Below the pieces are notes generated by a model, which was not told where the DNA came from, searched no databases, and was given only the letters and a program-made list of their open reading frames with translations. A stretch of 64,000 nt of DNA, taken from Fodinibius salinus (GTDB taxonomy: Bacteria > Bacteroidota > Rhodothermia > Balneolales > Balneolaceae). The stretch covers positions 310,001 through 374,000 of the forward strand of contig NZ_VNHY01000001.1 in the NCBI RefSeq assembly GCF_008124865.1, given 5' to 3'. A program made the translations under genes and the position numbers. This document shows, one piece after another, positions 1 to 64,000 of this stretch. Positions within the stretch are counted from its first letter, which is position 1. The number at the start of each line of letters is the position of its first letter.

Positions 1-1
1 G

Positions 2-577
2 CTGCAGCAAAATTCTACCGACACAACAATGGTTTTGATGCTCAGTGGTCTTTATGGATACCGAAGTTTAGTGGCTGCGAGCGAAAAGCGATATCAGACG
101 GCCGTCGAAAGTGGTATGACCGGTTTCAGATATACACGTCAGCTGTTGGCTCTCAATGCGGATGATCCCCGGGCCATGATTGGCAAAGGCATGTTTTACT
201 ATATGGCGGGCAGCGTACCCGGCAAGCTAAAATGGGTGACTAATATGATTGGTCTTTCCGGCGATACCGAAAAGGGATTCAAGGCATTGAAAAAAGCAGC
301 AGAGTCGGATACGTATGTGCGCAACGATGCAAAAATGATACTGGCTTATCTCTATGAGCGTGAAGACCAACTTGAAAATGCTCGCAAGTACCTTCTTGAA
401 CTTGTCAAAGCATATCCCCAGAACATTATTTTTCAGTACAATTTGGCTCGTATTCAAGAGAAAAGTGGTCAACAGCAGGCTGCGCGACAGAGATATCAAA
501 AAGTATTAGCATTAGAAAATGTTGATCTACAAATGTTAAGGCAGAAAAGTCGCAAGCAATTAGAGTTGATAGAGTAA
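2..577 (+). CDS. TPR-repeat protein, 5' end outside the window
   Basis: The reading frame is open from the window edge, and the first ATG at position 29 has coding sequence in frame before it, so this is probably the C-terminal part of a longer protein. The visible 180 or so residues are helical with tetratricopeptide-like spacing: alternating aromatic and alanine positions such as AYLYEREDQLENARKYLLEL, then LARIQEKSGQQQAARQRYQKVL. TPR proteins act as protein-interaction scaffolds, and no enzymatic motif is visible. An ATG at 29 cannot be excluded as a real start, but there is no signal peptide there. The specific function is unknown. Confidence 0.7.
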   Translation: MQQNSTDTTMVLMLSGLYGYRSLVAASEKRYQTAVESGMTGFRYTRQLLALNADDPRAMIGKGMFYYMAGSVPGKLKWVTNMIGLSGDTEKGFKALKKAAESDTYVRNDAKMILAYLYEREDQLENARKYLLELVKAYPQNIIFQYNLARIQEKSGQQQAARQRYQKVLALENVDLQMLRQKSRKQLELIE

Positions 578-671
578 GCTTAGTCAAATTTTAGTGCTTA
601 TATAATTGAAATTAGTTCAAAAAAAAGATTAATTGTATTCTACTTGGGAGTAATAACTCCAATACTAGTGT

Positions 672-3600
672 ATGGGAACAAGGATACGAATTAAACTTTT
701 AATTTCAGCCATCTGTTGTACGCTTCTTGCTTTAGGCCTAACCGTACAACCTGCTTTAAGCCAGCTCTCTGCCGGGGATGTTGTATTTACAGGGTTTAAT
801 AGTGATAGCCCGGGAGATGGTTTTGCTGTTGTATTGTTGAGTAGTGTCTCAGGAGGTCAGCAAATACATTTCACAAGCGAAGGATGGAATGGGAGCGACT
901 TTACTGGGGCTGGCGGTAGTATAACTTGGCAAGCACCGGCTGGAGGTATTACTGCAGGTACTGTGTTGACATTTAGTGATGTCGAAGATGTACCATGGGT
1001 GAACCTAGGAACGGTTACGGACGATACAGATATGGATTTGTCTGGTTCTGGTGACGTGATCTATGCATTTCTAGGGTCCGATAAGGATACTCCTGAAACT
1101 CCTAGTAGTAGTGCATTCCTCGGTACCATATCTTCAGATCTGGCTTTATACAGCCAGCCGGATGGGACTGAGGGAACATTAGCTAATACAGGACTCACCG
1201 AAGATGGCAACGAAGTAATATTGCTCCCGGACAATGTTGATAACGCCGAATACATCGGTGACCGAAATGGCAATACCCCTGATGGTTATCGTACTTTAGT
1301 GAATGATGTCGGAACCAAGGAGGCTACAGATGATAATTGGGATATCTACAATGGCAATGACGTAGCACCCTTTCCATCTTTTAATGATGAGTCTTTTGCT
1401 ATTTTTTCGCCGCCAACAATAGCGTTTACGTCATCAACGGCATCTGGTGATGAAGGAAACTCTGTAAACTTAACGGTTGAGCTTGTGCAGGCTACTAATG
1501 CAGATGTTGATGTCGATGTTGTATTTTTGGGTAGTTCAAGCTCAGCAGTCAGCAGTGATATAAATAATTTTTCTTCCCAGACGGTGCGTTTTAAGGAGGC
1601 ATCTACCGGGGCTACAAAAAACATTTCTATTCCTATAGCCGAGAGTGATGGTTTTGAAAATACTGAAAAAGCTGTATTCCAGGTGCAAAACAATACAGCC
1701 GGCTCTATTATTACTCCGAAGTTACTGACGCTCACGATCAACGATAAAGATGCACCGGATGTGGTTATTAATGAGCTTTTAACAGAGCCACACACAGACG
1801 CTTCTGGAGATGTAAATGGAGATGGAAGTAGAAGTGCCAGTGATGATGAATTTATAGAGATAGTCAATAATGAATCAACGGAAATAGATATTTCAGGCTG
1901 GCAGTTGTCTGCCGATGGGGAGACAAATGTAATTCACACCTTTCCTGATGGAACAGTACTAGGGGCTGGAAAAGCAATAGTAGTTTTTGGAGGAGGAACA
2001 CCTGCAAGTGGTTTTGGGAATGCAATTATTCAGACTAGCACAGAAACAGGATTAAGTTTTACCAACAGTAGTGGTAATGTAAGACTATTAGACGCATCTG
2101 GTAACGTTTTGCAAGATATTGTTTATGGTGGTACGGGCGAACCAAATGCAGGTGATGGCCAATCTGTTACTCGTGATCCTGATATTTCGGGTTCATTCGT
2201 AAAACATTCTAATGCAAAAGGTTCAAGTGGAGCAATATTTTCACCCGGCACTAAAATAGATGGTACTGCCTTTGGTTCTGCCACCTATGCCATCGGCATT
2301 CGGGGCAGTGAAGGCTGGCGAATGGTTTCTACTCCTACCTCGGGCACTTCTGTTAGCGATTTGTTTGGGGGACTATGGATGCAGGGAATAACGGGTTCTG
2401 ATGATCCCTCGGGTGATGGAACTGTCTTTTCTTGGGATGAAGCAGCGGGGTCGTTTACTGCGCCGGCAGGTATTAGCTCTACGCTAACACCCGGCAAAGG
2501 TTATATCGTCTATGTTTTTGAAGATAATGAACTTAGCACTCCGGGTGTGCAGGGTGGTTTCCCCAAAATTGTAAACACTGATAATGCTGAGAATGCCAGT
2601 CCCGTGAGTATCCAGGTTACGGCAAATGACAACGATAATAATTCCACTATTGATAATAATGAAGGATGGAATCTGCTGGGAAATCCGTTTGGGACGGATA
2701 TTTCTGTAGATGCTCTTATTGCTGCACTTAAAACGGTGGATCCCAACGTAAATACGAATATCTTGGTCTGGAATTCTGATACCGATAGCTACGAGACATT
2801 AAGCAGCGGTGATACTATAGCACCTTTCCAGGCCTTCTTTGTTCGATATACCATAGATGGAGTCAGTGGAACGGTGAACTTAAATAGAAGTAATTTGGCT
2901 GCCAATACTGGTGCGACATTTTATAAAAAACGAAATGAAACAGAATCTGAGTTTAGCATCAGCTTGCATGGATCGGAATATTCAGATCCTTTCCATGTAT
3001 CCTTTAGTGAAGGAGGAGAGGTAGCTCTTGATCCCCATGATGCTTATAAATTGTTTTCACTGGATCCCAACGCTATTAACCTGTACGGGGTTGAGGGGGC
3101 AAACAAATTACTTAAAGACGAACTGCCCGAAAATTTAGATAAAAAAATTGAAATTCCACTCGGCTTTGTTGCCCCTGATCGCCAAGAGCTTCGTTTTAAG
3201 TGGAAAGGCTTGCGCAGTTTGCCTGCTGGATGGACAGTTACGCTTATCGACCGCGAGCTGAAACAGGAAGTAGATCTTTCAAGAATAAGTGAATATAAAT
3301 TTACTGCTGATATACCGCTTAATAATGATTCCCCTACTAAAGAAGACCCCCTATATGCTAAAACCAGCGAAGGCAACAGTGATGTTCGTTTTGTGCTTGC
3401 GATAAATCCCGGTATGGCTGCTGGCGCATCAGATAATAAGTTACCTAATACAGTCAAATTGAATCCTAACTATCCGAACCCGTTTAATCCCAGAACCACG
3501 CTTTCGTTTGAACTTACGCAGGAGTCGGATGTTACCTTAACCATTTGGAATATGATTGGTCAAAAAGTGACTACGCTGGTGGATGGAGTTCGTGAGGCGG

Positions 3601-3710
3601 GCGAACATACCGAGTCATGGAATGCATCAAATTTGCCCAGTGGCATTTATATTGCCCGTTTTGAAGTTGGAACTCAAGTATTTACTCGAAAAATGACATT
3701 GATAAAATAG
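672..3710 (+). CDS. secreted multidomain protein with Calx-beta-like and lamin-tail domains and a type IX sorting domain
   Basis: A 1012-residue exported protein. Residues 1-31 form a signal peptide ending near ALS-Q. Residues 32-240 are a beta-rich region I cannot name. Residues about 246-360 resemble a Calx-beta repeat, with a DEGNSVNLTVEL start and a LTINDKD end. Residues about 364-500 match a lamin-tail domain (VVINELLTEP, then DEFIEIVNN, then DISGWQLS). A beta-rich region follows, and from about residue 924 the C-terminus has the NYPNPFNP motif and a GIYIARFEVG...TRKMTLIK ending that is typical of the type A sorting domain read by the type IX secretion system. Lamin-tail domains in bacteria are often found on surface proteins or nucleases, but no catalytic domain is recognised here. 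It probably sits on the cell surface or is released, possibly as an adhesin or matrix protein. Confidence 0.85.
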   Translation: MGTRIRIKLLISAICCTLLALGLTVQPALSQLSAGDVVFTGFNSDSPGDGFAVVLLSSVSGGQQIHFTSEGWNGSDFTGAGGSITWQAPAGGITAGTVLTFSDVEDVPWVNLGTVTDDTDMDLSGSGDVIYAFLGSDKDTPETPSSSAFLGTISSDLALYSQPDGTEGTLANTGLTEDGNEVILLPDNVDNAEYIGDRNGNTPDGYRTLVNDVGTKEATDDNWDIYNGNDVAPFPSFNDESFAIFSPPTIAFTSSTASGDEGNSVNLTVELVQATNADVDVDVVFLGSSSSAVSSDINNFSSQTVRFKEASTGATKNISIPIAESDGFENTEKAVFQVQNNTAGSIITPKLLTLTINDKDAPDVVINELLTEPHTDASGDVNGDGSRSASDDEFIEIVNNESTEIDISGWQLSADGETNVIHTFPDGTVLGAGKAIVVFGGGTPASGFGNAIIQTSTETGLSFTNSSGNVRLLDASGNVLQDIVYGGTGEPNAGDGQSVTRDPDISGSFVKHSNAKGSSGAIFSPGTKIDGTAFGSATYAIGIRGSEGWRMVSTPTSGTSVSDLFGGLWMQGITGSDDPSGDGTVFSWDEAAGSFTAPAGISSTLTPGKGYIVYVFEDNELSTPGVQGGFPKIVNTDNAENASPVSIQVTANDNDNNSTIDNNEGWNLLGNPFGTDISVDALIAALKTVDPNVNTNILVWNSDTDSYETLSSGDTIAPFQAFFVRYTIDGVSGTVNLNRSNLAANTGATFYKKRNETESEFSISLHGSEYSDPFHVSFSEGGEVALDPHDAYKLFSLDPNAINLYGVEGANKLLKDELPENLDKKIEIPLGFVAPDRQELRFKWKGLRSLPAGWTVTLIDRELKQEVDLSRISEYKFTADIPLNNDSPTKEDPLYAKTSEGNSDVRFVLAINPGMAAGASDNKLPNTVKLNPNYPNPFNPRTTLSFELTQESDVTLTIWNMIGQKVTTLVDGVREAGEHTESWNASNLPSGIYIARFEVGTQVFTRKMTLIK

Positions 3711-4026
3711 TAGCTTTAAACTTTCATATGTTGTAGGACGTTTTATCTTTTTATGTACGTTGGTTTTTATAATATATTGACAATCCTTTTATTGGCTCAG
3801 CCCGGTTTATCGGGTGATACTTCTCAAACACTCGTCGATATTGATGATGGTTTGAGGGTTTGAGTTGGCTTTAGGGATGTTTATGCCATTAAAAAGTTAC
3901 TTAACAAAGAATAAGTCTTTTAGATTGGTGTTACTTTCCATATTTTTGGATGAATTATTCATTTCTTTAGCGTGTTGTTTATCTTCTTATTAATCTTAAC
4001 TAAAGTGGAGTTTATTTTTACCATCA
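3711..4026. other. intergenic region without a recognisable gene
   Basis: About 316 bases between the secreted lamin-tail protein and the aldo/keto reductase. It is AT-rich and contains a short CCCG/CGGG inverted repeat near 3800. There is no convincing open frame, RNA gene or strong terminator. Confidence 0.5.
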
Positions 4027-4845
4027 ATGCAATATAAAAATATACAGGGTTTGGATGTGCCCGAAATAGGTCTCGGAACCTATAAGTTACACGATCGGCA
4101 GTGCGAACAAACAGTTCGAACTGCACTAGACATAGGATATCGTCATATTGATACTGCACAAATGTATAAAAATGAGCAGGCCATTGGCGAAGCACTTAAT
4201 GTATCTAACGTTCCCAGGGAAGATATTTTTCTAAGCACTAAAATCTGGCATACAAATCTCGAGGCCGATGATGTACTACAGACAACCGAAGAGAGCCTCC
4301 GTCAGATGGACACCCCCTATGTGGACTTGTTAATGATTCACTGGCCTAACGAGCAGTATGATTTACGTGCTACCATTGAATCAATGTTAGTACTGCGGGA
4401 TCAGGGTAAGGCCATGAACATTGGAGTCAGCAACTTTCCTCTTCCTTTACTTAAAAAAGTAAATGAGGAAATTCGTGCTCCCATTTTCTGTAATCAGGTC
4501 GAATTTCATCCCTTTATTGATCAGCTTGATCTGCTGGACTATGCTATCGAAAATGATATTATGGTCACCGCTTACAGTCCGCTGGCACAAGGCAAGGTTA
4601 CTGAGAATGAACAGATGAAGCAGATTGCTGAAAAGTATGATAAAACGCCGGCCCAATTGTCGCTACGCTGGCTGATAGAGCAGGAAAATGTAGTAGCTAT
4701 TCCCAAAGCATCGAGCGAAGAGCATCTGCAGGAGAATTTCGAAGTTTTCGATTTTTATCTCGAAGATGAGGATTTCGAAGCTATTGACCAGTTCGAAAAA
4801 AATACGCGTTTGGTTAATCCAAGCTTTGCTCCCGATTGGGGATAA
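4027..4845 (+). CDS. aldo/keto reductase, 2,5-diketo-D-gluconate reductase-like
   Basis: A 272-residue cytoplasmic NADPH-dependent carbonyl reductase with a single TIM barrel. The catalytic tetrad is complete: Asp42 in HIDTA, Tyr47 in QMYKN, Lys72 in STKIW and His105 in MIHWP. The IGVSNF motif and the C-terminal IPKASS cofactor-binding motif, followed by EHLQENF, are also present. Length and motifs match the AKR5/DkgA-DkgB group, whose members reduce 2,5-diketo-gluconate, methylglyoxal and other aldehydes. The true substrate cannot be told from sequence. The gene stands alone, and a hairpin separates it from the convergent thioesterase gene. Confidence 0.93.
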   Translation: MQYKNIQGLDVPEIGLGTYKLHDRQCEQTVRTALDIGYRHIDTAQMYKNEQAIGEALNVSNVPREDIFLSTKIWHTNLEADDVLQTTEESLRQMDTPYVDLLMIHWPNEQYDLRATIESMLVLRDQGKAMNIGVSNFPLPLLKKVNEEIRAPIFCNQVEFHPFIDQLDLLDYAIENDIMVTAYSPLAQGKVTENEQMKQIAEKYDKTPAQLSLRWLIEQENVVAIPKASSEEHLQENFEVFDFYLEDEDFEAIDQFEKNTRLVNPSFAPDWG

Positions 4846-4904
4846 TTGTTTTGACCATTTCTAAACATTGAGATGTTATGCTGGATTGATTTCAGCATCT
4901 ATTG

Positions 4905-4933
4905 AATGCCGCAAGTTTTGAACTTGTGGCATT
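4905..4933. terminator. hairpin terminator between convergent genes
   Basis: A 13-base-pair stem (AATGCCGCAAGTT pairing with AACTTGTGGCATT, one G-T pair) with a three-base loop, followed on the plus strand by a T-rich stretch. It lies between the convergent aldo/keto reductase and thioesterase genes and could serve both. Confidence 0.7.
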
Positions 4934-4999
4934 TCTATTTTGATCTTTTTTACACCCACTACTCGGCAACGAATACTATCTAAGACGTTAGCTTAACGT

Positions 5000-5716
5000 T
5001 TAGGTCGCATGGGCCAAGGCCAGTACGGCTTCATCAGAGCGGCGCTTGATTTGAAACCGCTCTTTGGGGGTTGAGGTATATTCGGCAATTATATTATCTC
5101 CAAGTACGGCTTCTGCTATAAATTTGATATCTATTTTGGATAGCTTTTTATCCTCAGGCATAGAAGAAAGCGCCCATTCAATATATCGCACGTTATTGAC
5201 GTGCTCATTGAGGTCCAGATCGGTCTTTCGTACTTCAAACGAGTTAGAATGTTCACTATTTCCAATCTCCTCGAATGCAGGATCGGTAACTGGCAGAACG
5301 TGCTCCGTATCCCGAGGCACATTTTGCAATATATCTTTTGGGATTCGTATGGGACGCCGTTTATCCATATCTAAGATGAGCCAATAGCTCAGGGATTTGC
5401 CGACAGTATGGCCACTTTCATCAAGCAATAAAAAATCGCGGTGGGCACGGAGTCCGTCTCCCCCTGACGGCCAGGTTTTAATAGTAATCGTTTCTCTCCA
5501 GTCGGGGAAACGATGGATCTGTATGTTGAGACGGTGCAACACCCATGTCATTTTTTGTTGCTGCAGATCGGTAATATCAAATTCAAGCTGCAGGGCATGA
5601 TTACCGGCTACTTCTTGCAGTAGGCTACAGATGGCCGCCAGTGTAGCTTTTTTATCTGCCCCGATTTCGGATGCACGAATCTTGAATTCCTCTTCATAAA
5701 TGAATTGTTGCGGCAT
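5000..5716 (-). CDS. acyl-ACP thioesterase
   Basis: A 238-residue protein of the FatA/FatB-like bacterial acyl-ACP thioesterase family, which hydrolyses acyl-acyl-carrier-protein to free fatty acid in the cytoplasm. It is a double hotdog fold. The first half has the substrate-entry helix and the WVLHRLNIQIHRFPDWRETI strand. The second half carries the active-site segment DLDLNEHVNNVRYIEW, with Asp168, Asn170 and His172 in the positions seen in plant FatB. No signal peptide is present. The nearest upstream gene on this strand is the RND permease, about 220 bases away, so it is probably transcribed separately. Chain-length preference cannot be inferred. Confidence 0.88.
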   Translation of the reverse strand: MPQQFIYEEEFKIRASEIGADKKATLAAICSLLQEVAGNHALQLEFDITDLQQQKMTWVLHRLNIQIHRFPDWRETITIKTWPSGGDGLRAHRDFLLLDESGHTVGKSLSYWLILDMDKRRPIRIPKDILQNVPRDTEHVLPVTDPAFEEIGNSEHSNSFEVRKTDLDLNEHVNNVRYIEWALSSMPEDKKLSKIDIKFIAEAVLGDNIIAEYTSTPKERFQIKRRSDEAVLALAHAT

Positions 5717-5938
5717 AGTGTTATATTAAACTCCAAAAACAAGAAAGTAAGAGTTTCGTATCCCTTTGTGAAATAACTGCAGACATCTTGGCCCGGATTA
5801 TTCACTACAGCATGAGATAGAGGTAAGCTCTTTCACTCATTCACGCTCGCAAAGTTCATTTTCATGCATTTTCTGTTTTGCTATGAATAGCTACTAATCG
5901 GGAGGTTTTAAGTTACACATCTGAGAGGTATTTATAAT

Positions 5939-8900
5939 CTAATCACTAGTACCGCTGCGCCACACTCTGATGCCCCAGCATTTTATATCATCCAGAATTA
6001 GATATACAGCGGGGAGAATAAAAAGGGTTACGACTGTTGAAAAGGTGAGTCCCCCGACAATAGCTCGTGCCATGGGAAAGTAGGGCGGACCGTCACCGCC
6101 AATTTGTGTATTGCCAAAGCAAAGTGGAAGTAGTCCCAAGACGGTAGTGGCGGCCGTCATCAGAATGGGACGCATGCGGTCTCGTCCGCCAGTAATGATT
6201 GCCTCGAAGCGTTCCAAGCCAGATTGGCGGAGCTGATGAATATGATCGATCAGCACAATGCCATTGTTGACGACAATACCCATCAAAATAAGGATACCTA
6301 TCATAGCCATGAATGAAAAGGTGGTGCCTGTCATCATAAAGAACCAGAAGACCCCAACAACGCCAAAAATGATGGAAGTGATAATGCTGGATGGGAATAA
6401 TACAGATTCAAACAGGGAGGCCATCACCAGATAAATTAAAAAGATAGCCAATAGCATATTAAGCATCATCTCATTCATGGCATTTTGGTCCTGCTCAAAA
6501 CTACGTCCCTTGTTCCACCCATAGCCTGCGGGATAGTTAATCTGATTTAGAACAGGGAAGATACGTTGTTCAGCTTCGCTCTTAGTGATATCATCCAGGT
6601 TAATTGTGATACCAAGCGATGTTTGACGATTTTCTCGCTGGATGCTTCGGGGACCCGAACTCATTTGATAGTCTGCGAGGGAGGAAAGAGTCACCGTATT
6701 TGTATCCGGAGTATTTACCGGCAGAGCCATCAGGTCTTGTATCGTTTGTCGATCGGATTCCTGCATGCTTAACACTACGTCGGTTTCGCCGTAATCCCCG
6801 CGGACTCTCCGCAGGTTGATACCTCGCATGGAATTAGAGACAATACTTGCCACCTGTTGAGTGGAAACTCCCACATTACGTGCTCGTTGTCGATCAACCT
6901 GTAGTTGTACTTCTTCGGTACCGGTTTCGGCTTCTGAGCGTACATCAGCCAGTCCGGGCACATCCTGCAGGCGGCGGACAACCTCATCAGCCAGTTGTGT
7001 AAGCACTTTTGAGGATTCACCGATCACAAAAACACGCAGTTCGTTTCCGCCCGTGCGATCGCGGTATTCAAATGAAGGCTTGCCGATAGCAAGTTTTGGA
7101 AGCTCATCCCCAATAGCCTTTTTAATGGTAGTCACATCTTTTTCAGCCTCATCGTCGCCAGTCAATAAAATGGTAGAAGTGGCACTGTTGGGCTCGAAAT
7201 AGGAATAGACAGCATCAATTTCCAGCTCTTTCTTATGTGCATAAAGATACTCCTCAATTTTTGTTACCGACTCTTCGACGCGCTCAAGTGTGTAGCTATC
7301 GTTGATATTATAGTGTAGATACAATTCCCGTGATTCGGAAGAGGGAAACATATCGATATTAGTAATATTCATTGGGATAATGACGCTCAAAAGTGTTCCG
7401 AGAATAATGAATGAGGAAGTATATCGCCGTTTGAGCAGCCAAGAGAGCGCACCGGAATACCAATCCTGTAATTTGTTAATGATATGTAATTCATCAGTTT
7501 GCTCTGGTGGAGCACTGCGTAGTGTTAGCAACGGAATAACAGTCAGCGAAATAAGGAGGGAAGCGGTAAGAGCCAAAATGATAGTTACAGCAACGTGGTA
7601 CAGCTGGACGGCAATCATAGATTCTTCACTAATAATATTCGGCAGGAATACGATTATCGTAGTTAAGGTACCTGCCGTAACAGCCATGCCTACCTGCTTG
7701 ACGCCCTGTTTGACAGCCTCTTTTTTATTATCAATTAGGTGCTGGTTTCGATGGATATTTTCGGTTACTACAACAGCGTTATCTACAAGCATACCTACCG
7801 CCAGCATTAGCCCCATCATTGATAAAATGTTGAGAGATAAGTCCAAGAAATATAGTAGTCCCAGCGCAACAATTAGTGAAAAAGGCACGGCTAGGGCTAC
7901 TATAAGGGTTGTGCTGATGCGGCGGAGGAATAGGTATAGAATAAGAATAGAGAACAAGGCGCCCAGCAGACCTGCTTTAAAAAGTTCCCAAAGTGAACTG
8001 ACAATCCCTTCAGCCTGATTGTTCATTTCAAAAATTTTAATACCGCGCATCTCAGGGAGTTTGTTAACGGCATCAATTTCGGAAAGTACGCGTTCGCCTA
8101 CAGCCACCGTATTGGCTCCCGATTCTTTAAAGATATCCAGACCGATAGCATATTTTTGATCAAGATGACGTCCGTAATTTCGATCAGGTTTCCCGTAACT
8201 GACAGTAGCAATGTCGCTGAGTTTCAGCTGGTTAGGTCCCACCACCAAGCGGGCAAAATCTGCAGGAGTTGTCAGCTCTCCGGTAGGACGAACTAGATAT
8301 CGCTTACCGGCTTCTTCTATGTTACCTGCTGTTACCGAAAAGTTTACTTCCCGAAGGTTTTGGCTTAAGGAATTAAGATCAACATTATGTGCTTTAAGCC
8401 GCCCGGGGATAAGTTCAATGCGGATTTGTTTTTTTTCTACGCCATATAGATCAACCTGCGCCACCCCGGAGAGGCGTTCAATGCGCTGTTTTAAATTACG
8501 ATCAAGCAGATCATAGGCGTTAGAAAGATCCCGCTTACTGGAGATCCGAAGCGTCATCATTGGTTCATCTTGTGCCGAAAATTTATTGATGGTAAAACGT
8601 TCCAGATCATCGGGAAGCTGGTTGCGAATACCGTCAATTTTTTCTTTTACCTCCATCGCTTTCAGGCTGATGTTAGAGCCCATCTTAAACTCTACAAAAA
8701 TGCCGGCTTGGTTTTCACTTGATGTAGAATTAATCCGCTCGATACCGCTAATCGTAGCGATGGCCTCCTCAATGGGACGCGCAATATTTTCTTCAATTTC
8801 TTGAGGTGTTGAGTTGGGATAGGGCACGGTAACATAGGCTCCGGGGAAGGAAATATCGGGGAAATATTCTAGCGGCACCATGCGGCTGGCAATGATACCT

Positions 8901-8971
8901 ATCACCACAAAACTGATAAATATCATAATGGTGGTTACCGGCCGACGAATTGAGATATCAGTGATCTTCAT
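5939..8971 (-). CDS. efflux RND transporter permease (second permease of the operon)
   Basis: A 1010-residue inner-membrane proton-driven pump of the AcrB/HAE-1-like RND superfamily. The typical architecture is present: an N-terminal helix beginning MKITDISIRRPVTTIMIF, a large periplasmic loop, six transmembrane helices with the TM4 motif GMLVDNAVVVTENI, a second periplasmic loop, and a final helix bundle with GIVVNNGIVLIDHI and GGRDRMRPILMTA. It is the last gene of a three-gene operon, 28 bases after the first permease. The two permeases differ clearly in sequence, as do MdtB and MdtC of Escherichia coli, which assemble into a mixed trimer. Whether these two do so is inference. The substrate is unknown. 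Confidence 0.92.
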   Translation of the reverse strand: MKITDISIRRPVTTIMIFISFVVIGIIASRMVPLEYFPDISFPGAYVTVPYPNSTPQEIEENIARPIEEAIATISGIERINSTSSENQAGIFVEFKMGSNISLKAMEVKEKIDGIRNQLPDDLERFTINKFSAQDEPMMTLRISSKRDLSNAYDLLDRNLKQRIERLSGVAQVDLYGVEKKQIRIELIPGRLKAHNVDLNSLSQNLREVNFSVTAGNIEEAGKRYLVRPTGELTTPADFARLVVGPNQLKLSDIATVSYGKPDRNYGRHLDQKYAIGLDIFKESGANTVAVGERVLSEIDAVNKLPEMRGIKIFEMNNQAEGIVSSLWELFKAGLLGALFSILILYLFLRRISTTLIVALAVPFSLIVALGLLYFLDLSLNILSMMGLMLAVGMLVDNAVVVTENIHRNQHLIDNKKEAVKQGVKQVGMAVTAGTLTTIIVFLPNIISEESMIAVQLYHVAVTIILALTASLLISLTVIPLLTLRSAPPEQTDELHIINKLQDWYSGALSWLLKRRYTSSFIILGTLLSVIIPMNITNIDMFPSSESRELYLHYNINDSYTLERVEESVTKIEEYLYAHKKELEIDAVYSYFEPNSATSTILLTGDDEAEKDVTTIKKAIGDELPKLAIGKPSFEYRDRTGGNELRVFVIGESSKVLTQLADEVVRRLQDVPGLADVRSEAETGTEEVQLQVDRQRARNVGVSTQQVASIVSNSMRGINLRRVRGDYGETDVVLSMQESDRQTIQDLMALPVNTPDTNTVTLSSLADYQMSSGPRSIQRENRQTSLGITINLDDITKSEAEQRIFPVLNQINYPAGYGWNKGRSFEQDQNAMNEMMLNMLLAIFLIYLVMASLFESVLFPSSIITSIIFGVVGVFWFFMMTGTTFSFMAMIGILILMGIVVNNGIVLIDHIHQLRQSGLERFEAIITGGRDRMRPILMTAATTVLGLLPLCFGNTQIGGDGPPYFPMARAIVGGLTFSTVVTLFILPAVYLILDDIKCWGIRVWRSGTSD

Positions 8972-8999
8972 AGTTTTGGCAAGTTTCTAATCAGATAGA

Positions 9000-11900
9000 T
9001 TAAACTTCTGATTTTGGTTCTATATCATTATACACCTTGCGATCCATGATAGCGTACATCGTTGGGATGACCACTAGCGTTAGTAGTGTGGCGACAATAA
9101 GACCTGCAATTACGGTAATAGCCATAGGTGCACGCAGCTCTGCACCGTCTCCAAATCCCAGTGCAAGCGGCAACAGCCCCAGCGCTGTGGTAAGCGTTGT
9201 CATCAAAATGGGACGTAGTCTCGACTTGCCGCCTTCCAGGATGGCTTTAATTTTGCTCATACCTTGTTCGCGAAGCTGGTTAATCAGATCAACAAGTACA
9301 ATAGCGTTGTTTACGACAATACCGGTAAGCAATATGAGACCAATAAATACGACTACGCTGATGGTAGAGCCGGTAATCCAAAGCCCCAGTATGGCACCTA
9401 CTAGCGCCAACGGAATCGTAAAAAGGATGATAAACGGGTGTAAAAGCGATTCGAACTGTGAGGCCATCACCAAATAGACCAGAAATACTGCTAGTGATAA
9501 TGCAAATAGCAGTGACTGAAATGAATCAGACATTTCTTCGTTTTGTCCGCTTATACTGGCTTGCAGACCGCTGGGGATCGTCGTATTGTCAATAATAGAT
9601 TGAATTTCTTGCGCCGCTGATCCCAAATCACCATACTGCAAATTGGCTGTAACCAGTGCCACTCGCTGCTGCGCAACTCTCCGGATTTCACTAGGTCCGT
9701 TAGCGATTTTGATATCTGCAATACTTGAGAGTGGTATCGGAGATCGACTGTCTGGATTAACAATAAGATTTTTGATATCAGCAAAGGAGGAACGATCCTG
9801 TTTTTTCGCGCGGACGAGCACATCAATTTTTTCGTTTCGCCACGAATATCGAGTGGCTACATCACCGCGTACTTTACTAACAACAAGATCAGCTACCTCG
9901 TGAACCTGCAGGCCCAAAGATGCTGCTTTTGAACGATTAAAATTGATTTGTATTTCGGGATTTCCCTGTTTCATTGTTGATTTTACATCCGTGAAGCGGT
10001 CTTTGCCCTCGATTTTATGCAAAATTTTATTACTGACAGTGGTAAGTTTATCCAGGTTATATCCGGTTATTTCTACTTCAACTGGTGTCTCAAAGGTAAA
10101 GAGTGATGGACGCGAAAAGTTATATTCCAGCCCGGGGATACGCTGCAGGTCAGCCCGTAGCTTATGCATAGTTTCCTCCTCAAGTGGGCGGTCCGCAGCG
10201 CCAGCCAGTGTTACATTAAGCTCTCCCCAGTTTTCGCCGCCCTGGCTGGGACTGGCGTCCAACTGGTTACCTGTTCCTGCTACTGCAAAAGTCGTGTTGA
10301 TAACTGATATATCTTGAGCTACATGCTGTACTTTTTGGAGAGCGCGGTCGGTTTGTTCAATAGGTGTACCGGGCGGAAGCTGAAATTCTACATTAAATTC
10401 TCCCTGCGAAAGCGAGGGGATTAACTCCATCCCAAGTTGTGGGACCAGCATTAGCGTACCGAGCAGTGATAAGAATGCAAAAGAAATAACGGCAAACCGA
10501 TGGCGCAGCGACCACCTGAGCAGGTTCGGATATCGTTCTTCAATAGAAGAGAATGCGTCGTCAAAGCCGTTGAGTAGGGGAGTAATTAACACCGATATCC
10601 ATTTGCTGATCGTATGTATTATCTTTTTGCCAACACCGATACAAAATGCGGGTATAGTTTCGAATACAAAGAGACGTGTTTTGCGCAACCATCCGCCTAC
10701 TTTTGTTTTGGGCTCACGAAGTTCAGGTTTTTTAACTTCAGGCTTTTCTCGGCCCGCCAGTGACGACATCATGGGGATGAGCGTGATTGCTACAACTAGT
10801 GAGGCCAGCAGTGAAAAGGTAACTGTAAGTGCCTGGTCACGGAATAGCTGACCCGCAATGCCGTGAACAAAAACGAGGGGAAAGAATACGGCAATAGTTG
10901 TGAGGGTAGAGGCAACAACCGCCATTCCCACTTCCCCCGCGCCGTCTTTGGCAGCCTGTAGCGGACCTTTACCCATCTCGCGATGCCTCGATATATTTTC
11001 GAGCACTACAATAGAGTTATCTACCAGCAGGCCAATTCCCAGGGCAATACCACCCAGCGACATAATGTTGAGAGTGATATCATTGCCGTACATCAGGTTA
11101 AAAGTGGCAATGACCGAAACAGGAATAGAAAGCGAAATGATAACAGTAGCCCACAAATTGCGAAGGAACAGGTACAGGATGATGACAGCTAAAATACCGC
11201 CGATAATACCTGCGTCCACAACTTCGCCCACAGCTGATGAAATAAAGGTAGATTGGTCATAAATTTTTGTTACCGCCATGCCTTCGGGCAATCGTTCGGC
11301 GATATTGTCTATTTGGGATTCTACATTTGACGCTACATTTACCGTATTGGCATCGCCCTCTTTATAGATTGCAATTTCAACTGCCTCTTGTCCGTTTAGG
11401 CGTGTAATAGCTTTGCGCTCCTTGTATCCCTGAGTAATGTCAGCAAGATCTTTTAAATAAACGGGTGAACCGTTATTGCTGGTCACTACCACGTTCTTAA
11501 TATCATCAATATTTTGGAACTGGTTGAGCGTACGAACCAGATATTGTTGGGTCCCTTCTTCCAGACGTCCACCGGAAAGATTGACATTTTCTGCTTCAAG
11601 TACCCTTGTAATTTGTTGTATAGGGATATTCAAGTGAGCCAACCGCTGTTGATCAACAGATACTTGTATTTCTTCCTTGAGTCCCCCGCTTATTTTTGTT
11701 GATGCGACTCCCAGTGCCGACTGCAAATCTTTTTTTATTTGTTCATCAGCAAATCGGCGTAGCTTTTTAAGTTGAGTTATGTTCTGCCGAGATGAATCCT
11801 GCTTTGCGGCAACTGATGCAATGATATCATTTTCGGATTCATCATCTTCCAGGTAAAAGGCGTACCTCATAATAGGGTCAAGGGTGGGATCAAACCGTAA

Positions 11901-12278
11901 AATGACCGGTTGCTCTACCTCCAGTGGTAATTGCAATGCATCAAGTTTTTCGCGTACGTCGATACTGGCAAAATCCATATCGGTACCCCATGCAAACTCC
12001 AGCGTTACATCAGACTGGCCCGATCTTGAAATAGAGCGTACCTGCTGTACATTTTTTACAACACCCAGTGCTTCTTCAATAGGTTTGGAAACCAAGTTTT
12101 CAACTTCTGCAGGCGCCGCTCCTTCAAATTCAGTGCGGACAGTTAAAGTAGGATAACTGAGCTCAGGAAGTAGGTTAATATTTAGTCGGCTGAGGGCAAC
12201 GAACCCAAAGAGGATAATGCCGATAGTGAACATTGCAATCGTCACTTTTCGCCGGATGGAAAAATCAATCACTTTCAT
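9000..12278 (-). CDS. efflux RND transporter permease (first permease of the operon)
   Basis: A 1092-residue RND inner-membrane permease, longer than its neighbour because of an extended segment near residues 500-560 between the two membrane halves. It has the usual N-terminal helix, the periplasmic porter domains, the TM4 motif GLLVDNSIVVLENISRH with the proton-relay Asp, and the C-terminal GIVVNNAIVLVDLINQLREQG and GGKSRLRPILMT motifs. It lies 21 bases after the adaptor gene and 28 before the second permease. Sequence type suggests hydrophobic or amphiphilic substrates rather than metals, but this is not firm. No outer-membrane TolC gene is in this operon, so it must share one encoded elsewhere. 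Confidence 0.92.
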   Translation of the reverse strand: MKVIDFSIRRKVTIAMFTIGIILFGFVALSRLNINLLPELSYPTLTVRTEFEGAAPAEVENLVSKPIEEALGVVKNVQQVRSISRSGQSDVTLEFAWGTDMDFASIDVREKLDALQLPLEVEQPVILRFDPTLDPIMRYAFYLEDDESENDIIASVAAKQDSSRQNITQLKKLRRFADEQIKKDLQSALGVASTKISGGLKEEIQVSVDQQRLAHLNIPIQQITRVLEAENVNLSGGRLEEGTQQYLVRTLNQFQNIDDIKNVVVTSNNGSPVYLKDLADITQGYKERKAITRLNGQEAVEIAIYKEGDANTVNVASNVESQIDNIAERLPEGMAVTKIYDQSTFISSAVGEVVDAGIIGGILAVIILYLFLRNLWATVIISLSIPVSVIATFNLMYGNDITLNIMSLGGIALGIGLLVDNSIVVLENISRHREMGKGPLQAAKDGAGEVGMAVVASTLTTIAVFFPLVFVHGIAGQLFRDQALTVTFSLLASLVVAITLIPMMSSLAGREKPEVKKPELREPKTKVGGWLRKTRLFVFETIPAFCIGVGKKIIHTISKWISVLITPLLNGFDDAFSSIEERYPNLLRWSLRHRFAVISFAFLSLLGTLMLVPQLGMELIPSLSQGEFNVEFQLPPGTPIEQTDRALQKVQHVAQDISVINTTFAVAGTGNQLDASPSQGGENWGELNVTLAGAADRPLEEETMHKLRADLQRIPGLEYNFSRPSLFTFETPVEVEITGYNLDKLTTVSNKILHKIEGKDRFTDVKSTMKQGNPEIQINFNRSKAASLGLQVHEVADLVVSKVRGDVATRYSWRNEKIDVLVRAKKQDRSSFADIKNLIVNPDSRSPIPLSSIADIKIANGPSEIRRVAQQRVALVTANLQYGDLGSAAQEIQSIIDNTTIPSGLQASISGQNEEMSDSFQSLLFALSLAVFLVYLVMASQFESLLHPFIILFTIPLALVGAILGLWITGSTISVVVFIGLILLTGIVVNNAIVLVDLINQLREQGMSKIKAILEGGKSRLRPILMTTLTTALGLLPLALGFGDGAELRAPMAITVIAGLIVATLLTLVVIPTMYAIMDRKVYNDIEPKSEV

Positions 12279-12299
12279 AACTTGCGGATACTTATCTTA

Positions 12300-13355
12300 T
12301 TAATCTTCTACAATTTTAACCAGTGCACTGTCTTGCAGGCTGCTTTGTCCCACAGTTACGACAGTATCAGCAGGCTGCAATCCGTCTGAAATTTCAACAG
12401 CGTTGCCATTTTCATATCCTACCTGTACCTGTTTGCGAAATGCCATGTTATTTCGGATGACAAATACATTACTCGTTTCGTCTTCGTTAATGATGGCATT
12501 TTTAGGGATAGTTGGCGTATTAAGATGTGTGTCATACACAATCTGCACTTGTCCAAACATGCCCGGTTTTAACCGACGAGATTCATCTTTGACTGATACG
12601 GTAACCTCAAATGTTCCAGTCTCGGAATCTACCGTGGGACTAATACGCAACACTTTGCCTTCAAAAGTCTTGTTGGCTACGGCATCAACTTGTATCAGTG
12701 CCTGTTGGCCTTTTTGCAATTTTTCCATTTCATGCTCTGGAACGTTGAGGACGGCCAGGAGAGGGTCAAAATCAGTAATCTGAAAAACTTCCTGATCAGC
12801 ATTGATCATATTGCCTTTTTTGATCAGGCGCTCTGAGATGACACCCGCGATGGGCGCTCGAATGTGAGTATATTTAACCTGCAGCTTGGCTAGCTCATAA
12901 TCTGATTGTTGGGCCTGATATTCATACTTGGCATTTTCATATTCTTGAGCGCTGATGAGCTCTTTCTTATATAATTCTTTCTTTCGGTTAAGGTCATTTT
13001 CAAGCCGATCCATTGTTGCCTTGGCGCGCTTGGCTTCGAGCTGTAGTTGCTCATCCTCAAGTTCTGCTAATACGGTTCCTTGTTGTACAACATCTCCCTC
13101 TTCAACGTGGAGCTTGTTAACAATTCCCCGAACTTTGGATACTACCATTGCTTCTTCATCGGCTTCAAGGGTAACGGTATTGGAGTAATAAGCCGAAATA
13201 TCATCGGTTTTTACGGTAGCGACTTCTACGGGTACGGTAGCTGTGGAATCTTCGTCAGCAATATTTTTGGATGATGATGTAGAACTGCACGAAGAAATGA
13301 CAACTACCGAAAGCCCGACCACACTAACTACTGCCCATTGCAAAAAATATTTCAT
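12300..13355 (-). CDS. efflux RND periplasmic adaptor (membrane fusion lipoprotein)
   Basis: A 351-residue adaptor linking the RND permeases to an outer-membrane channel. The N-terminus is a lipoprotein signal with lipobox ISSC at Cys23 and a serine-rich tether. A split biotinyl-lipoyl domain follows (GIVNKLHVEEGDVVQQGTVLAEL and HIRAPIAGVISE), separated by a coiled-coil hairpin of about residues 100-150. Beta-barrel and membrane-proximal domains complete the HlyD/AcrA layout (LNVPEHEMEKLQKGQ, then RLKPGMFGQVQI). It is the first gene of the operon. Confidence 0.92.
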   Translation of the reverse strand: MKYFLQWAVVSVVGLSVVVISSCSSTSSSKNIADEDSTATVPVEVATVKTDDISAYYSNTVTLEADEEAMVVSKVRGIVNKLHVEEGDVVQQGTVLAELEDEQLQLEAKRAKATMDRLENDLNRKKELYKKELISAQEYENAKYEYQAQQSDYELAKLQVKYTHIRAPIAGVISERLIKKGNMINADQEVFQITDFDPLLAVLNVPEHEMEKLQKGQQALIQVDAVANKTFEGKVLRISPTVDSETGTFEVTVSVKDESRRLKPGMFGQVQIVYDTHLNTPTIPKNAIINEDETSNVFVIRNNMAFRKQVQVGYENGNAVEISDGLQPADTVVTVGQSSLQDSALVKIVED

Positions 13356-13882
13356 AATATTCTACGCATTTGAATTGTCAATTATTTGCAATCTAATACG
13401 CTGGCAGATTTAAAAATGTTACAAAAAATTATTTTTATGGGCGTTTAAAGCTTTAAAAGTGTGATTTTGAGTGGATTCTAAGTATTTAGGGAAGGGATAG
13501 AAAAACGCTTCTGTAAGGTATTGTTGAGGAGTGTCTCTACTGTATGAATGGCAGCCAAGAGATTTTCAGTGATATTGATAGGCGTGAACTTTTACTGGGT
13601 AATGATCCGTTCCCATGTTTTAAGTTAGCCGAATTTACAGCAAGTATTTTGAACGAATCGGTGTGCTGATCGAAATGCTACAAGCATCAACAAGTTGCTA
13701 AAGATAATAGCAAAAAATTATGTAAGGGCAAGATTATATTCGCTTTGACATCACATACAAGCATATTATTGGGGAGATTATCCTTAGGTTCACTGGTCTA
13801 TCAACGGGATATCGAAATTAGCTTATCAGCGTTAATACCGTTATTATCAGAGTCACAAAAATAAATCCTAATGTACTGATTT
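13356..13882. other. intergenic region upstream of the divergent RND and B12 loci
   Basis: About 530 bases between the divergent RND operon and the first cobalamin riboswitch. It should hold promoters for both directions. Reading frames are short and broken; none looks like a real gene. I cannot place a promoter confidently. Confidence 0.5.
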
Positions 13883-14098
13883 GATACGGTTCTGAAGATC
13901 TTGTATCTGAGATTCAGTTAAAATGGGAATCCGGTGATCTATTCCGACAGCTGTCGGAATCAAGAGTCCGGAGCAGTCCCCGCTGCTGTAAGCTCTCCGC
14001 ACAATTCGGTGCGCATTGAGGTTAATAAATCCACTCCTGTTTTTTAGACAGGGGGAAGGTGCTCAAAAGTAGAGTAAGCCAGAAGACCTGCCGTTGTC
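13883..14098 (+). promoter_or_regulatory. cobalamin riboswitch 1
   Basis: The conserved core of the adenosylcobalamin riboswitch family is readable: GGGAATCCGGTG at 13925, the P4 partner GTCCGGAGC near 13966, the L5 segment CCCCGCTGCTGTAA near 13978, CCACT...GGGGAAGG in the peripheral arm near 14031-14059, and the invariant AAGCCAGAAGACCTGCC at 14076-14092. A P1 helix can be formed between 13883-13889 and 14091-14098 with one bulge. Loop L4 is enlarged by a perfect 20-base palindrome at 13941-13960. It precedes the B12 ABC transporter genes, which it should repress when cobalamin is abundant. Confidence 0.93.
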
Positions 14099-14111
14099 AA
14101 TGAAGGAAAAT

Positions 14112-14128
14112 GCTTTCGGGAGAAAAGC
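14112..14128 (+). promoter_or_regulatory. P13-like expression-platform hairpin of riboswitch 1
   Basis: Five base pairs (GCTTT with AAAGC) enclose the loop CGGGAGA. The loop CGGG at 14117-14120 is complementary to CCCG of riboswitch loop L5 at 13979-13982, as expected for the L5-L13 kissing interaction. The loop also contains GGGAG, a Shine-Dalgarno-like sequence 13 bases before the ATG at 14136, so ligand binding could hide the ribosome site. The pairing is read from sequence; the regulatory effect is inferred. Confidence 0.65.
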
Positions 14129-14135
14129 TGTATCC

Positions 14136-15323
14136 ATGATTCAACGATTATCATCTTTCCTGCACGTTCGTTCATTTCTACTGGTTCTGTTTGTTGTAAT
14201 AGTAGGTTGGGGATGCCAATCTGCTGATCCCCCCCAAGATAGCCAGCAATCTGCTACTGTTGATTCGGTTCGATTTAGCCATCAGGTGCACGCAAAGTAT
14301 GCCGATGGATTCCAGATCAGCTACCACCAAAACTATAAGTTGCTTGAAATTCTGAAGCCGTTTCAAGATCAAGTGGACACTCTGCGTTACTCATTGGTTC
14401 CCAGAGAGATAGCTGATCAAATACAGGTCAAAAATACCGAGGAAATTGCTATCCCTGTCAGAAGTCTTATTGCCACTTCTACCACTCATCTGGGTCTTAC
14501 AGAAATGCTTAACATCAATGGAATTATTACCGGCATGGTAGGTGCTGAATATGTGTACAACCGGCAAATAAGAAACAGATTTAAAGAAGGAAAAATCACC
14601 CGGTTTACCTCTGGAGAATTCAATAAAGAACAGGCTATGGCCATGCAGCCTGATTTGCTAATGATCTCAGGCGGAGAGTCTTCACAGTTCGATAATTATC
14701 GTGTGCTTATGGAATCCGGTATCGACGTAATGGTAAACTCCGAGTGGCTGGAGACTACGCCCCTGGGCAAGGCTGAATGGGTAAAAGTAATGGCTGCACT
14801 GGTTAACAAAGAAAAATTAGCAAATCAAAAATTTGGAGCGGTTGCAAAAGAGTATAACCGTTTGAAGGCCGCCACAGATACAGTAGGTCAGAAACCATTG
14901 GTCATAAATAATATGCCCTATAAAGGAGCCTGGTTTGTTTCAGGCGGAGATAGCTTTACAGCCCGATATCTGAAAGATGCCGGTGCTGACTATCCTTGGT
15001 ATTCATCTAGTGAAACTGGTGGATTGCGGAAAGATTTTGAAGCCGTTTATGAAAAGGGGTTGCAGGCAGACGTTTGGTTGAATCCCGGTGCGACAACATC
15101 AAAAGAAGAAGTTCTGGCCAAAGATGCTCGGTTTAAGGATTTTAAATCCTACCAAACGGGCAGAATTTATAACAATAACCGTCGCCTGAATGAGTCGGGC
15201 GGCAATGATTTTTGGGAATCTGGCGTGGTGCATCCCGAAATACTTTTGGCCGACCTGATCAAGATTCTTCACCCTGAGTTAGTGCCCGATCACGAGTTGT
15301 ATTATTATCAACAATTGGATTAA
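14136..15323 (+). CDS. cobalamin-type ABC transporter substrate-binding lipoprotein (BtuF-like)
   Basis: A 395-residue periplasmic binding protein of the class III (BtuF/FepB-like) fold. The frame also has a TTG at 14094 and an ATG at 14100, but these lie in the riboswitch. The ATG at 14136 follows the P13 hairpin and starts directly with a signal sequence ending in a Cys at residue 27, so I chose it. The first lobe starts at about residue 65 (DQVDTLRYSLVPREIADQ), and QAMAMQPDLLMISGGE is the usual loop of this family. The second lobe contains KPLVINNMPYKGAWFVSGGDSF. The C-terminal PEILLADLIKILHPE helix is typical. Cobalamin specificity is inferred from the riboswitch and the neighbours; a siderophore ligand would otherwise be possible. 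Confidence 0.87.
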   Translation: MIQRLSSFLHVRSFLLVLFVVIVGWGCQSADPPQDSQQSATVDSVRFSHQVHAKYADGFQISYHQNYKLLEILKPFQDQVDTLRYSLVPREIADQIQVKNTEEIAIPVRSLIATSTTHLGLTEMLNINGIITGMVGAEYVYNRQIRNRFKEGKITRFTSGEFNKEQAMAMQPDLLMISGGESSQFDNYRVLMESGIDVMVNSEWLETTPLGKAEWVKVMAALVNKEKLANQKFGAVAKEYNRLKAATDTVGQKPLVINNMPYKGAWFVSGGDSFTARYLKDAGADYPWYSSSETGGLRKDFEAVYEKGLQADVWLNPGATTSKEEVLAKDARFKDFKSYQTGRIYNNNRRLNESGGNDFWESGVVHPEILLADLIKILHPELVPDHELYYYQQLD

Positions 15324-15342
15324 CCTTTTAACTGAATAATTG

Positions 15343-16407
15343 ATGAACGAAGACCCCATACATAACCGAAGGGGAGGTTATTCGCTATATTTTGTACTGC
15401 TAGCCACTGCGGTTGTAGTACTCTTTGTGCTTAATCTGGCACTTGGTTCGGTAGACATCCCCATCGGAGATATTGTGGCAATATTAGGTGGTGGAGAGGT
15501 AGGTAACGGGGCATGGCATAAGATTGTAATCAATATTCGTATTCCCCGGGCTGTAACAGCTATTTTGGCAGGGAGTGCGCTCTCGGTGGGAGGATTGCAG
15601 ATGCAAACATTGTTTCGCAACCCGCTGGCGGGTCCTTCGGTATTGGGAATTACCGCAGGTGCCAGTTTGGGAGTAGCTATCGTAATGCTTGCTGCCGGTA
15701 CAATCACCAGTATTTTTGCCATCCAACAGTTCTCGGCGCTTGGCAGCTGGTTAATCGTAGGTGCTGCCAGTGCCGGTGCCGCAGGGGTGTTGCTTCTGAT
15801 CTTATTGATATCCATAAAGGTACGGGATAATGTAACCTTACTTATCATTGGACTTATGATTGGCAATATTACCATCGCCGTGGTAAGTGTTTGGCAGTAT
15901 TTTAGTAGTCCGGAGCAAATTCAGGATTACCTGATTTGGACCTTTGGAAGTCTTGGCGGTGTGCCGCTCAATCAGCTGTGGATTCTAGGAGCTGTAACAA
16001 TTGTGGGCGGTGGACTAGCACTGGCTTTATCAAAACCGTTAAACGGTTTGCTGCTGGGTGAAAACTACGCTCGCAGCATGGGCCTGTCGGTTACCGCTTC
16101 GCGCATCTGGATTATTGTAAGTACCAGTCTGCTGGCTGGTGGAATTACAGCCTTTTGTGGTCCCATTGGGTTTGTAGGTATAGCAGTGCCGCATCTAACG
16201 CGTTCGTTGCTGGGTACTAATGATCACCGCGTGCTTATTCCAGCAACTTTGCTGATGGGTGCACTGTTGCTGTTGGCCTGTGATATCATTGCACAAGTGC
16301 CCGGCTCATCAACTACGCTGCCCATTAGTGCAGTCACTTCAATGGTAGGTTCTCCTGTCGTTATTTGGGTCATTATTCAGCGAAAAAATCTAAAGGCCTC
16401 ATTTTGA
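15343..16407 (+). CDS. FecCD-family ABC permease (BtuC-like)
   Basis: A 354-residue inner-membrane permease of the iron/cobalamin importer family, with about ten hydrophobic segments. Hallmarks include IPRAVTAILAGSALSVGG, the FRNPLAGPSVLGITAGASLG motif and, near the C-terminus, GPIGFVGIAVPHLTR, followed by the DIIAQ segment that contacts the ATPase. I start it at the ATG (15343) rather than the adjacent TTG at 15340. It follows the binding-protein gene by 19 bases, and its TGA stop overlaps the ATG of the ATPase gene by one base, which points to translational coupling. Cobalamin as substrate is inferred from the locus. Confidence 0.9.
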   Translation: MNEDPIHNRRGGYSLYFVLLATAVVVLFVLNLALGSVDIPIGDIVAILGGGEVGNGAWHKIVINIRIPRAVTAILAGSALSVGGLQMQTLFRNPLAGPSVLGITAGASLGVAIVMLAAGTITSIFAIQQFSALGSWLIVGAASAGAAGVLLLILLISIKVRDNVTLLIIGLMIGNITIAVVSVWQYFSSPEQIQDYLIWTFGSLGGVPLNQLWILGAVTIVGGGLALALSKPLNGLLLGENYARSMGLSVTASRIWIIVSTSLLAGGITAFCGPIGFVGIAVPHLTRSLLGTNDHRVLIPATLLMGALLLLACDIIAQVPGSSTTLPISAVTSMVGSPVVIWVIIQRKNLKASF

Positions 16408-17426
16408 TGGATAACCAAGAAATCATATCGACCCGTGATTTATCTATTGGATTTCCACCTGCCGGGTCACAAACTTCGGCTACAGTTGTAGGATCAGATA
16501 TCAATGTAAACTTACAAGGGGGCGAAATTGTGTGCTTGCTGGGGCCCAACGGATCGGGTAAGTCCACACTTATTCGCACACTAGCTGGCCTGCACAGGCC
16601 GCTGGATGGAAGAGTACAGCTGAGCGGACACAATATTGACGAGCTGGCCAACCGGGAAAAAGCGCAGCAAATAAGTACGGTATTGACCGATCGACTGACG
16701 ATTGGAAACCTGAGTGTCTACGAGCTGGTTGCCTTTGGTCGTTCTCCCTATACCGGCTGGTTTGGATCGCTTACCGAGCAGGACGAAGAAATTGTAAGCT
16801 GGGCCATTCGATCCACCGGCATTGAGCATTTTGTAGATCGCGATGTCCTACGAATCAGCGACGGGGAGCGCCAGAAAGTTATGATTGCCCGAGCGCTGGC
16901 GCAGGATACAGAGGGCATCTTGTTGGATGAACCTACGGCCCATCTGGATTTGCCTAACAGGGTAGAAGTGATGCGACTTCTGCGGAAGTTGGCTCATCAA
17001 ACACAAAAGGCCATTTTGCTTTCTACACATGAACTGGATTTAGCTCTGAAGGCAGCGGATACCCTTTGGCTTATAAACCGCAAGGGACAGGTAATAACCG
17101 GTACACCTGAAGATTTAGTGCTCGACGGTACCTTCGAGGCAGTTTTTGAGCGCGACAGTTTTGATTTCGATCGCAGTACGGGTTCTTTTACGCTTCATCA
17201 TCCCCAAAAGGAGCCAGTGCATCTGACGGGCGATACGGTTGGCGTATTTTGGACGCGCAGAGCTCTTGAGCGAGAAGGGCATCGAGTAACTGAGTCTAAC
17301 GGAACTGAATTGCAGGTTAAAGTGCAACAGGATAGCAATACATTTAGCTGGCAGTTTATAAAGGGAAATACGACCACTCGTTGCGAATCCATGAAAGCAC
17401 TACTCGATGAGCTGAATGACAGATGA
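16407..17426 (+). CDS. ABC transporter ATP-binding protein (BtuD-like) with C-terminal extension
   Basis: A 339-residue ATPase that powers the importer. Walker A GPNGSGKST lies near residue 50, the signature is a variant RISDGERQK (Ser and Asp in place of the usual LSGG pattern), Walker B is EGILLDEPTAHLD, and the switch His is in LLSTHELD. The frame opens earlier with a TTG at 16365, but the ATG at 16407 overlaps the permease stop (TGATG) and is preferred. Typical BtuD/FepC proteins are about 250-270 residues. This one adds roughly 85 residues after DSFDFDRSTGSF with mixed alpha/beta character and no motif I can name. The extension may be regulatory. Confidence 0.9.
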   Translation: MDNQEIISTRDLSIGFPPAGSQTSATVVGSDINVNLQGGEIVCLLGPNGSGKSTLIRTLAGLHRPLDGRVQLSGHNIDELANREKAQQISTVLTDRLTIGNLSVYELVAFGRSPYTGWFGSLTEQDEEIVSWAIRSTGIEHFVDRDVLRISDGERQKVMIARALAQDTEGILLDEPTAHLDLPNRVEVMRLLRKLAHQTQKAILLSTHELDLALKAADTLWLINRKGQVITGTPEDLVLDGTFEAVFERDSFDFDRSTGSFTLHHPQKEPVHLTGDTVGVFWTRRALEREGHRVTESNGTELQVKVQQDSNTFSWQFIKGNTTTRCESMKALLDELNDR

Positions 17427-17488
17427 TTTTATTTTTTTAGTTTCAATTGATCCATAAAGCTGCTAAGTTTACACGCTCTTTGAAATAG

Positions 17489-17673
17489 CAATTGGTTCCC
17501 TATGAAAATAGGGTGAAAAGGGAATTTCGTGCCTTCGAGTATTCGGAGAAGTCGAAAGCTGTACCCGCAACTGTGATTCCATCATTATGTTGCCTCTTAT
17601 CTTGTTACCACTATCCGTCGGTTGGCGGATGGGAAGGTAAGGCAACAGGAAAAGCCAGGAGACCTGCCTATTG
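17489..17673 (+). promoter_or_regulatory. cobalamin riboswitch 2
   Basis: A second complete cobalamin riboswitch, inside the gap between the ATPase and the TonB receptor. Visible core elements are GGGAATTTCGTG near 17520, the P4 partner CGAAAGC near 17553, L5 ACCCGCAACTGTG near 17563, CCACT...GGGAAGGT in the peripheral arm near 17610-17638, and GCCAGGAGACCTGCC at 17654-17668. P1 can form between 17489-17495 and 17667-17673. L4 is again longer than the family minimum, here with an imperfect TTCGAG/TTCGGAG hairpin. It should control the outer-membrane receptor and its lipoprotein partner separately from the ABC genes. Confidence 0.93.
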
Positions 17674-17687
17674 ATACTATTTCGAAA

Positions 17688-17707
17688 AACTTTCGGGAGT
17701 TAAAGTT
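17688..17707 (+). promoter_or_regulatory. P13-like expression-platform hairpin of riboswitch 2
   Basis: Six base pairs (AACTTT with AAAGTT) enclose the loop CGGGAGTT. The CGGG at 17694-17697 is complementary to CCCG of L5 at 17564-17567. The loop is nearly the same as that after riboswitch 1 although the stem sequence differs, which supports a conserved structure. The ATG is at 17720; the closer GAGAAG at 17709-17714 may be the ribosome site here. Confidence 0.62.
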
Positions 17708-17719
17708 TGAGAAGTTACC

Positions 17720-19660
17720 ATGTTTTCTAGACCTATTTTACGTATCTCACGTGTATTTTATGTAGCCATTGCTTTGGCATTGCTGCCGGTCGGCTTTACT
17801 CATGCCCAATCTGTACTTGCCGATACGCTCCAGCTGGATGAAATTACGGTCGTTGCCACTCGTATCCAGCAGCCGCTTGAATATCAGCCAATCAATATTG
17901 AACTGATTGATTCGGCGCGCATTGGCATGTTGGAAAATCGGGATATTGGAGAGATATTAGCGGCCGAATCATCATTGTTTATTAAACAAAACGGCCCGGG
18001 TTCATTTTCAAATGCATCTCAACGTGGACTCTCGTCCGAACAAATTCAAGTACTTTGGGAAGGAATACCCATTAATAATCCCATGTTGGGTCAGAATGAT
18101 CTGTCGTTGCTACCGGCTAGTTTCTTTTCGGACATCCAGGTCAGCTCGGGTGTGCCAAGTACTGCTTTTGGTGGTGGCAGTCTTTCAGGTGCACTATATT
18201 TGTCTTCGGATTGGGAGCAAGGCAGCCGCATCTCGCTGCAGCAGAGCGCAGGTTCATATGGGCAGCGGCAGACTTCTTTAAATGCTCGGTACAATACAGG
18301 ACTCTGGCAAGTAGGAGTGCGCAGTATGTTGTCGCGATCAGAAAATGACTTTAGCTATTACAATCGTGCTTATAATCGAGAGGAACAAAGAAGTCACAAT
18401 CGCACTGAACGAGAGAATTTGATGACCTCGGTAAAACGTAAACTGGACAAAGGGTCGTTGGAATCGACCTTTTGGATTACAGACAGTAAAAATCAAATTC
18501 CCGGAAGTGTTATTAGTCCATCGCCCAAGGCTCGGCAAGAAGATCAATCATTGCGTTGGTTAAGTAGTTACAATAGCCGGTGGGGCAAAGCCAAAATATC
18601 CCTCACAAATTATCTAGAGCGTGTAGAGTTAAACTACTTTGATCCTGAAATTGATACGCACAGTTTGAGTACGAACCGACGCTGGCTAATGAGTGCAGAT
18701 ATAAAATTTCAGCCCTCGACGTTTGTACAGTGGAAGGGAGAAGTCAGCGGTGGAATAACGGGGGTACAAACCAATAATTATACATCTGATAAACAGCGGC
18801 AACAGCTGAGTGTGCTGGCCAATCCAGTGATAGTTGCTTTGGATAGTAAATTACGGTTATATCCGGCGCTCCGCTTTGATGCTTACAGCGATTTTGGGAG
18901 TGTTGTGAGTCCGTCGCTGGGCATCAACTATGAACTGATAGAAGAAACAGTATTTTTAAGAGGACAGCTGAGCCGCGATTTTAACCCACCCACATTTAAT
19001 GCTTTATACTGGGCTCAGAGCGGTAATCCTAATCTTGAGGCCGAGCGCAGTAATTCTTTTGAAGCAGGCCTTGCTGTCATGCCATCAAAGACCAGCTTTA
19101 GTTTCGCTTCTGCTCAGCTTACTGCTTTTTACAGCCGCATTTCGGATGGCATACGCTGGTTCCCCGGTAATAATGGAGTGTATTCACCTTCAAATGTTGA
19201 GCAGATTACTTCGCAAGGACTGGAGGCTCAACTTAAAAACATTCTTTCTTTTCCGGCGGGTTTGCAAATTAGCCTGCGTCAATCAGGATCTTTTACAAGT
19301 ACTGAAATCACCGAGCCTCGTTTCTCGGGTGATGGTGCCGTAGGACACCAACTGCGCTATGTACCCAAATGGAAGTACAAGGCATCGCTGAGCATCAAAA
19401 AAGGTATGGCTAAAGCGTTGTTGCAATACCAATGGATAGGCCGCCGCTATACGACCGATACTGAAAGTATCAGCAATTCACTTGATCCCTACCAGGTTAC
19501 TGATGCGACTTTGCAGCTACAAAAGTCTGTGGGCGGATTTCGATTTACAGCACGAGCAGGAATCAATAATATTTTTGGAACGAATTATGAGATTGTCCAA
19601 TGGTATGCCATGCCGCAGAGAAACTACAATTTTTCACTCACTACAACTTATCAATTCTAA
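17720..19660 (+). CDS. TonB-dependent outer-membrane receptor, BtuB-like cobalamin receptor
   Basis: A 646-residue outer-membrane transporter that uses TonB energy to import its ligand. The N-terminal signal peptide ends near HAQS. A TonB-box-like DEITVVATR follows, then a plug domain (residues about 45-160; IGEILAAESSLFIKQNGPG and QRGLSSEQIQVLWEGIPIN are typical), then a 22-strand-type beta-barrel region ending in a terminal Phe (TTTYQF), as in most outer-membrane proteins. Length is close to E. coli BtuB (about 600 residues). Cobalamin as ligand is inferred from the riboswitch directly upstream and the ABC genes; the barrel sequence itself does not prove it. Confidence 0.92.
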   Translation: MFSRPILRISRVFYVAIALALLPVGFTHAQSVLADTLQLDEITVVATRIQQPLEYQPINIELIDSARIGMLENRDIGEILAAESSLFIKQNGPGSFSNASQRGLSSEQIQVLWEGIPINNPMLGQNDLSLLPASFFSDIQVSSGVPSTAFGGGSLSGALYLSSDWEQGSRISLQQSAGSYGQRQTSLNARYNTGLWQVGVRSMLSRSENDFSYYNRAYNREEQRSHNRTERENLMTSVKRKLDKGSLESTFWITDSKNQIPGSVISPSPKARQEDQSLRWLSSYNSRWGKAKISLTNYLERVELNYFDPEIDTHSLSTNRRWLMSADIKFQPSTFVQWKGEVSGGITGVQTNNYTSDKQRQQLSVLANPVIVALDSKLRLYPALRFDAYSDFGSVVSPSLGINYELIEETVFLRGQLSRDFNPPTFNALYWAQSGNPNLEAERSNSFEAGLAVMPSKTSFSFASAQLTAFYSRISDGIRWFPGNNGVYSPSNVEQITSQGLEAQLKNILSFPAGLQISLRQSGSFTSTEITEPRFSGDGAVGHQLRYVPKWKYKASLSIKKGMAKALLQYQWIGRRYTTDTESISNSLDPYQVTDATLQLQKSVGGFRFTARAGINNIFGTNYEIVQWYAMPQRNYNFSLTTTYQF

Positions 19661-19670
19661 AATTTAAGTT

Positions 19671-20735
19671 ATGTCCAAACGATACTTTTTATTCTTTTTA
19701 CTCATCTCTTTTGTAATTACAGCCTGCAGCGACAACGGTAACGAACCTGATCCGTTGGAAACAGCATCCGTATATTTGATGAATCAGGGCAATTTTTCTG
19801 ATGGTAATGGATCGGTTACAAATTATGATCCCCAAGACGGTAGCGTATCCAAACAGTCTTTTAAAAATACCAACGGACGTCCTATGGCAGGTATCATTCA
19901 GTCGGCCCATGTCAAAGATGGACAAATGTATATCGTGCTAAACGCTGCTGATAAGATAGAAGTAGCGAATAGTCAGAATATGCAGAGTACTGTGACCATG
20001 GAAACGACTCTTCCCCCCACAGCTATTGAGGTTCTTGATAATGGACTGGCATATGTAACGACTCTGGATTTCCAGGCCAGCACTGATAGTGTATTGGTTA
20101 TGGATTTAAATTCGATGGAGCAAACCGACCAGCGTATTGCCGTTGGTACTTCACCGCGTGATATTGTAGAAGTTGGTGATCGTGTGTATGTGACAAATAG
20201 CGGCAGTAATTCGATTTCAGTCATTAATCCAAAAACACAAACGGTAGAGCAGACTATGAATGATGTTTGCACAACGCCCAGCGAAATGGCTGTTGATAGT
20301 GAAGATCGTATTTGGGTGGCCTGTAACGGGCAAGTTTCATACGATTCAAATACTGATGACACTCCGGGCAGTATATATGTACTGGATGGACAAACAGGAC
20401 AACGTATAAATACGATAGAATCGCCGGATATTGCGGCTACTTCCGGTTTTGTATATCGACTAGAACTAGACAGTGAAAATGCGACTGCCTATTTACTTAA
20501 TGATGGCATATCCACGATAGATATGAACAATTTTACGCTTTCTGATCAAAAACTTATTGATCGATCGTTTAGTGCCATCGGATTTTTTGGTCCGCAGCAA
20601 CGCCTATATCTGGGCCAAAGCAATGGTTTTAGTCAGCCAGGCAAAACCGTACTTTATGATACTAAAGGGGCAGCAGTAGATTCATTTTCAGCGGGAATTG
20701 CTCCACAGGAATTTAAGTTTATAACTGGTAGGTAA
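19671..20735 (+). CDS. BtuG-like surface lipoprotein, YncE/DUF5074-type beta-propeller
   Basis: A 354-residue lipoprotein 10 bases after the receptor gene. The lipobox is TAC at Cys19, followed by an acid-rich stretch (SDNGNEPDP) that resembles the surface-export signal of Bacteroidota lipoproteins. The rest consists of repeated beta-propeller blades: VYLMNQGNFSDGNGSVTNYD at the start, then IEVLDNGLAYVTTL, DRVYVTNSGSNSISVINP and EDRIWVACNGQ. This matches the DUF5074/YncE fold. In Bacteroides thetaiotaomicron the surface lipoprotein BtuG, of this fold, sits on BtuB and binds cobalamin very tightly. By position, fold and riboswitch context this is the likely counterpart. No binding data are implied, and sequence similarity to BtuG needs alignment. 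Confidence 0.85.
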   Translation: MSKRYFLFFLLISFVITACSDNGNEPDPLETASVYLMNQGNFSDGNGSVTNYDPQDGSVSKQSFKNTNGRPMAGIIQSAHVKDGQMYIVLNAADKIEVANSQNMQSTVTMETTLPPTAIEVLDNGLAYVTTLDFQASTDSVLVMDLNSMEQTDQRIAVGTSPRDIVEVGDRVYVTNSGSNSISVINPKTQTVEQTMNDVCTTPSEMAVDSEDRIWVACNGQVSYDSNTDDTPGSIYVLDGQTGQRINTIESPDIAATSGFVYRLELDSENATAYLLNDGISTIDMNNFTLSDQKLIDRSFSAIGFFGPQQRLYLGQSNGFSQPGKTVLYDTKGAAVDSFSAGIAPQEFKFITGR

Positions 20736-20768
20736 AACCGATCTCGCACAACGATATTTTTTGATTTT

Positions 20769-20810
20769 AAAGGTCCGCTATTAGAATTATCAAAATAGCG
20801 GACCTTTTTT
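20769..20810 (+). terminator. rho-independent terminator of the B12 locus
   Basis: A 14-base-pair perfect stem (AAAGGTCCGCTATT with AATAGCGGACCTTT) with an 11-base AT-rich loop, running into a T tract. It lies 33 bases after the BtuG-like gene and closes the cobalamin uptake transcription unit. Confidence 0.93.
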
Positions 20811-20880
20811 ATTGATGAATTCGATTGTTAAATCATTTAAAAGCGGACTACAATATCCCCCCTCATTCAAAGCCTTGAAG

Positions 20881-20976
20881 TTATCCACATTTTGTTAATA
20901 ATAAGCTAAAAAACAATGCTTATTTTGCTTGGGATTCTATCCTCGATTGTGGATAACTCATCCTTTTTGTGGAAAA
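20881..20976. promoter_or_regulatory. DnaA-box cluster upstream of nrdJ
   Basis: TTATCCACA at 20881-20889 and its reverse complement TGTGGATAA at 20948-20956 are perfect matches to the DnaA box TTATNCACA. A third site, TGTGGAAAA at 20968-20976, differs at one position and lies 20 bases (two helical turns) after the second in the same orientation. The surrounding DNA is AT-rich. They lie 130-230 bases before nrdJ. DnaA is known to regulate the nrdAB reductase of E. coli, so DnaA control here is plausible but not shown. No dnaA gene is nearby; a replication origin is less likely. Confidence 0.6.
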
Positions 20977-21035
20977 GTAATTGCTGTTTTTCCTTGCCGT
21001 AAAGCACCAATCTTTTATATTAATTATTGCGTCAG

Positions 21036-21051
21036 GCAATAGATATAGTGC
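21036..21051. promoter_or_regulatory. possible NrdR box before nrdJ
   Basis: GCAATAGATATAGTGC resembles the palindromic NrdR box ACACTATATATAGTGT, with about 12 of 16 positions matching and a strong right half. NrdR boxes usually occur in pairs about 31-32 bases apart. The sequence 32 bases upstream (21004-21019, starting GCACCAA) matches only in its left half. Treated as a weak candidate. Confidence 0.35.
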
Positions 21052-21108
21052 TTTTGAAAAGCCTTCCAAATAGTCAAAATATTAGTCAAGTAAACTGGAG
21101 ATAAATAT

Positions 21109-24100
21109 ATGGAATTCACACGTTTTTATACTCAGGAAGAGTGGGATAGCCCGTTTGGGGATATGGAATTTGAGAGTCGAAAATCGGAGATCAAAAATCC
21201 TGACGGCTCTGTTGTCTTTAAACAAGAGAATGTTATTGTACCCGAAGATTGGTCACAGGTATCGACCGATGTAATGGCACAAAAATATTTTCGAAAGGCT
21301 GGGGTGCCAAAAGAAACCAAAAAGGTAAAAGAGAAGGGAGTACCGAAATGGATTCAGCGGTCCGAGCCTGATGAAGAAGCGATGAAAGATATTGATGAAG
21401 ATGATCGATTTGGCGGTGAGCAAGACAGCCGTCAGGTGTTTCGTCGTCTGGCCGGTTGCTGGACGTACTGGGGCTGGAAACATGATTATTTTGATTCGGA
21501 AGAAGAAGCAAAGATTTTTCATGATGAGCTCTGTTATATGCTGGCTAATCAGATGGCTGCTCCGAACAGTCCGCAGTGGTTTAATACGGGCTTGCACTGG
21601 TCTTATGGCATTAATGGTCCGTCGCAGGGTCATTATTATGTAGATGGCAAAACCGGCGAACTCACTAAGTCAGATGATGCCTATTCGCATCCTCAGCCGC
21701 ATGCTTGCTTTATTCAAAGTATTGATGATAATCTCGTCAATGAAGGCGGTATTATGGATCTTTGGGTTCGCGAGGCCCGTCTGTTCAAGTACGGCTCTGG
21801 AACGGGCAGTAATTTTTCCAAAATCCGCGGTGAAGGAGAGCCGTTGAGTGGCGGTGGTCATTCATCAGGTTTGATGAGCTTCTTGAAAATTGGTGATAAG
21901 GCAGCGGGTGCTATCAAGTCGGGCGGTACGACCCGACGCGCAGCTAAGATGGTGACACTGGATCTTGACCATCCGGATATTGAAGAGTATGTCAACTGGA
22001 AGGTACGCGAAGAGCGAAAAGTGGCTTCCATGGTAACCGGATCCAAAGTGCTGGAAAGTCATCTCAAGAAAATTATTAAGCTGTGTAACAAGCCGGTGGA
22101 GATTGACGGTCGCACCTTCAACGGAGCGGTAAGTCGTGATCCTTCAAAGAATGAAGAGTTGGGTAAGGCTATTAAAGAAGCTAAAGAAGATGAAGTGCCG
22201 CTTAACTATATTGAACGTGTGGTACAGCTGGCGGCCCAAGGATTCACAGATCTGGAATTTGAAACCTATAACACCGACTGGGATTCAGAAGCATATCGCA
22301 CGGTGAGTGGACAGAATTCCAACAACTCTGTGCGTATTCCCAATAAGTTTATGAAGGCCGTCCAAAATGATGAGGACTGGAATTTGTATTGGAGAACGGA
22401 AAAACGGAAGGCCGCCGAAGAGGGTCGGGAGCCGGAACCAAGCAAGACGCTCCGCGCCCGTGAGCTGTGGGATGATATTTCTCAGGCAGCTTGGGCTTCT
22501 GCCGATCCGGGAGCGCAGTATCATGATACGATTAATGAGTGGCATACTTGTCCCGAAGATGGACCGATTAACGGCAGTAATCCGTGTTCAGAGTATATGT
22601 TCCTCGACAATACGGCTTGCAACCTGGCATCACTGAATTTAATGAAGTATTTCAAGACGGAAGAGTGCCAGGAGTTTGATGTAGAAGCTCTCCGCAATGC
22701 ATCGCGGTTGTGGACGGTCGTGCTGGAGATTTCGGTACTGATGGCCCAATTCCCATCCAAAGAAATTGCTGATCTCTCATACAAGTATCGTACGCTGGGT
22801 CTTGGGTTTGCTAATATTGGTGCCGCGCTGATGGTTCAGGGTGTTCCATATGACAGTCCCAAGGGATGTGCCATTGCCGGTGGACTGATGAGCATTATCC
22901 ACATGAATGCCTATGCAACCAGTGCCGAAATGGCTGATGAGTTGGGTACGTTTGAACGGTACGAAGCCAACAAAGAGCACATGTTGCGCGTAGTTCGCAA
23001 TCACAAACGTGCAGCATATAATGTGGATCCCGATGAGTACGAAGGATTGACGGTGAAGCCGATGGGTATTGATGCCAATGAATGTCCCGATAATCTGCTG
23101 GAAGCGGCGCGCGAAGATTCTGATAAAGCCGTAGAAATGGGAGAGAAGTACGGTTACCGCAATGCGCAGGTAACGGTGATTGCTCCAACGGGCACTATTG
23201 GATTGATAATGGATTGTGATACTACCGGCATTGAACCTGATTTTGCACTGGTTAAGTTTAAGAAACTAGCCGGTGGCGGACACTTTAAAATTATCAATCA
23301 GGCTGTGCCCAGAGCGCTAGAGAACTTGGGATACAGCCCTAAAGAACGGCAGGACATCATTAATTATGCCAAAGGGCATGGTACGCTTGATGGTTGTCCC
23401 CATATCAATGAAGAAAGCCTTCGTGAAAAAGGCTTTGGCGACAAGCAGATAGAGGCAGTCGAAGAAGCTCTGCCAAGCAGTTTCGAAGTGAAGTTTGCCT
23501 TTAATCAGTGGACATTGGGTGAAGATTTCTGCAAAGAAGAACTTGGTCTAACGGATGAAGAGCTTGCTAATCCCAAATATGATATTCTCAAGCATCTCGG
23601 ATTTTCTAAAGAGGAAATTCAGGAAGCCAATAAATACGTTTGCGGTACGATGACGGTAGAGGGTGCTCCGCATTTGAAAGATGAGCACTTGCCGGTCTTT
23701 GACTGTGCTAATCGCTGTGGACGTATTGGTACCCGATATATTAAACCCGGTGGACACATCCGAATGATGGCGGCTGCGCAACCGTTTGTTTCGGGCGCGA
23801 TTTCCAAGACTATTAACCTGCCAAACGAGGCTACGGTTGAGGATTTCAAGGATGCCTACATGCAGTCTTGGCAGCTAATGCTCAAGGCTAACGCCCTTTA
23901 TCGCGACGGTTCGAAACTCAGTCAGCCGCTGAACAGTCTCAGTGATGTCTTTGAAGACTTCGACGAGCAAGAACTGGATGAAAATTCTGCTGAAGGGCAA
24001 GACAAGGTGGTAGAGACGGCCGAGAAGATTATCCATAAATATGTGGCCGATCGCCAGCGGCTGCCAAGTCGTAGAAGCGGTTATACGCAAAAAGTTAAAA

Positions 24101-24720
24101 TTGGCGGACAGAGCGTGTACTTGCGAACCGGCGAATATGAAAACGGCCAGCTCGGTGAAATATTTATTGATATGCACCGCGAAGGTGCGGCATTCCGCAG
24201 CCTTACGAACTGCTTTGCTATTGCCATTTCGCTTGGCTTACAGCACGGTGTTCCGCTTGAAGAGTTTGTGGATGCCTTTACGTTCACCAAGTTTGAGCCC
24301 AGCGGAACGGTCACCGGTAGTCCGCATGTGAAGATGACCACTTCGGTTATTGATTATATTTTCCGAGAGCTGGCAGTGACCTATCTCGGTCGTGATGACC
24401 TGGCGCATGTTCCTGCAGAAGATGTAATGTCACGCAAAATGCGTCCGTCTGAAGAGGCTGAGCAGGCGCGGGAAAAAGCGAATCGGATAGATCCGGAGCA
24501 GTCCGGAACCCAACAGCAATCAGATGCTGTAGCACAGCCTGAGCCGGCGAAAGAAACGCAGGCTGCAGGTGATGATGACAGTTATCAAAGTGATTATGAG
24601 CAGGCCAAAGAGCTGGGATATACCGGCGACTCATGTCCCGAATGCGGAAGTATGACGATGGTCCGTAATGGAACTTGTCAGAAGTGCATTACCTGTGGTT
24701 CAACCACTGGCTGTTCGTAA
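21109..24720 (+). CDS. nrdJ: adenosylcobalamin-dependent (class II) ribonucleotide reductase
   Basis: A 1203-residue enzyme that reduces ribonucleotides to deoxyribonucleotides using adenosylcobalamin as radical generator, independent of oxygen. The finger-loop motif is intact: Asn491, Cys493 and Glu495 in [44 protein letters not shown] is the conserved substrate-site region. The C-terminus has a cysteine-rich tail, C1176xxC1179, C1190xxC1193 and C1196, with a final Cys at 1202, serving as zinc ribbon and redox shuttle. It has the long (about 1200-residue) form of the family, and no extra inserted domain such as an intein is evident. GGAG lies 8 bases before the ATG. It follows the B12 uptake locus but has its own promoter region after a terminator. 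Confidence 0.97.
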
Positions 24721-24742
24721 GATGAGATAATTTAGAAGTTTT

Positions 24743-24775
24743 AAATATGGCAAGTCTCAAAGACTTGCCATATTT
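24743..24775 (+). terminator. perfect 15-bp hairpin after nrdJ
   Basis: AAATATGGCAAGTCT pairs perfectly with AGACTTGCCATATTT around a three-base CAA loop, followed by a T-rich stretch. It lies 22 bases after the nrdJ stop and should act as its terminator. Confidence 0.85.
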
Positions 24776-24795
24776 CTTTTATAAAATAAAACTTT

Positions 24796-24830
24796 AACCC
24801 TGGCAGGACCCAAGTCCTGTCAGGGTTTTT
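24796..24830 (+). terminator. second hairpin after nrdJ, with T tract
   Basis: AACCCTGGCAGGAC pairs with GTCCTGTCAGGGTT (one G-T pair) around a CCAA loop, followed by TTT. It is a backup terminator, and a member of the TGGCAGGAC-type intergenic palindromes common in this superphylum. Confidence 0.75.
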
Positions 24831-25039
24831 ATAATGCGATGAAAAATGTTTAAGTCCTAAATTAACCTAAATTAGATTTGTGATGAGGTTATTTGGATTT
24901 GGAGAAATAGCAGTACTCTTTTTCTATACTAATCCTATCTTTTGGGCTGGAATAAAAATTAATGACATTGCAAATGCCTAAGATAGGCAGAGCGGTTTTT
25001 TAAAAAGGATTTCGGAAAGTCTCGAAAGATCACCCGATT

Positions 25040-25072
25040 AGCTTCAGAAAACTTTTGAAGTTACCTGAAGCT
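25040..25072 (-). terminator. hairpin after menB
   Basis: AGCTTCAG pairs with CTGAAGCT, with an inner AACTT/AAGTT helix and a two-base internal loop. It starts a few bases beyond the menB stop on the minus strand, without a strong T tract. It is a probable 3' end structure of the men operon. The rest of 24831-25039 shows nothing I can name. Confidence 0.45.
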
Positions 25073-25078
25073 TTATGA

Positions 25079-25912
25079 CTATCCAATCCAGGGATAATCA
25101 TCCCAGTTGGGCTTGCGTTTTTCGAGAAAAGCATCACGTCCCTCAGCTGCCTCATCCGTCATATAGGCCAAGCGGGTGGCTTCGCCAGAAAATATCTGTT
25201 GACCCACCATACCGTCGTCCACTAAATTAAAAGCATATTTTATCATGCGAATAGCCGTAGGACTTTTCTCCAGGATTTCTTGTGCCCACTGATAAGCGGT
25301 TTCTTCTAGCTCATCATGTGGAACTACTTTATTCACCATCCCCATATCGTAAGCCTCTTGGGCAGAGTAGTCACGGCCGAGGAAAAAGATTTCACGTGCT
25401 TTCTTCTGTCCCACCTGACGTGCCAGCAGTGCTGAGCCGAACCCGCCGTCAAAGCTGGCCACATCGGCATCGGTTTGTTTGAAGATAGCATGCTCTTCAC
25501 TGGCAATTGTCAGATCACAGACTACATGCAGGCTGTGCCCACCTCCGACAGCCCAGCCGGGCACCACGGCAATAACGACCTTGCCCATAAAGCGGATCAT
25601 ACGCTGCAGGTCAAGTACATTGAGCCTTGGCGTTCCGGCATCATCTTTATAGCCGGCTTTGCCGCGAACGTTCTGATCGCCACCGGAGCAAAATGCCCAG
25701 CCTCCATCTTTGGGTGATGGACCTTCACCGGTCAGCAGTACAACGCCAATGTTGGAATCTTCGCGGACATCCAAAAAAGCATCCTGTAGTTCAAACAGTG
25801 TTTTGGGACGAAATGCATTGCGGATTTCCGGTCTGTTAATGGCAATACGCGCTACGCCGTTGGATTTTTTGAAAGTGATATCTTGATATTCGTTGACGGT
25901 TTTCCATTCCAT
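25079..25912 (-). CDS. menB: 1,4-dihydroxy-2-naphthoyl-CoA synthase
   Basis: A 277-residue crotonase-fold enzyme that closes the second ring of menaquinone by cyclising O-succinylbenzoyl-CoA. The typical MenB segments are present: [17 protein letters not shown] near residue 72, the [19 protein letters not shown] oxyanion-hole region, the [25 protein letters not shown] loop specific to MenB, and the C-terminal [11 protein letters not shown] tail. It is the last gene of the menF-menD-menH-menB operon, 22 bases after menH. Genes for MenC and MenE are not next to it and must lie elsewhere. Confidence 0.96.
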
Positions 25913-25934
25913 AGCAAGTAATGGTTTTGAGTAG

Positions 25935-26762
25935 TTATAATGTTACAAAATGTTCAATTTCTTGTATCAATACTGATGGATTATCTAGGTGTACGCGATG
26001 GCCTGCCGGGATAGATGAAAATGTAGCATCGGGTAATTTATCAACAATTGACATATTAATCTGCTGATATTTTTCATCCGCCGATCCGGCTATCAATAGT
26101 GTTGGCAGATCTAACTGGTTAAGCTCATTGCAAACTGGTGTCATGGCCCCGCTGCCAAATCCACCCAGCGAAGCGGCTAGGGCAGGAGGTGATTGTTCTG
26201 ACTGAATGCGTTGATAGTTGTCAATGAGAGACGTATTTGTTGGTAATGGAGATTGAAACAGCTTTAGTTTTTTCCAACTGTTGAGGAAGGCTTCAAAATC
26301 GTCCTTTATTGCTTTGCCTCTTTCAGCATCTACTGCTCTTCGTTCTTTCCGATTGTTGCTGTCGGGGATTCCACAAGTAGTACTTTCCAGAATTAATCCA
26401 CGAAAAAGATTTGGATGAGTTAAGGCTATTTTTAGTGCCAGTCGGCCGCCCATGCTGTATCCATAGAGCCAAAGTGGGGAATAATTCAGATTGGAAATAA
26501 GTGAAGTGATATCGCTAATTTGTTGCTCTTCCCGATAATGTTTGGGATGCTCAGGAGTGGCGGATTTTCCGTGCCCCAATAGATCTACAGTTATGGGATT
26601 ACAAAAAGTACATAATGGTTCAATAAGATGATCATATACCCGGTGATCGCCCATAAAGCCGTGTAGCATAAGTAGATAAGGCACTTCATCATTTTGTTTA
26701 TGGACCTTATACGCGTAACGGGAACCAGCAATATTTGTTGATTTCATATCCGGATATTCCAT
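25935..26762 (-). CDS. menH: alpha/beta hydrolase, probable SHCHC synthase of menaquinone synthesis
   Basis: A 275-residue alpha/beta hydrolase. The nucleophile Ser103 lies in GYSMGG, with an HGFMGD oxyanion motif near residue 34 and a C-terminal catalytic His in [10 protein letters not shown]. MenH removes pyruvate from the MenD product to give 2-succinyl-6-hydroxy-2,4-cyclohexadiene-1-carboxylate. The assignment depends on both fold and position, since it sits between menD and menB. The start could be the ATG at 26762 or the ATG at 26747, which would give a four-base ATGA overlap with the menD stop; the latter is attractive for coupling. The family is broad, so another ester-hydrolase role is possible but less likely. 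Confidence 0.87.
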
Positions 26763-28444
26763 AGTCTATTGCGCAATTTCATAGAGGCGTCGGTATTAGT
26801 CGTGCATTCAACAACCGAGCATCCCGGATGCTGGGCTATCCAGTCAGAAACATCAAAGTTTAAAAGTTTGGAACGGGAGTCGATCTTTTGATAAGGTATA
26901 TTATGGGAGGTAGTCAGGGATGAAATATCAGCTGCTTGTGGTGTCTCAAAGTAGGGTTCAAAATATTCTTCCTGATCAGCAATGGGTAGCATCCGAAAAA
27001 TAGAACCGCCGCTGTTATTAATCACGATAATGACCAGTGGTTGGTCGACCAATTGATGGTTGAGCAAGGCATTGGAGTCGTGCAGAAAGGCAAGATCACC
27101 CGTAAATAACACCAACGGTTTCTGACTGCCAATAGTTGCCCCGATGGCAGTGGAAGTGACGCCGTCGATGCCACTCACACCACGATTTGTTACTATGGAT
27201 TGACGGCCAAAGCGTGCAAATAGGGACTGATCCCGGGCGGGAAAGGAATTGGAAATTGCGATGGTGTGCTCATCCGGAATGTCGGGCAGAATCTGTTGGT
27301 AAATATGTCCGTCTGTAAGGGGCTCAATGTCATCAGCCATGGATTGAGCCTGTTCAAAAAATGACTGTTCTGCTTGTTTCCATTTTTCCAGCCATTGATC
27401 TGGCTTTTGGGAGGTATTGCTGGTATCAAATGTCTTGCCATCCCATTGAATTCGTTTCGTAGTAGTATTAAAGATATCGATATTTCGGTCCGTATCGGCA
27501 AAGTAAATATGGTGATTCGCGTGCCATTGTCGTACAGCCTGTAGCACACTTTTGCTGGCCGGTTGAAGCCCAAAGCGTAAAATTAAATCAGGTTTTAGCT
27601 CCTCAATATTTTCTGAGGATCGTAAAAAACCGTCGAATCCCTGAATATCGCAATCAGACTCGGGATGTCCATACTCAGAAATAACCGGTGCCTGTAGCTT
27701 TTCAGCAAGAGCGAAGATAGGTTCTGACGAAGAAGAAGCCGAGAGTTGTCCAACAATTATCAGCGGTCGTTCAGCTGTTTGTATGATATTCTGTGAGAGG
27801 CTATCTGTCAGATCAATATTAATTTCTTTTGATGAATTGGAAACAGAACTTTGCGGTGTCAGCTTTCTGTTTTCTGATGTTATTTTCTGCAGGAAATCAG
27901 GATCAGGCTGGAGTGGTTTTCGGAATGGAAAGTTTAAATGTGCTGTCCCTTGGTTCTGCCGGGAGGCTTGAAAAGCTTGTTTTGTCAGTTCTTTCAGGGT
28001 TCCTATACTTCCATTGGCAGGTTCACCTATATCCTTATAAAATACCGGGTAGTTTCCATAAATATGCTGCTGATTGATGGCCTGGTTGGCACCTTTAGCA
28101 ACTAACTCTTCCGGTCGGTCAGCGGTAGCTACAATCATGGGAATGCCGGATTGCTTAGCTTCAATAACTGCAGGATAATAGTTGGCAACAGCAGTGCCGG
28201 AGGTACAAACTAAGACCGCTGGAATGTTAGTTGCCTTGCCGATCCCCAGAGCTGTAAAAGCCGCTGACCTTTCATCTAAAATAACGTGTTTCTTTAAGTA
28301 GTTGTTGGCAGCGGCAGCGAGGGTAAGGGGAGTAGAACGTGAACCAGGAGAAATAATGACATTCTGTACACCAAAAGATTGAAGCTGTCTAAAAAAAACG
28401 GTACTCCAGTAAAAAGAATTATTCCCGGGTTTTAGATCAGTCAT
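26744..28444 (-). CDS. menD: 2-succinyl-5-enolpyruvyl-6-hydroxy-3-cyclohexene-1-carboxylate synthase
   Basis: A 566-residue thiamine-diphosphate enzyme that joins isochorismate and the succinyl-semialdehyde carbanion from 2-oxoglutarate. N-terminal segments NVIISPGSRSTPLTLAA and the Glu-containing LDERSAAFTALGIGKA, the LVCTSGTAVANYYPAV motif, and the C-terminal ThDP/Mg motif GDLAFLHDSNAL...NNSGG are all present. Length is normal. It overlaps the menF stop by eight bases and the menH start by 4-19 bases, so the operon is tightly coupled. Confidence 0.96.
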   Translation of the reverse strand: MTDLKPGNNSFYWSTVFFRQLQSFGVQNVIISPGSRSTPLTLAAAANNYLKKHVILDERSAAFTALGIGKATNIPAVLVCTSGTAVANYYPAVIEAKQSGIPMIVATADRPEELVAKGANQAINQQHIYGNYPVFYKDIGEPANGSIGTLKELTKQAFQASRQNQGTAHLNFPFRKPLQPDPDFLQKITSENRKLTPQSSVSNSSKEINIDLTDSLSQNIIQTAERPLIIVGQLSASSSSEPIFALAEKLQAPVISEYGHPESDCDIQGFDGFLRSSENIEELKPDLILRFGLQPASKSVLQAVRQWHANHHIYFADTDRNIDIFNTTTKRIQWDGKTFDTSNTSQKPDQWLEKWKQAEQSFFEQAQSMADDIEPLTDGHIYQQILPDIPDEHTIAISNSFPARDQSLFARFGRQSIVTNRGVSGIDGVTSTAIGATIGSQKPLVLFTGDLAFLHDSNALLNHQLVDQPLVIIVINNSGGSIFRMLPIADQEEYFEPYFETPQAADISSLTTSHNIPYQKIDSRSKLLNFDVSDWIAQHPGCSVVECTTNTDASMKLRNRLWNIRI

Positions 28445-29891
28445 ACGGCAGGGCAGAAAGCATTGGCTTTAATTTAAGATTGGTTTCTTCCCATTCTGTT
28501 TTGGGATTAGAATCAGCGACAATACCACAACCAGCGAAAAATGAGATGTTGTTCTCCGTCAATAAGCCACTGCGGATACCTACGGCGAACGTAGCTGTGC
28601 CACTGCTGTTAAACCATCCTACCGGACCTGCATACCAGCCGCGGTCAAATGTTTCCAGTTTATTAATGTAAGGAGCTGCTTTTTCCCATGGATAACCGCC
28701 CACAGCAGAGGTGGGATGTAGTTGTTCAATGACGTCTAGAATATGGACGTCTTTTTTAAGTTCTGCCCGGATGGGTGTGGAAAGATGTTGAACATTCGAC
28801 AACTTTTTAATTTCTGGGCGCCCATTTAAATTAATTGATCGTGTAAGAGGGCGAAGTCGCTCTTTAATATCTTTAACTACAAAATTGTGCTCGCTGATAT
28901 TTTTGGAACTTTCGGCAAGGTGTTCTTCTAAAAGAGAATCTTCGGTAGCAGTTTGTCCCCGTCGCATGCTGCCAGCCAGGGCCTCAGTTTGTAGTCGCTG
29001 TTGGCTAATGGAGCCAAGCCGTTCAGGTGTGGTGCCCAAAAAGGTAGCATTTTCCGGCTGGTGGACTAAAAAATTATAACAGTTGGTATATTGTTTCCGA
29101 AAATTATTTAACAGTTCGGTGGGTATTATTGATTTGCTAGCCGGAATGCTAACTTGTCTTGCTAGTACAATTTTATCGAATTCATTGTCGGCGATAAGCT
29201 GCTTGGCTTCTCGTATAGAAGATTCCCATCTATGATATTCTCCATTATTTAAGCTAGCCGTGCCAAGTTCAGAAAGGTTCGATGAACTTATTTGGGTTTT
29301 TTTAGTATCGATGGTACCGATATGATCACCATTTTGAATCTTTTTGAGTTGTGCTAAAAGATATCGGTACAATTGCTCTCTGTCATCCCAGTGAGATAGC
29401 TCAACTCCGAGAGTTACAATGCTGTATTTTCCATCTTTAATGATGGCCCATTTGGGAATAGTAAATGATGCCGGCTCAAATGATTTCCAGTTGTTGTTAG
29501 CTATGACATCAAAAAAAGAAAACCCGCCCAGAAATATTGTACCGTCATATCGATGATTAACCGCCGAAAATTCTTTTATTGAATTTTCGATGGTGTCAAC
29601 AGCAGTCTGTATTTGCTGGAAACGCTCTGGGCCATTGCCGGTAATTGTTTGTACCGTTCCTTGAGCAGCAATAGCAAAGGTGTCAGCCGGATGTTCCCAA
29701 TAATATTGAAACTGATCATTTTGCCAATTTATTTCCAAATAGGCCAGGGGATCAATGGTTTCAACTGTGAAGCTAAAAGTGGCGAATTTGGGCAGGGTGC
29801 CTGAAAAAAGCTCGTCCAAAAAGTCTTCTAGCAAATTATTTTGCTTATCCCCGATAATTTGATCGGCCGACAATGAAACTTGTGGGCTCAT
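28437..29891 (-). CDS. menF: isochorismate synthase
   Basis: A 484-residue chorismate-utilising enzyme that converts chorismate to isochorismate, the entry step to menaquinone. The C-terminal chorismate-binding domain (about residues 215-475) holds FDKIVLARQVSI, FLGTTPERLGSI, the TEALAGSMRRG segment, EQLHPTSAVGGYPWEKA and the GCGIVADSNP motif. The N-terminal half is less conserved, as is usual. It is the first gene of the men operon. Isochorismate for siderophore synthesis (EntC) is the alternative, but the men neighbours settle the role. Confidence 0.94.
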   Translation of the reverse strand: MSPQVSLSADQIIGDKQNNLLEDFLDELFSGTLPKFATFSFTVETIDPLAYLEINWQNDQFQYYWEHPADTFAIAAQGTVQTITGNGPERFQQIQTAVDTIENSIKEFSAVNHRYDGTIFLGGFSFFDVIANNNWKSFEPASFTIPKWAIIKDGKYSIVTLGVELSHWDDREQLYRYLLAQLKKIQNGDHIGTIDTKKTQISSSNLSELGTASLNNGEYHRWESSIREAKQLIADNEFDKIVLARQVSIPASKSIIPTELLNNFRKQYTNCYNFLVHQPENATFLGTTPERLGSISQQRLQTEALAGSMRRGQTATEDSLLEEHLAESSKNISEHNFVVKDIKERLRPLTRSINLNGRPEIKKLSNVQHLSTPIRAELKKDVHILDVIEQLHPTSAVGGYPWEKAAPYINKLETFDRGWYAGPVGWFNSSGTATFAVGIRSGLLTENNISFFAGCGIVADSNPKTEWEETNLKLKPMLSALPYD

Positions 29892-30043
29892 AAGTATATA
29901 AGCACGTTATTAATGGATTTTCATAACTTTCAATATAAATTGAAAATTCGACTTTCCATAATTTGGTGGCAATAAATAGTTTGGGGGACAGATGTTTTCG
30001 CTGAGCTAGATATTTTAGCCAGGTAGAGAGTTCTAGCTAACTA

Positions 30044-30298
30044 CTACTCATTAAATGGATTGGTAATGCCATATTCAGTGGGATCATAGTCGGCAAGATG
30101 GAAAAAATGATTCCAGGCTTCCTTGCTGTCACCGTTTTCATCAACCCATCCTGGGTGACTTTGTTTAATAAGTCCTACGGCACGCTCAGCATATTCAATA
30201 CGTTCGTCTTCATCTTCAATACGGGGCAGGGAGTCAATCATTCTGTCAAGATTGTACCCGCAATCAAAGTCTTTTGGCTTTTTTTGTTCTACAAACAT
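30044..30298 (-). CDS. small DUF4290-family protein
   Basis: An 84-residue acidic protein, predicted soluble and helical. The core DCGYNLDRMIDSLPRIEDEDER, followed by EAWNHFFHLADYDP, follows the pattern of the DUF4290 family of Bacteroidota (YGRNIQ-MV-IEDREER...LWDHL-IMSDF), but it is much shorter than the usual family length of about 200 residues and lacks the longer C-terminal part. The function of the family is not known. It stands alone between menF and the cysteine-synthase-like gene. Confidence 0.72.
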   Translation of the reverse strand: MFVEQKKPKDFDCGYNLDRMIDSLPRIEDEDERIEYAERAVGLIKQSHPGWVDENGDSKEAWNHFFHLADYDPTEYGITNPFNE

Positions 30299-30433
30299 TG
30301 AAATATTGTTATGTTAATTAATTGGAGTCAGAAGATAACAGAGTTCACGGCCCGAATAAAGTACTTCTCAAAGATATATATTTTTTTGCTTTTTCATAGC
30401 TGAACTTTTTTCGGGTTGATAGCTCAAAATTCC

Positions 30434-30441
30434 TATATTTG
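30434..30441 (+). promoter_or_regulatory. candidate Bacteroidota-type -7 promoter element
   Basis: TATATTTG matches the TAnnTTTG -7 consensus known from Bacteroidota, 43 bases before the cysteine-synthase-like ATG. A TTG lies at 30416-30418, 15 bases upstream, a little closer than the usual -33 element. It is a single-site match, so it is tentative. Confidence 0.4.
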
Positions 30442-30484
30442 ATCACTTTCAAATCAGAAACAATAGGTAAGCACGCAATAGTAA

Positions 30485-31471
30485 ATGTATTATAATTCGA
30501 TTCTAGAAACGATTGGTAACACTCCGCTGGTAAAGCTTAATGATCTTGCTGATGATTTACCGGGAACAATTCTTGTAAAAGTTGAATATTTTAATCCCGG
30601 TCAGAGTGTAAAAGATCGTATTGGTCTTAAAATGATTGAAGATGCTGAAGAGCAGGGACTCATTGAGCCTGGTGGTACGATTATTGAAGGTACATCCGGC
30701 AATACCGGCATGGGGTTAGCACTGGCAGCTGTTATCAAAGGTTATGACTGTATTTTCACCACGACAGATAAACAGAGTAAATCTAAGATTGATTTATTGC
30801 GTGCATTGGGAGCCGAAGTAAAAGTTTGCCCCACAGATGTTGAGCCCGATGATCCGAACAGTTATTATTCTGTGGCCCAGCGGCTGAGCGAAGAGATTCC
30901 GAATTCTTATTATCCTAATCAGTATGATAACCCCAGTAACACCCAGGCCCACTATGAAACGACCGGACCTGAAATTTGGGAGCAGACTGAAGGCAATGTT
31001 ACCCATTATGTAGCTGGTATGGGAACAGGGGGTACAGTATCGGGCACCTCCAAGTATCTAAAAGAACAGAATGATGATATTAAGACTATTGGTATTGACA
31101 GTGACGGCTCGGTGTACAAAAAGTATTTCGATACAGGAGAATTCGATAAAGATGAGATTCATCCTTATCTAACCGAAGGTATCGGCGAAGATATTATTCC
31201 GGATAATATTGACATGGATTTGCTGGACGAGGTTATACAAGTAAATGATAAAGACGCCTTTTTGACCACGCGGGCTTTGGCCAGCCAGGAAGGGTTGTTT
31301 GTAGGCGGTTCATGTGGAGCAGCCGTTCACGGAGCTCTTGAGTATGCCCGAAATAACTCATTCGATGAAGATGATGTTATGGTTATCATTTTACCGGATA
31401 GTGGTACGCGATATGTTTCAAAGATTTTTAACGATGAATGGATGGAAGAGCACGGCTTTTTAGACTCCTAA
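30485..31471 (+). CDS. PLP-dependent cysteine synthase / cystathionine beta-synthase-like enzyme
   Basis: A 328-residue fold-type II PLP enzyme of the cytoplasm. Lys43 in SVKDRIG is the PLP lysine, EGTSGNTGMGLA is the phosphate and substrate loop, and GTGGTVSG is the PLP phosphate-binding loop. The segments ALGAEVKVCPTDVEPDDPNSYYSVA and YLTEGIGEDIIPDNID resemble cystathionine beta-synthase catalytic domains more than E. coli CysK. Thus it may make cysteine from O-acetylserine or make cystathionine from serine and homocysteine; sequence alone does not decide. No C-terminal CBS pair is present. Confidence 0.88.
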   Translation: MYYNSILETIGNTPLVKLNDLADDLPGTILVKVEYFNPGQSVKDRIGLKMIEDAEEQGLIEPGGTIIEGTSGNTGMGLALAAVIKGYDCIFTTTDKQSKSKIDLLRALGAEVKVCPTDVEPDDPNSYYSVAQRLSEEIPNSYYPNQYDNPSNTQAHYETTGPEIWEQTEGNVTHYVAGMGTGGTVSGTSKYLKEQNDDIKTIGIDSDGSVYKKYFDTGEFDKDEIHPYLTEGIGEDIIPDNIDMDLLDEVIQVNDKDAFLTTRALASQEGLFVGGSCGAAVHGALEYARNNSFDEDDVMVIILPDSGTRYVSKIFNDEWMEEHGFLDS

Positions 31472-31509
31472 TATCAGTAATTATAATAATTTGGAATTAA
31501 ATTTTTGTT

Positions 31510-31830
31510 ATGCCAGATCAAACACAAGATTTAAATCAGGGACAAATTCAAATTGAATTGCCCGAAGATGAAGCTACCGGCACCTATTCTAATTTGGTAA
31601 TGATTTCACATTCCGATTCAGAATTCATCCTCGATTTTATTTCGGTGATGCCCGGTGCACCTAAGGCCAAGGTTGTTAAGCGAATGGTCCTTACACCTGA
31701 TCATGCCAAGCGACTTGCAGGTGCATTGACCGAGAATATTGAGCAGTACGAAAAAGAGAACGGCACTATTACCGAAGATGATCAAATTGATGTACCCTTT
31801 AACTACCGTGGACCTACACCGGAAGCTTAA
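31510..31830 (+). CDS. DUF3467 family protein
   Basis: A 106-residue small soluble protein. The core IQIELPEDEATGTYSNLVMISHSDSEFILDF, followed by MTPDHAKRL-like MVLTPDHAKRLAGALTENIEQYE, fits the DUF3467 family, whose function is unknown. It lies 39 bases after the cysteine-synthase-like gene and 12 before the M23 peptidase gene, in the same direction, so it is probably co-transcribed. The family is widespread in Bacteroidota and relatives; no motif suggests an enzyme. Confidence 0.85.
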   Translation: MPDQTQDLNQGQIQIELPEDEATGTYSNLVMISHSDSEFILDFISVMPGAPKAKVVKRMVLTPDHAKRLAGALTENIEQYEKENGTITEDDQIDVPFNYRGPTPEA

Positions 31831-31841
31831 AACAGCATCGA

Positions 31842-32699
31842 ATGCTCGATTTTCTTAAAGAGATATTTAAAAACAAAGACCGGGATATTACCTTTGTCTT
31901 ATTTGACGATGAGATGCCTGAGTCTTCGACCTCGTACCAGTTTAAACCTTCGGGCTTATGGAAGCTTTTTTACAGTGCTTTAATTGCAGTAGTATTGATA
32001 ACGCTGGTACTGGTCATGTTTACCCCACTCAGTACCTTTCTATACAATACCGAAGATGCACAGTTGCGCCAACGTGTAATTACAGTATCCCAAAAAGTAC
32101 AGTCGCTGCAAGATTCACTGAGGGCTCGTGACAGCCAGCTGTCAGATATGAAAAAAGTAATTTCAGAGGGCTCAGATACCTCCTTTGCAGTCAGTCAACA
32201 ATTTGAGGAATCTTCCAGCAATAAAACTGCAAGTAATGCGGAACCTAATAGCGTTAATCAGGTATCAGTAAGTGAGATGTTATCTCAAAACGAGGTAATA
32301 TTTTCAGAAATATTTAAACAGCGGCCTGATTTTCCCACAGGATACCCAATTGAAGGTACATTTACGCGCGGATACGAACCCCAGAATGGACATTACGGTA
32401 TAGATATTGCTACCCAGCAGGGGACATCCTTTAAGGCTATTGCCGACGGAGCAGTTATCAATCAAAACTGGACTTTTAATTTTGGATTTGTACTACATGT
32501 GCAGCATAACGATGGTATTATTACTGTTTATAAGCATGCTGCAAGCCTTTCCAAATCTATCGGTGATATTGTTACCAAAGGAGATATCTTAGGTACGGCC
32601 GGAGACGTGGGCGTATTAAGTTCAGGACCGCATTTACACATAGAAATTTGGAAAAACGGCATTCCTCAGAATCCGAATGCCTACTTAATAAAATCATAG
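31842..32699 (+). CDS. M23-family peptidoglycan endopeptidase, membrane-anchored
   Basis: A 285-residue zinc endopeptidase acting on cell-wall cross-links in the periplasm. A short cytoplasmic N-terminus is followed by one membrane helix at about residues 40-62, then a coiled coil (about 75-110), then the M23 LytM domain. The zinc and catalytic residues are all visible: His184 and Asp188 in HYGIDIA, His232 in YKHAASL, and His264 and His266 in HLHIEI. It directly precedes a bactofilin gene, six bases apart. Bactofilins are often encoded with LmdC-type M23 peptidases and help position them, so a cell-shape role is likely. Confidence 0.92.
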   Translation: MLDFLKEIFKNKDRDITFVLFDDEMPESSTSYQFKPSGLWKLFYSALIAVVLITLVLVMFTPLSTFLYNTEDAQLRQRVITVSQKVQSLQDSLRARDSQLSDMKKVISEGSDTSFAVSQQFEESSSNKTASNAEPNSVNQVSVSEMLSQNEVIFSEIFKQRPDFPTGYPIEGTFTRGYEPQNGHYGIDIATQQGTSFKAIADGAVINQNWTFNFGFVLHVQHNDGIITVYKHAASLSKSIGDIVTKGDILGTAGDVGVLSSGPHLHIEIWKNGIPQNPNAYLIKS

Positions 32700-32705
32700 T
32701 TTGAT

Positions 32706-33191
32706 ATGTTTAATAATAACAAGAAGAAAAAATCCACAAATATGAATGCCAAGAAATCTGAAAACAACTTGCCTTCTATAAATATGATTAGTGAAGGCAC
32801 GCAATTGGATGGAACAATACAGACGAAGAATGATGTCCGTATTGCCGGTACTGTCGATGGGAAAGCCAAGGCTGACGGAAAAGTGATTGTTTCTTCATCG
32901 GGAAAAGTAAAAGGTAATATTGAGGCTGATGATGCTGATATTGCCGGGAATATTAACGGCGAAGTGCGGGTGACCAATAAGCTGGTATTGCGTAAGTCAG
33001 CTGTTGTGGAAGGAGATATTTATACGAAGTCTGTATTGGCTGAAGAAGGAGCTCAGATTAACGGGGCTTTCCATATGAGTGATAATATCAAAAAGGATAC
33101 CTCTGCAAACGGATTGAGTTCTAAGAAATCAAAGGGCACAAAGGATAAAAAAGGATCATCCAAGAAGGCTTCTAAGAAAAAAGATAGTTAA
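32706..33191 (+). CDS. bactofilin (polymer-forming cytoskeletal protein)
   Basis: A 161-residue bactofilin. The centre (about residues 30-120) is a short beta-helix of repeated strands, with GTQLDGTIQTKNDVRIAGTV, SSSGKVKGNIEADDADIAG and KSAVVEGDIYTKSVL. The ends are disordered, with an Asn/Lys-rich N-terminus and a Lys/Ser-rich C-terminal tail. Bactofilins self-assemble into filaments without nucleotide and scaffold cell-wall enzymes; the preceding M23 peptidase is the obvious partner. It lies 12 bases before atpZ. Confidence 0.93.
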   Translation: MFNNNKKKKSTNMNAKKSENNLPSINMISEGTQLDGTIQTKNDVRIAGTVDGKAKADGKVIVSSSGKVKGNIEADDADIAGNINGEVRVTNKLVLRKSAVVEGDIYTKSVLAEEGAQINGAFHMSDNIKKDTSANGLSSKKSKGTKDKKGSSKKASKKKDS

Positions 33192-33202
33192 ACTCATATT
33201 TC

Positions 33203-33415
33203 TTGAATGATCAAAAATCGTCTACCGATTATCTAAAATATCTCTCCCTGGGATTGGAAATTGCCGTAGGGCTTACCTTGCCTATATTTGTTGGCTATTT
33301 TTTAGATTTATATTTCGAAAGTAGTCCATGGTTGCTTCTTGTGGGATGTATGGTAGGTATTGTCAATATTTTTCTACTCATTTTTCGGATTAACAATCGG
33401 TTAAACAGTGAATAG
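33203..33415 (+). CDS. AtpZ/AtpI-like small membrane protein
   Basis: A 70-residue protein with two membrane helices (SLGLEIAVGLTLPIFVGYFLDL and WLLLVGCMVGIVNIFLLIF), typical of the AtpZ/AtpI-like group placed before the F0 genes and thought to help c-ring assembly or ion handling. The start is a TTG at 33203; I see no better ATG in this frame. It overlaps the next gene by eight bases. Confidence 0.82.
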   Translation: MNDQKSSTDYLKYLSLGLEIAVGLTLPIFVGYFLDLYFESSPWLLLVGCMVGIVNIFLLIFRINNRLNSE

Positions 33416-33809
33416 TTTTTTGGGAGACCAGCAAACATATAAAACTGTAGTAATACAATTTTTGATCTATTCGGGGATAGCATTTTTTATTTTGCTGGTG
33501 TGTGTGTATGGATTTATTGGCGCACAGTTATGGGCACCAGTCGCAGCATATGTACTTAGCTTTTTATTTGTGGCAAGTAATTTCTTTATAGTTCGAAAAG
33601 TAAAGAAAGGTAGCGGTAACGGCTTTTATAGGCAGTTTTTTGTTACTCTTTCGCTTCGATTTATTCTTGTTATTATTGCATTAGTGGTCATATTAAAAGC
33701 CACAGAATTCCATAAAATTAACTTTACAGTTAGCTTCATAATTTCTTATATTTTCCACTCCGCAATTGAGGTACATTCTATCAATAAAATCATAGAAATA
33801 TATAATTAA
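33408..33809 (+). CDS. ATP synthase-associated membrane protein (AtpI-like)
   Basis: A 133-residue protein with four predicted membrane helices (for example VVIQFLIYSGIAFFILLVCVY and LSLRFILVIIALVVIL). It starts with GTG at 33408, overlapping the atpZ-like gene. It occupies the position of the poorly conserved AtpI subunit between AtpZ and subunit a. Sequence similarity is weak, so the name rests on position and topology. Confidence 0.7.
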   Translation: MNSFLGDQQTYKTVVIQFLIYSGIAFFILLVCVYGFIGAQLWAPVAAYVLSFLFVASNFFIVRKVKKGSGNGFYRQFFVTLSLRFILVIIALVVILKATEFHKINFTVSFIISYIFHSAIEVHSINKIIEIYN

Positions 33810-33815
33810 AAGTTA

Positions 33816-34850
33816 ATGATACGGGCCTTCCGCCGACTGTTAGTTACACTCTTACTTTTTTTATTTATCGCACCTATTACTCATGCTTCTGGTGATGATG
33901 AGAAGTCATCAGATGATTCCCCCATAGATGTTGTAGGGAAGGTTGTTGATCACCATGAACTTGCTGTTTTAGGGATGCATCTTCCGCTTCCGCGTATCAT
34001 GCTGGTTGAGGGAGAATGGTATTTTTACAGTAGTACAGAAAGTGCGGTAGGATCTGGTGAGTTTGTTAAAAAGGATGGGTCGTTAGTGCCAGCAGGTGAT
34101 GCGCAAATTACGCTCGATATGTCCATAACTTCGCATCTTATGTATGTATGGTTTGGACTCATTTTGACTCTTTGGTTGACGATTGCGATGGGGAGACGTT
34201 ATAAAAAAGGCATAGGCAGGAAAACCGAACCTCAAGGTTGGTTTCAGAACTTTTTTGAGATTGTTTTTGAATTTGTTCGGGATGATATTGCAAAGACTAA
34301 TATTCCCGATAAGAAGTACAAAAAGTTTGTTCCTTATTTATTTACTGTTTTCGTTAGTATTTCATTTATGAATCTCTTTGGGTTGTTGCCGTGGGGTGCA
34401 ACAGCAACGGCTGATGTTACGGTGACAGCAGTTTTAGCGGCATTTACCTTCTTTATTACGCAGTGGAATGGAAGCAAAGATCATTGGGAGCATGTATTTT
34501 GGTTTCCCGGTGTCCCAGGATGGATGCGCATTATCTTAACCCCTATTGAAATTATTGGATTATTTACAAAACCCTTTGCGTTGGCTGTGCGTCTTTTCGC
34601 AAATATGCTGTCCGGAAAAATAATGATTATCTGTATTCTCGGGCTTATATTTATCTTTGCAGATATTTTTGGAAATATAGCGGGTATCGGGATGAGTTTA
34701 TTTGCTGTTCCGCTAACCGTTGCACTCTATGTATTAAAAGCTTTTGTAGGAATTTTGCAGGCATATATTTTTACGCTGCTCTCAGCAGTATTTATTGGGA
34801 TGGCAGCAGAAGAGCATGCGCATGAAGAAGGAGTTGAAGCGCACGCCTAA
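33816..34850 (+). CDS. atpB: F0F1 ATP synthase subunit a
   Basis: A 344-residue proton-channel subunit of the membrane F0 sector. The N-terminus is a signal-like helix followed by a charged periplasmic stretch (GDDEKSSDDS) and a long extension, as in Bacteroidota subunits a. The essential Arg is in the conserved FALAVRLFANMLSG motif. Later helices include GILQAYIFTLLSAVFIG. Downstream are atpE and atpF. Confidence 0.95.
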   Translation: MIRAFRRLLVTLLLFLFIAPITHASGDDEKSSDDSPIDVVGKVVDHHELAVLGMHLPLPRIMLVEGEWYFYSSTESAVGSGEFVKKDGSLVPAGDAQITLDMSITSHLMYVWFGLILTLWLTIAMGRRYKKGIGRKTEPQGWFQNFFEIVFEFVRDDIAKTNIPDKKYKKFVPYLFTVFVSISFMNLFGLLPWGATATADVTVTAVLAAFTFFITQWNGSKDHWEHVFWFPGVPGWMRIILTPIEIIGLFTKPFALAVRLFANMLSGKIMIICILGLIFIFADIFGNIAGIGMSLFAVPLTVALYVLKAFVGILQAYIFTLLSAVFIGMAAEEHAHEEGVEAHA

Positions 34851-34898
34851 GACTTTTTAAATAACCTTAAACCTAAACTTTAAAAACAAAACAGGTAA

Positions 34899-35126
<228 letters not shown>

Positions 35127-35144
35127 TAACATACATTAAAAACC

Positions 35145-35660
35145 ATGATGCTATTTTTAGCAGGCGGAGGAGGCATCCTCTCATTTAACGGGGGGTTTGC
35201 TCTCTGGGTAGCTCTTACATTAGTTATCTTTCTTGCCGTTATGGGTAAGTATGCGGTTCCTTTAATTATGGATGCTCTGCAAGAGCGGGAAACGCGTATC
35301 AAGGAATCATTAGAATCGGCCGAGCAGGCACTTGAACGGGCCGAAAAGATTTCCAAAGATAACGAAAAAGCTTTGCGGGAAGCTGAGAAGAAAGCTCAAA
35401 AAATCCGCAAAGAAGCTATCGATGAAGCAGAAATGCTCCGTGCAGAACGCATAGAGAAATCCAAGGAAGAAGCTGAGCAAATTATTGAAGATGCTCGGCA
35501 AACGATAGAGCAGGAGAAAAAACGTGCCATGCAGGAGCTTCGCGACGAAGTAGCCAGCTTGGCCATTCAGTCTGCATCAAAGATTATCGATTCTGAATTG
35601 GATGAGCAGAAAAATCATAAGTTGGTAGATCGTTTCATTAACGACCTCTCTAAAAACTAA
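35145..35660 (+). CDS. atpF: F0F1 ATP synthase subunit b
   Basis: A 171-residue stator stalk subunit with one N-terminal membrane helix (FALWVALTLVIFLAVMGKY) and a long charged coiled coil from about residue 45 to 140, rich in EKAxREAEKKAQ heptads. It lies 18 bases after atpE and 5 before atpH. Confidence 0.95.
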   Translation: MMLFLAGGGGILSFNGGFALWVALTLVIFLAVMGKYAVPLIMDALQERETRIKESLESAEQALERAEKISKDNEKALREAEKKAQKIRKEAIDEAEMLRAERIEKSKEEAEQIIEDARQTIEQEKKRAMQELRDEVASLAIQSASKIIDSELDEQKNHKLVDRFINDLSKN

Positions 35661-35665
35661 GGTAG

Positions 35666-36214
35666 ATGCCTACATCAAAAGCAGCCCGACGATATGCAAC
35701 AGCTCTCCTGGAACTCGCTGAGGAGCGAAATGAGGTAGAGCAAATATTAGAGGATGTTCAGTTCGTACATAATACGATCGAAGGATCACGTGATCTGGTA
35801 CTATTTCTGAAGAGTCCCATTGTCAACTTTGATGACAAAATAGAAGCTCTTAAGAAACTCTTTTTTGATGATCTTAATGAAGCTACCAAGCTTTTTGTAA
35901 AGCTGTTAGCTAAAAAGGATCGGATCAATTTGTTGTATCAGGTTACAGAGGCATTTGTCGAAAAGTATAAAGAGTTTGCTGGCATAATTACTGTTGATGT
36001 GTTTGTAGCTCGTGAATTGAGTAACGAGCAGCAAGAAGAGTTACACGATGAACTTGAGGAAAAAACACAAAAAACAGTTGAAATGAATGTCACCGTTGAT
36101 GAAGATCTTAAAGGTGGTATGGCCATCCGTATTGATGACACAGTTATCGACGGTACGGTTAAGCACAAGCTTGAAAAGCTTAAAGAAGAATTATTCTCAG
36201 CCACTGTAAAATAG
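35666..36214 (+). CDS. atpH: F0F1 ATP synthase subunit delta
   Basis: A 182-residue subunit joining the stator stalk to the top of F1. ARRYATALLELAEERNEVEQI at the N-terminus and the C-terminal LKGGMAIRIDDTVIDGTVKHKLEKLKEEL are family hallmarks. It lies between atpF and atpA. Confidence 0.95.
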   Translation: MPTSKAARRYATALLELAEERNEVEQILEDVQFVHNTIEGSRDLVLFLKSPIVNFDDKIEALKKLFFDDLNEATKLFVKLLAKKDRINLLYQVTEAFVEKYKEFAGIITVDVFVARELSNEQQEELHDELEEKTQKTVEMNVTVDEDLKGGMAIRIDDTVIDGTVKHKLEKLKEELFSATVK

Positions 36215-36245
36215 CAATTATACGTTTTAAACAATATTAGAACCA

Positions 36246-37871
36246 ATGAGTCAAGTTAGACCAGACGAAGTTTCTTCAATACTACGTAAACAATTATCCG
36301 GCTTTGATGACGAAGCTGATACCTATGATGTGGGAACAGTCCTCGAGGTAGGGGATGGTATTGCCCGCGTGTATGGATTGTCTAAAGTACAGGCCGGTGA
36401 ACTTGTTAATTTGCCTGATTCAATAGATGAAGACGGCAATTCCATTCGTGGGATGGTATTAAACCTTGAGGAAGACAATGTTGGCGTAGTTCTTTTTGGT
36501 GGAACCAGCGCTGTCGAAGAAGGTGATACTGTTCGTCGAACCAAAGAAATTGCATCCATTAATGTAGGTGACGGACTCCTTGGTCGAGTTATCGATCCAC
36601 TGGGACGTCCGCTCGATGGTGACGGCCCTATTTCTGGGGATACCATTCGTATCCCGCTGGAGCGAAAAGCACCCGGTGTTATTTACCGTGAGCCAGTAAA
36701 AGAGCCGCTTCAAACTGGGATTAAGGCTATTGACTCGTTGATTCCGATTGGACGTGGGCAGCGTGAACTTATTATTGGTGATCGTCAAACGGGTAAAACG
36801 TCGGTTGCAGTTGACACAATTATTAACCAGAAAGAAACGCAGGATACTGACAAACCTGTTCACTGTATTTATGTAGCTGTTGGACAGAAAGGTTCTACCG
36901 TTGCGGGAATTGCTAAGTCTCTGGAGGATAATGATGCAATCGATTATTCAACTATTGTTTCCGCTCCTGCAAGTGTTTCTGCACCAATGCGATTTATTGC
37001 GCCTTTTGCCGGTGCAGCAATTGGAGAATATTTTCGAGATACAGGACGCCACGCACTGGTAATTTATGATGATCTTTCTAAGCAGGCGGTAGCGTATCGT
37101 GAGCTTTCCCTCTTGCTTAAGCGTCCACCGGGGCGTGAGGCATATCCTGGCGACGTGTTTTACTTGCACAGTCGTCTGCTTGAGCGTGCTGCGAAAATTA
37201 TTGACGATGATGAAATTGCAAAGCAGATGAATAATGTGCCGGAGGAACTACAACCCAAAATGAAGGGGGGCGGTTCGTTGACAGCACTGCCAATTATTGA
37301 AACGCAGGCCGGTGATGTTTCTGCTTATATCCCGACAAATGTTATTTCGATTACAGACGGACAAATTTTCCTCGATATTGATCTGTTTAACTCTGGTGTC
37401 CGTCCTGCTATTGATGTTGGTACTTCGGTATCACGAGTGGGAGGTTCTGCACAGGTTGACGCGATGAATGATCTCTCGGGAACAATGAAGCTTGACTTGG
37501 CACAGTATCGGGAGCTCGAGGCCTTTGCAAAATTCGGCTCGGATCTTGATCCTGCTACACAGCGCCAGCTAAAACGTGGTGAGCGGACTGTTGAGCTGCT
37601 CAAGCAGGATATTTATGAGCCGCGTCCTGTTGAAGATCAAGTTGCACTCTTGAAAACGAATGATGAGGGTGTGCTTGACAAACTTGATGTTGATCAGGTG
37701 CAGGAATTTGAGAAGAAATTTCTTGAAACCATTCATGTTAAGTACAGTGAGGAGTTAGCTGAAGTTGGTGACTCTGGAGAACTTAGTGATGAATTGGGTG
37801 AGCAGTTGGTAGAAACAGCAAAGACTATTATTGATCAGATTAATGCTGCATCAGAAGACGAGGACGAATAA
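36246..37871 (+). CDS. atpA: F0F1 ATP synthase subunit alpha
   Basis: A 541-residue F1 subunit, non-catalytic nucleotide-binding. Walker A GDRQTGKT is near residue 178, [34 protein letters not shown] is the alpha-type central motif, and [12 protein letters not shown] follows. A slightly long acidic C-terminal tail (ASEDEDE) is present. The spacing to atpG is three bases. Confidence 0.97.
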
Positions 37872-37874
37872 CAG

Positions 37875-38765
37875 ATGGCGAATCTTCGTGACATACGAAA
37901 TCGAATAGAATCGATTAAAAACACGCAGCAGATTACCCGTGCTATGAAAATGGTTGCTGCTGCTAAGCTTCGAAAGGCTCAAGATCGAATAATTGAGACG
38001 CGTCCTTATGCTTCAAAGATGAAAGAAGTAGTAGGACGGATGGTCAAGAGCGGGTCTGATGAAAATGTATTGTTAGACAAGCCCGAATCGACTGATAAGT
38101 TGCTTCTTATCGTCGTAAGCTCTGACCGTGGTCTTTGTGGTGCTTTTAACAATAACTTATTTAAGGTTGTAAAGAGCACTATTGATGAGCAATACAGCGA
38201 ATACCAAGAAAATGGTAACTTATCGCTTATATGTATTGGTCGTCAGGCTACTAAGCATTTTGGGAAGCGAGACTATGAGATCGAAGCGGAACTTCCGGGT
38301 TTTTGGGATGAGATTGAGTTTTATAAAGCGACCGAAATAATGAAATCAGTAACAGCTGATTTCAAATCTGGTAAATTTGATGAGGTCAAACTGATTTACA
38401 ATGAATTTAAATCGGTGATTGCCCAAAATCGTTTGGTAGAGCAAGTTTTACCCATTGATGCTGATGGTTTGGTTGGAGAGGAAGAAGAACTTGAAGATGA
38501 TACCGAGTATATCTTTGAGCCTGATACAGATCAAATTCTTGAAAAATTACTACCATTACACTTGAACTTGCAGTTGTGGAAGGCTATCCTAGAGTCGAAT
38601 GCAGCAGAGCAAGGTGCACGTATGACGGCGATGGATAATGCCACAGAGAATGCACAGGAAATGAAAGAAGATCTCCAGCTTGAATACAATCGTGCTCGAC
38701 AAAGTGCTATTACTACTGAGATATCTGAAATTATATCTGGTGCACAGGCACTCGAAGATGCATAA
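37875..38765 (+). CDS. atpG: F0F1 ATP synthase subunit gamma
   Basis: A 296-residue central rotor shaft. The N-terminal helix starts LRDIRNRIESIKNTQQITRAMKMVAAAKLRKAQ and the C-terminal helix ends with MTAMDNATENAQEMKEDLQLEYNRARQSAITTEISEIISGA. An acidic insert (EEEELEDDTEY) near residue 200 is common in this superphylum. It ends the ATP synthase run. The catalytic beta and epsilon genes (atpD, atpC) do not follow and must lie elsewhere. Confidence 0.96.
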   Translation: MANLRDIRNRIESIKNTQQITRAMKMVAAAKLRKAQDRIIETRPYASKMKEVVGRMVKSGSDENVLLDKPESTDKLLLIVVSSDRGLCGAFNNNLFKVVKSTIDEQYSEYQENGNLSLICIGRQATKHFGKRDYEIEAELPGFWDEIEFYKATEIMKSVTADFKSGKFDEVKLIYNEFKSVIAQNRLVEQVLPIDADGLVGEEEELEDDTEYIFEPDTDQILEKLLPLHLNLQLWKAILESNAAEQGARMTAMDNATENAQEMKEDLQLEYNRARQSAITTEISEIISGAQALEDA

Positions 38766-38779
38766 TTATTGATTTTTTT

Positions 38780-38868
38780 GGAGGGATGGCAGAGCCTGGT
38801 TGATTGCACCGGTCTTGAAAACCGGCAGGCCCTCGCGGGTCTCGGGGGTTCGAATCCCTCTCCCTCCG
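38780..38868 (+). tRNA. tRNA-Ser (anticodon UGA)
   Basis: An 89-base serine tRNA. The acceptor stem GGAGGGA pairs with TCCCTCC, followed by a G discriminator; CCA is not encoded. The anticodon arm is CCGGT-CTTGAAA-ACCGG with anticodon TGA. A long variable arm (GGCCCTCGCGGGTC) and a TTCGAAT T-loop are as expected for a type II serine tRNA reading UCA and related codons. Confidence 0.96.
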
Positions 38869-38889
38869 CTCAACTACACCAAGGTTGGT

Positions 38890-38908
38890 AGAGTATTTTA
38901 CTCTTTTA
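38890..38908 (+). terminator. short hairpin after the tRNA
   Basis: AGAGTA pairs with TACTCT around a three-base loop and runs into a short T stretch. Weak but well placed to end the tRNA transcript. Confidence 0.4.
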
Positions 38909-38932
38909 TCTTGGTATTTATGAAATAGATGG

Positions 38933-38965
38933 TAGCCTCTTCCTGATGGAAGGGGCTATTTTTTT
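38933..38965 (+). terminator. strong terminator-like hairpin just before the TolC-like gene
   Basis: TAGCCTCTTCC pairs with GGAAGGGGCTA (one G-T pair) around TGAT, followed by seven T residues. It is most likely the end of the tRNA transcript. It stops only six bases before an in-frame ATG of the following gene. Confidence 0.8.
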
Positions 38966-38995
38966 AAATAAATGTCCACAGTACTCGTTAGGTTT

Positions 38996-40420
38996 ATGAT
39001 GATGAATAATAAATCCCAGATATATAGAATTATAGTGGCAACGGTTTTGCTATTGGCCTTGGGTGTCGGGATCCCTTTGAGTAGCTGGGCTCAGCAAGAT
39101 ACGGTTGAAGTTTCGCTGCAGGAGTTTATTAACAAAGGGCTAGAAAACTCCGAAAAAATAAATTACGAAAAGCAAAAAGTACGGCTTGCGGAAAACAAAG
39201 TGAAGCAGGCTCGTTCTCAGCGAATTTTACCTAAATTGGAACTTAGTACCCAACATGGAATAGTCCCCGGTGTAGAAAGTGATGTACCGGGACTTGCTAA
39301 AGACGAGTATTATTTGGATCCCGACCTCGAAAATGACTGGCAAGACTGGGGTATTTTTACAAGAGCGGAGATTAATGCTGTGCAGCCGTTGTTTTCATGG
39401 GGTGCCCTCAAAAATGCTGTAAATGCAGCACGTTCTGCAGCAGTAGCAGCACAAAAACAATTTAAAAAACAAAAAGCTGATCTTAGGCTGCGCCTTTTTG
39501 ATCTATATCAAAGTTATTTACTTACCAGTGAAATTGTTCGGCTTTTGGATGATGCAGAGGATAAAATTGCCGATATAGAAAAGCAGATCAAAAAGAAGCA
39601 GAGCGAAAAGAATTCTGACTTTGATGATTCTGATGAATTTAAGTTTGAGATCTATAAGTCTGAGTTTGAAATCCGGGCAGCTGAGGTACGTCAAAATGCA
39701 GCAACTACTCAGCGCATTTGGAATTATGTGCTACAAGCTGATTCCGGAACGGTATATATGCCGGATACGTACTTTCTGGATCCTTCGTCTCAAAAGATTA
39801 AAGAAATAGCTTTTTATCGGAGTAAAGCTATGTCCAGCCGAGCAGAAATTAATGCGGCTGAAGCTGGTATAGAGGCGGCAGAGTATGGCTTGCAGGCCCT
39901 TAAGCAAAAGAACTATCCTGCATTGTTTTTAGGATTAACAGCTAGTTATGCTAATACTCCCAATAGGCCTCGGCAGAGTAATCCATTTATCATCAATAAT
40001 TCAAATTATGCTACGGCTACATTTGGAGTGGGGATACGACAAAATCTTAATTTTTTAAGCATGAAGAATGACCTGGAGAAAGGTCGAGTGCAGAAAAAAC
40101 AGGCAAAATATTTGAAAGAGGCGGCCGTTGAAGGTATTGTTCTTGAAATTAATGAGGCTTATAAAGAAGCTTCGCTTTCCCGCATCAAGGTAGATAAAAC
40201 TGATAAGGCATTGGTAGCAGGAAAAAAATGGCTTCGACAGGAACAATTGGACTATGACTTCGGTACAGGAGAAACCAAAGATCTGATAGATGCATTGAAA
40301 AAAGAACTTGAATTACGTGTGCGTCTCAAACGTGAGATCTTTCAGCTCAATACTAATATGGCTGAGTTGTATCGAAAATCAGGTCTGCCAATAACTAAAA
40401 TTATGACAGAGGAAGAGTAG
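38996..40420 (+). CDS. TolC-family outer-membrane channel protein
   Basis: An outer-membrane efflux protein of about 474 residues. The start at 38996 (a run of ATGATGATG) is preferred over the ATG at 38972, which lies only six bases beyond a strong terminator and would give an unusually long n-region; the shorter form begins with a clean signal peptide ending in SWAQQ. The mature part is long alpha-helical with paired repeats, such as FINKGLENSEKINYEKQKVRLAENKVKQARSQRIL and GTGETKDLIDALKKELELRVRLK, as in TolC/OEP proteins. The MlaC-like gene starts two bases after it, so the two are co-expressed. It could also serve the RND operon elsewhere in the window. Confidence 0.85.
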   Translation: MMMNNKSQIYRIIVATVLLLALGVGIPLSSWAQQDTVEVSLQEFINKGLENSEKINYEKQKVRLAENKVKQARSQRILPKLELSTQHGIVPGVESDVPGLAKDEYYLDPDLENDWQDWGIFTRAEINAVQPLFSWGALKNAVNAARSAAVAAQKQFKKQKADLRLRLFDLYQSYLLTSEIVRLLDDAEDKIADIEKQIKKKQSEKNSDFDDSDEFKFEIYKSEFEIRAAEVRQNAATTQRIWNYVLQADSGTVYMPDTYFLDPSSQKIKEIAFYRSKAMSSRAEINAAEAGIEAAEYGLQALKQKNYPALFLGLTASYANTPNRPRQSNPFIINNSNYATATFGVGIRQNLNFLSMKNDLEKGRVQKKQAKYLKEAAVEGIVLEINEAYKEASLSRIKVDKTDKALVAGKKWLRQEQLDYDFGTGETKDLIDALKKELELRVRLKREIFQLNTNMAELYRKSGLPITKIMTEEE

Positions 40421-40421
40421 T

Positions 40422-41030
40422 ATGGTAACGATCAAAAAATTTAGTTCTGCATTATTGCTTTTATTAGTGACTGCAGCTTTTATCAATCCCATTGATGGAT
40501 GGGCGCAACAAGAACGTCCTGATATTAAACAATTGCTGGAAGATCGCGATCAGGAAATTAAAGAGCTGATAGGTCCAAAAGGTACTGAATATACGACTGA
40601 ACAGCGTAATAAGCTTAAAGACATTATAAATGCTATCATTGATTATCGAGCAATGGCCCAATATGCTTTGCAAGAGACCTATGATACGCTTTCTACAGAC
40701 CAGCGGGACGAATTTATCGACCTGTTTTCTACCATTGTCCGTGACCATTCTTTAAATAATCTGGATATATATCGGGCGGATGTACGGTACCAAGAAATAA
40801 ATCGGGTTAAAGATACTGCAGTGGTAAAGACGCTTGCACAGTTAGAAAAGGTACGGACGCCGGTAACTTATAAAATGATGTATGAGCAAGAGAATCAACA
40901 GTGGGTAGTTACGGATATGATTATTGATGATGTTTCTACTGCTGGGTCTTATCGCCGGCAGTTTCAAAGTATTATTAGAAAAAAAGGATATGATTCTCTA
41001 TTAAAAACACTTCGAAAGAAAGTACAATAG
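40422..41030 (+). CDS. MlaC/Ttg2-like periplasmic lipid-binding protein
   Basis: A 202-residue exported protein (signal peptide ending in GWAQQ) of the MlaC/Tol-tolerance family, which carries phospholipids across the periplasm. The pattern LKDIINAIIDYRAMAQYALQ, FIDLFSTIVRDHSLNNLDIY, and TYKMMYEQENQQWVVTDMIIDDVS followed by YRRQFQSIIRKKGYDSLLKTL is typical. It follows the TolC-like gene by one base or so and has no Mla ABC genes next to it. Related proteins also pair with RND/MMPL lipid exporters (for example HpnM with HpnN for hopanoids). Confidence 0.87.
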   Translation: MVTIKKFSSALLLLLVTAAFINPIDGWAQQERPDIKQLLEDRDQEIKELIGPKGTEYTTEQRNKLKDIINAIIDYRAMAQYALQETYDTLSTDQRDEFIDLFSTIVRDHSLNNLDIYRADVRYQEINRVKDTAVVKTLAQLEKVRTPVTYKMMYEQENQQWVVTDMIIDDVSTAGSYRRQFQSIIRKKGYDSLLKTLRKKVQ

Positions 41031-41088
41031 CGGACTTTAGTAAGGGATGGGATAGTTCGTATATTACGATGAATTTTTAACGGTTTCT

Positions 41089-42111
41089 ATGTTAAAATCT
41101 GTACAACACAATAAGTTGGCGCCCGAGGGATACGTCTATAATACGTATGGGCACCCCAAATATTTAAAGCATGCTGTTGCATCGGTTGTATCGTTACGTC
41201 GCTATGACAAGAAGCGTCCGGTAGCCTTAGCGTGCGAAGAGAAGCATAAAAATATTTTGGAGGAACACGGACTGTCAGATTTGTTTGACCATATTGAAAT
41301 TTTGCCGGCTGAACATGCTTCGATTGTGGGTTTTAAGCATCATATTCACAAGTTCATGTTTTTTGATAAAAATATTTTTCTAGATAGTGATATTATTTGG
41401 TGTAAGAATCCCGATTCCTTGTGGCAGTCTTTTGAGCCGTATCCTTTTACAATTACGGGTACGCAGATTTCGGATAACTTTTTTGGCGGTCCCAAAAATA
41501 TTGGCATCATTGGCGATTTGTTGTTCCGGCGTCGCCAGCGTACGCTCAATCATTTTGGATTAACCTATTTAAGTAGGGTGCAAACAGGACTGATTTATGC
41601 TCAGGATTTTAATCTGACGAAAAAGATGTGTGAGCTGGCTCAGCAGATGTTGAGCCGAAAAGATGAGACTCATTTTCGCAGTCGCACCTTGGAGGAAGGA
41701 CGCAGTGAGGAAACTTGCGAGTGGAGTATAGCCATGGCTATGTCGAAGCTTGATTTGCCGGTTTATCCATGGCTGCAGGGACATACCAGTCCTCAGCTTG
41801 ATTATATTGCTGACTATACCTCCCACGATCCTGATTTTGAATATGTAGTATGTAAGTATTATTGCGATCAGTTTGTATATAATTTCCGAGGCTTACAAGT
41901 CAAATGGCTTCGCAAGCTGTTAACTTCTCTTTTTTCACTAATACCTGGCAAAGGAGATTATTTAAAAACAACGCCTTATTGCCTGCATTTTGGATGGTAT
42001 CATCAAAAACAGCCCTTCTTTGAATTTTCTGAACGTACATGGAATGGGTTGAAAAAAGAGAAATACCGAGATCTTTTGGAAGATAAAAATCGACTTGTAG
42101 AGAACGGATAG
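41089..42111 (+). CDS. putative nucleotide-sugar glycosyltransferase, GT8-like
   Basis: A 340-residue cytoplasmic protein with a GT-A-like first half: an N-terminal Rossmann start at YVYNTYGHPKYLKHAVASVVSLRR and a DxD metal site at Asp99-Ser-Asp101 in FLDSDIIW. Later TGLIYAQDF and EWSIAMAMSKL fit the family pattern in which the protein recognises its own acceptor. It has no membrane helix and lacks a close named homologue that I can place. Because it sits next to a Wzi-like protein, a role in surface polysaccharide is inferred. Confidence 0.6.
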   Translation: MLKSVQHNKLAPEGYVYNTYGHPKYLKHAVASVVSLRRYDKKRPVALACEEKHKNILEEHGLSDLFDHIEILPAEHASIVGFKHHIHKFMFFDKNIFLDSDIIWCKNPDSLWQSFEPYPFTITGTQISDNFFGGPKNIGIIGDLLFRRRQRTLNHFGLTYLSRVQTGLIYAQDFNLTKKMCELAQQMLSRKDETHFRSRTLEEGRSEETCEWSIAMAMSKLDLPVYPWLQGHTSPQLDYIADYTSHDPDFEYVVCKYYCDQFVYNFRGLQVKWLRKLLTSLFSLIPGKGDYLKTTPYCLHFGWYHQKQPFFEFSERTWNGLKKEKYRDLLEDKNRLVENG

Positions 42112-42116
42112 CTTTT

Positions 42117-43556
42117 ATGAATTTTTCTTTTCGTTATGGATGCTGTATTGGTCTGCTATTATTGCTAACAATTCCCTCGCTTATTTTAGGGCAGGATAAG
42201 AAGTCCTTGAACTATGGTATTAGTACTTCTGCCTATTCTGCTATCGGCGACAGCGAACTCCCTTTTTGGTTGTATGCCAATACCGACGGCCGGGTGGATA
42301 AGGAGTCGGCTAATTTCATTACGCGGCTATACAGCCATTATAGCTCATCAAATGATAATGGGACTTTGCGATTTGGAACAGGAATAGATGTTACTTCTCG
42401 TTATTCTCAAAGTAACAGTCTTTTCTTTAATGAGCTTTATGGATTAATCGGGTATAAGTTTTTAAATCTAAAAGTTGGTCGTTTTTATAATACGATCGGG
42501 CTGAATGATTCCGACTTAACAATGGGCTCGATGCAGGTTAGCCGAAATGCCACGCCGGTTCCCAAGATTGAGCTGTCCACAAATGGCTTTACGGATATCC
42601 CTTTTACAAAGGGTTATGTACAGTTTAAAACCATGCTTTCTCATGGATGGCTGGAGGAGAATCGCTTTGTGCGCAATGCGTATTTGCATCAAAAGTATTT
42701 TTATTTAAAGGTAGATCTTGACAATGTTGAACTAATTGGCGGCGGTATCCATAATGTTGTTTGGGGTGGGGATCATGCGAATCTTGGTCGGTTGCCATCT
42801 TCTTTTGCTGATTTTGTAGATGTAGTTCTAGGTTCTTCTGCCTCCGCTGACAGTAATGCCCCCGGCAGTGATATTACAAACGCTATAGGCAATTCGGTGG
42901 CAGCGTATGATTTTGGTATCAAAGTTGATGCTCAAAATTTTGATTTTAAGGCATATCGCCTTTTTTACCTTGAAGATCGAGTTTCAACCCGATTCCGGAG
43001 TCCATGGGATGGAACTTGGGGTGCAGGCATTGAATTTTCTGAACAAGATCAATTTGTCAATGAGATCTTGTGGGAACATATGAACACCAAGCGGCAGGAT
43101 TCATTTGACTATGAGCCAAGAGGTAGCGCCAGTTATTATTATAATGGAATTTATCGGTCCGGTTGGGCATATCAAGGAAGGGTGTTAGGTAATCCACTAA
43201 TTACGTATGGAACCAACCCCAACTTTTTGGGAAGAGGTGATATTGCTAATAATATAATTATCGCCCATCATTTGGGATTAAAAGGCCAACCTACTGACCG
43301 CTTCCACTATAAGGTATTTTTTACGTATTCGAGAAACTATGGAACGGTTGTTGATCAGAAACAGGAGAGTCCAACCATTCCCATAAGCGAATTGAGAGTT
43401 GACAATTATTCCACCTTATTGAAGGGCAATTACTTGCTTTTACCATATTCGGGCATTAGCCTCACGGCATCAGTTGCATTTGATATTGGCGATTTGTACC
43501 AGTCCGATAGAATTGGTTTACAATTAGGAATTCGTTGGAACAATTTTTTGAAATAG
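42117..43556 (+). CDS. Wzi-family capsule assembly outer-membrane protein
   Basis: A 479-residue beta-rich outer-membrane protein. The signal peptide ends near LILGQ. The mature part shows repeated strands with the Wzi-like SELPFWLYANTDG start, then FNELYGLIGYKFLNLKVGRFYNTIG and FTDIPFTKGYVQFKTMLSHGW, and a late QLGIRWNNFLK ending. In E. coli, Wzi anchors group 1 capsule; here a cell-surface polysaccharide role is inferred. It lies five bases after the glycosyltransferase gene. Confidence 0.82.
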   Translation: MNFSFRYGCCIGLLLLLTIPSLILGQDKKSLNYGISTSAYSAIGDSELPFWLYANTDGRVDKESANFITRLYSHYSSSNDNGTLRFGTGIDVTSRYSQSNSLFFNELYGLIGYKFLNLKVGRFYNTIGLNDSDLTMGSMQVSRNATPVPKIELSTNGFTDIPFTKGYVQFKTMLSHGWLEENRFVRNAYLHQKYFYLKVDLDNVELIGGGIHNVVWGGDHANLGRLPSSFADFVDVVLGSSASADSNAPGSDITNAIGNSVAAYDFGIKVDAQNFDFKAYRLFYLEDRVSTRFRSPWDGTWGAGIEFSEQDQFVNEILWEHMNTKRQDSFDYEPRGSASYYYNGIYRSGWAYQGRVLGNPLITYGTNPNFLGRGDIANNIIIAHHLGLKGQPTDRFHYKVFFTYSRNYGTVVDQKQESPTIPISELRVDNYSTLLKGNYLLLPYSGISLTASVAFDIGDLYQSDRIGLQLGIRWNNFLK

Positions 43557-43560
43557 GTTG

Positions 43561-43611
43561 ATGAGTAAACGAATATTTCGAGTAGTTTTGCATCAAATAC
43601 TTGTTGAATGA
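43561..43611 (+). other. 16-codon leader micro-ORF
   Basis: An ATG five bases after the Wzi stop begins a 16-codon frame (MSKRIFRVVLHQILVE). Its TGA overlaps the ATG of the membrane-protein gene as ATGA at 43608-43611. It may couple translation of the next gene or may be chance. Confidence 0.3.
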
Positions 43612-44570
43612 CTGAGGAAGCTAAAAATCAAGAATGGAAGTCATACCTAAAGAAGGGCATACGATATCTTCTGCAGGCTATTATTATTGGTTATTTAGGG
43701 TACAAGCTTTATGAGATTGGTTTTAGAACAGTTGTTGAATCATTACCGGTCAATCCGTTTTTCTACCTGCTCTTTTTTGTAATTTATTTCTCATTGCCGA
43801 TTTCCGAAATTTTTATTTATGGTGTCAAGTGGGATTTTCGCGGATTTCGGGCTTTTCTGGTATTTGTTCAGAAGAAAGTGTTGAATACCGATGTACTTGG
43901 ATATTCAGGAGAGTTTTATCTTTTCTATTGGGCCAAAGAAAAGTTGGGCATAGCATCTGTAGAGGCCATGAAGTTTGTCAAGGATAACAATATTCTTTCT
44001 TCCCTGTCTTCAACATTTGTTTCGGTTATCCTACTTATTTTCTTTTTAAGTGAGGGGCACATCGATCTTGCAGATTATATTCCCCAGTTCGAGAATAATC
44101 TTATGTATCTTTGGATTGCATTGGGCATTTTGGTTGTCGGTTTTATTGCCTATAAGTTCAGAACGTATATACTAAGTGTGGGTCTTAAAGAAGCCCTGAC
44201 TATCTCAGGTATTTATACCGGCCGTCTTATTTTTATCAACTTTGTGCAGGTATTTCAATACTATATTGCAGAACCAACAGTACCTTGGGCGGTATGGTTT
44301 ACTTTAATGGCTGTTGAAATTATGTCGACCCGCATTCCCTTTTTGCCGAGCCGAGATGTGTTATTTGCCAGTTTGGCCCTGGAAATGGCTACTGTCATGA
44401 ATGTACCCGAAGCGCAAATTACCGGTGTAATTACAGCTAATCTTATTTTGAAGAAGTTAGTTGGGGCCTCATCATTTCTTTTGAGTTCAGTAACCCAAAC
44501 AAAGCTTCCTGTCAATCCGGAAGAAATTAACTCAAACAGTTTTGAAGAAGAGGAGTCACTTCAAGAGTAA
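43608..44570 (+). CDS. polytopic inner-membrane protein, flippase-like (UPF0104-like)
   Basis: A 320-residue integral membrane protein with about seven hydrophobic segments (for example FFYLLFFVIYFSLPISEIFIYG and LWIALGILVVGFIAYKF). The conserved-looking GYSGEFYLFYWAKEKLGI and MSTRIPFLPSRDVLFASLALEMA resemble the lysylphosphatidylglycerol-synthase-type flippase-like family (UPF0104), but the match is by feature only. An enzymatic domain is not present. It may move a lipid-linked sugar; this is inference from neighbours. Confidence 0.55.
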   Translation: MTEEAKNQEWKSYLKKGIRYLLQAIIIGYLGYKLYEIGFRTVVESLPVNPFFYLLFFVIYFSLPISEIFIYGVKWDFRGFRAFLVFVQKKVLNTDVLGYSGEFYLFYWAKEKLGIASVEAMKFVKDNNILSSLSSTFVSVILLIFFLSEGHIDLADYIPQFENNLMYLWIALGILVVGFIAYKFRTYILSVGLKEALTISGIYTGRLIFINFVQVFQYYIAEPTVPWAVWFTLMAVEIMSTRIPFLPSRDVLFASLALEMATVMNVPEAQITGVITANLILKKLVGASSFLLSSVTQTKLPVNPEEINSNSFEEEESLQE

Positions 44571-44600
44571 TGGATCATGCTCGAAGTTGACGAGATGTTA

Positions 44601-45395
44601 CTATAATAGGCCTAGCCCTTTTGAGTCTTGAAGGTATCTTTTAAATGCTTTTCGTTGATCTTCTGTTATTTGGAATCGGGGATGTTGAAATTGATCCCCT
44701 TTGACAAATTTATACCAGACGTAAAGAATTGCATCTTTGGGATTATTTCGGATGCGTCGCAGAAAATGGTCTTTTTCCCAGGTGTTGGACCCATGGTAAC
44801 AGCGAATAAAAAGGTGAGAGTAATCATCTGAAAGCTGTAAATAACGTCGTTCCATCCATTCGTTTAAATAAACAGTATCTTCAGCACGCCGAGTGTGAGG
44901 ATATCGGATATCCGCATTAGCACGGTGCATAATACTGCCGGGAATACCGTTTGATAAATACCCTACATAGGGATGGTTCATATATGGTTCTTCATCAAGG
45001 TGCATGAGAGAGCCCGAGAGGCAACAGGCATCATATCCCTCCATGAGTTTATTCACCTGGATCTCAATACGTTTGGGATGGTACCAGTCATCATCATCCC
45101 ATTGCACTAAAAAATCGCCGTTTGCTTCTTCCAGTGATTTGTTACGAAGTTTCCCCAACGTATTTTCCGGTTTGTTCTCCAACTTTACATAGGTTACTTC
45201 CTGAGAGGGCAGGGGGGCTAAAATATCATCCAGATCTTGGTTACCATCATCAATGATAACCAGTTCTTTATTGTCATGAGTTTGGTTCCGGAAGCATCGA
45301 ACTGCTCGTTTCATTAACTGCTTTCGATTAGCAGTAACGGTGAGACAGCTAACTTTGGGAGTTTCTGAAACTGTTCCCTGATTCGGTTCGGACAT
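44601..45395 (-). CDS. glycosyltransferase family 2
   Basis: A 264-residue inverting GT-A enzyme. The N-terminal CLTVTANRKQLMKRAVRCFRNQ and ELVIIDDGNQD segments bind the nucleotide sugar, and the acidic metal motif is DDDD at about residues 100-103 in QWDDDDWYHP. The sugar and acceptor are unknown. It is convergent with the preceding membrane-protein gene (31 bases between the ends). Confidence 0.9.
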   Translation of the reverse strand: MSEPNQGTVSETPKVSCLTVTANRKQLMKRAVRCFRNQTHDNKELVIIDDGNQDLDDILAPLPSQEVTYVKLENKPENTLGKLRNKSLEEANGDFLVQWDDDDWYHPKRIEIQVNKLMEGYDACCLSGSLMHLDEEPYMNHPYVGYLSNGIPGSIMHRANADIRYPHTRRAEDTVYLNEWMERRYLQLSDDYSHLFIRCYHGSNTWEKDHFLRRIRNNPKDAILYVWYKFVKGDQFQHPRFQITEDQRKAFKRYLQDSKGLGLL

Positions 45396-45657
45396 AAAAA
45401 AATGAAATGTTATCTTGGTCTGTTTTACAGGTGGCTAATATTAAAGAATATTTTGGAAAAGCTCATAGATTTAATTCATCAGAAGATGGTTCATTATATA
45501 AAAATTGTTGGGTGAGGGAAGTATTTAAGGAGTGTCATCCGATTAAGATGATAAGAGAACAAATAATATTCGAGAGCAAACGTTACTGATTCGAATATTG
45601 TATTAAAGAAGTATGGGTAAAGTGAAAATAGATATCAAGTTTAAGCTATAGGCGTAG

Positions 45658-46431
45658 ATGATTAATATCAGTAAAGTTAAGTTCGGAATTGTTGCAGCAT
45701 TATTTGTAATTATTTTTGTTAATCCGGTATTTGTGGTGGGCCAATCCCCCGACGCTATACAGAAAAAAGATGGCATTGTACTATTAGAAAACTTCGAAGA
45801 TGATCCGGTAGGTGGGTTTCCGCTGGAATGGTATGATCGTGATGGTAATAAAAAATTAGTTAACCACAGTAAGAAGTTTACCAAAAATTACCTTTATAAA
45901 GTAGCACAGGATTCGGGGAATAAATTTTTGCACTATGAAGGCACAGCGGCTAAGCATATCAACCTCCCGTTGATCAATGAAGACAAAGAGAATATTTACA
46001 ATATTAATCTCTACGAGACTCCTGTTCTCTCGTGGAAAATTCGGGCGCACGAGCTACCCAAAAATGCACGAGAGAATGATGACGATGTAAATGACTCGGT
46101 AGCAAGTATTTATGTAGCTTTTGATATGGGGCGCGTTGCCTTATTCAAGAAAGTGCCTAAAACTATTCGTTACTCTTGGAGCAGTACATTGCAGAAAGGG
46201 AAGACCGCTTCAAAACTTTTTGGTAACCAACAGATTATTATTGTTAAGTCAGGCAAAGAAGATAGCGGTAAATGGATTACATTTGAGCGAAACCTTGTAG
46301 AAGATTATCGCCGCATGTTTGGGGATGATCCGCCCAAAACACCGATAGCAATTTTAATTCTAAGTGATGGTGATAGTACTGGGAGCTTTGTAAAAGCCGA
46401 TTATGATGATATCATGTTAAAGCCTGAGTAA
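45658..46431 (+). CDS. DUF3047 domain exported protein
   Basis: A 257-residue protein with an N-terminal signal peptide ending near VVGQS. The core has the DUF3047 pattern: VLSWKIRAHELP, NDSVASIYVAFD, KTIRYSWSSTLQKG and the C-terminal ILILSDGDSTGSFVKADYDDI, where the Asp-rich motif suggests a metal or sugar site. The overall fold is probably a beta-sandwich like carbohydrate-binding modules. Function of the family is unknown. It is 89 bases before the MMPL transporter and in the same direction. Confidence 0.82.
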   Translation: MINISKVKFGIVAALFVIIFVNPVFVVGQSPDAIQKKDGIVLLENFEDDPVGGFPLEWYDRDGNKKLVNHSKKFTKNYLYKVAQDSGNKFLHYEGTAAKHINLPLINEDKENIYNINLYETPVLSWKIRAHELPKNARENDDDVNDSVASIYVAFDMGRVALFKKVPKTIRYSWSSTLQKGKTASKLFGNQQIIIVKSGKEDSGKWITFERNLVEDYRRMFGDDPPKTPIAILILSDGDSTGSFVKADYDDIMLKPE

Positions 46432-46520
46432 TAATACTGTAATTAAGAGAGGCTAAATAAGTTTATTTAAAATGGTTAACTTCATCGCTTCTAAAAAGAA
46501 TTCGTTGATCGGGTAGCTAC

Positions 46521-49025
46521 ATGCACAAATTTTTACAGTTTTTTCGACCTCTTATAAAATTTAACTACAACTATCCCTACTGGGTATTAGGTACAACAGC
46601 ATTAGCAGCTATTGTGCTTGGCAGTTTTGCAGTTCAACTCACAGTTGACACTGATCTTGCTAATCTGCTACCAGATCAAAACCCTCATGTAAAATCACTT
46701 GACAAGCTACAGGAAACGGTCGGAGGGGAGACGGCCATGTCAGTGGCTATAAAGTCGCCCAGCTTTGAGGATAACAAAGCCTTTGCCCGTGATCTTATTG
46801 ACAGTACGCTTGCGATGTATGATAACAAGCGGGATGCGCCCTTTTTTGAGCGGGTCTCATTTCGCAGAGAAACAACATTCTTAGAAAATAATGCTCTTTA
46901 TTTTGCAACCAACAACGAACTGAGTGATATCAAGACCTATCTGAAGGAAGAGATTCAAAAAGCCAAAGAAGATGCTAATCCTTTCTTGGTAGATTTTGGT
47001 GAAGATGAAGAATCAGCATCAGAAGAAGAAAGTATGAGCGATTTTGAAGAAAGTTACAACGCTCTCATTCCTTCAGAGTACGCCATCAGTCCCGACAGCA
47101 CGGTGATGGTTGTCGAATTTTACCCTACCGGTTCTAAGAGCAATTTGAGCTATCTGCGGCGTATGTTTAGCTCGTATGATTCACTTCTTGCCGAGATTAA
47201 TCCTCAGTCGTATAACCAGGCCATGGAAGTAGAATATGGCGGACGATTAAAGCGGCACCTGTCCGAGATTGATTCCATAATGAATGACGTTTTCAATAGC
47301 TTTGCTTCAGGTATATCCAGTGTAATACTGTTGGTAATGCTATATTTCTCTTTTAAAAAATATACCAACTATCGTTCTGCTTCCAATGGTGAGGAGAGCA
47401 GTTTCTGGATCCATTTAATTCGCTTGCCGGTGCCGGCACTGGTCATAGGTATTCCATTGCTTATTAGCTTAGCATGGACTTTTGGGATCACCTACTTTGT
47501 ACTCGGATCACTTAATACAATGACTTCCGTATTATTTGTGATTCTTTTTGGAATGGGGATTGACTACGGTATTCACTTTTATGCCCGATATATAGAGTTT
47601 CGGGCAGAAGGTACGCCTATTCTGGAAGCATTTTATCAAACCTATGATAATACCGGATCGGCTATAGTAGTAAGTGGATTTACGACGGCCTTTTCATTAT
47701 TTGTGTTGATATTAGCCCAGTTCAGAGGGTTTTCAGAATTTGGATTTATAGCAGGTTCAGGCATTATTCTGGCACTGTTGAGCATGCTCTATATTATGCC
47801 GTCGGTGTTGCTCATATTTGAACGACTCAATTGGATTAAGTTTAATGAACGAGAAGTTGTTTCAAATGATAATTCCGACTCTATGATGAATCGATTTCCC
47901 ATGGCGCGGAACCTGGTTGTACTGGGATTGGTGATCTCAGTTTTTGTGGGTATGAACTATCAAAAACTGGGCTTTGAGTATGATTTTGGTAAGTTGGAGC
48001 CTGAGTTTTCAGAATATGAGCAGTTTAATAAGATGGCTGGGCAGGTCTCCCACTCTGATAAGCGAAATCCTGCCTACATTCTTGCTGACAATCAGCAGCA
48101 GGTGATTGAAATTGTGGATAAAATTCGCCAGAAAATGAAGACCGACAGTACACCTACTGTGCTCAGCGTAGAGGCTCTTCCGGAACGATTTCCCACTTCA
48201 GAGGAAGCTAATAATGAGAAGCTCAAAGAAATAGCTGAAGTCCGCTCTTTGCTTAATGACCCTTTTCTCAAAGAACAGGACGATCCCCAGCTGGATAAGC
48301 TTCGAAAAGCAGCCCAAACACAGCAGAAGCTGGATGTAGATCAGATACCGGATTATTTCAAAAATCAGTTTTTAAATAAACAGGGCGAAGTTGGGAATTT
48401 TGTGATTGTATATCCCAGTGTGGGTCTTGCCGACGGGGAAAAATCCATCGCTTTTAAAAATGATATCGGCAAAATAACGCTTGATAGTGGCAAGACCTTC
48501 CACGCAGCGAGTACTTCGATTATTGCAGCTGAGATGTTGGAGCTAATGCGTAGTGAAAGCCCTTGGATGGTTGGTGCTACCTTTACTGTGGTGTTTTTGT
48601 TAATGCTGGTAGCTTTTCGCTCATTGAAGTGGACTATTATTGCTATGCTGCCGCTTACCGTAGGGTTAGTGTGGCTTTTTGGAATTATGATGCTTACCGG
48701 AATGATGTTCAACTTTTATAATCTGGTGGTATTACCTGCAATCCTGGGAATAGGGGAAGACAATGGAGTCCATCTTGCCAGTCGATATCGTGAGGAAGGG
48801 AGTAACAGTATGTGGGAGGTACTTTCAAGTACGGGCCAGCATGTGACGATCGGTTCTCTTACAACCATGCTTGGATTTTCTGGACTGTTGTTAACCAATC
48901 ACCCGGGCTTACAGTCCATCGGGGAAATTGCTGTTATTGGTATCGGGATGACACTGATTGCTGCACTCACATTTTTACCGGCACTTATTCAATGGCTCGA
49001 CGATCGCAACTGGATTCGCTTCTGA
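46521..49025 (+). CDS. MMPL/RND-family lipid exporter-like transporter
   Basis: An 834-residue RND-superfamily transporter of the MMPL/HAE3 type, with an N-terminal helix, a first periplasmic domain (about residues 45-250), TM2-6 with the FGMGIDYGIHFYARY motif, a second periplasmic domain (about 480-670), and a second bundle with GIGEDNGVHLASRYREEG. The Asp/Glu residues in these motifs are the expected proton relays. Relatives export lipids such as hopanoids, mycolates or pigments. The MlaC-like gene in the same region makes a lipid cargo plausible, but the substrate is not shown by sequence. Confidence 0.87.
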   Translation: MHKFLQFFRPLIKFNYNYPYWVLGTTALAAIVLGSFAVQLTVDTDLANLLPDQNPHVKSLDKLQETVGGETAMSVAIKSPSFEDNKAFARDLIDSTLAMYDNKRDAPFFERVSFRRETTFLENNALYFATNNELSDIKTYLKEEIQKAKEDANPFLVDFGEDEESASEEESMSDFEESYNALIPSEYAISPDSTVMVVEFYPTGSKSNLSYLRRMFSSYDSLLAEINPQSYNQAMEVEYGGRLKRHLSEIDSIMNDVFNSFASGISSVILLVMLYFSFKKYTNYRSASNGEESSFWIHLIRLPVPALVIGIPLLISLAWTFGITYFVLGSLNTMTSVLFVILFGMGIDYGIHFYARYIEFRAEGTPILEAFYQTYDNTGSAIVVSGFTTAFSLFVLILAQFRGFSEFGFIAGSGIILALLSMLYIMPSVLLIFERLNWIKFNEREVVSNDNSDSMMNRFPMARNLVVLGLVISVFVGMNYQKLGFEYDFGKLEPEFSEYEQFNKMAGQVSHSDKRNPAYILADNQQQVIEIVDKIRQKMKTDSTPTVLSVEALPERFPTSEEANNEKLKEIAEVRSLLNDPFLKEQDDPQLDKLRKAAQTQQKLDVDQIPDYFKNQFLNKQGEVGNFVIVYPSVGLADGEKSIAFKNDIGKITLDSGKTFHAASTSIIAAEMLELMRSESPWMVGATFTVVFLLMLVAFRSLKWTIIAMLPLTVGLVWLFGIMMLTGMMFNFYNLVVLPAILGIGEDNGVHLASRYREEGSNSMWEVLSSTGQHVTIGSLTTMLGFSGLLLTNHPGLQSIGEIAVIGIGMTLIAALTFLPALIQWLDDRNWIRF

Positions 49026-49483
49026 TCTTCCAACACCGAGATCGATATTGTGATCACTGATTTTCTACGGCCAATAATAAGTATCCAGCATTTAGGCTCT
49101 TCCTCTTTACGGTCTCCAGAATGTGGGAGTAAAAATTAAGGAAACGGTAACAGTTTTGATTTGATCAAAGTTGCTCTTAGGTCCCAATTCGTCTCATTTC
49201 GCCCAATGATATCAACAATCCAATGCTGGCTCTGATTGACGATTTCATTTCAAAGCACATTGTGGACATAATTAGCACGCCCAAACCACATGGAATAAGA
49301 TAGAGCACAAAAAAGTTGAACACAGGGCGCTAAATGTCTGAACCTCCAGTTTCGTCTAGTTCTTATTGGTAGGATAGCTTTGGATGCAATTATTTGTGAT
49401 CTTCAATCTGCAATTTGTACATTCCCAACGATAAACCCGCGGTTTAAAATCCCGGTAATTGTAAATATGGAAAAGATATTCCA
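49026..49483. other. intergenic region with degraded reading frames
   Basis: About 460 bases between the MMPL and mgtE genes. On the minus strand, stretches of frame with cysteine pairs (YRWECTNC near 49430) and a longer frame interrupted by stops (MWFGRANYVHNVL, stop, NEIVNQSQHWIVD, roughly 49140-49360) look like remains of a coding sequence, but I cannot name a family. No riboswitch for magnesium is evident. Confidence 0.3.
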
Positions 49484-50866
49484 ATGATCGTTCATTTACT
49501 GAAACCTGAATTTGACGAACTTATTGAGGCCAAAGACTGGGTGGCACTTAAGGATATACTTAATGATGTGCCGGCTGTTGATGTAGCTGAACTGCTCGAG
49601 GAGCTGGATGCCGAAATTGCGATTGTGATTTTTCGCCTCCTGAAAAAGCAGAAAGCGGCTGATGTATTTACCTATTTGAGCTCGAGTACCGGTCTTGAGT
49701 TAATGAATATGTTTACCGCTCAACAGCTCAGCGAGGTGATGTCAAACCTGGAACCTGATGAACGAGTAGCGTTGATGGAGGAGTTGCCCGGCCACCTTAC
49801 TCAGCGGGTAATAAATTCCATGAAGACGGATGATCGCAAGTTGGTGCAGCAGTTGCTCGGCTATCCTGATGAGAGCGTAGGGCGGTTAATGACTCCTCGC
49901 TATGTAAAGGTGAAAAAGCATTGGACTATTCAAAAGGCTATGGATCATATCCGTAAATTTGGCCACAGCGTAGAGACAGTAAATGTTATTTATGTAGTTG
50001 ATGAAAATGAGCAGCTTATCGATGATCTTCGGCTCAACCAGCTTATTTTAGCTGATCCTGAAGCGACCATAGACACCTTGATGGACGAAAGTTTTGAGGC
50101 ACTGAGTGCATTTGATGATCAGGAAGATGCGGTAAAGATGCTCAGTAAATACGATCGGGTGGCCATGCCGGTGGTTGATTCAGATGGCATTCTTGTAGGT
50201 ATTGTAACAGTAGATGATGTTATTGATGTAGCCGAGGAGGAAACCACCGAGGATATGCAGCTGATGGCCGGTATGGATGTGCTGGATGACTACTATTCCC
50301 AGACTTCAATATTTCACATGGTGAAAAAACGAATTGGCTGGTTGGCATTTTTATTCGTGGGACAGCTTTTTACTGCTACTGCCATGGGAGCTTATGAAAG
50401 TGTCATTGCCAATGCGGTATTTCTGTCACTGTTTATTCCGATGATTATATCAACGGGTGGTAACTCTGGGACACAGGCAGCGACACTCATTATTCGTGCC
50501 TTATCTACCGATGATATTAGTATGAGTGAATGGTTTAGGGTATTAGGGCGTGAATTGTTGTCCGGGTTAATGCTGGGTTTGATTATGGCTATTGTTGGCT
50601 TTTTGGTGATCATAAGCTGGGGATTTGTTACCACAGGTGGATTAAGTGAGGAACTTGTGTTAAGTGCATTAGTGGTGGGGCTTAGCCTGATTGGAGTCGT
50701 GCTGTGGGGAAATCTAAGTGGTTCTATGTTACCGTTTGCACTTTCAAAAATGGGATTAGACCCAGCTGTAACCTCTGCTCCGTTTGTATCAACGTTAAGT
50801 GATGTTACTGGAATTGTTATTTATTTTTCCATTGCTATTGCCTTACTTGAAGGGGTAGTACTTTAA
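49484..50866 (+). CDS. mgtE: magnesium transporter MgtE
   Basis: A 460-residue inner-membrane magnesium channel. Residues about 1-125 form the helical N domain (DVAELLEELDAEIAIVIFRLL), about 130-250 a pair of CBS domains with the MTPRYVKVKKHWTI start and GIVTVDDVIDVAEEE end, and about 280-455 the five-helix pore, including GTQAATLIIRALS and the conserved PFVSTLSDVTGIVIYF. All domains are intact. The cytosolic part gates the pore when magnesium is high. Confidence 0.95.
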   Translation: MIVHLLKPEFDELIEAKDWVALKDILNDVPAVDVAELLEELDAEIAIVIFRLLKKQKAADVFTYLSSSTGLELMNMFTAQQLSEVMSNLEPDERVALMEELPGHLTQRVINSMKTDDRKLVQQLLGYPDESVGRLMTPRYVKVKKHWTIQKAMDHIRKFGHSVETVNVIYVVDENEQLIDDLRLNQLILADPEATIDTLMDESFEALSAFDDQEDAVKMLSKYDRVAMPVVDSDGILVGIVTVDDVIDVAEEETTEDMQLMAGMDVLDDYYSQTSIFHMVKKRIGWLAFLFVGQLFTATAMGAYESVIANAVFLSLFIPMIISTGGNSGTQAATLIIRALSTDDISMSEWFRVLGRELLSGLMLGLIMAIVGFLVIISWGFVTTGGLSEELVLSALVVGLSLIGVVLWGNLSGSMLPFALSKMGLDPAVTSAPFVSTLSDVTGIVIYFSIAIALLEGVVL

Positions 50867-50898
50867 CCAAAAGATGAATTGTTAGCAGTGATAAACTC

Positions 50899-51747
50899 AT
50901 GAAACAATATCTGGATTTAGTAAACAGCGTATTAGAAAATGGGACCCAAAAAGAAAATCGTACGGGTATCGATACTATCTCGAATTTTTCGGAATTTTAT
51001 AAGGTCGATCTTTCTGAGGGCTTTCCGCTGTTGACGACTAAAAAAATGTACTTTCGGTCTGTTATCCTTGAAATGCTGTGGTACTTGCGCGGCGAAGATC
51101 ACATCCGCTGGCTCCGAGATGAAAAAGACTGTCATATTTGGGATGAATGGGCAGACGAGGATGGCAATGTAGGACCTATCTATCCGGTTATGTGGCGACG
51201 TTTCCCTTATCATGAAGAGGAGGAGGTACGGTTCGAGGGGAATGCCTCGCACATTGTAAATTCGATGTGGGTTAAGAAAGAATTTGATCAGGTACAGCGT
51301 GCTATTAATATGCTTAAAGAAAATCCCAACAGCCGTCGTATTGTTGTAAGTGCCTGGCATCCGGGCCTGCTCGACCAAATGGCTCTGCCGCCCTGCCATG
51401 TGATGTACATTTTTAATGTCACTGATGGTAAGCTCAATTGCCATCTTACTCAGCGTTCAGGAGACATTGCACTTGGAATTCCTTTTAATCTGGCGTGCTA
51501 TTCGGCGCTTACTATGGCTATTGCCAATGAAGTAGGGCTAGAATATGGAGAGTTTGCCCACACCATTGTGGATGCGCACATTTATGAAAATCATGTGGAG
51601 GGTCTAAAAGAACAGTTAGAGCGTGAGCCACGCGAACTCCCAACGCTTGAAATTGCTGATAAGCCGGTTGATGATCTTGTCTTTGAGGACTTTGAACTTA
51701 AAAATTATGATCATCATCCCGCTATTAACTTTGAGGTGGCTGTATGA
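50899..51747 (+). CDS. thyA: thymidylate synthase
   Basis: A 282-residue enzyme making dTMP from dUMP with methylene-tetrahydrofolate. The nucleophile Cys166 lies in LPPCHVMYIFNV, the dUMP phosphate contact PNSRRIVVSAWHP is upstream, and QRSGDIALGIPFNLACYSAL is present. The last four bases overlap the start of folA (ATGA), coupling it to dihydrofolate reductase, which regenerates the cofactor. Confidence 0.97.
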   Translation: MKQYLDLVNSVLENGTQKENRTGIDTISNFSEFYKVDLSEGFPLLTTKKMYFRSVILEMLWYLRGEDHIRWLRDEKDCHIWDEWADEDGNVGPIYPVMWRRFPYHEEEEVRFEGNASHIVNSMWVKKEFDQVQRAINMLKENPNSRRIVVSAWHPGLLDQMALPPCHVMYIFNVTDGKLNCHLTQRSGDIALGIPFNLACYSALTMAIANEVGLEYGEFAHTIVDAHIYENHVEGLKEQLEREPRELPTLEIADKPVDDLVFEDFELKNYDHHPAINFEVAV

Positions 51748-52217
51748 CCCTTGCTGCAATTGTAGCGCACGATCCCCAGTTGGTCATTGGCAATGAAGGT
51801 GATTTGCCGTGGCATTATTCTGAGGACCTGCAGTATTTCAAAGAAACAACAATGGGGCATCCCATTATTATGGGGCGTATTGTTTTTGAAGAGCTAGGTG
51901 AAGAGCCGCTGCCCGGTCGCGAAAATATTGTTCTCAGCCGCAGCAAAGAGTATGATCATGTGCCTGCTTTTTCGTCATTTGATGATGCTATTGAGCACGT
52001 TAAAGATGAAGAGCTGGTGTTTTTGATCGGCGGCGAAGAAATTTACCGACAGTTTTTGTTTCGGGTGGATAAACTTTATGTAACCGAAATTCACCAGGCA
52101 TATGAGGGGGATACTTTCTTTCCGGAATATCGCGATGAAATTGGCAACGTGTGGAAAGAAGTTAGCCGTGAGGACAAAGATGATCTTTCGTTTGTCGTTT
52201 ATGAGCGGGTAGATTAG
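51744..52217 (+). CDS. folA: dihydrofolate reductase
   Basis: A 157-residue NADPH-dependent reductase that restores tetrahydrofolate after thymidylate synthesis. N-terminal IVAHDPQLVIGNEGDLPWHYSEDLQYFKETT contains the folate-pocket acidic residue, IIMGRIVFEEL contacts cofactor, and FLIGGEEIYRQFL is the conserved GG motif. It overlaps thyA by four bases. Confidence 0.96.
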   Translation: MTLAAIVAHDPQLVIGNEGDLPWHYSEDLQYFKETTMGHPIIMGRIVFEELGEEPLPGRENIVLSRSKEYDHVPAFSSFDDAIEHVKDEELVFLIGGEEIYRQFLFRVDKLYVTEIHQAYEGDTFFPEYRDEIGNVWKEVSREDKDDLSFVVYERVD

Positions 52218-52329
52218 ATATGTTACCATTGAGGTACTAAGAACACGACGGGTTTTCTCTATCTTATCTGGCTTGTAGCTGCTATCCAATGAAAAAATTA
52301 CAAAAGTTATGCTAATTCGTTTGGTAGCA

Positions 52330-52373
52330 CACTGAGTACTGCCGAGGGTAAAAACGTTCTCGTTCTCTCAGTG
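52330..52373. terminator. possible terminator between convergent genes
   Basis: CACTGAG pairs with CTCAGTG, with an inner CGAG/CTCG helix. It lies between folA and the convergent HD-domain gene. There is no clear T tract, so this is tentative. Confidence 0.35.
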
Positions 52374-52378
52374 ATTGT

Positions 52379-53635
52379 TTATATTTCAATATCTTTCAGA
52401 TGTACTACATAAGGTTTTACCACAGGTTCAGTGAGGGCAATAATATTTTGGGTATCCGCTGCTTTTGAAAACTCAACCGCTTTATCTTTTTCCTCTAAAA
52501 TCCAGATACCTTCATTTTCATAGCGATAGGCTTCGCTATAGCTCACAGCAAAGTTATAGTAGTATTTTGATGAAGTCTCATCATGAGGGAGTCCTCTATC
52601 TTTAAGCGATCTCTGGGTTTTGACCTTTACTTTTTCCGTAAGTTCGTCTGAGGGCTTGTTATCCAAAAAGGTTGTTCTAAACAAAGACCGCGATTGAAAT
52701 CGTTTGCAAAGATTAGCGAGAACAGGATCATCTTCATATTGCCAGTATTTGATACTTTGGAACACATCATTATCGTCAAGGCGCAGATATTTTTTAAGTA
52801 CCTTTTTGGGAATTTCTTTTTTTGCACTTGGTTGTTCTTCAAGGAAAAACTGCAGGGCAGGGGAGGCGTGATACAGATCTGTTCCTGATTGTATAAGCTC
52901 CCGCACGCGCTGAAAAATGTTGCGAATTAAAATATCAGCACTTAATACAGTTTTATGAAGATATACCTGCATATACATTAATCGCCGCGCAAGAATATAG
53001 TTCTCTATTGCATAAATGCCCTTCTTTTCGATTACAATGTTTCCCTTATGTACACGCATGGTTTTCAGGATACGCTCAATGCCTACCGACCCTTCATATA
53101 CAGATGTAAAAGCACTGTCGCGCTTCAGGTAATCCAGCCGGTCTATATCAAGCTGGGATGAAATAAGTTGGTTCAGGAAGGGTTTCTTAGGATACTGATC
53201 GGTAAATATTTTTATAGCTGTATCCAGTGCACCGTCCATTTCTTCATTGAGATGACGCATGACGGCCAGAGTCATCTTTTCGTGGTGGAAATCTTCAATA
53301 AGATTGAATTCTAACGTATGCGAAAGGGGACCATGGCCAACATCGTGTAGTAAGACTGCAATTAGTGTGCCTTCATATTCGGCCGGGCTAATAGTGGTAT
53401 CTTTTTCGCGAAGATTATTGAGCGTTTGTTGGGCAAGCTCCATGGCACCCAAGGCGTGAGAAAACCGAGAGTGTTCGGCTGCAGGAAAGACTAGATATCC
53501 CAGTCCCATTTGCTTAATACGTCGTAATCGCTGAATATACGGATGGTCGATCAGGTCTAGGATAATACCTTTTGGCACGGTAATGAAACCGTGAATGGGA
53601 TCGTTAAAAATTTTGTACTGCGTACTCTTATCCAT
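52379..53635 (-). CDS. HD-domain phosphohydrolase, dNTPase-like
   Basis: A 418-residue metal-dependent phosphohydrolase. The HD residues are visible: His60 in HSRFSHALG, His97-Asp98 in LLHDVGHGPLSH, and a later Asp in LDIDRLDYLKRDS. The overall pattern, including YIQRLRRIKQMG near the start, matches the SAMHD1/dGTPase-like group, which breaks dNTPs to nucleoside and triphosphate. The true substrate is unknown. It lies near folA and thyA but on the opposite strand. Confidence 0.87.
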   Translation of the reverse strand: MDKSTQYKIFNDPIHGFITVPKGIILDLIDHPYIQRLRRIKQMGLGYLVFPAAEHSRFSHALGAMELAQQTLNNLREKDTTISPAEYEGTLIAVLLHDVGHGPLSHTLEFNLIEDFHHEKMTLAVMRHLNEEMDGALDTAIKIFTDQYPKKPFLNQLISSQLDIDRLDYLKRDSAFTSVYEGSVGIERILKTMRVHKGNIVIEKKGIYAIENYILARRLMYMQVYLHKTVLSADILIRNIFQRVRELIQSGTDLYHASPALQFFLEEQPSAKKEIPKKVLKKYLRLDDNDVFQSIKYWQYEDDPVLANLCKRFQSRSLFRTTFLDNKPSDELTEKVKVKTQRSLKDRGLPHDETSSKYYYNFAVSYSEAYRYENEGIWILEEKDKAVEFSKAADTQNIIALTEPVVKPYVVHLKDIEI

Positions 53636-53700
53636 CTGGTTATTATTAGAACTTCATTATATCAGTTTTTACAAATCCTGAATTGCTTAAAATAAAAATG

Positions 53701-54147
53701 TTAGTCAAAAAGGCTATCTGGTAATATAACTTCATTTGTGTTGGCGATGTCAGGTAGTCGGGCAGGACGCTGTTTTTCAAGGTCAAACCAAACACCGTGC
53801 GCTTTGGCCACCGAAGCCAGCTTCTTGTCATCAGCTGTGTAAATAGCTTGAAAGCTGGTGATGCTGGAGTTACCGAGTTCTTTAATGCCGGATCCAATGA
53901 GCAGATCGGCGGGGTATTCCACGGGAGAAATAAAGTCAATTTCAATATTCGCCAGTACAAAACTATAGTGGCTTTTCATCTGCTCGGCAAAGCTGGGGAC
54001 CTGACGGATAAAATTGATGCGTGCCTCCTCATAATACGTACTGAAAATAGCATTATTAACATGGTTTAGCGGATCTAAATCCCGAAAGCGAATGGGGAGC
54101 TTACTCCAGTACGGGAAATGGTCTTGTTGATATTTTGGTCGATGCAT
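53701..54147 (-). CDS. acyl-CoA thioesterase (4HBT hotdog)
   Basis: A 148-residue single hotdog-fold enzyme of the 4-hydroxybenzoyl-CoA thioesterase/YbgC type. The IRFRDLDPLNHVNNAIFSTYYEEARINFI motif holds the catalytic Asp and the HVNN segment, and the second half has IDFISPVEYPADLLIGSGIKELG. It hydrolyses acyl-CoA or acyl-ACP thioesters; the chain length is unknown. It may be co-transcribed with the HD gene downstream. Confidence 0.87.
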   Translation of the reverse strand: MHRPKYQQDHFPYWSKLPIRFRDLDPLNHVNNAIFSTYYEEARINFIRQVPSFAEQMKSHYSFVLANIEIDFISPVEYPADLLIGSGIKELGNSSITSFQAIYTADDKKLASVAKAHGVWFDLEKQRPARLPDIANTNEVILPDSLFD

Positions 54148-54299
54148 AAGTCTGATTATAAGCTAGTAATGGTGAACTCAAAGATGTGATCTTCTGTGGC
54201 TAAATCAAAAGATGATCACTATGAAATTACATTTAGTTGATCACTGTTGAATGTTTATATTCTGAAACTTGAAAAGAAAAATGAATGTAATATTGAACT

Positions 54300-55379
54300 A
54301 TGTTTGACAACACAGAAAAAGAATTTCTCGAAAAATTATTGATCACTCCCAGCCCCACCGGTTTTGAATCCGCTGGACAAAAGGTCTGGAAAAATTATGT
54401 CACCGACTTCGCTGATAAGGTACAGGCGGATGCTTACGGTTCTGCCAGTGCTAAACTCAATACCAGTTTTGATGTGGTTACGGTGATGATTGAAGCTCAC
54501 TGTGATGAAATTGGCATGATTGTGCAGCATATCACTGACGAGGGATATATTTACGTAAACAAGCTGGGTGGCAGCGATTCGACTATTGCACGTGCTAAAC
54601 GTGTTCATATCCATACAAGAGAGGGTATAGTATCAGGTGTAACAGGTAATACAGCTATCCATTTACAAGAGAAGAAAAATGGTGGTGGTGAGGAACCTGC
54701 TTGGAAAGATATTTACATCGACATTGGTGCCGAAGATAAAGAAGAGGCCCAGAAGATGGTACAGGTGGGTAACCCAATTACCTATGCCGATGAGTTTGAT
54801 TACTTGTCTGATGATATTCTGTCGGGCCGTGGTGTTGACAATCGCATTGGCGGATTTATGATTGCACAGGTGCTCAAAAATTTGACCGAACGACGTGATG
54901 AGCTGGATGTAAATGTGGTAGCTCTGAACTCCGTACAGGAGGAGGTAGGCGGGTATGGGGCCCGTATGATGAGTTATCGTATTGATCCCGATTTTGCCAT
55001 GGTGACTGATGTAACGCACGCTACGGATACGCCCGGTATCAGTCAGAAAGAACACGGGCAAGTAAAACTGAAAAAAGGACCCGTTATGCAGCACGGCGGT
55101 GCGAACCACCCCAATATTGTAGAATTTGTAGAAGATGTTAGTGACGAGCAGGAAATCGATATCCAACATGCAGCTACGAGTGTACGTACCGGCACTGATA
55201 CCGACAGTATTTTCTATCAGAAAGCAGGTATTCCAAGTGCGCTGATTTCTCTGCCATTACGTTATATGCATTCGCCCGTTGAGACAACGTCTATGACGGA
55301 TGTACAGTCTCTTATCTCATTAATGACCGAATCAATTTTAGCCCTGGATCCCGACCAAACTTTTCACGTATTGGAGTGA
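54300..55379 (+). CDS. M42-family aminopeptidase
   Basis: A 359-residue cytoplasmic metallo-aminopeptidase. Metal and catalytic positions are visible in family motifs: EAHCDEIGMIV (His), GRGVDNRIGG (Asp), SVQEEVGGYGARM (Glu-Glu), VTDVTHATDTPG (Asp) and the C-terminal RYMHSPVE (His). Such enzymes form dodecameric shells and trim short peptides. It is followed 60 bases later by an M1 peptidase, so the two may share peptide turnover. Confidence 0.92.
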   Translation: MFDNTEKEFLEKLLITPSPTGFESAGQKVWKNYVTDFADKVQADAYGSASAKLNTSFDVVTVMIEAHCDEIGMIVQHITDEGYIYVNKLGGSDSTIARAKRVHIHTREGIVSGVTGNTAIHLQEKKNGGGEEPAWKDIYIDIGAEDKEEAQKMVQVGNPITYADEFDYLSDDILSGRGVDNRIGGFMIAQVLKNLTERRDELDVNVVALNSVQEEVGGYGARMMSYRIDPDFAMVTDVTHATDTPGISQKEHGQVKLKKGPVMQHGGANHPNIVEFVEDVSDEQEIDIQHAATSVRTGTDTDSIFYQKAGIPSALISLPLRYMHSPVETTSMTDVQSLISLMTESILALDPDQTFHVLE

Positions 55380-55438
55380 TCCAGACGTTAAACCAATAGT
55401 ACATTGCAATTATAAAGCAAATTAAACCGATCATTCTT

Positions 55439-57418
55439 ATGAAACGAAGATCTACACTTGTTCTGCTTTTGGCGCTGTTTATGGTTGCTCCATTATATGG
55501 CCAGCAGACAAACACTGTTCAAGAAGCTTTTTTACCCTTTGATACCGGTCGTAGTACCGACTATAGAACGGCCGGCGGGGCTCCGGGAGCTGATTACTGG
55601 CAAAATTCAGCTGATTACGAAATTGATGCTCAGCTTCAGCCTTCGAAGCATAAAGTAAAAACATCTATTACCATACACTACACGAATAACAGCCCCAATG
55701 ATTTGGAATTTGTATGGCTCAAGCTTGACCAAAACCTTTTTGATAAAGATTCCTGGGGAGCTAAGCTAACACCTTATGAGGGTTCACGATTTGGGAATAA
55801 GGCTTTTGACGGCGGTATTACGCTTAACAAGGTGTCAGTTTCTCAAAATGGATCTTCTTACAATCCGGAGAAACATAGCGTTGGTACAAACCTGAAGCTC
55901 GAATTACAGGATGCGCTCGAAGCCAAAGGTGGTAAGGCCACAATCACGATTGATTACACGTTTATTATTCCTGAATACGGATCCGACCGTCTGGGCCGTC
56001 TGGAAACGAAGAACGGTATTATTTACCAAGTGGCGCAATGGTATCCGCGCATGGCCGTCTATGACGATGTAAAAGGGTGGAATATTCTACCTTATTTAGG
56101 CGCGGGTGAGTTTTATATGGATTACGGAACCTTTGATTATTCCATTACAGCCCCGTCGGATTATATTGTTGCAGCATCCGGAAAGCTGGAGAATCCTGAC
56201 GAAGTACTAACGAACCAACAGCAGCGCCGATGGAAGAAGGCAACGAATAGTGATGAACGTGTGTATATTATCAACAAAGAGGAGGTAGGCACCGATGCTT
56301 CTCGTCCACAGGGTAGTAAGAAGCTTACTTGGGAATACAAGATTGAGAATGCCCGCGATGTCGCTTGGGCTGCTTCAAAATCCTTTATCTGGGATGCAGC
56401 ACGCATCAACTTACCTGACGGTAAGCAGTCGCTGGCTATGTCGCTATATCCCGAAGAAAGTGCAGGAGACTCTGCTTGGGGACGGTCAACAGAATATGTA
56501 AAAGGCAGTATTGAATTTTATTCAGATTATCTGAAATCATATCCTTACCCCACTGCCATAAATGTTGCAGGAACAGTAGGCGGCATGGAATACCCCGGTA
56601 TTGTGTTTTGCAGCTGGAAGGCTACTGAGGGAGGATTATGGGGCGTAACAGATCACGAGTTTGGTCATATCTGGTTTCCCATGATTGTAGGATCAAACGA
56701 GCGCGAACACGCCTGGATGGATGAAGGCTTCAATACGTTTATCAATAGTTTAAGCACTAAGAATTTTAATGATGGAGAATACTACAGTCCTTCGACGCCG
56801 CGCGATGTTGCTGATTGGCTTGATAGTCCAAAGTCGGAGCCTATCCTTTCGGCACCTGACCAGGTACAGCCGGGTAACTTGGGCATTGTAGCATATTATA
56901 AACCATCATTAGGGCTGCAGATGCTCCGTGAATCTATTATTGGTCCGGAGTTGTTTGATGAAGCCTTTACCGAATATCTCGATCGCTGGGCTTACAAGCA
57001 CCCTACACCCAATGATTTCTTTAATACGATGGAGGATGTAAGTGGTCGTGAGCTAGACTGGTTCTGGAGAGGATGGTTTAAAAAGGCATGGAGTTTGGAT
57101 CAGGCTGTAGATTCCGTTAGCTATATTGAGGGCGACCCATCTGAGGGTTCTCTGATCAGCATCAGCAATAATGATAAGATGGTAATGCCGGTGAAAATGA
57201 AAATTACGCAGTCTAATGGTAATACCGAGACGGTTCGCCTGCCGGTGCAAGTTTGGCACCGCGGTAACAGCTGGACTATGGATTACAATTCGAATTCGAA
57301 AATTGAAAAGGTTGTGATTGATCCGAAGAAGGAATTTCCAGATGTGAATTCCGAGAACAATATTTGGAAGTCAGAACCGACGGATGAGAAAAAAATGAAG
57401 GGTTCGTCCGGTAATTAA
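55439..57418 (+). CDS. M1-family metallopeptidase, exported
   Basis: A 659-residue zinc peptidase with a signal peptide ending near YGQQ, hence periplasmic or secreted. The HEXXH motif is His406-Glu407-x-x-His410, and the third ligand Glu429 sits 19 residues further in [18 protein letters not shown] is the exopeptidase-like GxMEN variant. The N-terminal beta-domain and a C-terminal beta-sandwich fit M1 enzymes. It should cleave N-terminal residues from imported peptides. Confidence 0.93.
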
Positions 57419-57435
57419 GAATAAATAAATCTAGC

Positions 57436-57470
57436 AAAAAGGTCTGCTCGTTGATGAGCAGACCTTTTTT
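57436..57470 (+). terminator. terminator after the M1 peptidase gene
   Basis: A perfect stem (AAAAAGGTCTGCTC with GAGCAGACCTTTTT) with a six-base loop GTTGAT, followed by a T tract. It lies between the convergent M1 and Sua5 genes and could act in both directions. Confidence 0.92.
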
Positions 57471-57511
57471 ATTTATTAATACCTTTTCCCAAAAAGGTGC
57501 TGTTTTTTTTA

Positions 57512-58444
57512 CTACCCAATAGCTTTTTCGATGCGGTTGAGTAGTGGAGATACCATTGGTTTTGTTAGCAGGTTCTTGGAAAATGGCTCTACGGCGATGG
57601 TTGTAAAATTACCATGATCAGCCTGTCGAAATCGGTCGTACAATTCGTGAGCCATACGCTCATAATCTCCCTGATAATGTAGAATGTTATCAGTTGTTGT
57701 TTTTTGAGGACGGTTATGCAGTATATAGAGGGTACTATCATCAGTAAGGTCAGCGTCTTCTGTCATCCATCGAACCGTAGCTGTTGGGGAATAATGGGTA
57801 TATTTTGTACCCGGACTTTTAGCTGGGGTATTGTCGCCGGTGCTTTTAGTGATCTCAACTTTTTTATCAATTACCTGCTCAATTTGCTTTGCACTTATGG
57901 CACCGGGACGATAAATACGGTATGGCTCTTGTGATACGTCAAGCACCGTTGATTCTAGCCCAATATTAGTTTCACCCGCATTAATGACGGGAAAATCATC
58001 GCCAAAATCTTCTTTTACGTGTTTAGGTTTGGTAGGGCTGGGCCGTCCCGAGGAATTAGCACTAGGGGCGACCAGCGGTCCGGTTTGTGTAATAAGCTGT
58101 TGAGACAGTGGATGATTGGGCCAGCGGAGCGCTACGGTATCAAGTCCTGCAGTAATAATATCCAGCACTTCCGGTTTCTTACGAAAGATTAACGTAAGCG
58201 GACCGGGCCAGAAGGCATCCATTAACTTTTCGGCATCATCGTGAATGTCTGTTGCAAAATCTTGTACTTGTCGACGATCTGAAACATGTACAATAAGCGG
58301 GTTGTCCGCGGGACGCCCCTTGATTTTAAATACCTTTTGGATGGCATTTCGATTTTGAGCATCTGCACCCAGCCCATACACTGTTTCGGTCGGGAAGGCT
58401 ACCGGCTGCCCTTCTTTTATGAGTGAGATATATTGATTAAGCAA
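57512..58444 (-). CDS. threonylcarbamoyl-AMP synthase (Sua5/TsaC)
   Basis: A 310-residue enzyme for the first step of N6-threonylcarbamoyladenosine synthesis in tRNA position 37. The YrdC domain holds PTETVYGLGADA, RWPNHPLSQQLI and GPLVAPSANSSGRPSPT. The SPGTKYTHYSP linker followed by a short C-terminal domain marks the Sua5 rather than the shorter TsaC form. It overlaps the mfd stop by eight bases. Confidence 0.94.
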   Translation of the reverse strand: MLNQYISLIKEGQPVAFPTETVYGLGADAQNRNAIQKVFKIKGRPADNPLIVHVSDRRQVQDFATDIHDDAEKLMDAFWPGPLTLIFRKKPEVLDIITAGLDTVALRWPNHPLSQQLITQTGPLVAPSANSSGRPSPTKPKHVKEDFGDDFPVINAGETNIGLESTVLDVSQEPYRIYRPGAISAKQIEQVIDKKVEITKSTGDNTPAKSPGTKYTHYSPTATVRWMTEDADLTDDSTLYILHNRPQKTTTDNILHYQGDYERMAHELYDRFRQADHGNFTTIAVEPFSKNLLTKPMVSPLLNRIEKAIG

Positions 58445-61400
58445 GGTTAACCTCTTTACGTTTTGATGTAGTTAGTTCCTTTAAAAACTCTGCAGCAGCC
58501 TCCAGATTCGGAATATCGTGAATTACAAAGCGTACACGGTCGTCTTTTTGAACCAACTTAAACCGATCTTCGGCATTGTCCTGCATCTTTTTGAGCAACA
58601 TTTGAAATCGGTCCCCATAAAATTCTTCACCCAGTTCAGAATCATGTTTGGGTAAATTGAGCCACATACGATCAGAACGGATGCGTGCTTTGGTGACAAA
58701 CAGTTCTGAAGCATAATGTGTAATAACAGTAGAGGTAATAAGATTTTGTGCTGCATCCGTAATGGGACCAAATCGGTCTTCCACCTCTTCTTTCCATTCG
58801 TGGATTTCTTCAAGCGATTCAGCACCGGCCAGCTTTCGATAGAGGTTCAACCGTTCTACATTATCCGATACATAATCGTCTTCAAGCAGGGCAGGGCGGT
58901 CAAATTCAACTTGTGTATCGGGGCGCTCTATCTCTACTTCTACATCATCAAACACATCGTTAAACTCTTGTTCTTTAAGCTCTTTAACAGCGTCATTGAG
59001 AATCTTTTGATACAAGTCAAAGCCAAGGTCATTAATGTAACCGCTCTGTTCAGCACCCAGGATGTCGCCGGCACCGCGAATGTCAAGATCACGCATGGCA
59101 ATATTAAAGCCAGATCCGAGATCTGAAAATTCTTCGAGTGCAAGTAGCCGCTTTCTTGCTTCATCAGTAAGCGATTTTATATCTGGTGTAATCAGATAAC
59201 AAAATGCTTTGCGGTTGGATCGGCCTACACGTCCACGAAGCTGATGCAGTTCGGCCAGCCCAAAGTGGTCGGCACGGTTAATAATCATTGTATTGGCGTT
59301 GGGGATGTCGATGCCGTTTTCCACAATATTAGTAGAGAGCAGTACGTCAAATTTGTGGTCATAAAAATCTTCGATAATGTTTTCGAGCTTTGAAGAGCTC
59401 ATCTGTCCGTGGGCGTAGCGGATGCGCACATCGGGTACCATCTTACGTACCATATTAGCTACCGACTCAATATTCTTAACTCGGTTGTGGATAAAGAAAA
59501 CCTGCCCGCCGCGGGCCGTTTCCTGGGTAATGGCATCCCGAATTAAATCTTCATCGAAGCTATGTATTTGTGTTTGTACCGGCTGACGGTTCTTTGGCGG
59601 TGTGTTGATGATGCTGAGGTCACGTGCACCCATCAGCGAAAACTGTAGTGTCCGCGGGATAGGTGTGGCAGTCAGGGTTAGAACATCGATAGTAGCACGG
59701 TATTCTTTGAGCCTTTCTTTTGCTTTGACGCCAAAACGTTGTTCTTCATCCACAACAAGTAGTCCCAGATCATCAAAATCCACATCTTCGGATGTCAGCC
59801 GGTGGGTTCCTACCACGATATCTACCTTGCCTTCTTTAAGCTTCTTGATAGTTTCTTTTTGCTCTTTTCGCGATCGAAAGCGGGAGAGGACATCCACCGT
59901 AATAGGAAAATCTTCCATCCGCTCAGCAAATGTCTTGTAGTGCTGATCGGCCAGAATAGTGGTTGGTACCAGCACAGCTACTTGTTTATGATCCATTACA
60001 GCTTTAAAAGCAGCACGGACAGCCACTTCAGTTTTACCAAAACCCACATCGCCACAGATAAGACGGTCCATGGGCGTGGTGCTTTGCATATCATCTTTAA
60101 CTGCCTCGATAGCCTCGCGCTGGTCAGGCGTTTCTACAAATTCAAAGCGGGCTTCCATCTCAGTTTGCCAAGAAGTATCCCGCGAAAAATCGAAGGCTTT
60201 TTTAGATTTACGTTTTGCATACAGTTCTATAAGATCACGCGCAATGTCTTTGACCTTGTCTTTTGTCTCGGCCTTTTTGCGTGCCCAGCGGCCTGATCCT
60301 AGCTTGCTGATACGGGGACTGGTCCCTTCTTTACCAGAATACTTCTGAATTTTATGCAGGCTCGAGACGTTTACGTAAAGCACCGAATTTTCCTGGTATC
60401 GCAGTACCACTGATTCTTGTTCAATACCGCGAACTTCTATTTTTTTGAATCCCGCAAATTTCCCGATCCCATAATCGACGTGGACCACATAATCTCCCAC
60501 ATTGAGGTCGCGCAGCTCCTTTACTGAAATATTATTTTTGTGCTTCTTACGGCGGACCTTTGGCCGGTGATAGCGATTAAAAATCTGATGGTCCGTAAAT
60601 ACGGCTAGCCCTTGTTTGTTAAGGGTAAATCCCTCGTGGATAGTTTCTACAGAAAGATGGTAGCGCAGTTCTTTAGATGGTTCACCAAGCAGTTCTTCAA
60701 AACGGTCACGTTGCCCCTCATTATCGCAGAGAATATAGGTATCAAAACTTTGATTGGTCAGCGACTTTATTTTGTCGCGCAATAGTTTAATACTGCCGTT
60801 AAAATCAGGCTGAGGCTTGGCGTCGAGACGGTAAGTCCAATCCACAGTTTCTTCCTCCGAAAAGCCCCCCATATAAATAAGCGGATGATTATCCAGTGAC
60901 TGTTCAAAATGTTCAGGACTCACGAAAAGTTTATCAGGGGATAGGTGTTCTTCATCCTGGTCCAGTTCGTCATAAGTGCTTACAGCTTCTGTATATTGAT
61001 CCTCTATTTCACCATGGATAAGCGAGTGATTAAGCATGATGATGACGGTATCATCATCGAAATAGGAGAGAAGACTACTTTTTTGGTCTTGGCGAAGTCC
61101 TGAAGCATCGGGGACAAATCGAACGGCATTTAAAAATGAGACAGACCGCTGAGAATCAGGGTCAAATTCTCGAATAGAATCAACTTCGTTACCGAAAAAT
61201 TGCAGTCGGATAGGGTATTCACCTGAAAAAGGGTAGACATCCAAAATACCGCCCCGATGGGCAAATTCTCCGGGGTGATTTACAAATTTTACCGGTTCGT
61301 AATCCTGATCTACGAGTTGTTCTTTTAGTTGGGCTGGATCAACAGTTTCTTCAATCTCTATTGTGATGGAAGCTTGGGCAAAATCATCTGGAGCTACTAT

Positions 61401-61784
61401 TTTTTCAAAAATAGCAGGAGCTGAAGTGATAGTGAGAGATTTAGGATCATTTATTACTTTTTCAAGTACCTGCGAACGTTGTACTACCGGTGCGCTGTTG
61501 GTAATCTGCTGTTCATCATAGGGATTATGTCCCGTGGTGGGGAAAAAATTGGCATGTGATATATCAAGATTTTCGAGATCACCCTGCATAAATTCAGCAG
61601 ATTCTGTATCTGGATGGATGACAACCAGTTTATCATATTTTTGTGCAAGTTTGGCAACAAGCATGGATGGGGTAGATCCCACGAAGTGGTCCAGAAATAC
61701 TGTATGCTTATTATTGATTTGGGTATGCAATTGCTGCCACGGCACTTGGGCAGAAAATGTTTTAAGAACAGACTGTAACGCCAT
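58437..61784 (-). CDS. mfd: transcription-repair coupling factor
   Basis: A 1115-residue ATP-driven translocase that removes stalled RNA polymerase and recruits UvrA. Regions in order: UvrB-homology N-terminal domains (about 1-350), an RNA-polymerase-interaction domain with GDYVVHVDYGIGKFAGFKKIEVRG (about 450-520), RecG-like helicase motifs GDVGFGKTEVAVRAAFKAV, VVDEEQRFGVKAKERLKEYRATIDVLTLTATPIPRTL and a TRG motif region, then a C-terminal domain. Length is typical. It shares the operon with the Sua5 gene. Confidence 0.97.
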   Translation of the reverse strand: MALQSVLKTFSAQVPWQQLHTQINNKHTVFLDHFVGSTPSMLVAKLAQKYDKLVVIHPDTESAEFMQGDLENLDISHANFFPTTGHNPYDEQQITNSAPVVQRSQVLEKVINDPKSLTITSAPAIFEKIVAPDDFAQASITIEIEETVDPAQLKEQLVDQDYEPVKFVNHPGEFAHRGGILDVYPFSGEYPIRLQFFGNEVDSIREFDPDSQRSVSFLNAVRFVPDASGLRQDQKSSLLSYFDDDTVIIMLNHSLIHGEIEDQYTEAVSTYDELDQDEEHLSPDKLFVSPEHFEQSLDNHPLIYMGGFSEEETVDWTYRLDAKPQPDFNGSIKLLRDKIKSLTNQSFDTYILCDNEGQRDRFEELLGEPSKELRYHLSVETIHEGFTLNKQGLAVFTDHQIFNRYHRPKVRRKKHKNNISVKELRDLNVGDYVVHVDYGIGKFAGFKKIEVRGIEQESVVLRYQENSVLYVNVSSLHKIQKYSGKEGTSPRISKLGSGRWARKKAETKDKVKDIARDLIELYAKRKSKKAFDFSRDTSWQTEMEARFEFVETPDQREAIEAVKDDMQSTTPMDRLICGDVGFGKTEVAVRAAFKAVMDHKQVAVLVPTTILADQHYKTFAERMEDFPITVDVLSRFRSRKEQKETIKKLKEGKVDIVVGTHRLTSEDVDFDDLGLLVVDEEQRFGVKAKERLKEYRATIDVLTLTATPIPRTLQFSLMGARDLSIINTPPKNRQPVQTQIHSFDEDLIRDAITQETARGGQVFFIHNRVKNIESVANMVRKMVPDVRIRYAHGQMSSSKLENIIEDFYDHKFDVLLSTNIVENGIDIPNANTMIINRADHFGLAELHQLRGRVGRSNRKAFCYLITPDIKSLTDEARKRLLALEEFSDLGSGFNIAMRDLDIRGAGDILGAEQSGYINDLGFDLYQKILNDAVKELKEQEFNDVFDDVEVEIERPDTQVEFDRPALLEDDYVSDNVERLNLYRKLAGAESLEEIHEWKEEVEDRFGPITDAAQNLITSTVITHYASELFVTKARIRSDRMWLNLPKHDSELGEEFYGDRFQMLLKKMQDNAEDRFKLVQKDDRVRFVIHDIPNLEAAAEFLKELTTSKRKEVNLA

Positions 61785-61914
61785 GAAAAAAGAAGAGATT
61801 AAAATTTATGCTTTTAGAAATGCTGGCTTAAAAATAAGTAATTAAACAGTCTTTTTCTGTTCTCTGAGGGGATCTTTTTAACACAATTGGAAGGTTCAGA
61901 GTTGTTTATGATTG

Positions 61915-62907
61915 CTACTCAATTGCTTTTCTGAAAAGGAACTGGTCAGAAACAAGTGCGAGAATAAACAACAGGATGGCAGGCAACAGAAATCGCGGAT
62001 ACAGATCGGTGTAATCCGTGTAGATAATCTCATCGATTTCTGATTTTTCGAGTTGGTCTATCTTGTTATAAATTTCTTTAAGACTTTCGGTATCTGTAGC
62101 ACGAAAGTAGGCGCCGCCCGTCATGTTAGCAATCTGTTTGAGCATTTCTTCATCAATATTTACTTCAATATTGCGTGTACGACGCCCAAAAACGGGATCA
62201 TTGACAGGGTAAGGGGCGGTACCCCGTGTTCCGGCGCCAATGGTATAAACTTTAATATCGTACGAAAGTGCCAGGTCGGCGGCTGTAACAGGGTCAATTT
62301 CACCGGAATTGTTTTGTCCGTCGGTAAGCAGAATGATGACTTTACTTTTGGCCTCACTTTTTTTCAAGCGGTTGACAGCTGTGGCTATGCCCATGCCGAT
62401 AGCCGTTCCGTCTTCTACTGTGCCCATTTCTACGTCACCAAGAAGTTTTTTGAGTAAATCATAATCCAAAGTAGGGGGCACCATGGTAAAACTTTTGCGG
62501 GCAAAAAGGACGAGCCCAATGCGGTCTGAAACACGTTTATTGATAAAGCTTTTAGCAACGTCTTTGGCCGCTTCCAGTCGATTGGGTTTAAGATCTTGGG
62601 CTTTCATAGAAGTTGAAATATCAAGCGTAAGCACAATGTCGATACCTTCAGCATTGCGCTCTACTGTGGTGTTTTCGTACTGGGGGCGAGCCAGTGCAAG
62701 CACTACGAGTCCGAATGCAATCCATTGCAATATCGGTGCAGCCCAAATGCCGTACGAACGCCAGCTTTTGGATAGTTTTTGCAACTCTGAGGTATCCGAA
62801 AACAGAAGGCTTGGAGTGTTTTTCCAGCCGATCTTCCAGACATGATATCCGATAATCGGAATCAGTAAAAGTAATAACCATAACCATTGTGGATTTGCCC
62901 AACTCAT
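61915..62907 (-). CDS. batA: von Willebrand factor A protein, BatA-like
   Basis: A 330-residue membrane protein with an N-terminal membrane helix pair (about residues 5-24 and 55-73), a von Willebrand A domain with the complete MIDAS motif D96-x-S98-x-S100 and LLTDGQNNSGEI, and a C-terminal helix (RFLLPAILLFILALVSDQF). BatA of Bacteroides and Leptospira is linked with aerotolerance or stress tolerance. It overlaps the upstream gene by four bases (ATGA). Confidence 0.9.
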   Translation of the reverse strand: MSWANPQWLWLLLLLIPIIGYHVWKIGWKNTPSLLFSDTSELQKLSKSWRSYGIWAAPILQWIAFGLVVLALARPQYENTTVERNAEGIDIVLTLDISTSMKAQDLKPNRLEAAKDVAKSFINKRVSDRIGLVLFARKSFTMVPPTLDYDLLKKLLGDVEMGTVEDGTAIGMGIATAVNRLKKSEAKSKVIILLTDGQNNSGEIDPVTAADLALSYDIKVYTIGAGTRGTAPYPVNDPVFGRRTRNIEVNIDEEMLKQIANMTGGAYFRATDTESLKEIYNKIDQLEKSEIDEIIYTDYTDLYPRFLLPAILLFILALVSDQFLFRKAIE

Positions 62908-63932
62908 GCTTCACCCTCTGTGGTCTCTTGCTGTTCTTGTTGAAAACGACGGCGTTTCTTCTCCATTTTTTTACGGTGTCGGCGACGAAGGTAATCGATA
63001 CGGGGACTGTCAACTTCACTGGCGCGACCCAGAAATTGATTAGCTTTTGCTATGGCACGGTTAGCTTGTTTGGTCGTAGGTGTAAAGTTAGCAAACTTGA
63101 CCATGTCTGCCTCTTGTAGTACTGCTTTTGTGTCTTCAAGAAGCTTGTCATCTACTGCACGTTTTTTAAGCATTAATAGTAGTTCTCTGCTGGTGGATTC
63201 CAATGCAGGCAGAGTATAGGTGGATTCGTAATATTGTCGAATAGCATCACCCAGCGTGATGTAGAATTGCTTGAATTCTTCCTGAGTTTGAGGATTGGCG
63301 TCCTCGAGCTTTTTAATAGATTGTTGCAGCTGCGTAATGGGGTTGGTGAAAGCCGTAGGCTGAAATGATGGCTGGGATTCTGGTTCTTTTGTCTCTTCCT
63401 GTTTTTGATAATAATAGTAGTAATACCAATAACAACCAGCGCCGATAAGGAGTAATCCACCTAAAATGTAAGGCCACCATGCAGATGCAAAAGCGAAAAT
63501 AGGTTTTAGGGGACGGAAAGATTGTTCTTGCTCAGAAAGTACGCTGCTAAAGCGTATTGGCACGGGATTTGTATATTGGGTAGTGGTATCTTGTCCCAGT
63601 ATCAGCATCACCGGTAGTTGGGGAATGGTAGTATCAGCGGTACCAAAGAATTGTATTTTGTAGGCTACACTATCTTTAAAAGATGAAGCTTGGTATTGTT
63701 TACGGGATCGAATATCAAAGACGTCACCAAAATTTGAGGAGTCGGGAAAGATGATCTTATCGTATTCTTTGTTGCGGTCCAGCACAATGGTGTAGCCAAA
63801 AATATCTCCTACCTGTAGTGAGTCAATAGCTGCAAACTCACTTACCGACTGTGCATTGGCATGGGTTGCAAAAAGGCTGGTAACACCAATACAGATAGTG
63901 ATGATAAAATTTCGCAAAGTCTTTTTACTCAC
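62904..63932 (-). CDS. Bat-locus exported membrane protein (DUF4381-like)
   Basis: A 342-residue protein with a signal peptide ending near NAQS, a beta-rich periplasmic domain of about 120 residues, one membrane helix near residue 155 (AWWPYILGGLLLIGAGCYWYYYYYY), and a helical cytoplasmic domain ending in a highly basic segment (YLRRRHRKKMEKKRRR). This topology fits the protein that commonly precedes batA in aerotolerance loci. It is the first gene of this transcription unit visible here; other bat genes probably lie beyond the window edge. Confidence 0.72.
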   Translation of the reverse strand: MSKKTLRNFIITICIGVTSLFATHANAQSVSEFAAIDSLQVGDIFGYTIVLDRNKEYDKIIFPDSSNFGDVFDIRSRKQYQASSFKDSVAYKIQFFGTADTTIPQLPVMLILGQDTTTQYTNPVPIRFSSVLSEQEQSFRPLKPIFAFASAWWPYILGGLLLIGAGCYWYYYYYYQKQEETKEPESQPSFQPTAFTNPITQLQQSIKKLEDANPQTQEEFKQFYITLGDAIRQYYESTYTLPALESTSRELLLMLKKRAVDDKLLEDTKAVLQEADMVKFANFTPTTKQANRAIAKANQFLGRASEVDSPRIDYLRRRHRKKMEKKRRRFQQEQQETTEGEA

Positions 63933-64000
63933 TTTTTTGCCGGTGATAATTCTGTGTGATTTGCAATGTTTATCAGTAGTTACCGTTAATACCGCCGCTA

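Follow-up and report, generated by a model that had tools for sequence, protein, structure and literature searches.

BtuG has been proposed as a trait of the Bacteroidetes and discussed as a response to the crowded conditions of the gut, and the claim that it is exclusive to this group was based on 313 gut genomes (PMC6143338). For Bacteroides thetaiotaomicron, PMC10404256 describes how BtuG2, with a net charge of -18, contacts B12 through 13 hydrogen bonds, grips it with a 'pliers' loop (Asn54-Thr64) and narrows its upper-ligand cavity with Trp194, Trp272 and Tyr316; the hinge of this lid is an N-terminal linker resting on EL2 and EL11 of BtuB. The same paper reports that the nucleotide loop of bound B12 is contacted by an aromatic residue in EL8 of the receptor, which is Tyr538 in BtuB3, Phe in BtuB2 and Trp in BtuB1, and that removal of the EL8 tip abolished growth on B12 (PMC10404256). 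A 2026 paper argued that gut bacteria are not the only carriers of DUF4465 B12 binders either (PMC13398666).

We analysed a window of 64,000 nucleotides (G000:C1:310001-374000) from the 2.86 Mb genome of Fodinibius salinus. From position 13870 it carries riboswitch, btuF, btuC, btuD, riboswitch, btuB, btuG and nrdJ in this order, all on the forward strand:

13870..14109, +, cobalamin riboswitch 1 (Rfam RF00174, 87.8 bits), preceding btuF-btuC-btuD
14094..15323, +, BtuF-like periplasmic-binding lipoprotein (Pfam Peripla_BP_2, 64 bits)
15340..16407, +, BtuC-like permease (Pfam FecCD, 245 bits)
16365..17426, +, BtuD-like ATPase (Pfam ABC_tran, 101 bits, residues 45-192)
17476..17685, +, cobalamin riboswitch 2 (Rfam RF00174, 98.8 bits), preceding btuB-btuG
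17720..19660, +, BtuB-type TonB-dependent B12 receptor, placed by phmmer against PDB and by Foldseek with the lid-bearing (BtuB1-3) kind
19671..20735, +, BtuG orthologue of 354 aa (lipobox Cys19, DUF5074 seven-bladed propeller)
19782..19814, +, 'pliers' loop NQGNFSDGNGS, residues 38-48 of BtuG, corresponding to BtuG2 Asn54-Thr64
21109..24720, +, B12-dependent class II ribonucleotide reductase nrdJ (Pfam Ribonuc_red_2_N 155 bits, Ribonuc_red_lgC 437 bits)

The results showed that the open reading frame at 19671-20735 is real, and its lipobox, the 10-base gap behind the receptor and the cobalamin riboswitch, all named in the sequence-only reading, were confirmed. With the last base of the btuB stop at 19660 and the first base of btuG at 19671, exactly 10 intergenic bases remain, and riboswitch 2 lies 34 bases upstream of btuB. 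The upstream position of btuF is conserved in the genus, and its true start is probably further downstream, since the listed TTG start overlaps riboswitch 1. The BtuD-like ATPase is extended at its C-terminus by about 80-100 residues, in which no Pfam match was found.

The product begins with a signal peptide and lipobox (FVITAC19), conserved across the genus of the window, followed by SDNGNEPDPLE. It scored 44.1 bits against Pfam DUF5074 (cut-off 27.2) and 13.1 bits against Pfam YNCE (cut-off 27.1), so that of the proposed DUF5074/YncE propeller the DUF5074 part stood, while YncE is a fold resemblance only and not a family match. In a PDB sequence search, the best nine matches were BtuG chains (2e-15 to 1e-13). 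We then built an AlphaFold model from 35 aligned sequences (pLDDT 92.7, pTM 0.88) and searched it with Foldseek. Ranks 1-16 were chains of BtuG1, BtuG2 and BtuG3 (E 1e-23 to 1e-17), with TM scores of 0.74-0.80 over the query, and after them came an archaeal surface-layer propeller (4e-14), BtuK1 (8e-13) and E. coli YncE (5e-10). The alignment to BtuG proposed earlier thus places these chains first by both sequence and structure, although the window protein and BtuG2 share only about 20% of their residues overall. The mature chain has a net charge of -24. The protein is a BtuG orthologue.

To compare the B12-contact residues, we matched them against BtuG2, numbered from BtuG2 Cys32. The pliers loop was well conserved among 35 Balneolales proteins: N38 and G40 were present in 35/35, F42 in 33/35 and N46 in 31/35. 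The aromatic Tyr335 of BtuG2 is Phe320 in the window protein, and the cavity residues Trp194, Trp272 and Tyr316 correspond to a gap, Phe260 and Ser301, respectively. Because these cavity-narrowing aromatics are replaced, the affinity or preference of the window BtuG may differ from that of BtuG2.

The receptor was examined in the same way. In a phmmer search against PDB, the window BtuB matched B. thetaiotaomicron BtuB3 (7e-49) and BtuB2 (1e-48) far better than E. coli BtuB (2e-7). With its model (pLDDT 88.6), Foldseek returned BtuB3, BtuB2 and BtuB1 at ranks 1-6 and E. coli BtuB from rank 7, with siderophore receptors ranking far lower. By sequence and predicted structure, the receptor is of the lid-bearing class, the BtuB1-3 kind. 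In the phmmer alignment, Tyr488 of the window receptor (GVYSP) fell on the GFYSP/GFFSP position of the B. thetaiotaomicron receptors; from the residue numbering, Tyr538 of BtuB3 is presumed to be the GFYSP tyrosine. This EL8 column was aromatic in 20/20 receptors beside a lipoprotein BtuG and in 11/14 beside a BtuG carrying a sorting domain of the type IX secretion system (T9SS).

We further assessed the conservation of the pair in the relatives of the same order that had a BtuG match and whose locus was taken. In all 34, btuB lay directly upstream of btuG on the same strand, usually with nrdJ nearby. One of these loci (L063, 5096-7202) has its btuB frame split in two, by assembly error in a draft genome or as a pseudogene. 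A cobalamin riboswitch was found in 43/43 informative BtuBG loci scanned; the sole locus without one, L183, is a short cut-out of L281 (Ignavibacteria bacterium UBA6667), which carries the riboswitch at 2927-3117, BtuB at 3237-5177 and BtuG at 5182-6483. The adjacency and the riboswitch counts together indicate that the arrangement in the window is not due to chance. nrdJ is a recurrent neighbour of btuBG, with the same surroundings in most relatives of the order. Its product shares 75-77% identity with those of Balneola sp. and a Balneolaceae bacterium, and 62-65% with the next group, Ignavibacteria. These identities place the organism in the Balneolaceae. nrdJ is a consumer of imported B12, pointing to a need for it. 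A CobI/CbiL model reached only 66 bits, well short of its cut-off of 163, which agrees with an absence of de novo B12 synthesis. Elsewhere in the genome, the following features were located:

G000:C4:261217-261423 (L070 about 7218-7424), third cobalamin riboswitch, preceding metE, nrdB and nrdA
L070 4736-7144, metE, B12-independent
L070 3301-4287, nrdB, B12-independent
L070 775-3195, nrdA, B12-independent

With a riboswitch before metE and nrdB/nrdA as well, scarcity of B12 should turn on both scavenging and bypass.

These results bear on whether the DUF5074/YVTN propeller might instead serve a TonB-dependent receptor for a siderophore, haem or another tetrapyrrole. Propeller lipoproteins such as XusB do serve siderophore receptors, XusB and XusA occur far down in the Foldseek lists, and the window protein lacks the aromatics that narrow the cavity in BtuG2. 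Against this stand the riboswitch in every informative locus, the nrdJ neighbour, a receptor closest to BtuB2 and BtuB3, and a Foldseek list in which BtuG chains fill the first 16 ranks. We consider such a non-B12 role very improbable. Sequence, predicted fold, partner, regulation and pliers-loop conservation agree with the proposed BtuG-like B12-capture lipoprotein, B12 capture itself being a prediction, and its most likely function is to catch B12 as a lid on the adjoining BtuB.

Taken as a whole, the protein is with high probability BtuG, an outer-membrane lipoprotein lid that would capture corrinoids at the surface and hand them to the BtuB of the adjoining gene. B12 would be drawn to the negative face of the propeller and gripped by the pliers loop; upon lid closure, EL8 would push it off into the barrel, as in B. 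thetaiotaomicron, and BtuF-BtuC-BtuD, which have their own B12 riboswitch, would carry it onward into the cytoplasm. For surface exposure, B12 binding, the opening and closing of the lid and transfer to BtuB, we infer from the B. thetaiotaomicron work that the window pair would behave similarly. The start of BtuG carries acidic residues (S-D-N at +2 to +4), with similar starts in congeners, and this acid-rich start is a plausible surface-export signal. It is not diagnostic, because CQSADPPQDSQQ is likewise the start of the adjacent BtuF, a presumably periplasmic protein.

The anchor of BtuG differed among the relatives. In about half of the order, BtuG has no lipobox; instead, it starts with a Sec-type signal peptide and ends in an additional domain of about 85 residues (...QNYPNPFNP...KMxLVK). 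In 18/18 tested proteins of this type, the score against TIGR04183, the model of the T9SS type A sorting domain, was above the cut-off, with agreement from Pfam Por_Secre_tail, and neither model matched the lipoprotein forms searched (L034, L046 and the window protein). T9SS-type BtuG was found in many Balneolales, in Rhodothermia and in Ignavibacteria, at the following loci:

L048-L054, L056-L059, L061-L063, L067, L203-L206: T9SS-type BtuG, btuB beside
L224, L225, L231, L232, L236, L239, L242, L243, L251: T9SS-type BtuG in other families of the class, btuB beside
L281, L318-L324: T9SS-type BtuG in Ignavibacteria, btuB beside except in L318, where the region taken cuts the locus

All 23 T9SS-type loci scanned for the riboswitch were positive. 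L264 (678 aa ORF) and L273 (719 aa ORF) encode a BtuG that continues for about 300 residues beyond the usual C-terminus and may be a BtuG-BtuH fusion like B. thetaiotaomicron BtuG1.

Next, we compared the two anchor forms with the secretion genes of their genomes. The sortase PorU is needed for cutting and attaching type A cargo. Using NF033707 as its model, we found PorU above the cut-off in 28/29 tested genomes with a T9SS-type BtuG, the exception being G033, a draft of 93% completeness. Within the order, PorU was present in 13/25 lipoprotein-type and 18/19 T9SS-type genomes (Fisher p 0.0025, kinship ignored), and it was absent from all 12 genomes of the window's genus g1 (G000-G011). The simplest reading is that without the sortase only the lipid anchor can be used, while with it either anchor occurs. 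SprA was rejected as a T9SS marker, being present in 59/59 relatives and giving no discrimination; its presence in PorU-less genomes means that a missing sortase does not imply that all T9SS parts are missing. Conversely, counts of TIGR04183 alone do not prove a working T9SS, because PorU-less genomes still give a few matches. The genomes of g1 have SprA, no PorU and a few T9SS-type sorting domains left, indicating a T9SS partly lost or altered.

The sorting domain also bears on the possibility that the BtuG homologue is periplasmic or in the inner leaflet, as a second periplasmic B12 buffer and not a lid. The similarly acidic start of BtuF, and the fact that surface export of lipoproteins in Balneolota is only putative, speak for such a buffer, which we nevertheless judge highly unlikely since BtuF is already encoded, the receptor belongs to the lid-bearing class, and the T9SS sorting domain in the BtuG of many relatives (TIGR04183 in 18/18 tested) marks cargo that crosses the outer membrane, which argues for a conserved site of action outside.

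To trace the anchor forms of the lid, we constructed a maximum-likelihood tree of 92 propellers with the anchor parts left out. The anchor label requires 4 changes on the tree (4-6 in bootstraps; at least 3 changes forced by well-supported branches), a count that carries no direction of change. A single clade of all T9SS-type rows was rejected (p-AU 1.7e-74), while a single clade of the Balneolales T9SS-type rows was not (p 0.41). It is likely that the anchor of BtuG comes in two interchangeable forms, a lipid at the N-terminus or a T9SS sorting domain at the C-terminus, and that these were switched several times in the Bacteroidota/Balneolota/Ignavibacteriota lineage while BtuB and riboswitch control were kept. 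The T9SS-type lid is presumably taken to the surface by the T9SS and held by its C-terminus; its tethering, or its release, would then follow a different route from that of the lipid form. A closed propeller usually has its two ends in one blade, so a C-terminal tether could keep the T9SS-type lid near the same side. If the two-anchor reading is true, a TonB-receptor lid of the T9SS form would depend on a protein secretion system for its delivery and be held at the opposite end. Since the hinge of BtuG2 is an N-terminal lipid linker and T9SS-type lids lack it, these lids would be a natural test of the role of anchor and hinge in the 'pedal bin' mechanism. In the open-licence literature, we found no report of a T9SS-type BtuG and no paper joining BtuG with Balneolales. 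DUF5074 appeared there only in work on Elizabethkingia vesicles, BtuG and type IX secretion were named together only in work on the BAM complex, and T9SS, cobalamin and sorting domain together only in one paper on a CRISPR array.

The distribution of BtuG was determined by profile search. Matches were found in 179/394 genomes of the window's GTDB phylum (E 0.001), of which the weakest may be other propellers, and in 95/197 genomes of the Ignavibacteria class at 1e-15 or better. The two sets share matches, such as the one at C6:169851-170924 listed under both G282 and G837, indicating that the genome collection counts the window's phylum and Ignavibacteria as one phylum. Among 299 Pseudomonadota genomes, 10 matched at 1e-15 or better, with at most 69 bits and partial propellers, and no full-length BtuG was found; named genomes tried from other phyla gave at most 52 bits. 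The partial matches in Pseudomonadota, planctomycetes and myxococci were rejected as BtuG, being partial or lacking the NxGNF loop or a BtuB neighbour. A propeller of Methylocystis silviterrae (L147, 2865-4133, minus strand) was rejected for the last two reasons; this YVTN propeller lies near nrdJ, matched the BtuG profile at 1e-29 and probably belongs to a different propeller family.

GTDB keeps Balneolales within Bacteroidota, while NCBI taxonomy assigns Balneolaceae to the phylum Balneolota, so the suggestion that this BtuG lies outside Bacteroidota is right under NCBI and wrong under GTDB. The further suggestion that the BtuB-BtuG pair is older or wider than gut bacteria was supported by these counts in the phylum and the Ignavibacteria class. 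That the pair extends beyond gut Bacteroides is certain, and its distribution suggests that it was probably in place before Bacteroides, Balneolales, Rhodothermales and Ignavibacteria diverged. BtuG in Balneolota, Rhodothermia and Ignavibacteria would make lidded B12 receptors an old device of the whole bacterial group.

As an identification, the earlier reading was right: the window encodes an unexceptional BtuG, in a lineage new for this protein, and the anchor switch in its relatives is the part worth following. With YncE/YVTN propellers, the window protein has the fold in common, but the YNCE family score is below its cut-off and the Foldseek E value is 5e-10, compared to 1e-23 for BtuG. 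The window BtuB is closest to B. thetaiotaomicron BtuB1-3 by sequence and structure and keeps the EL8 aromatic, at 17-24% identity. With T9SS-type BtuG (e.g. L053, L056, L231, L239 and L281), the window BtuG has the propeller family, the btuB neighbour and the riboswitch in common, whereas the T9SS type has no lipobox, a plain signal peptide and the C-terminal type A sorting domain. B. thetaiotaomicron BtuG1, BtuG2 and BtuG3 (PDB 8bmy, 8okv, 8bmx, 8p97, 8blw) are like the window BtuG in the lipobox, the seven-bladed DUF5074 propeller, the NxGNF...N loop, the negative mature chain, the btuB adjacency and riboswitch control. The window BtuG differs from them in its low identity, its changed upper-ligand cavity residues and the lack of a BtuH domain, and it is the single copy of an organism not from the gut, compared to three in B. 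thetaiotaomicron.
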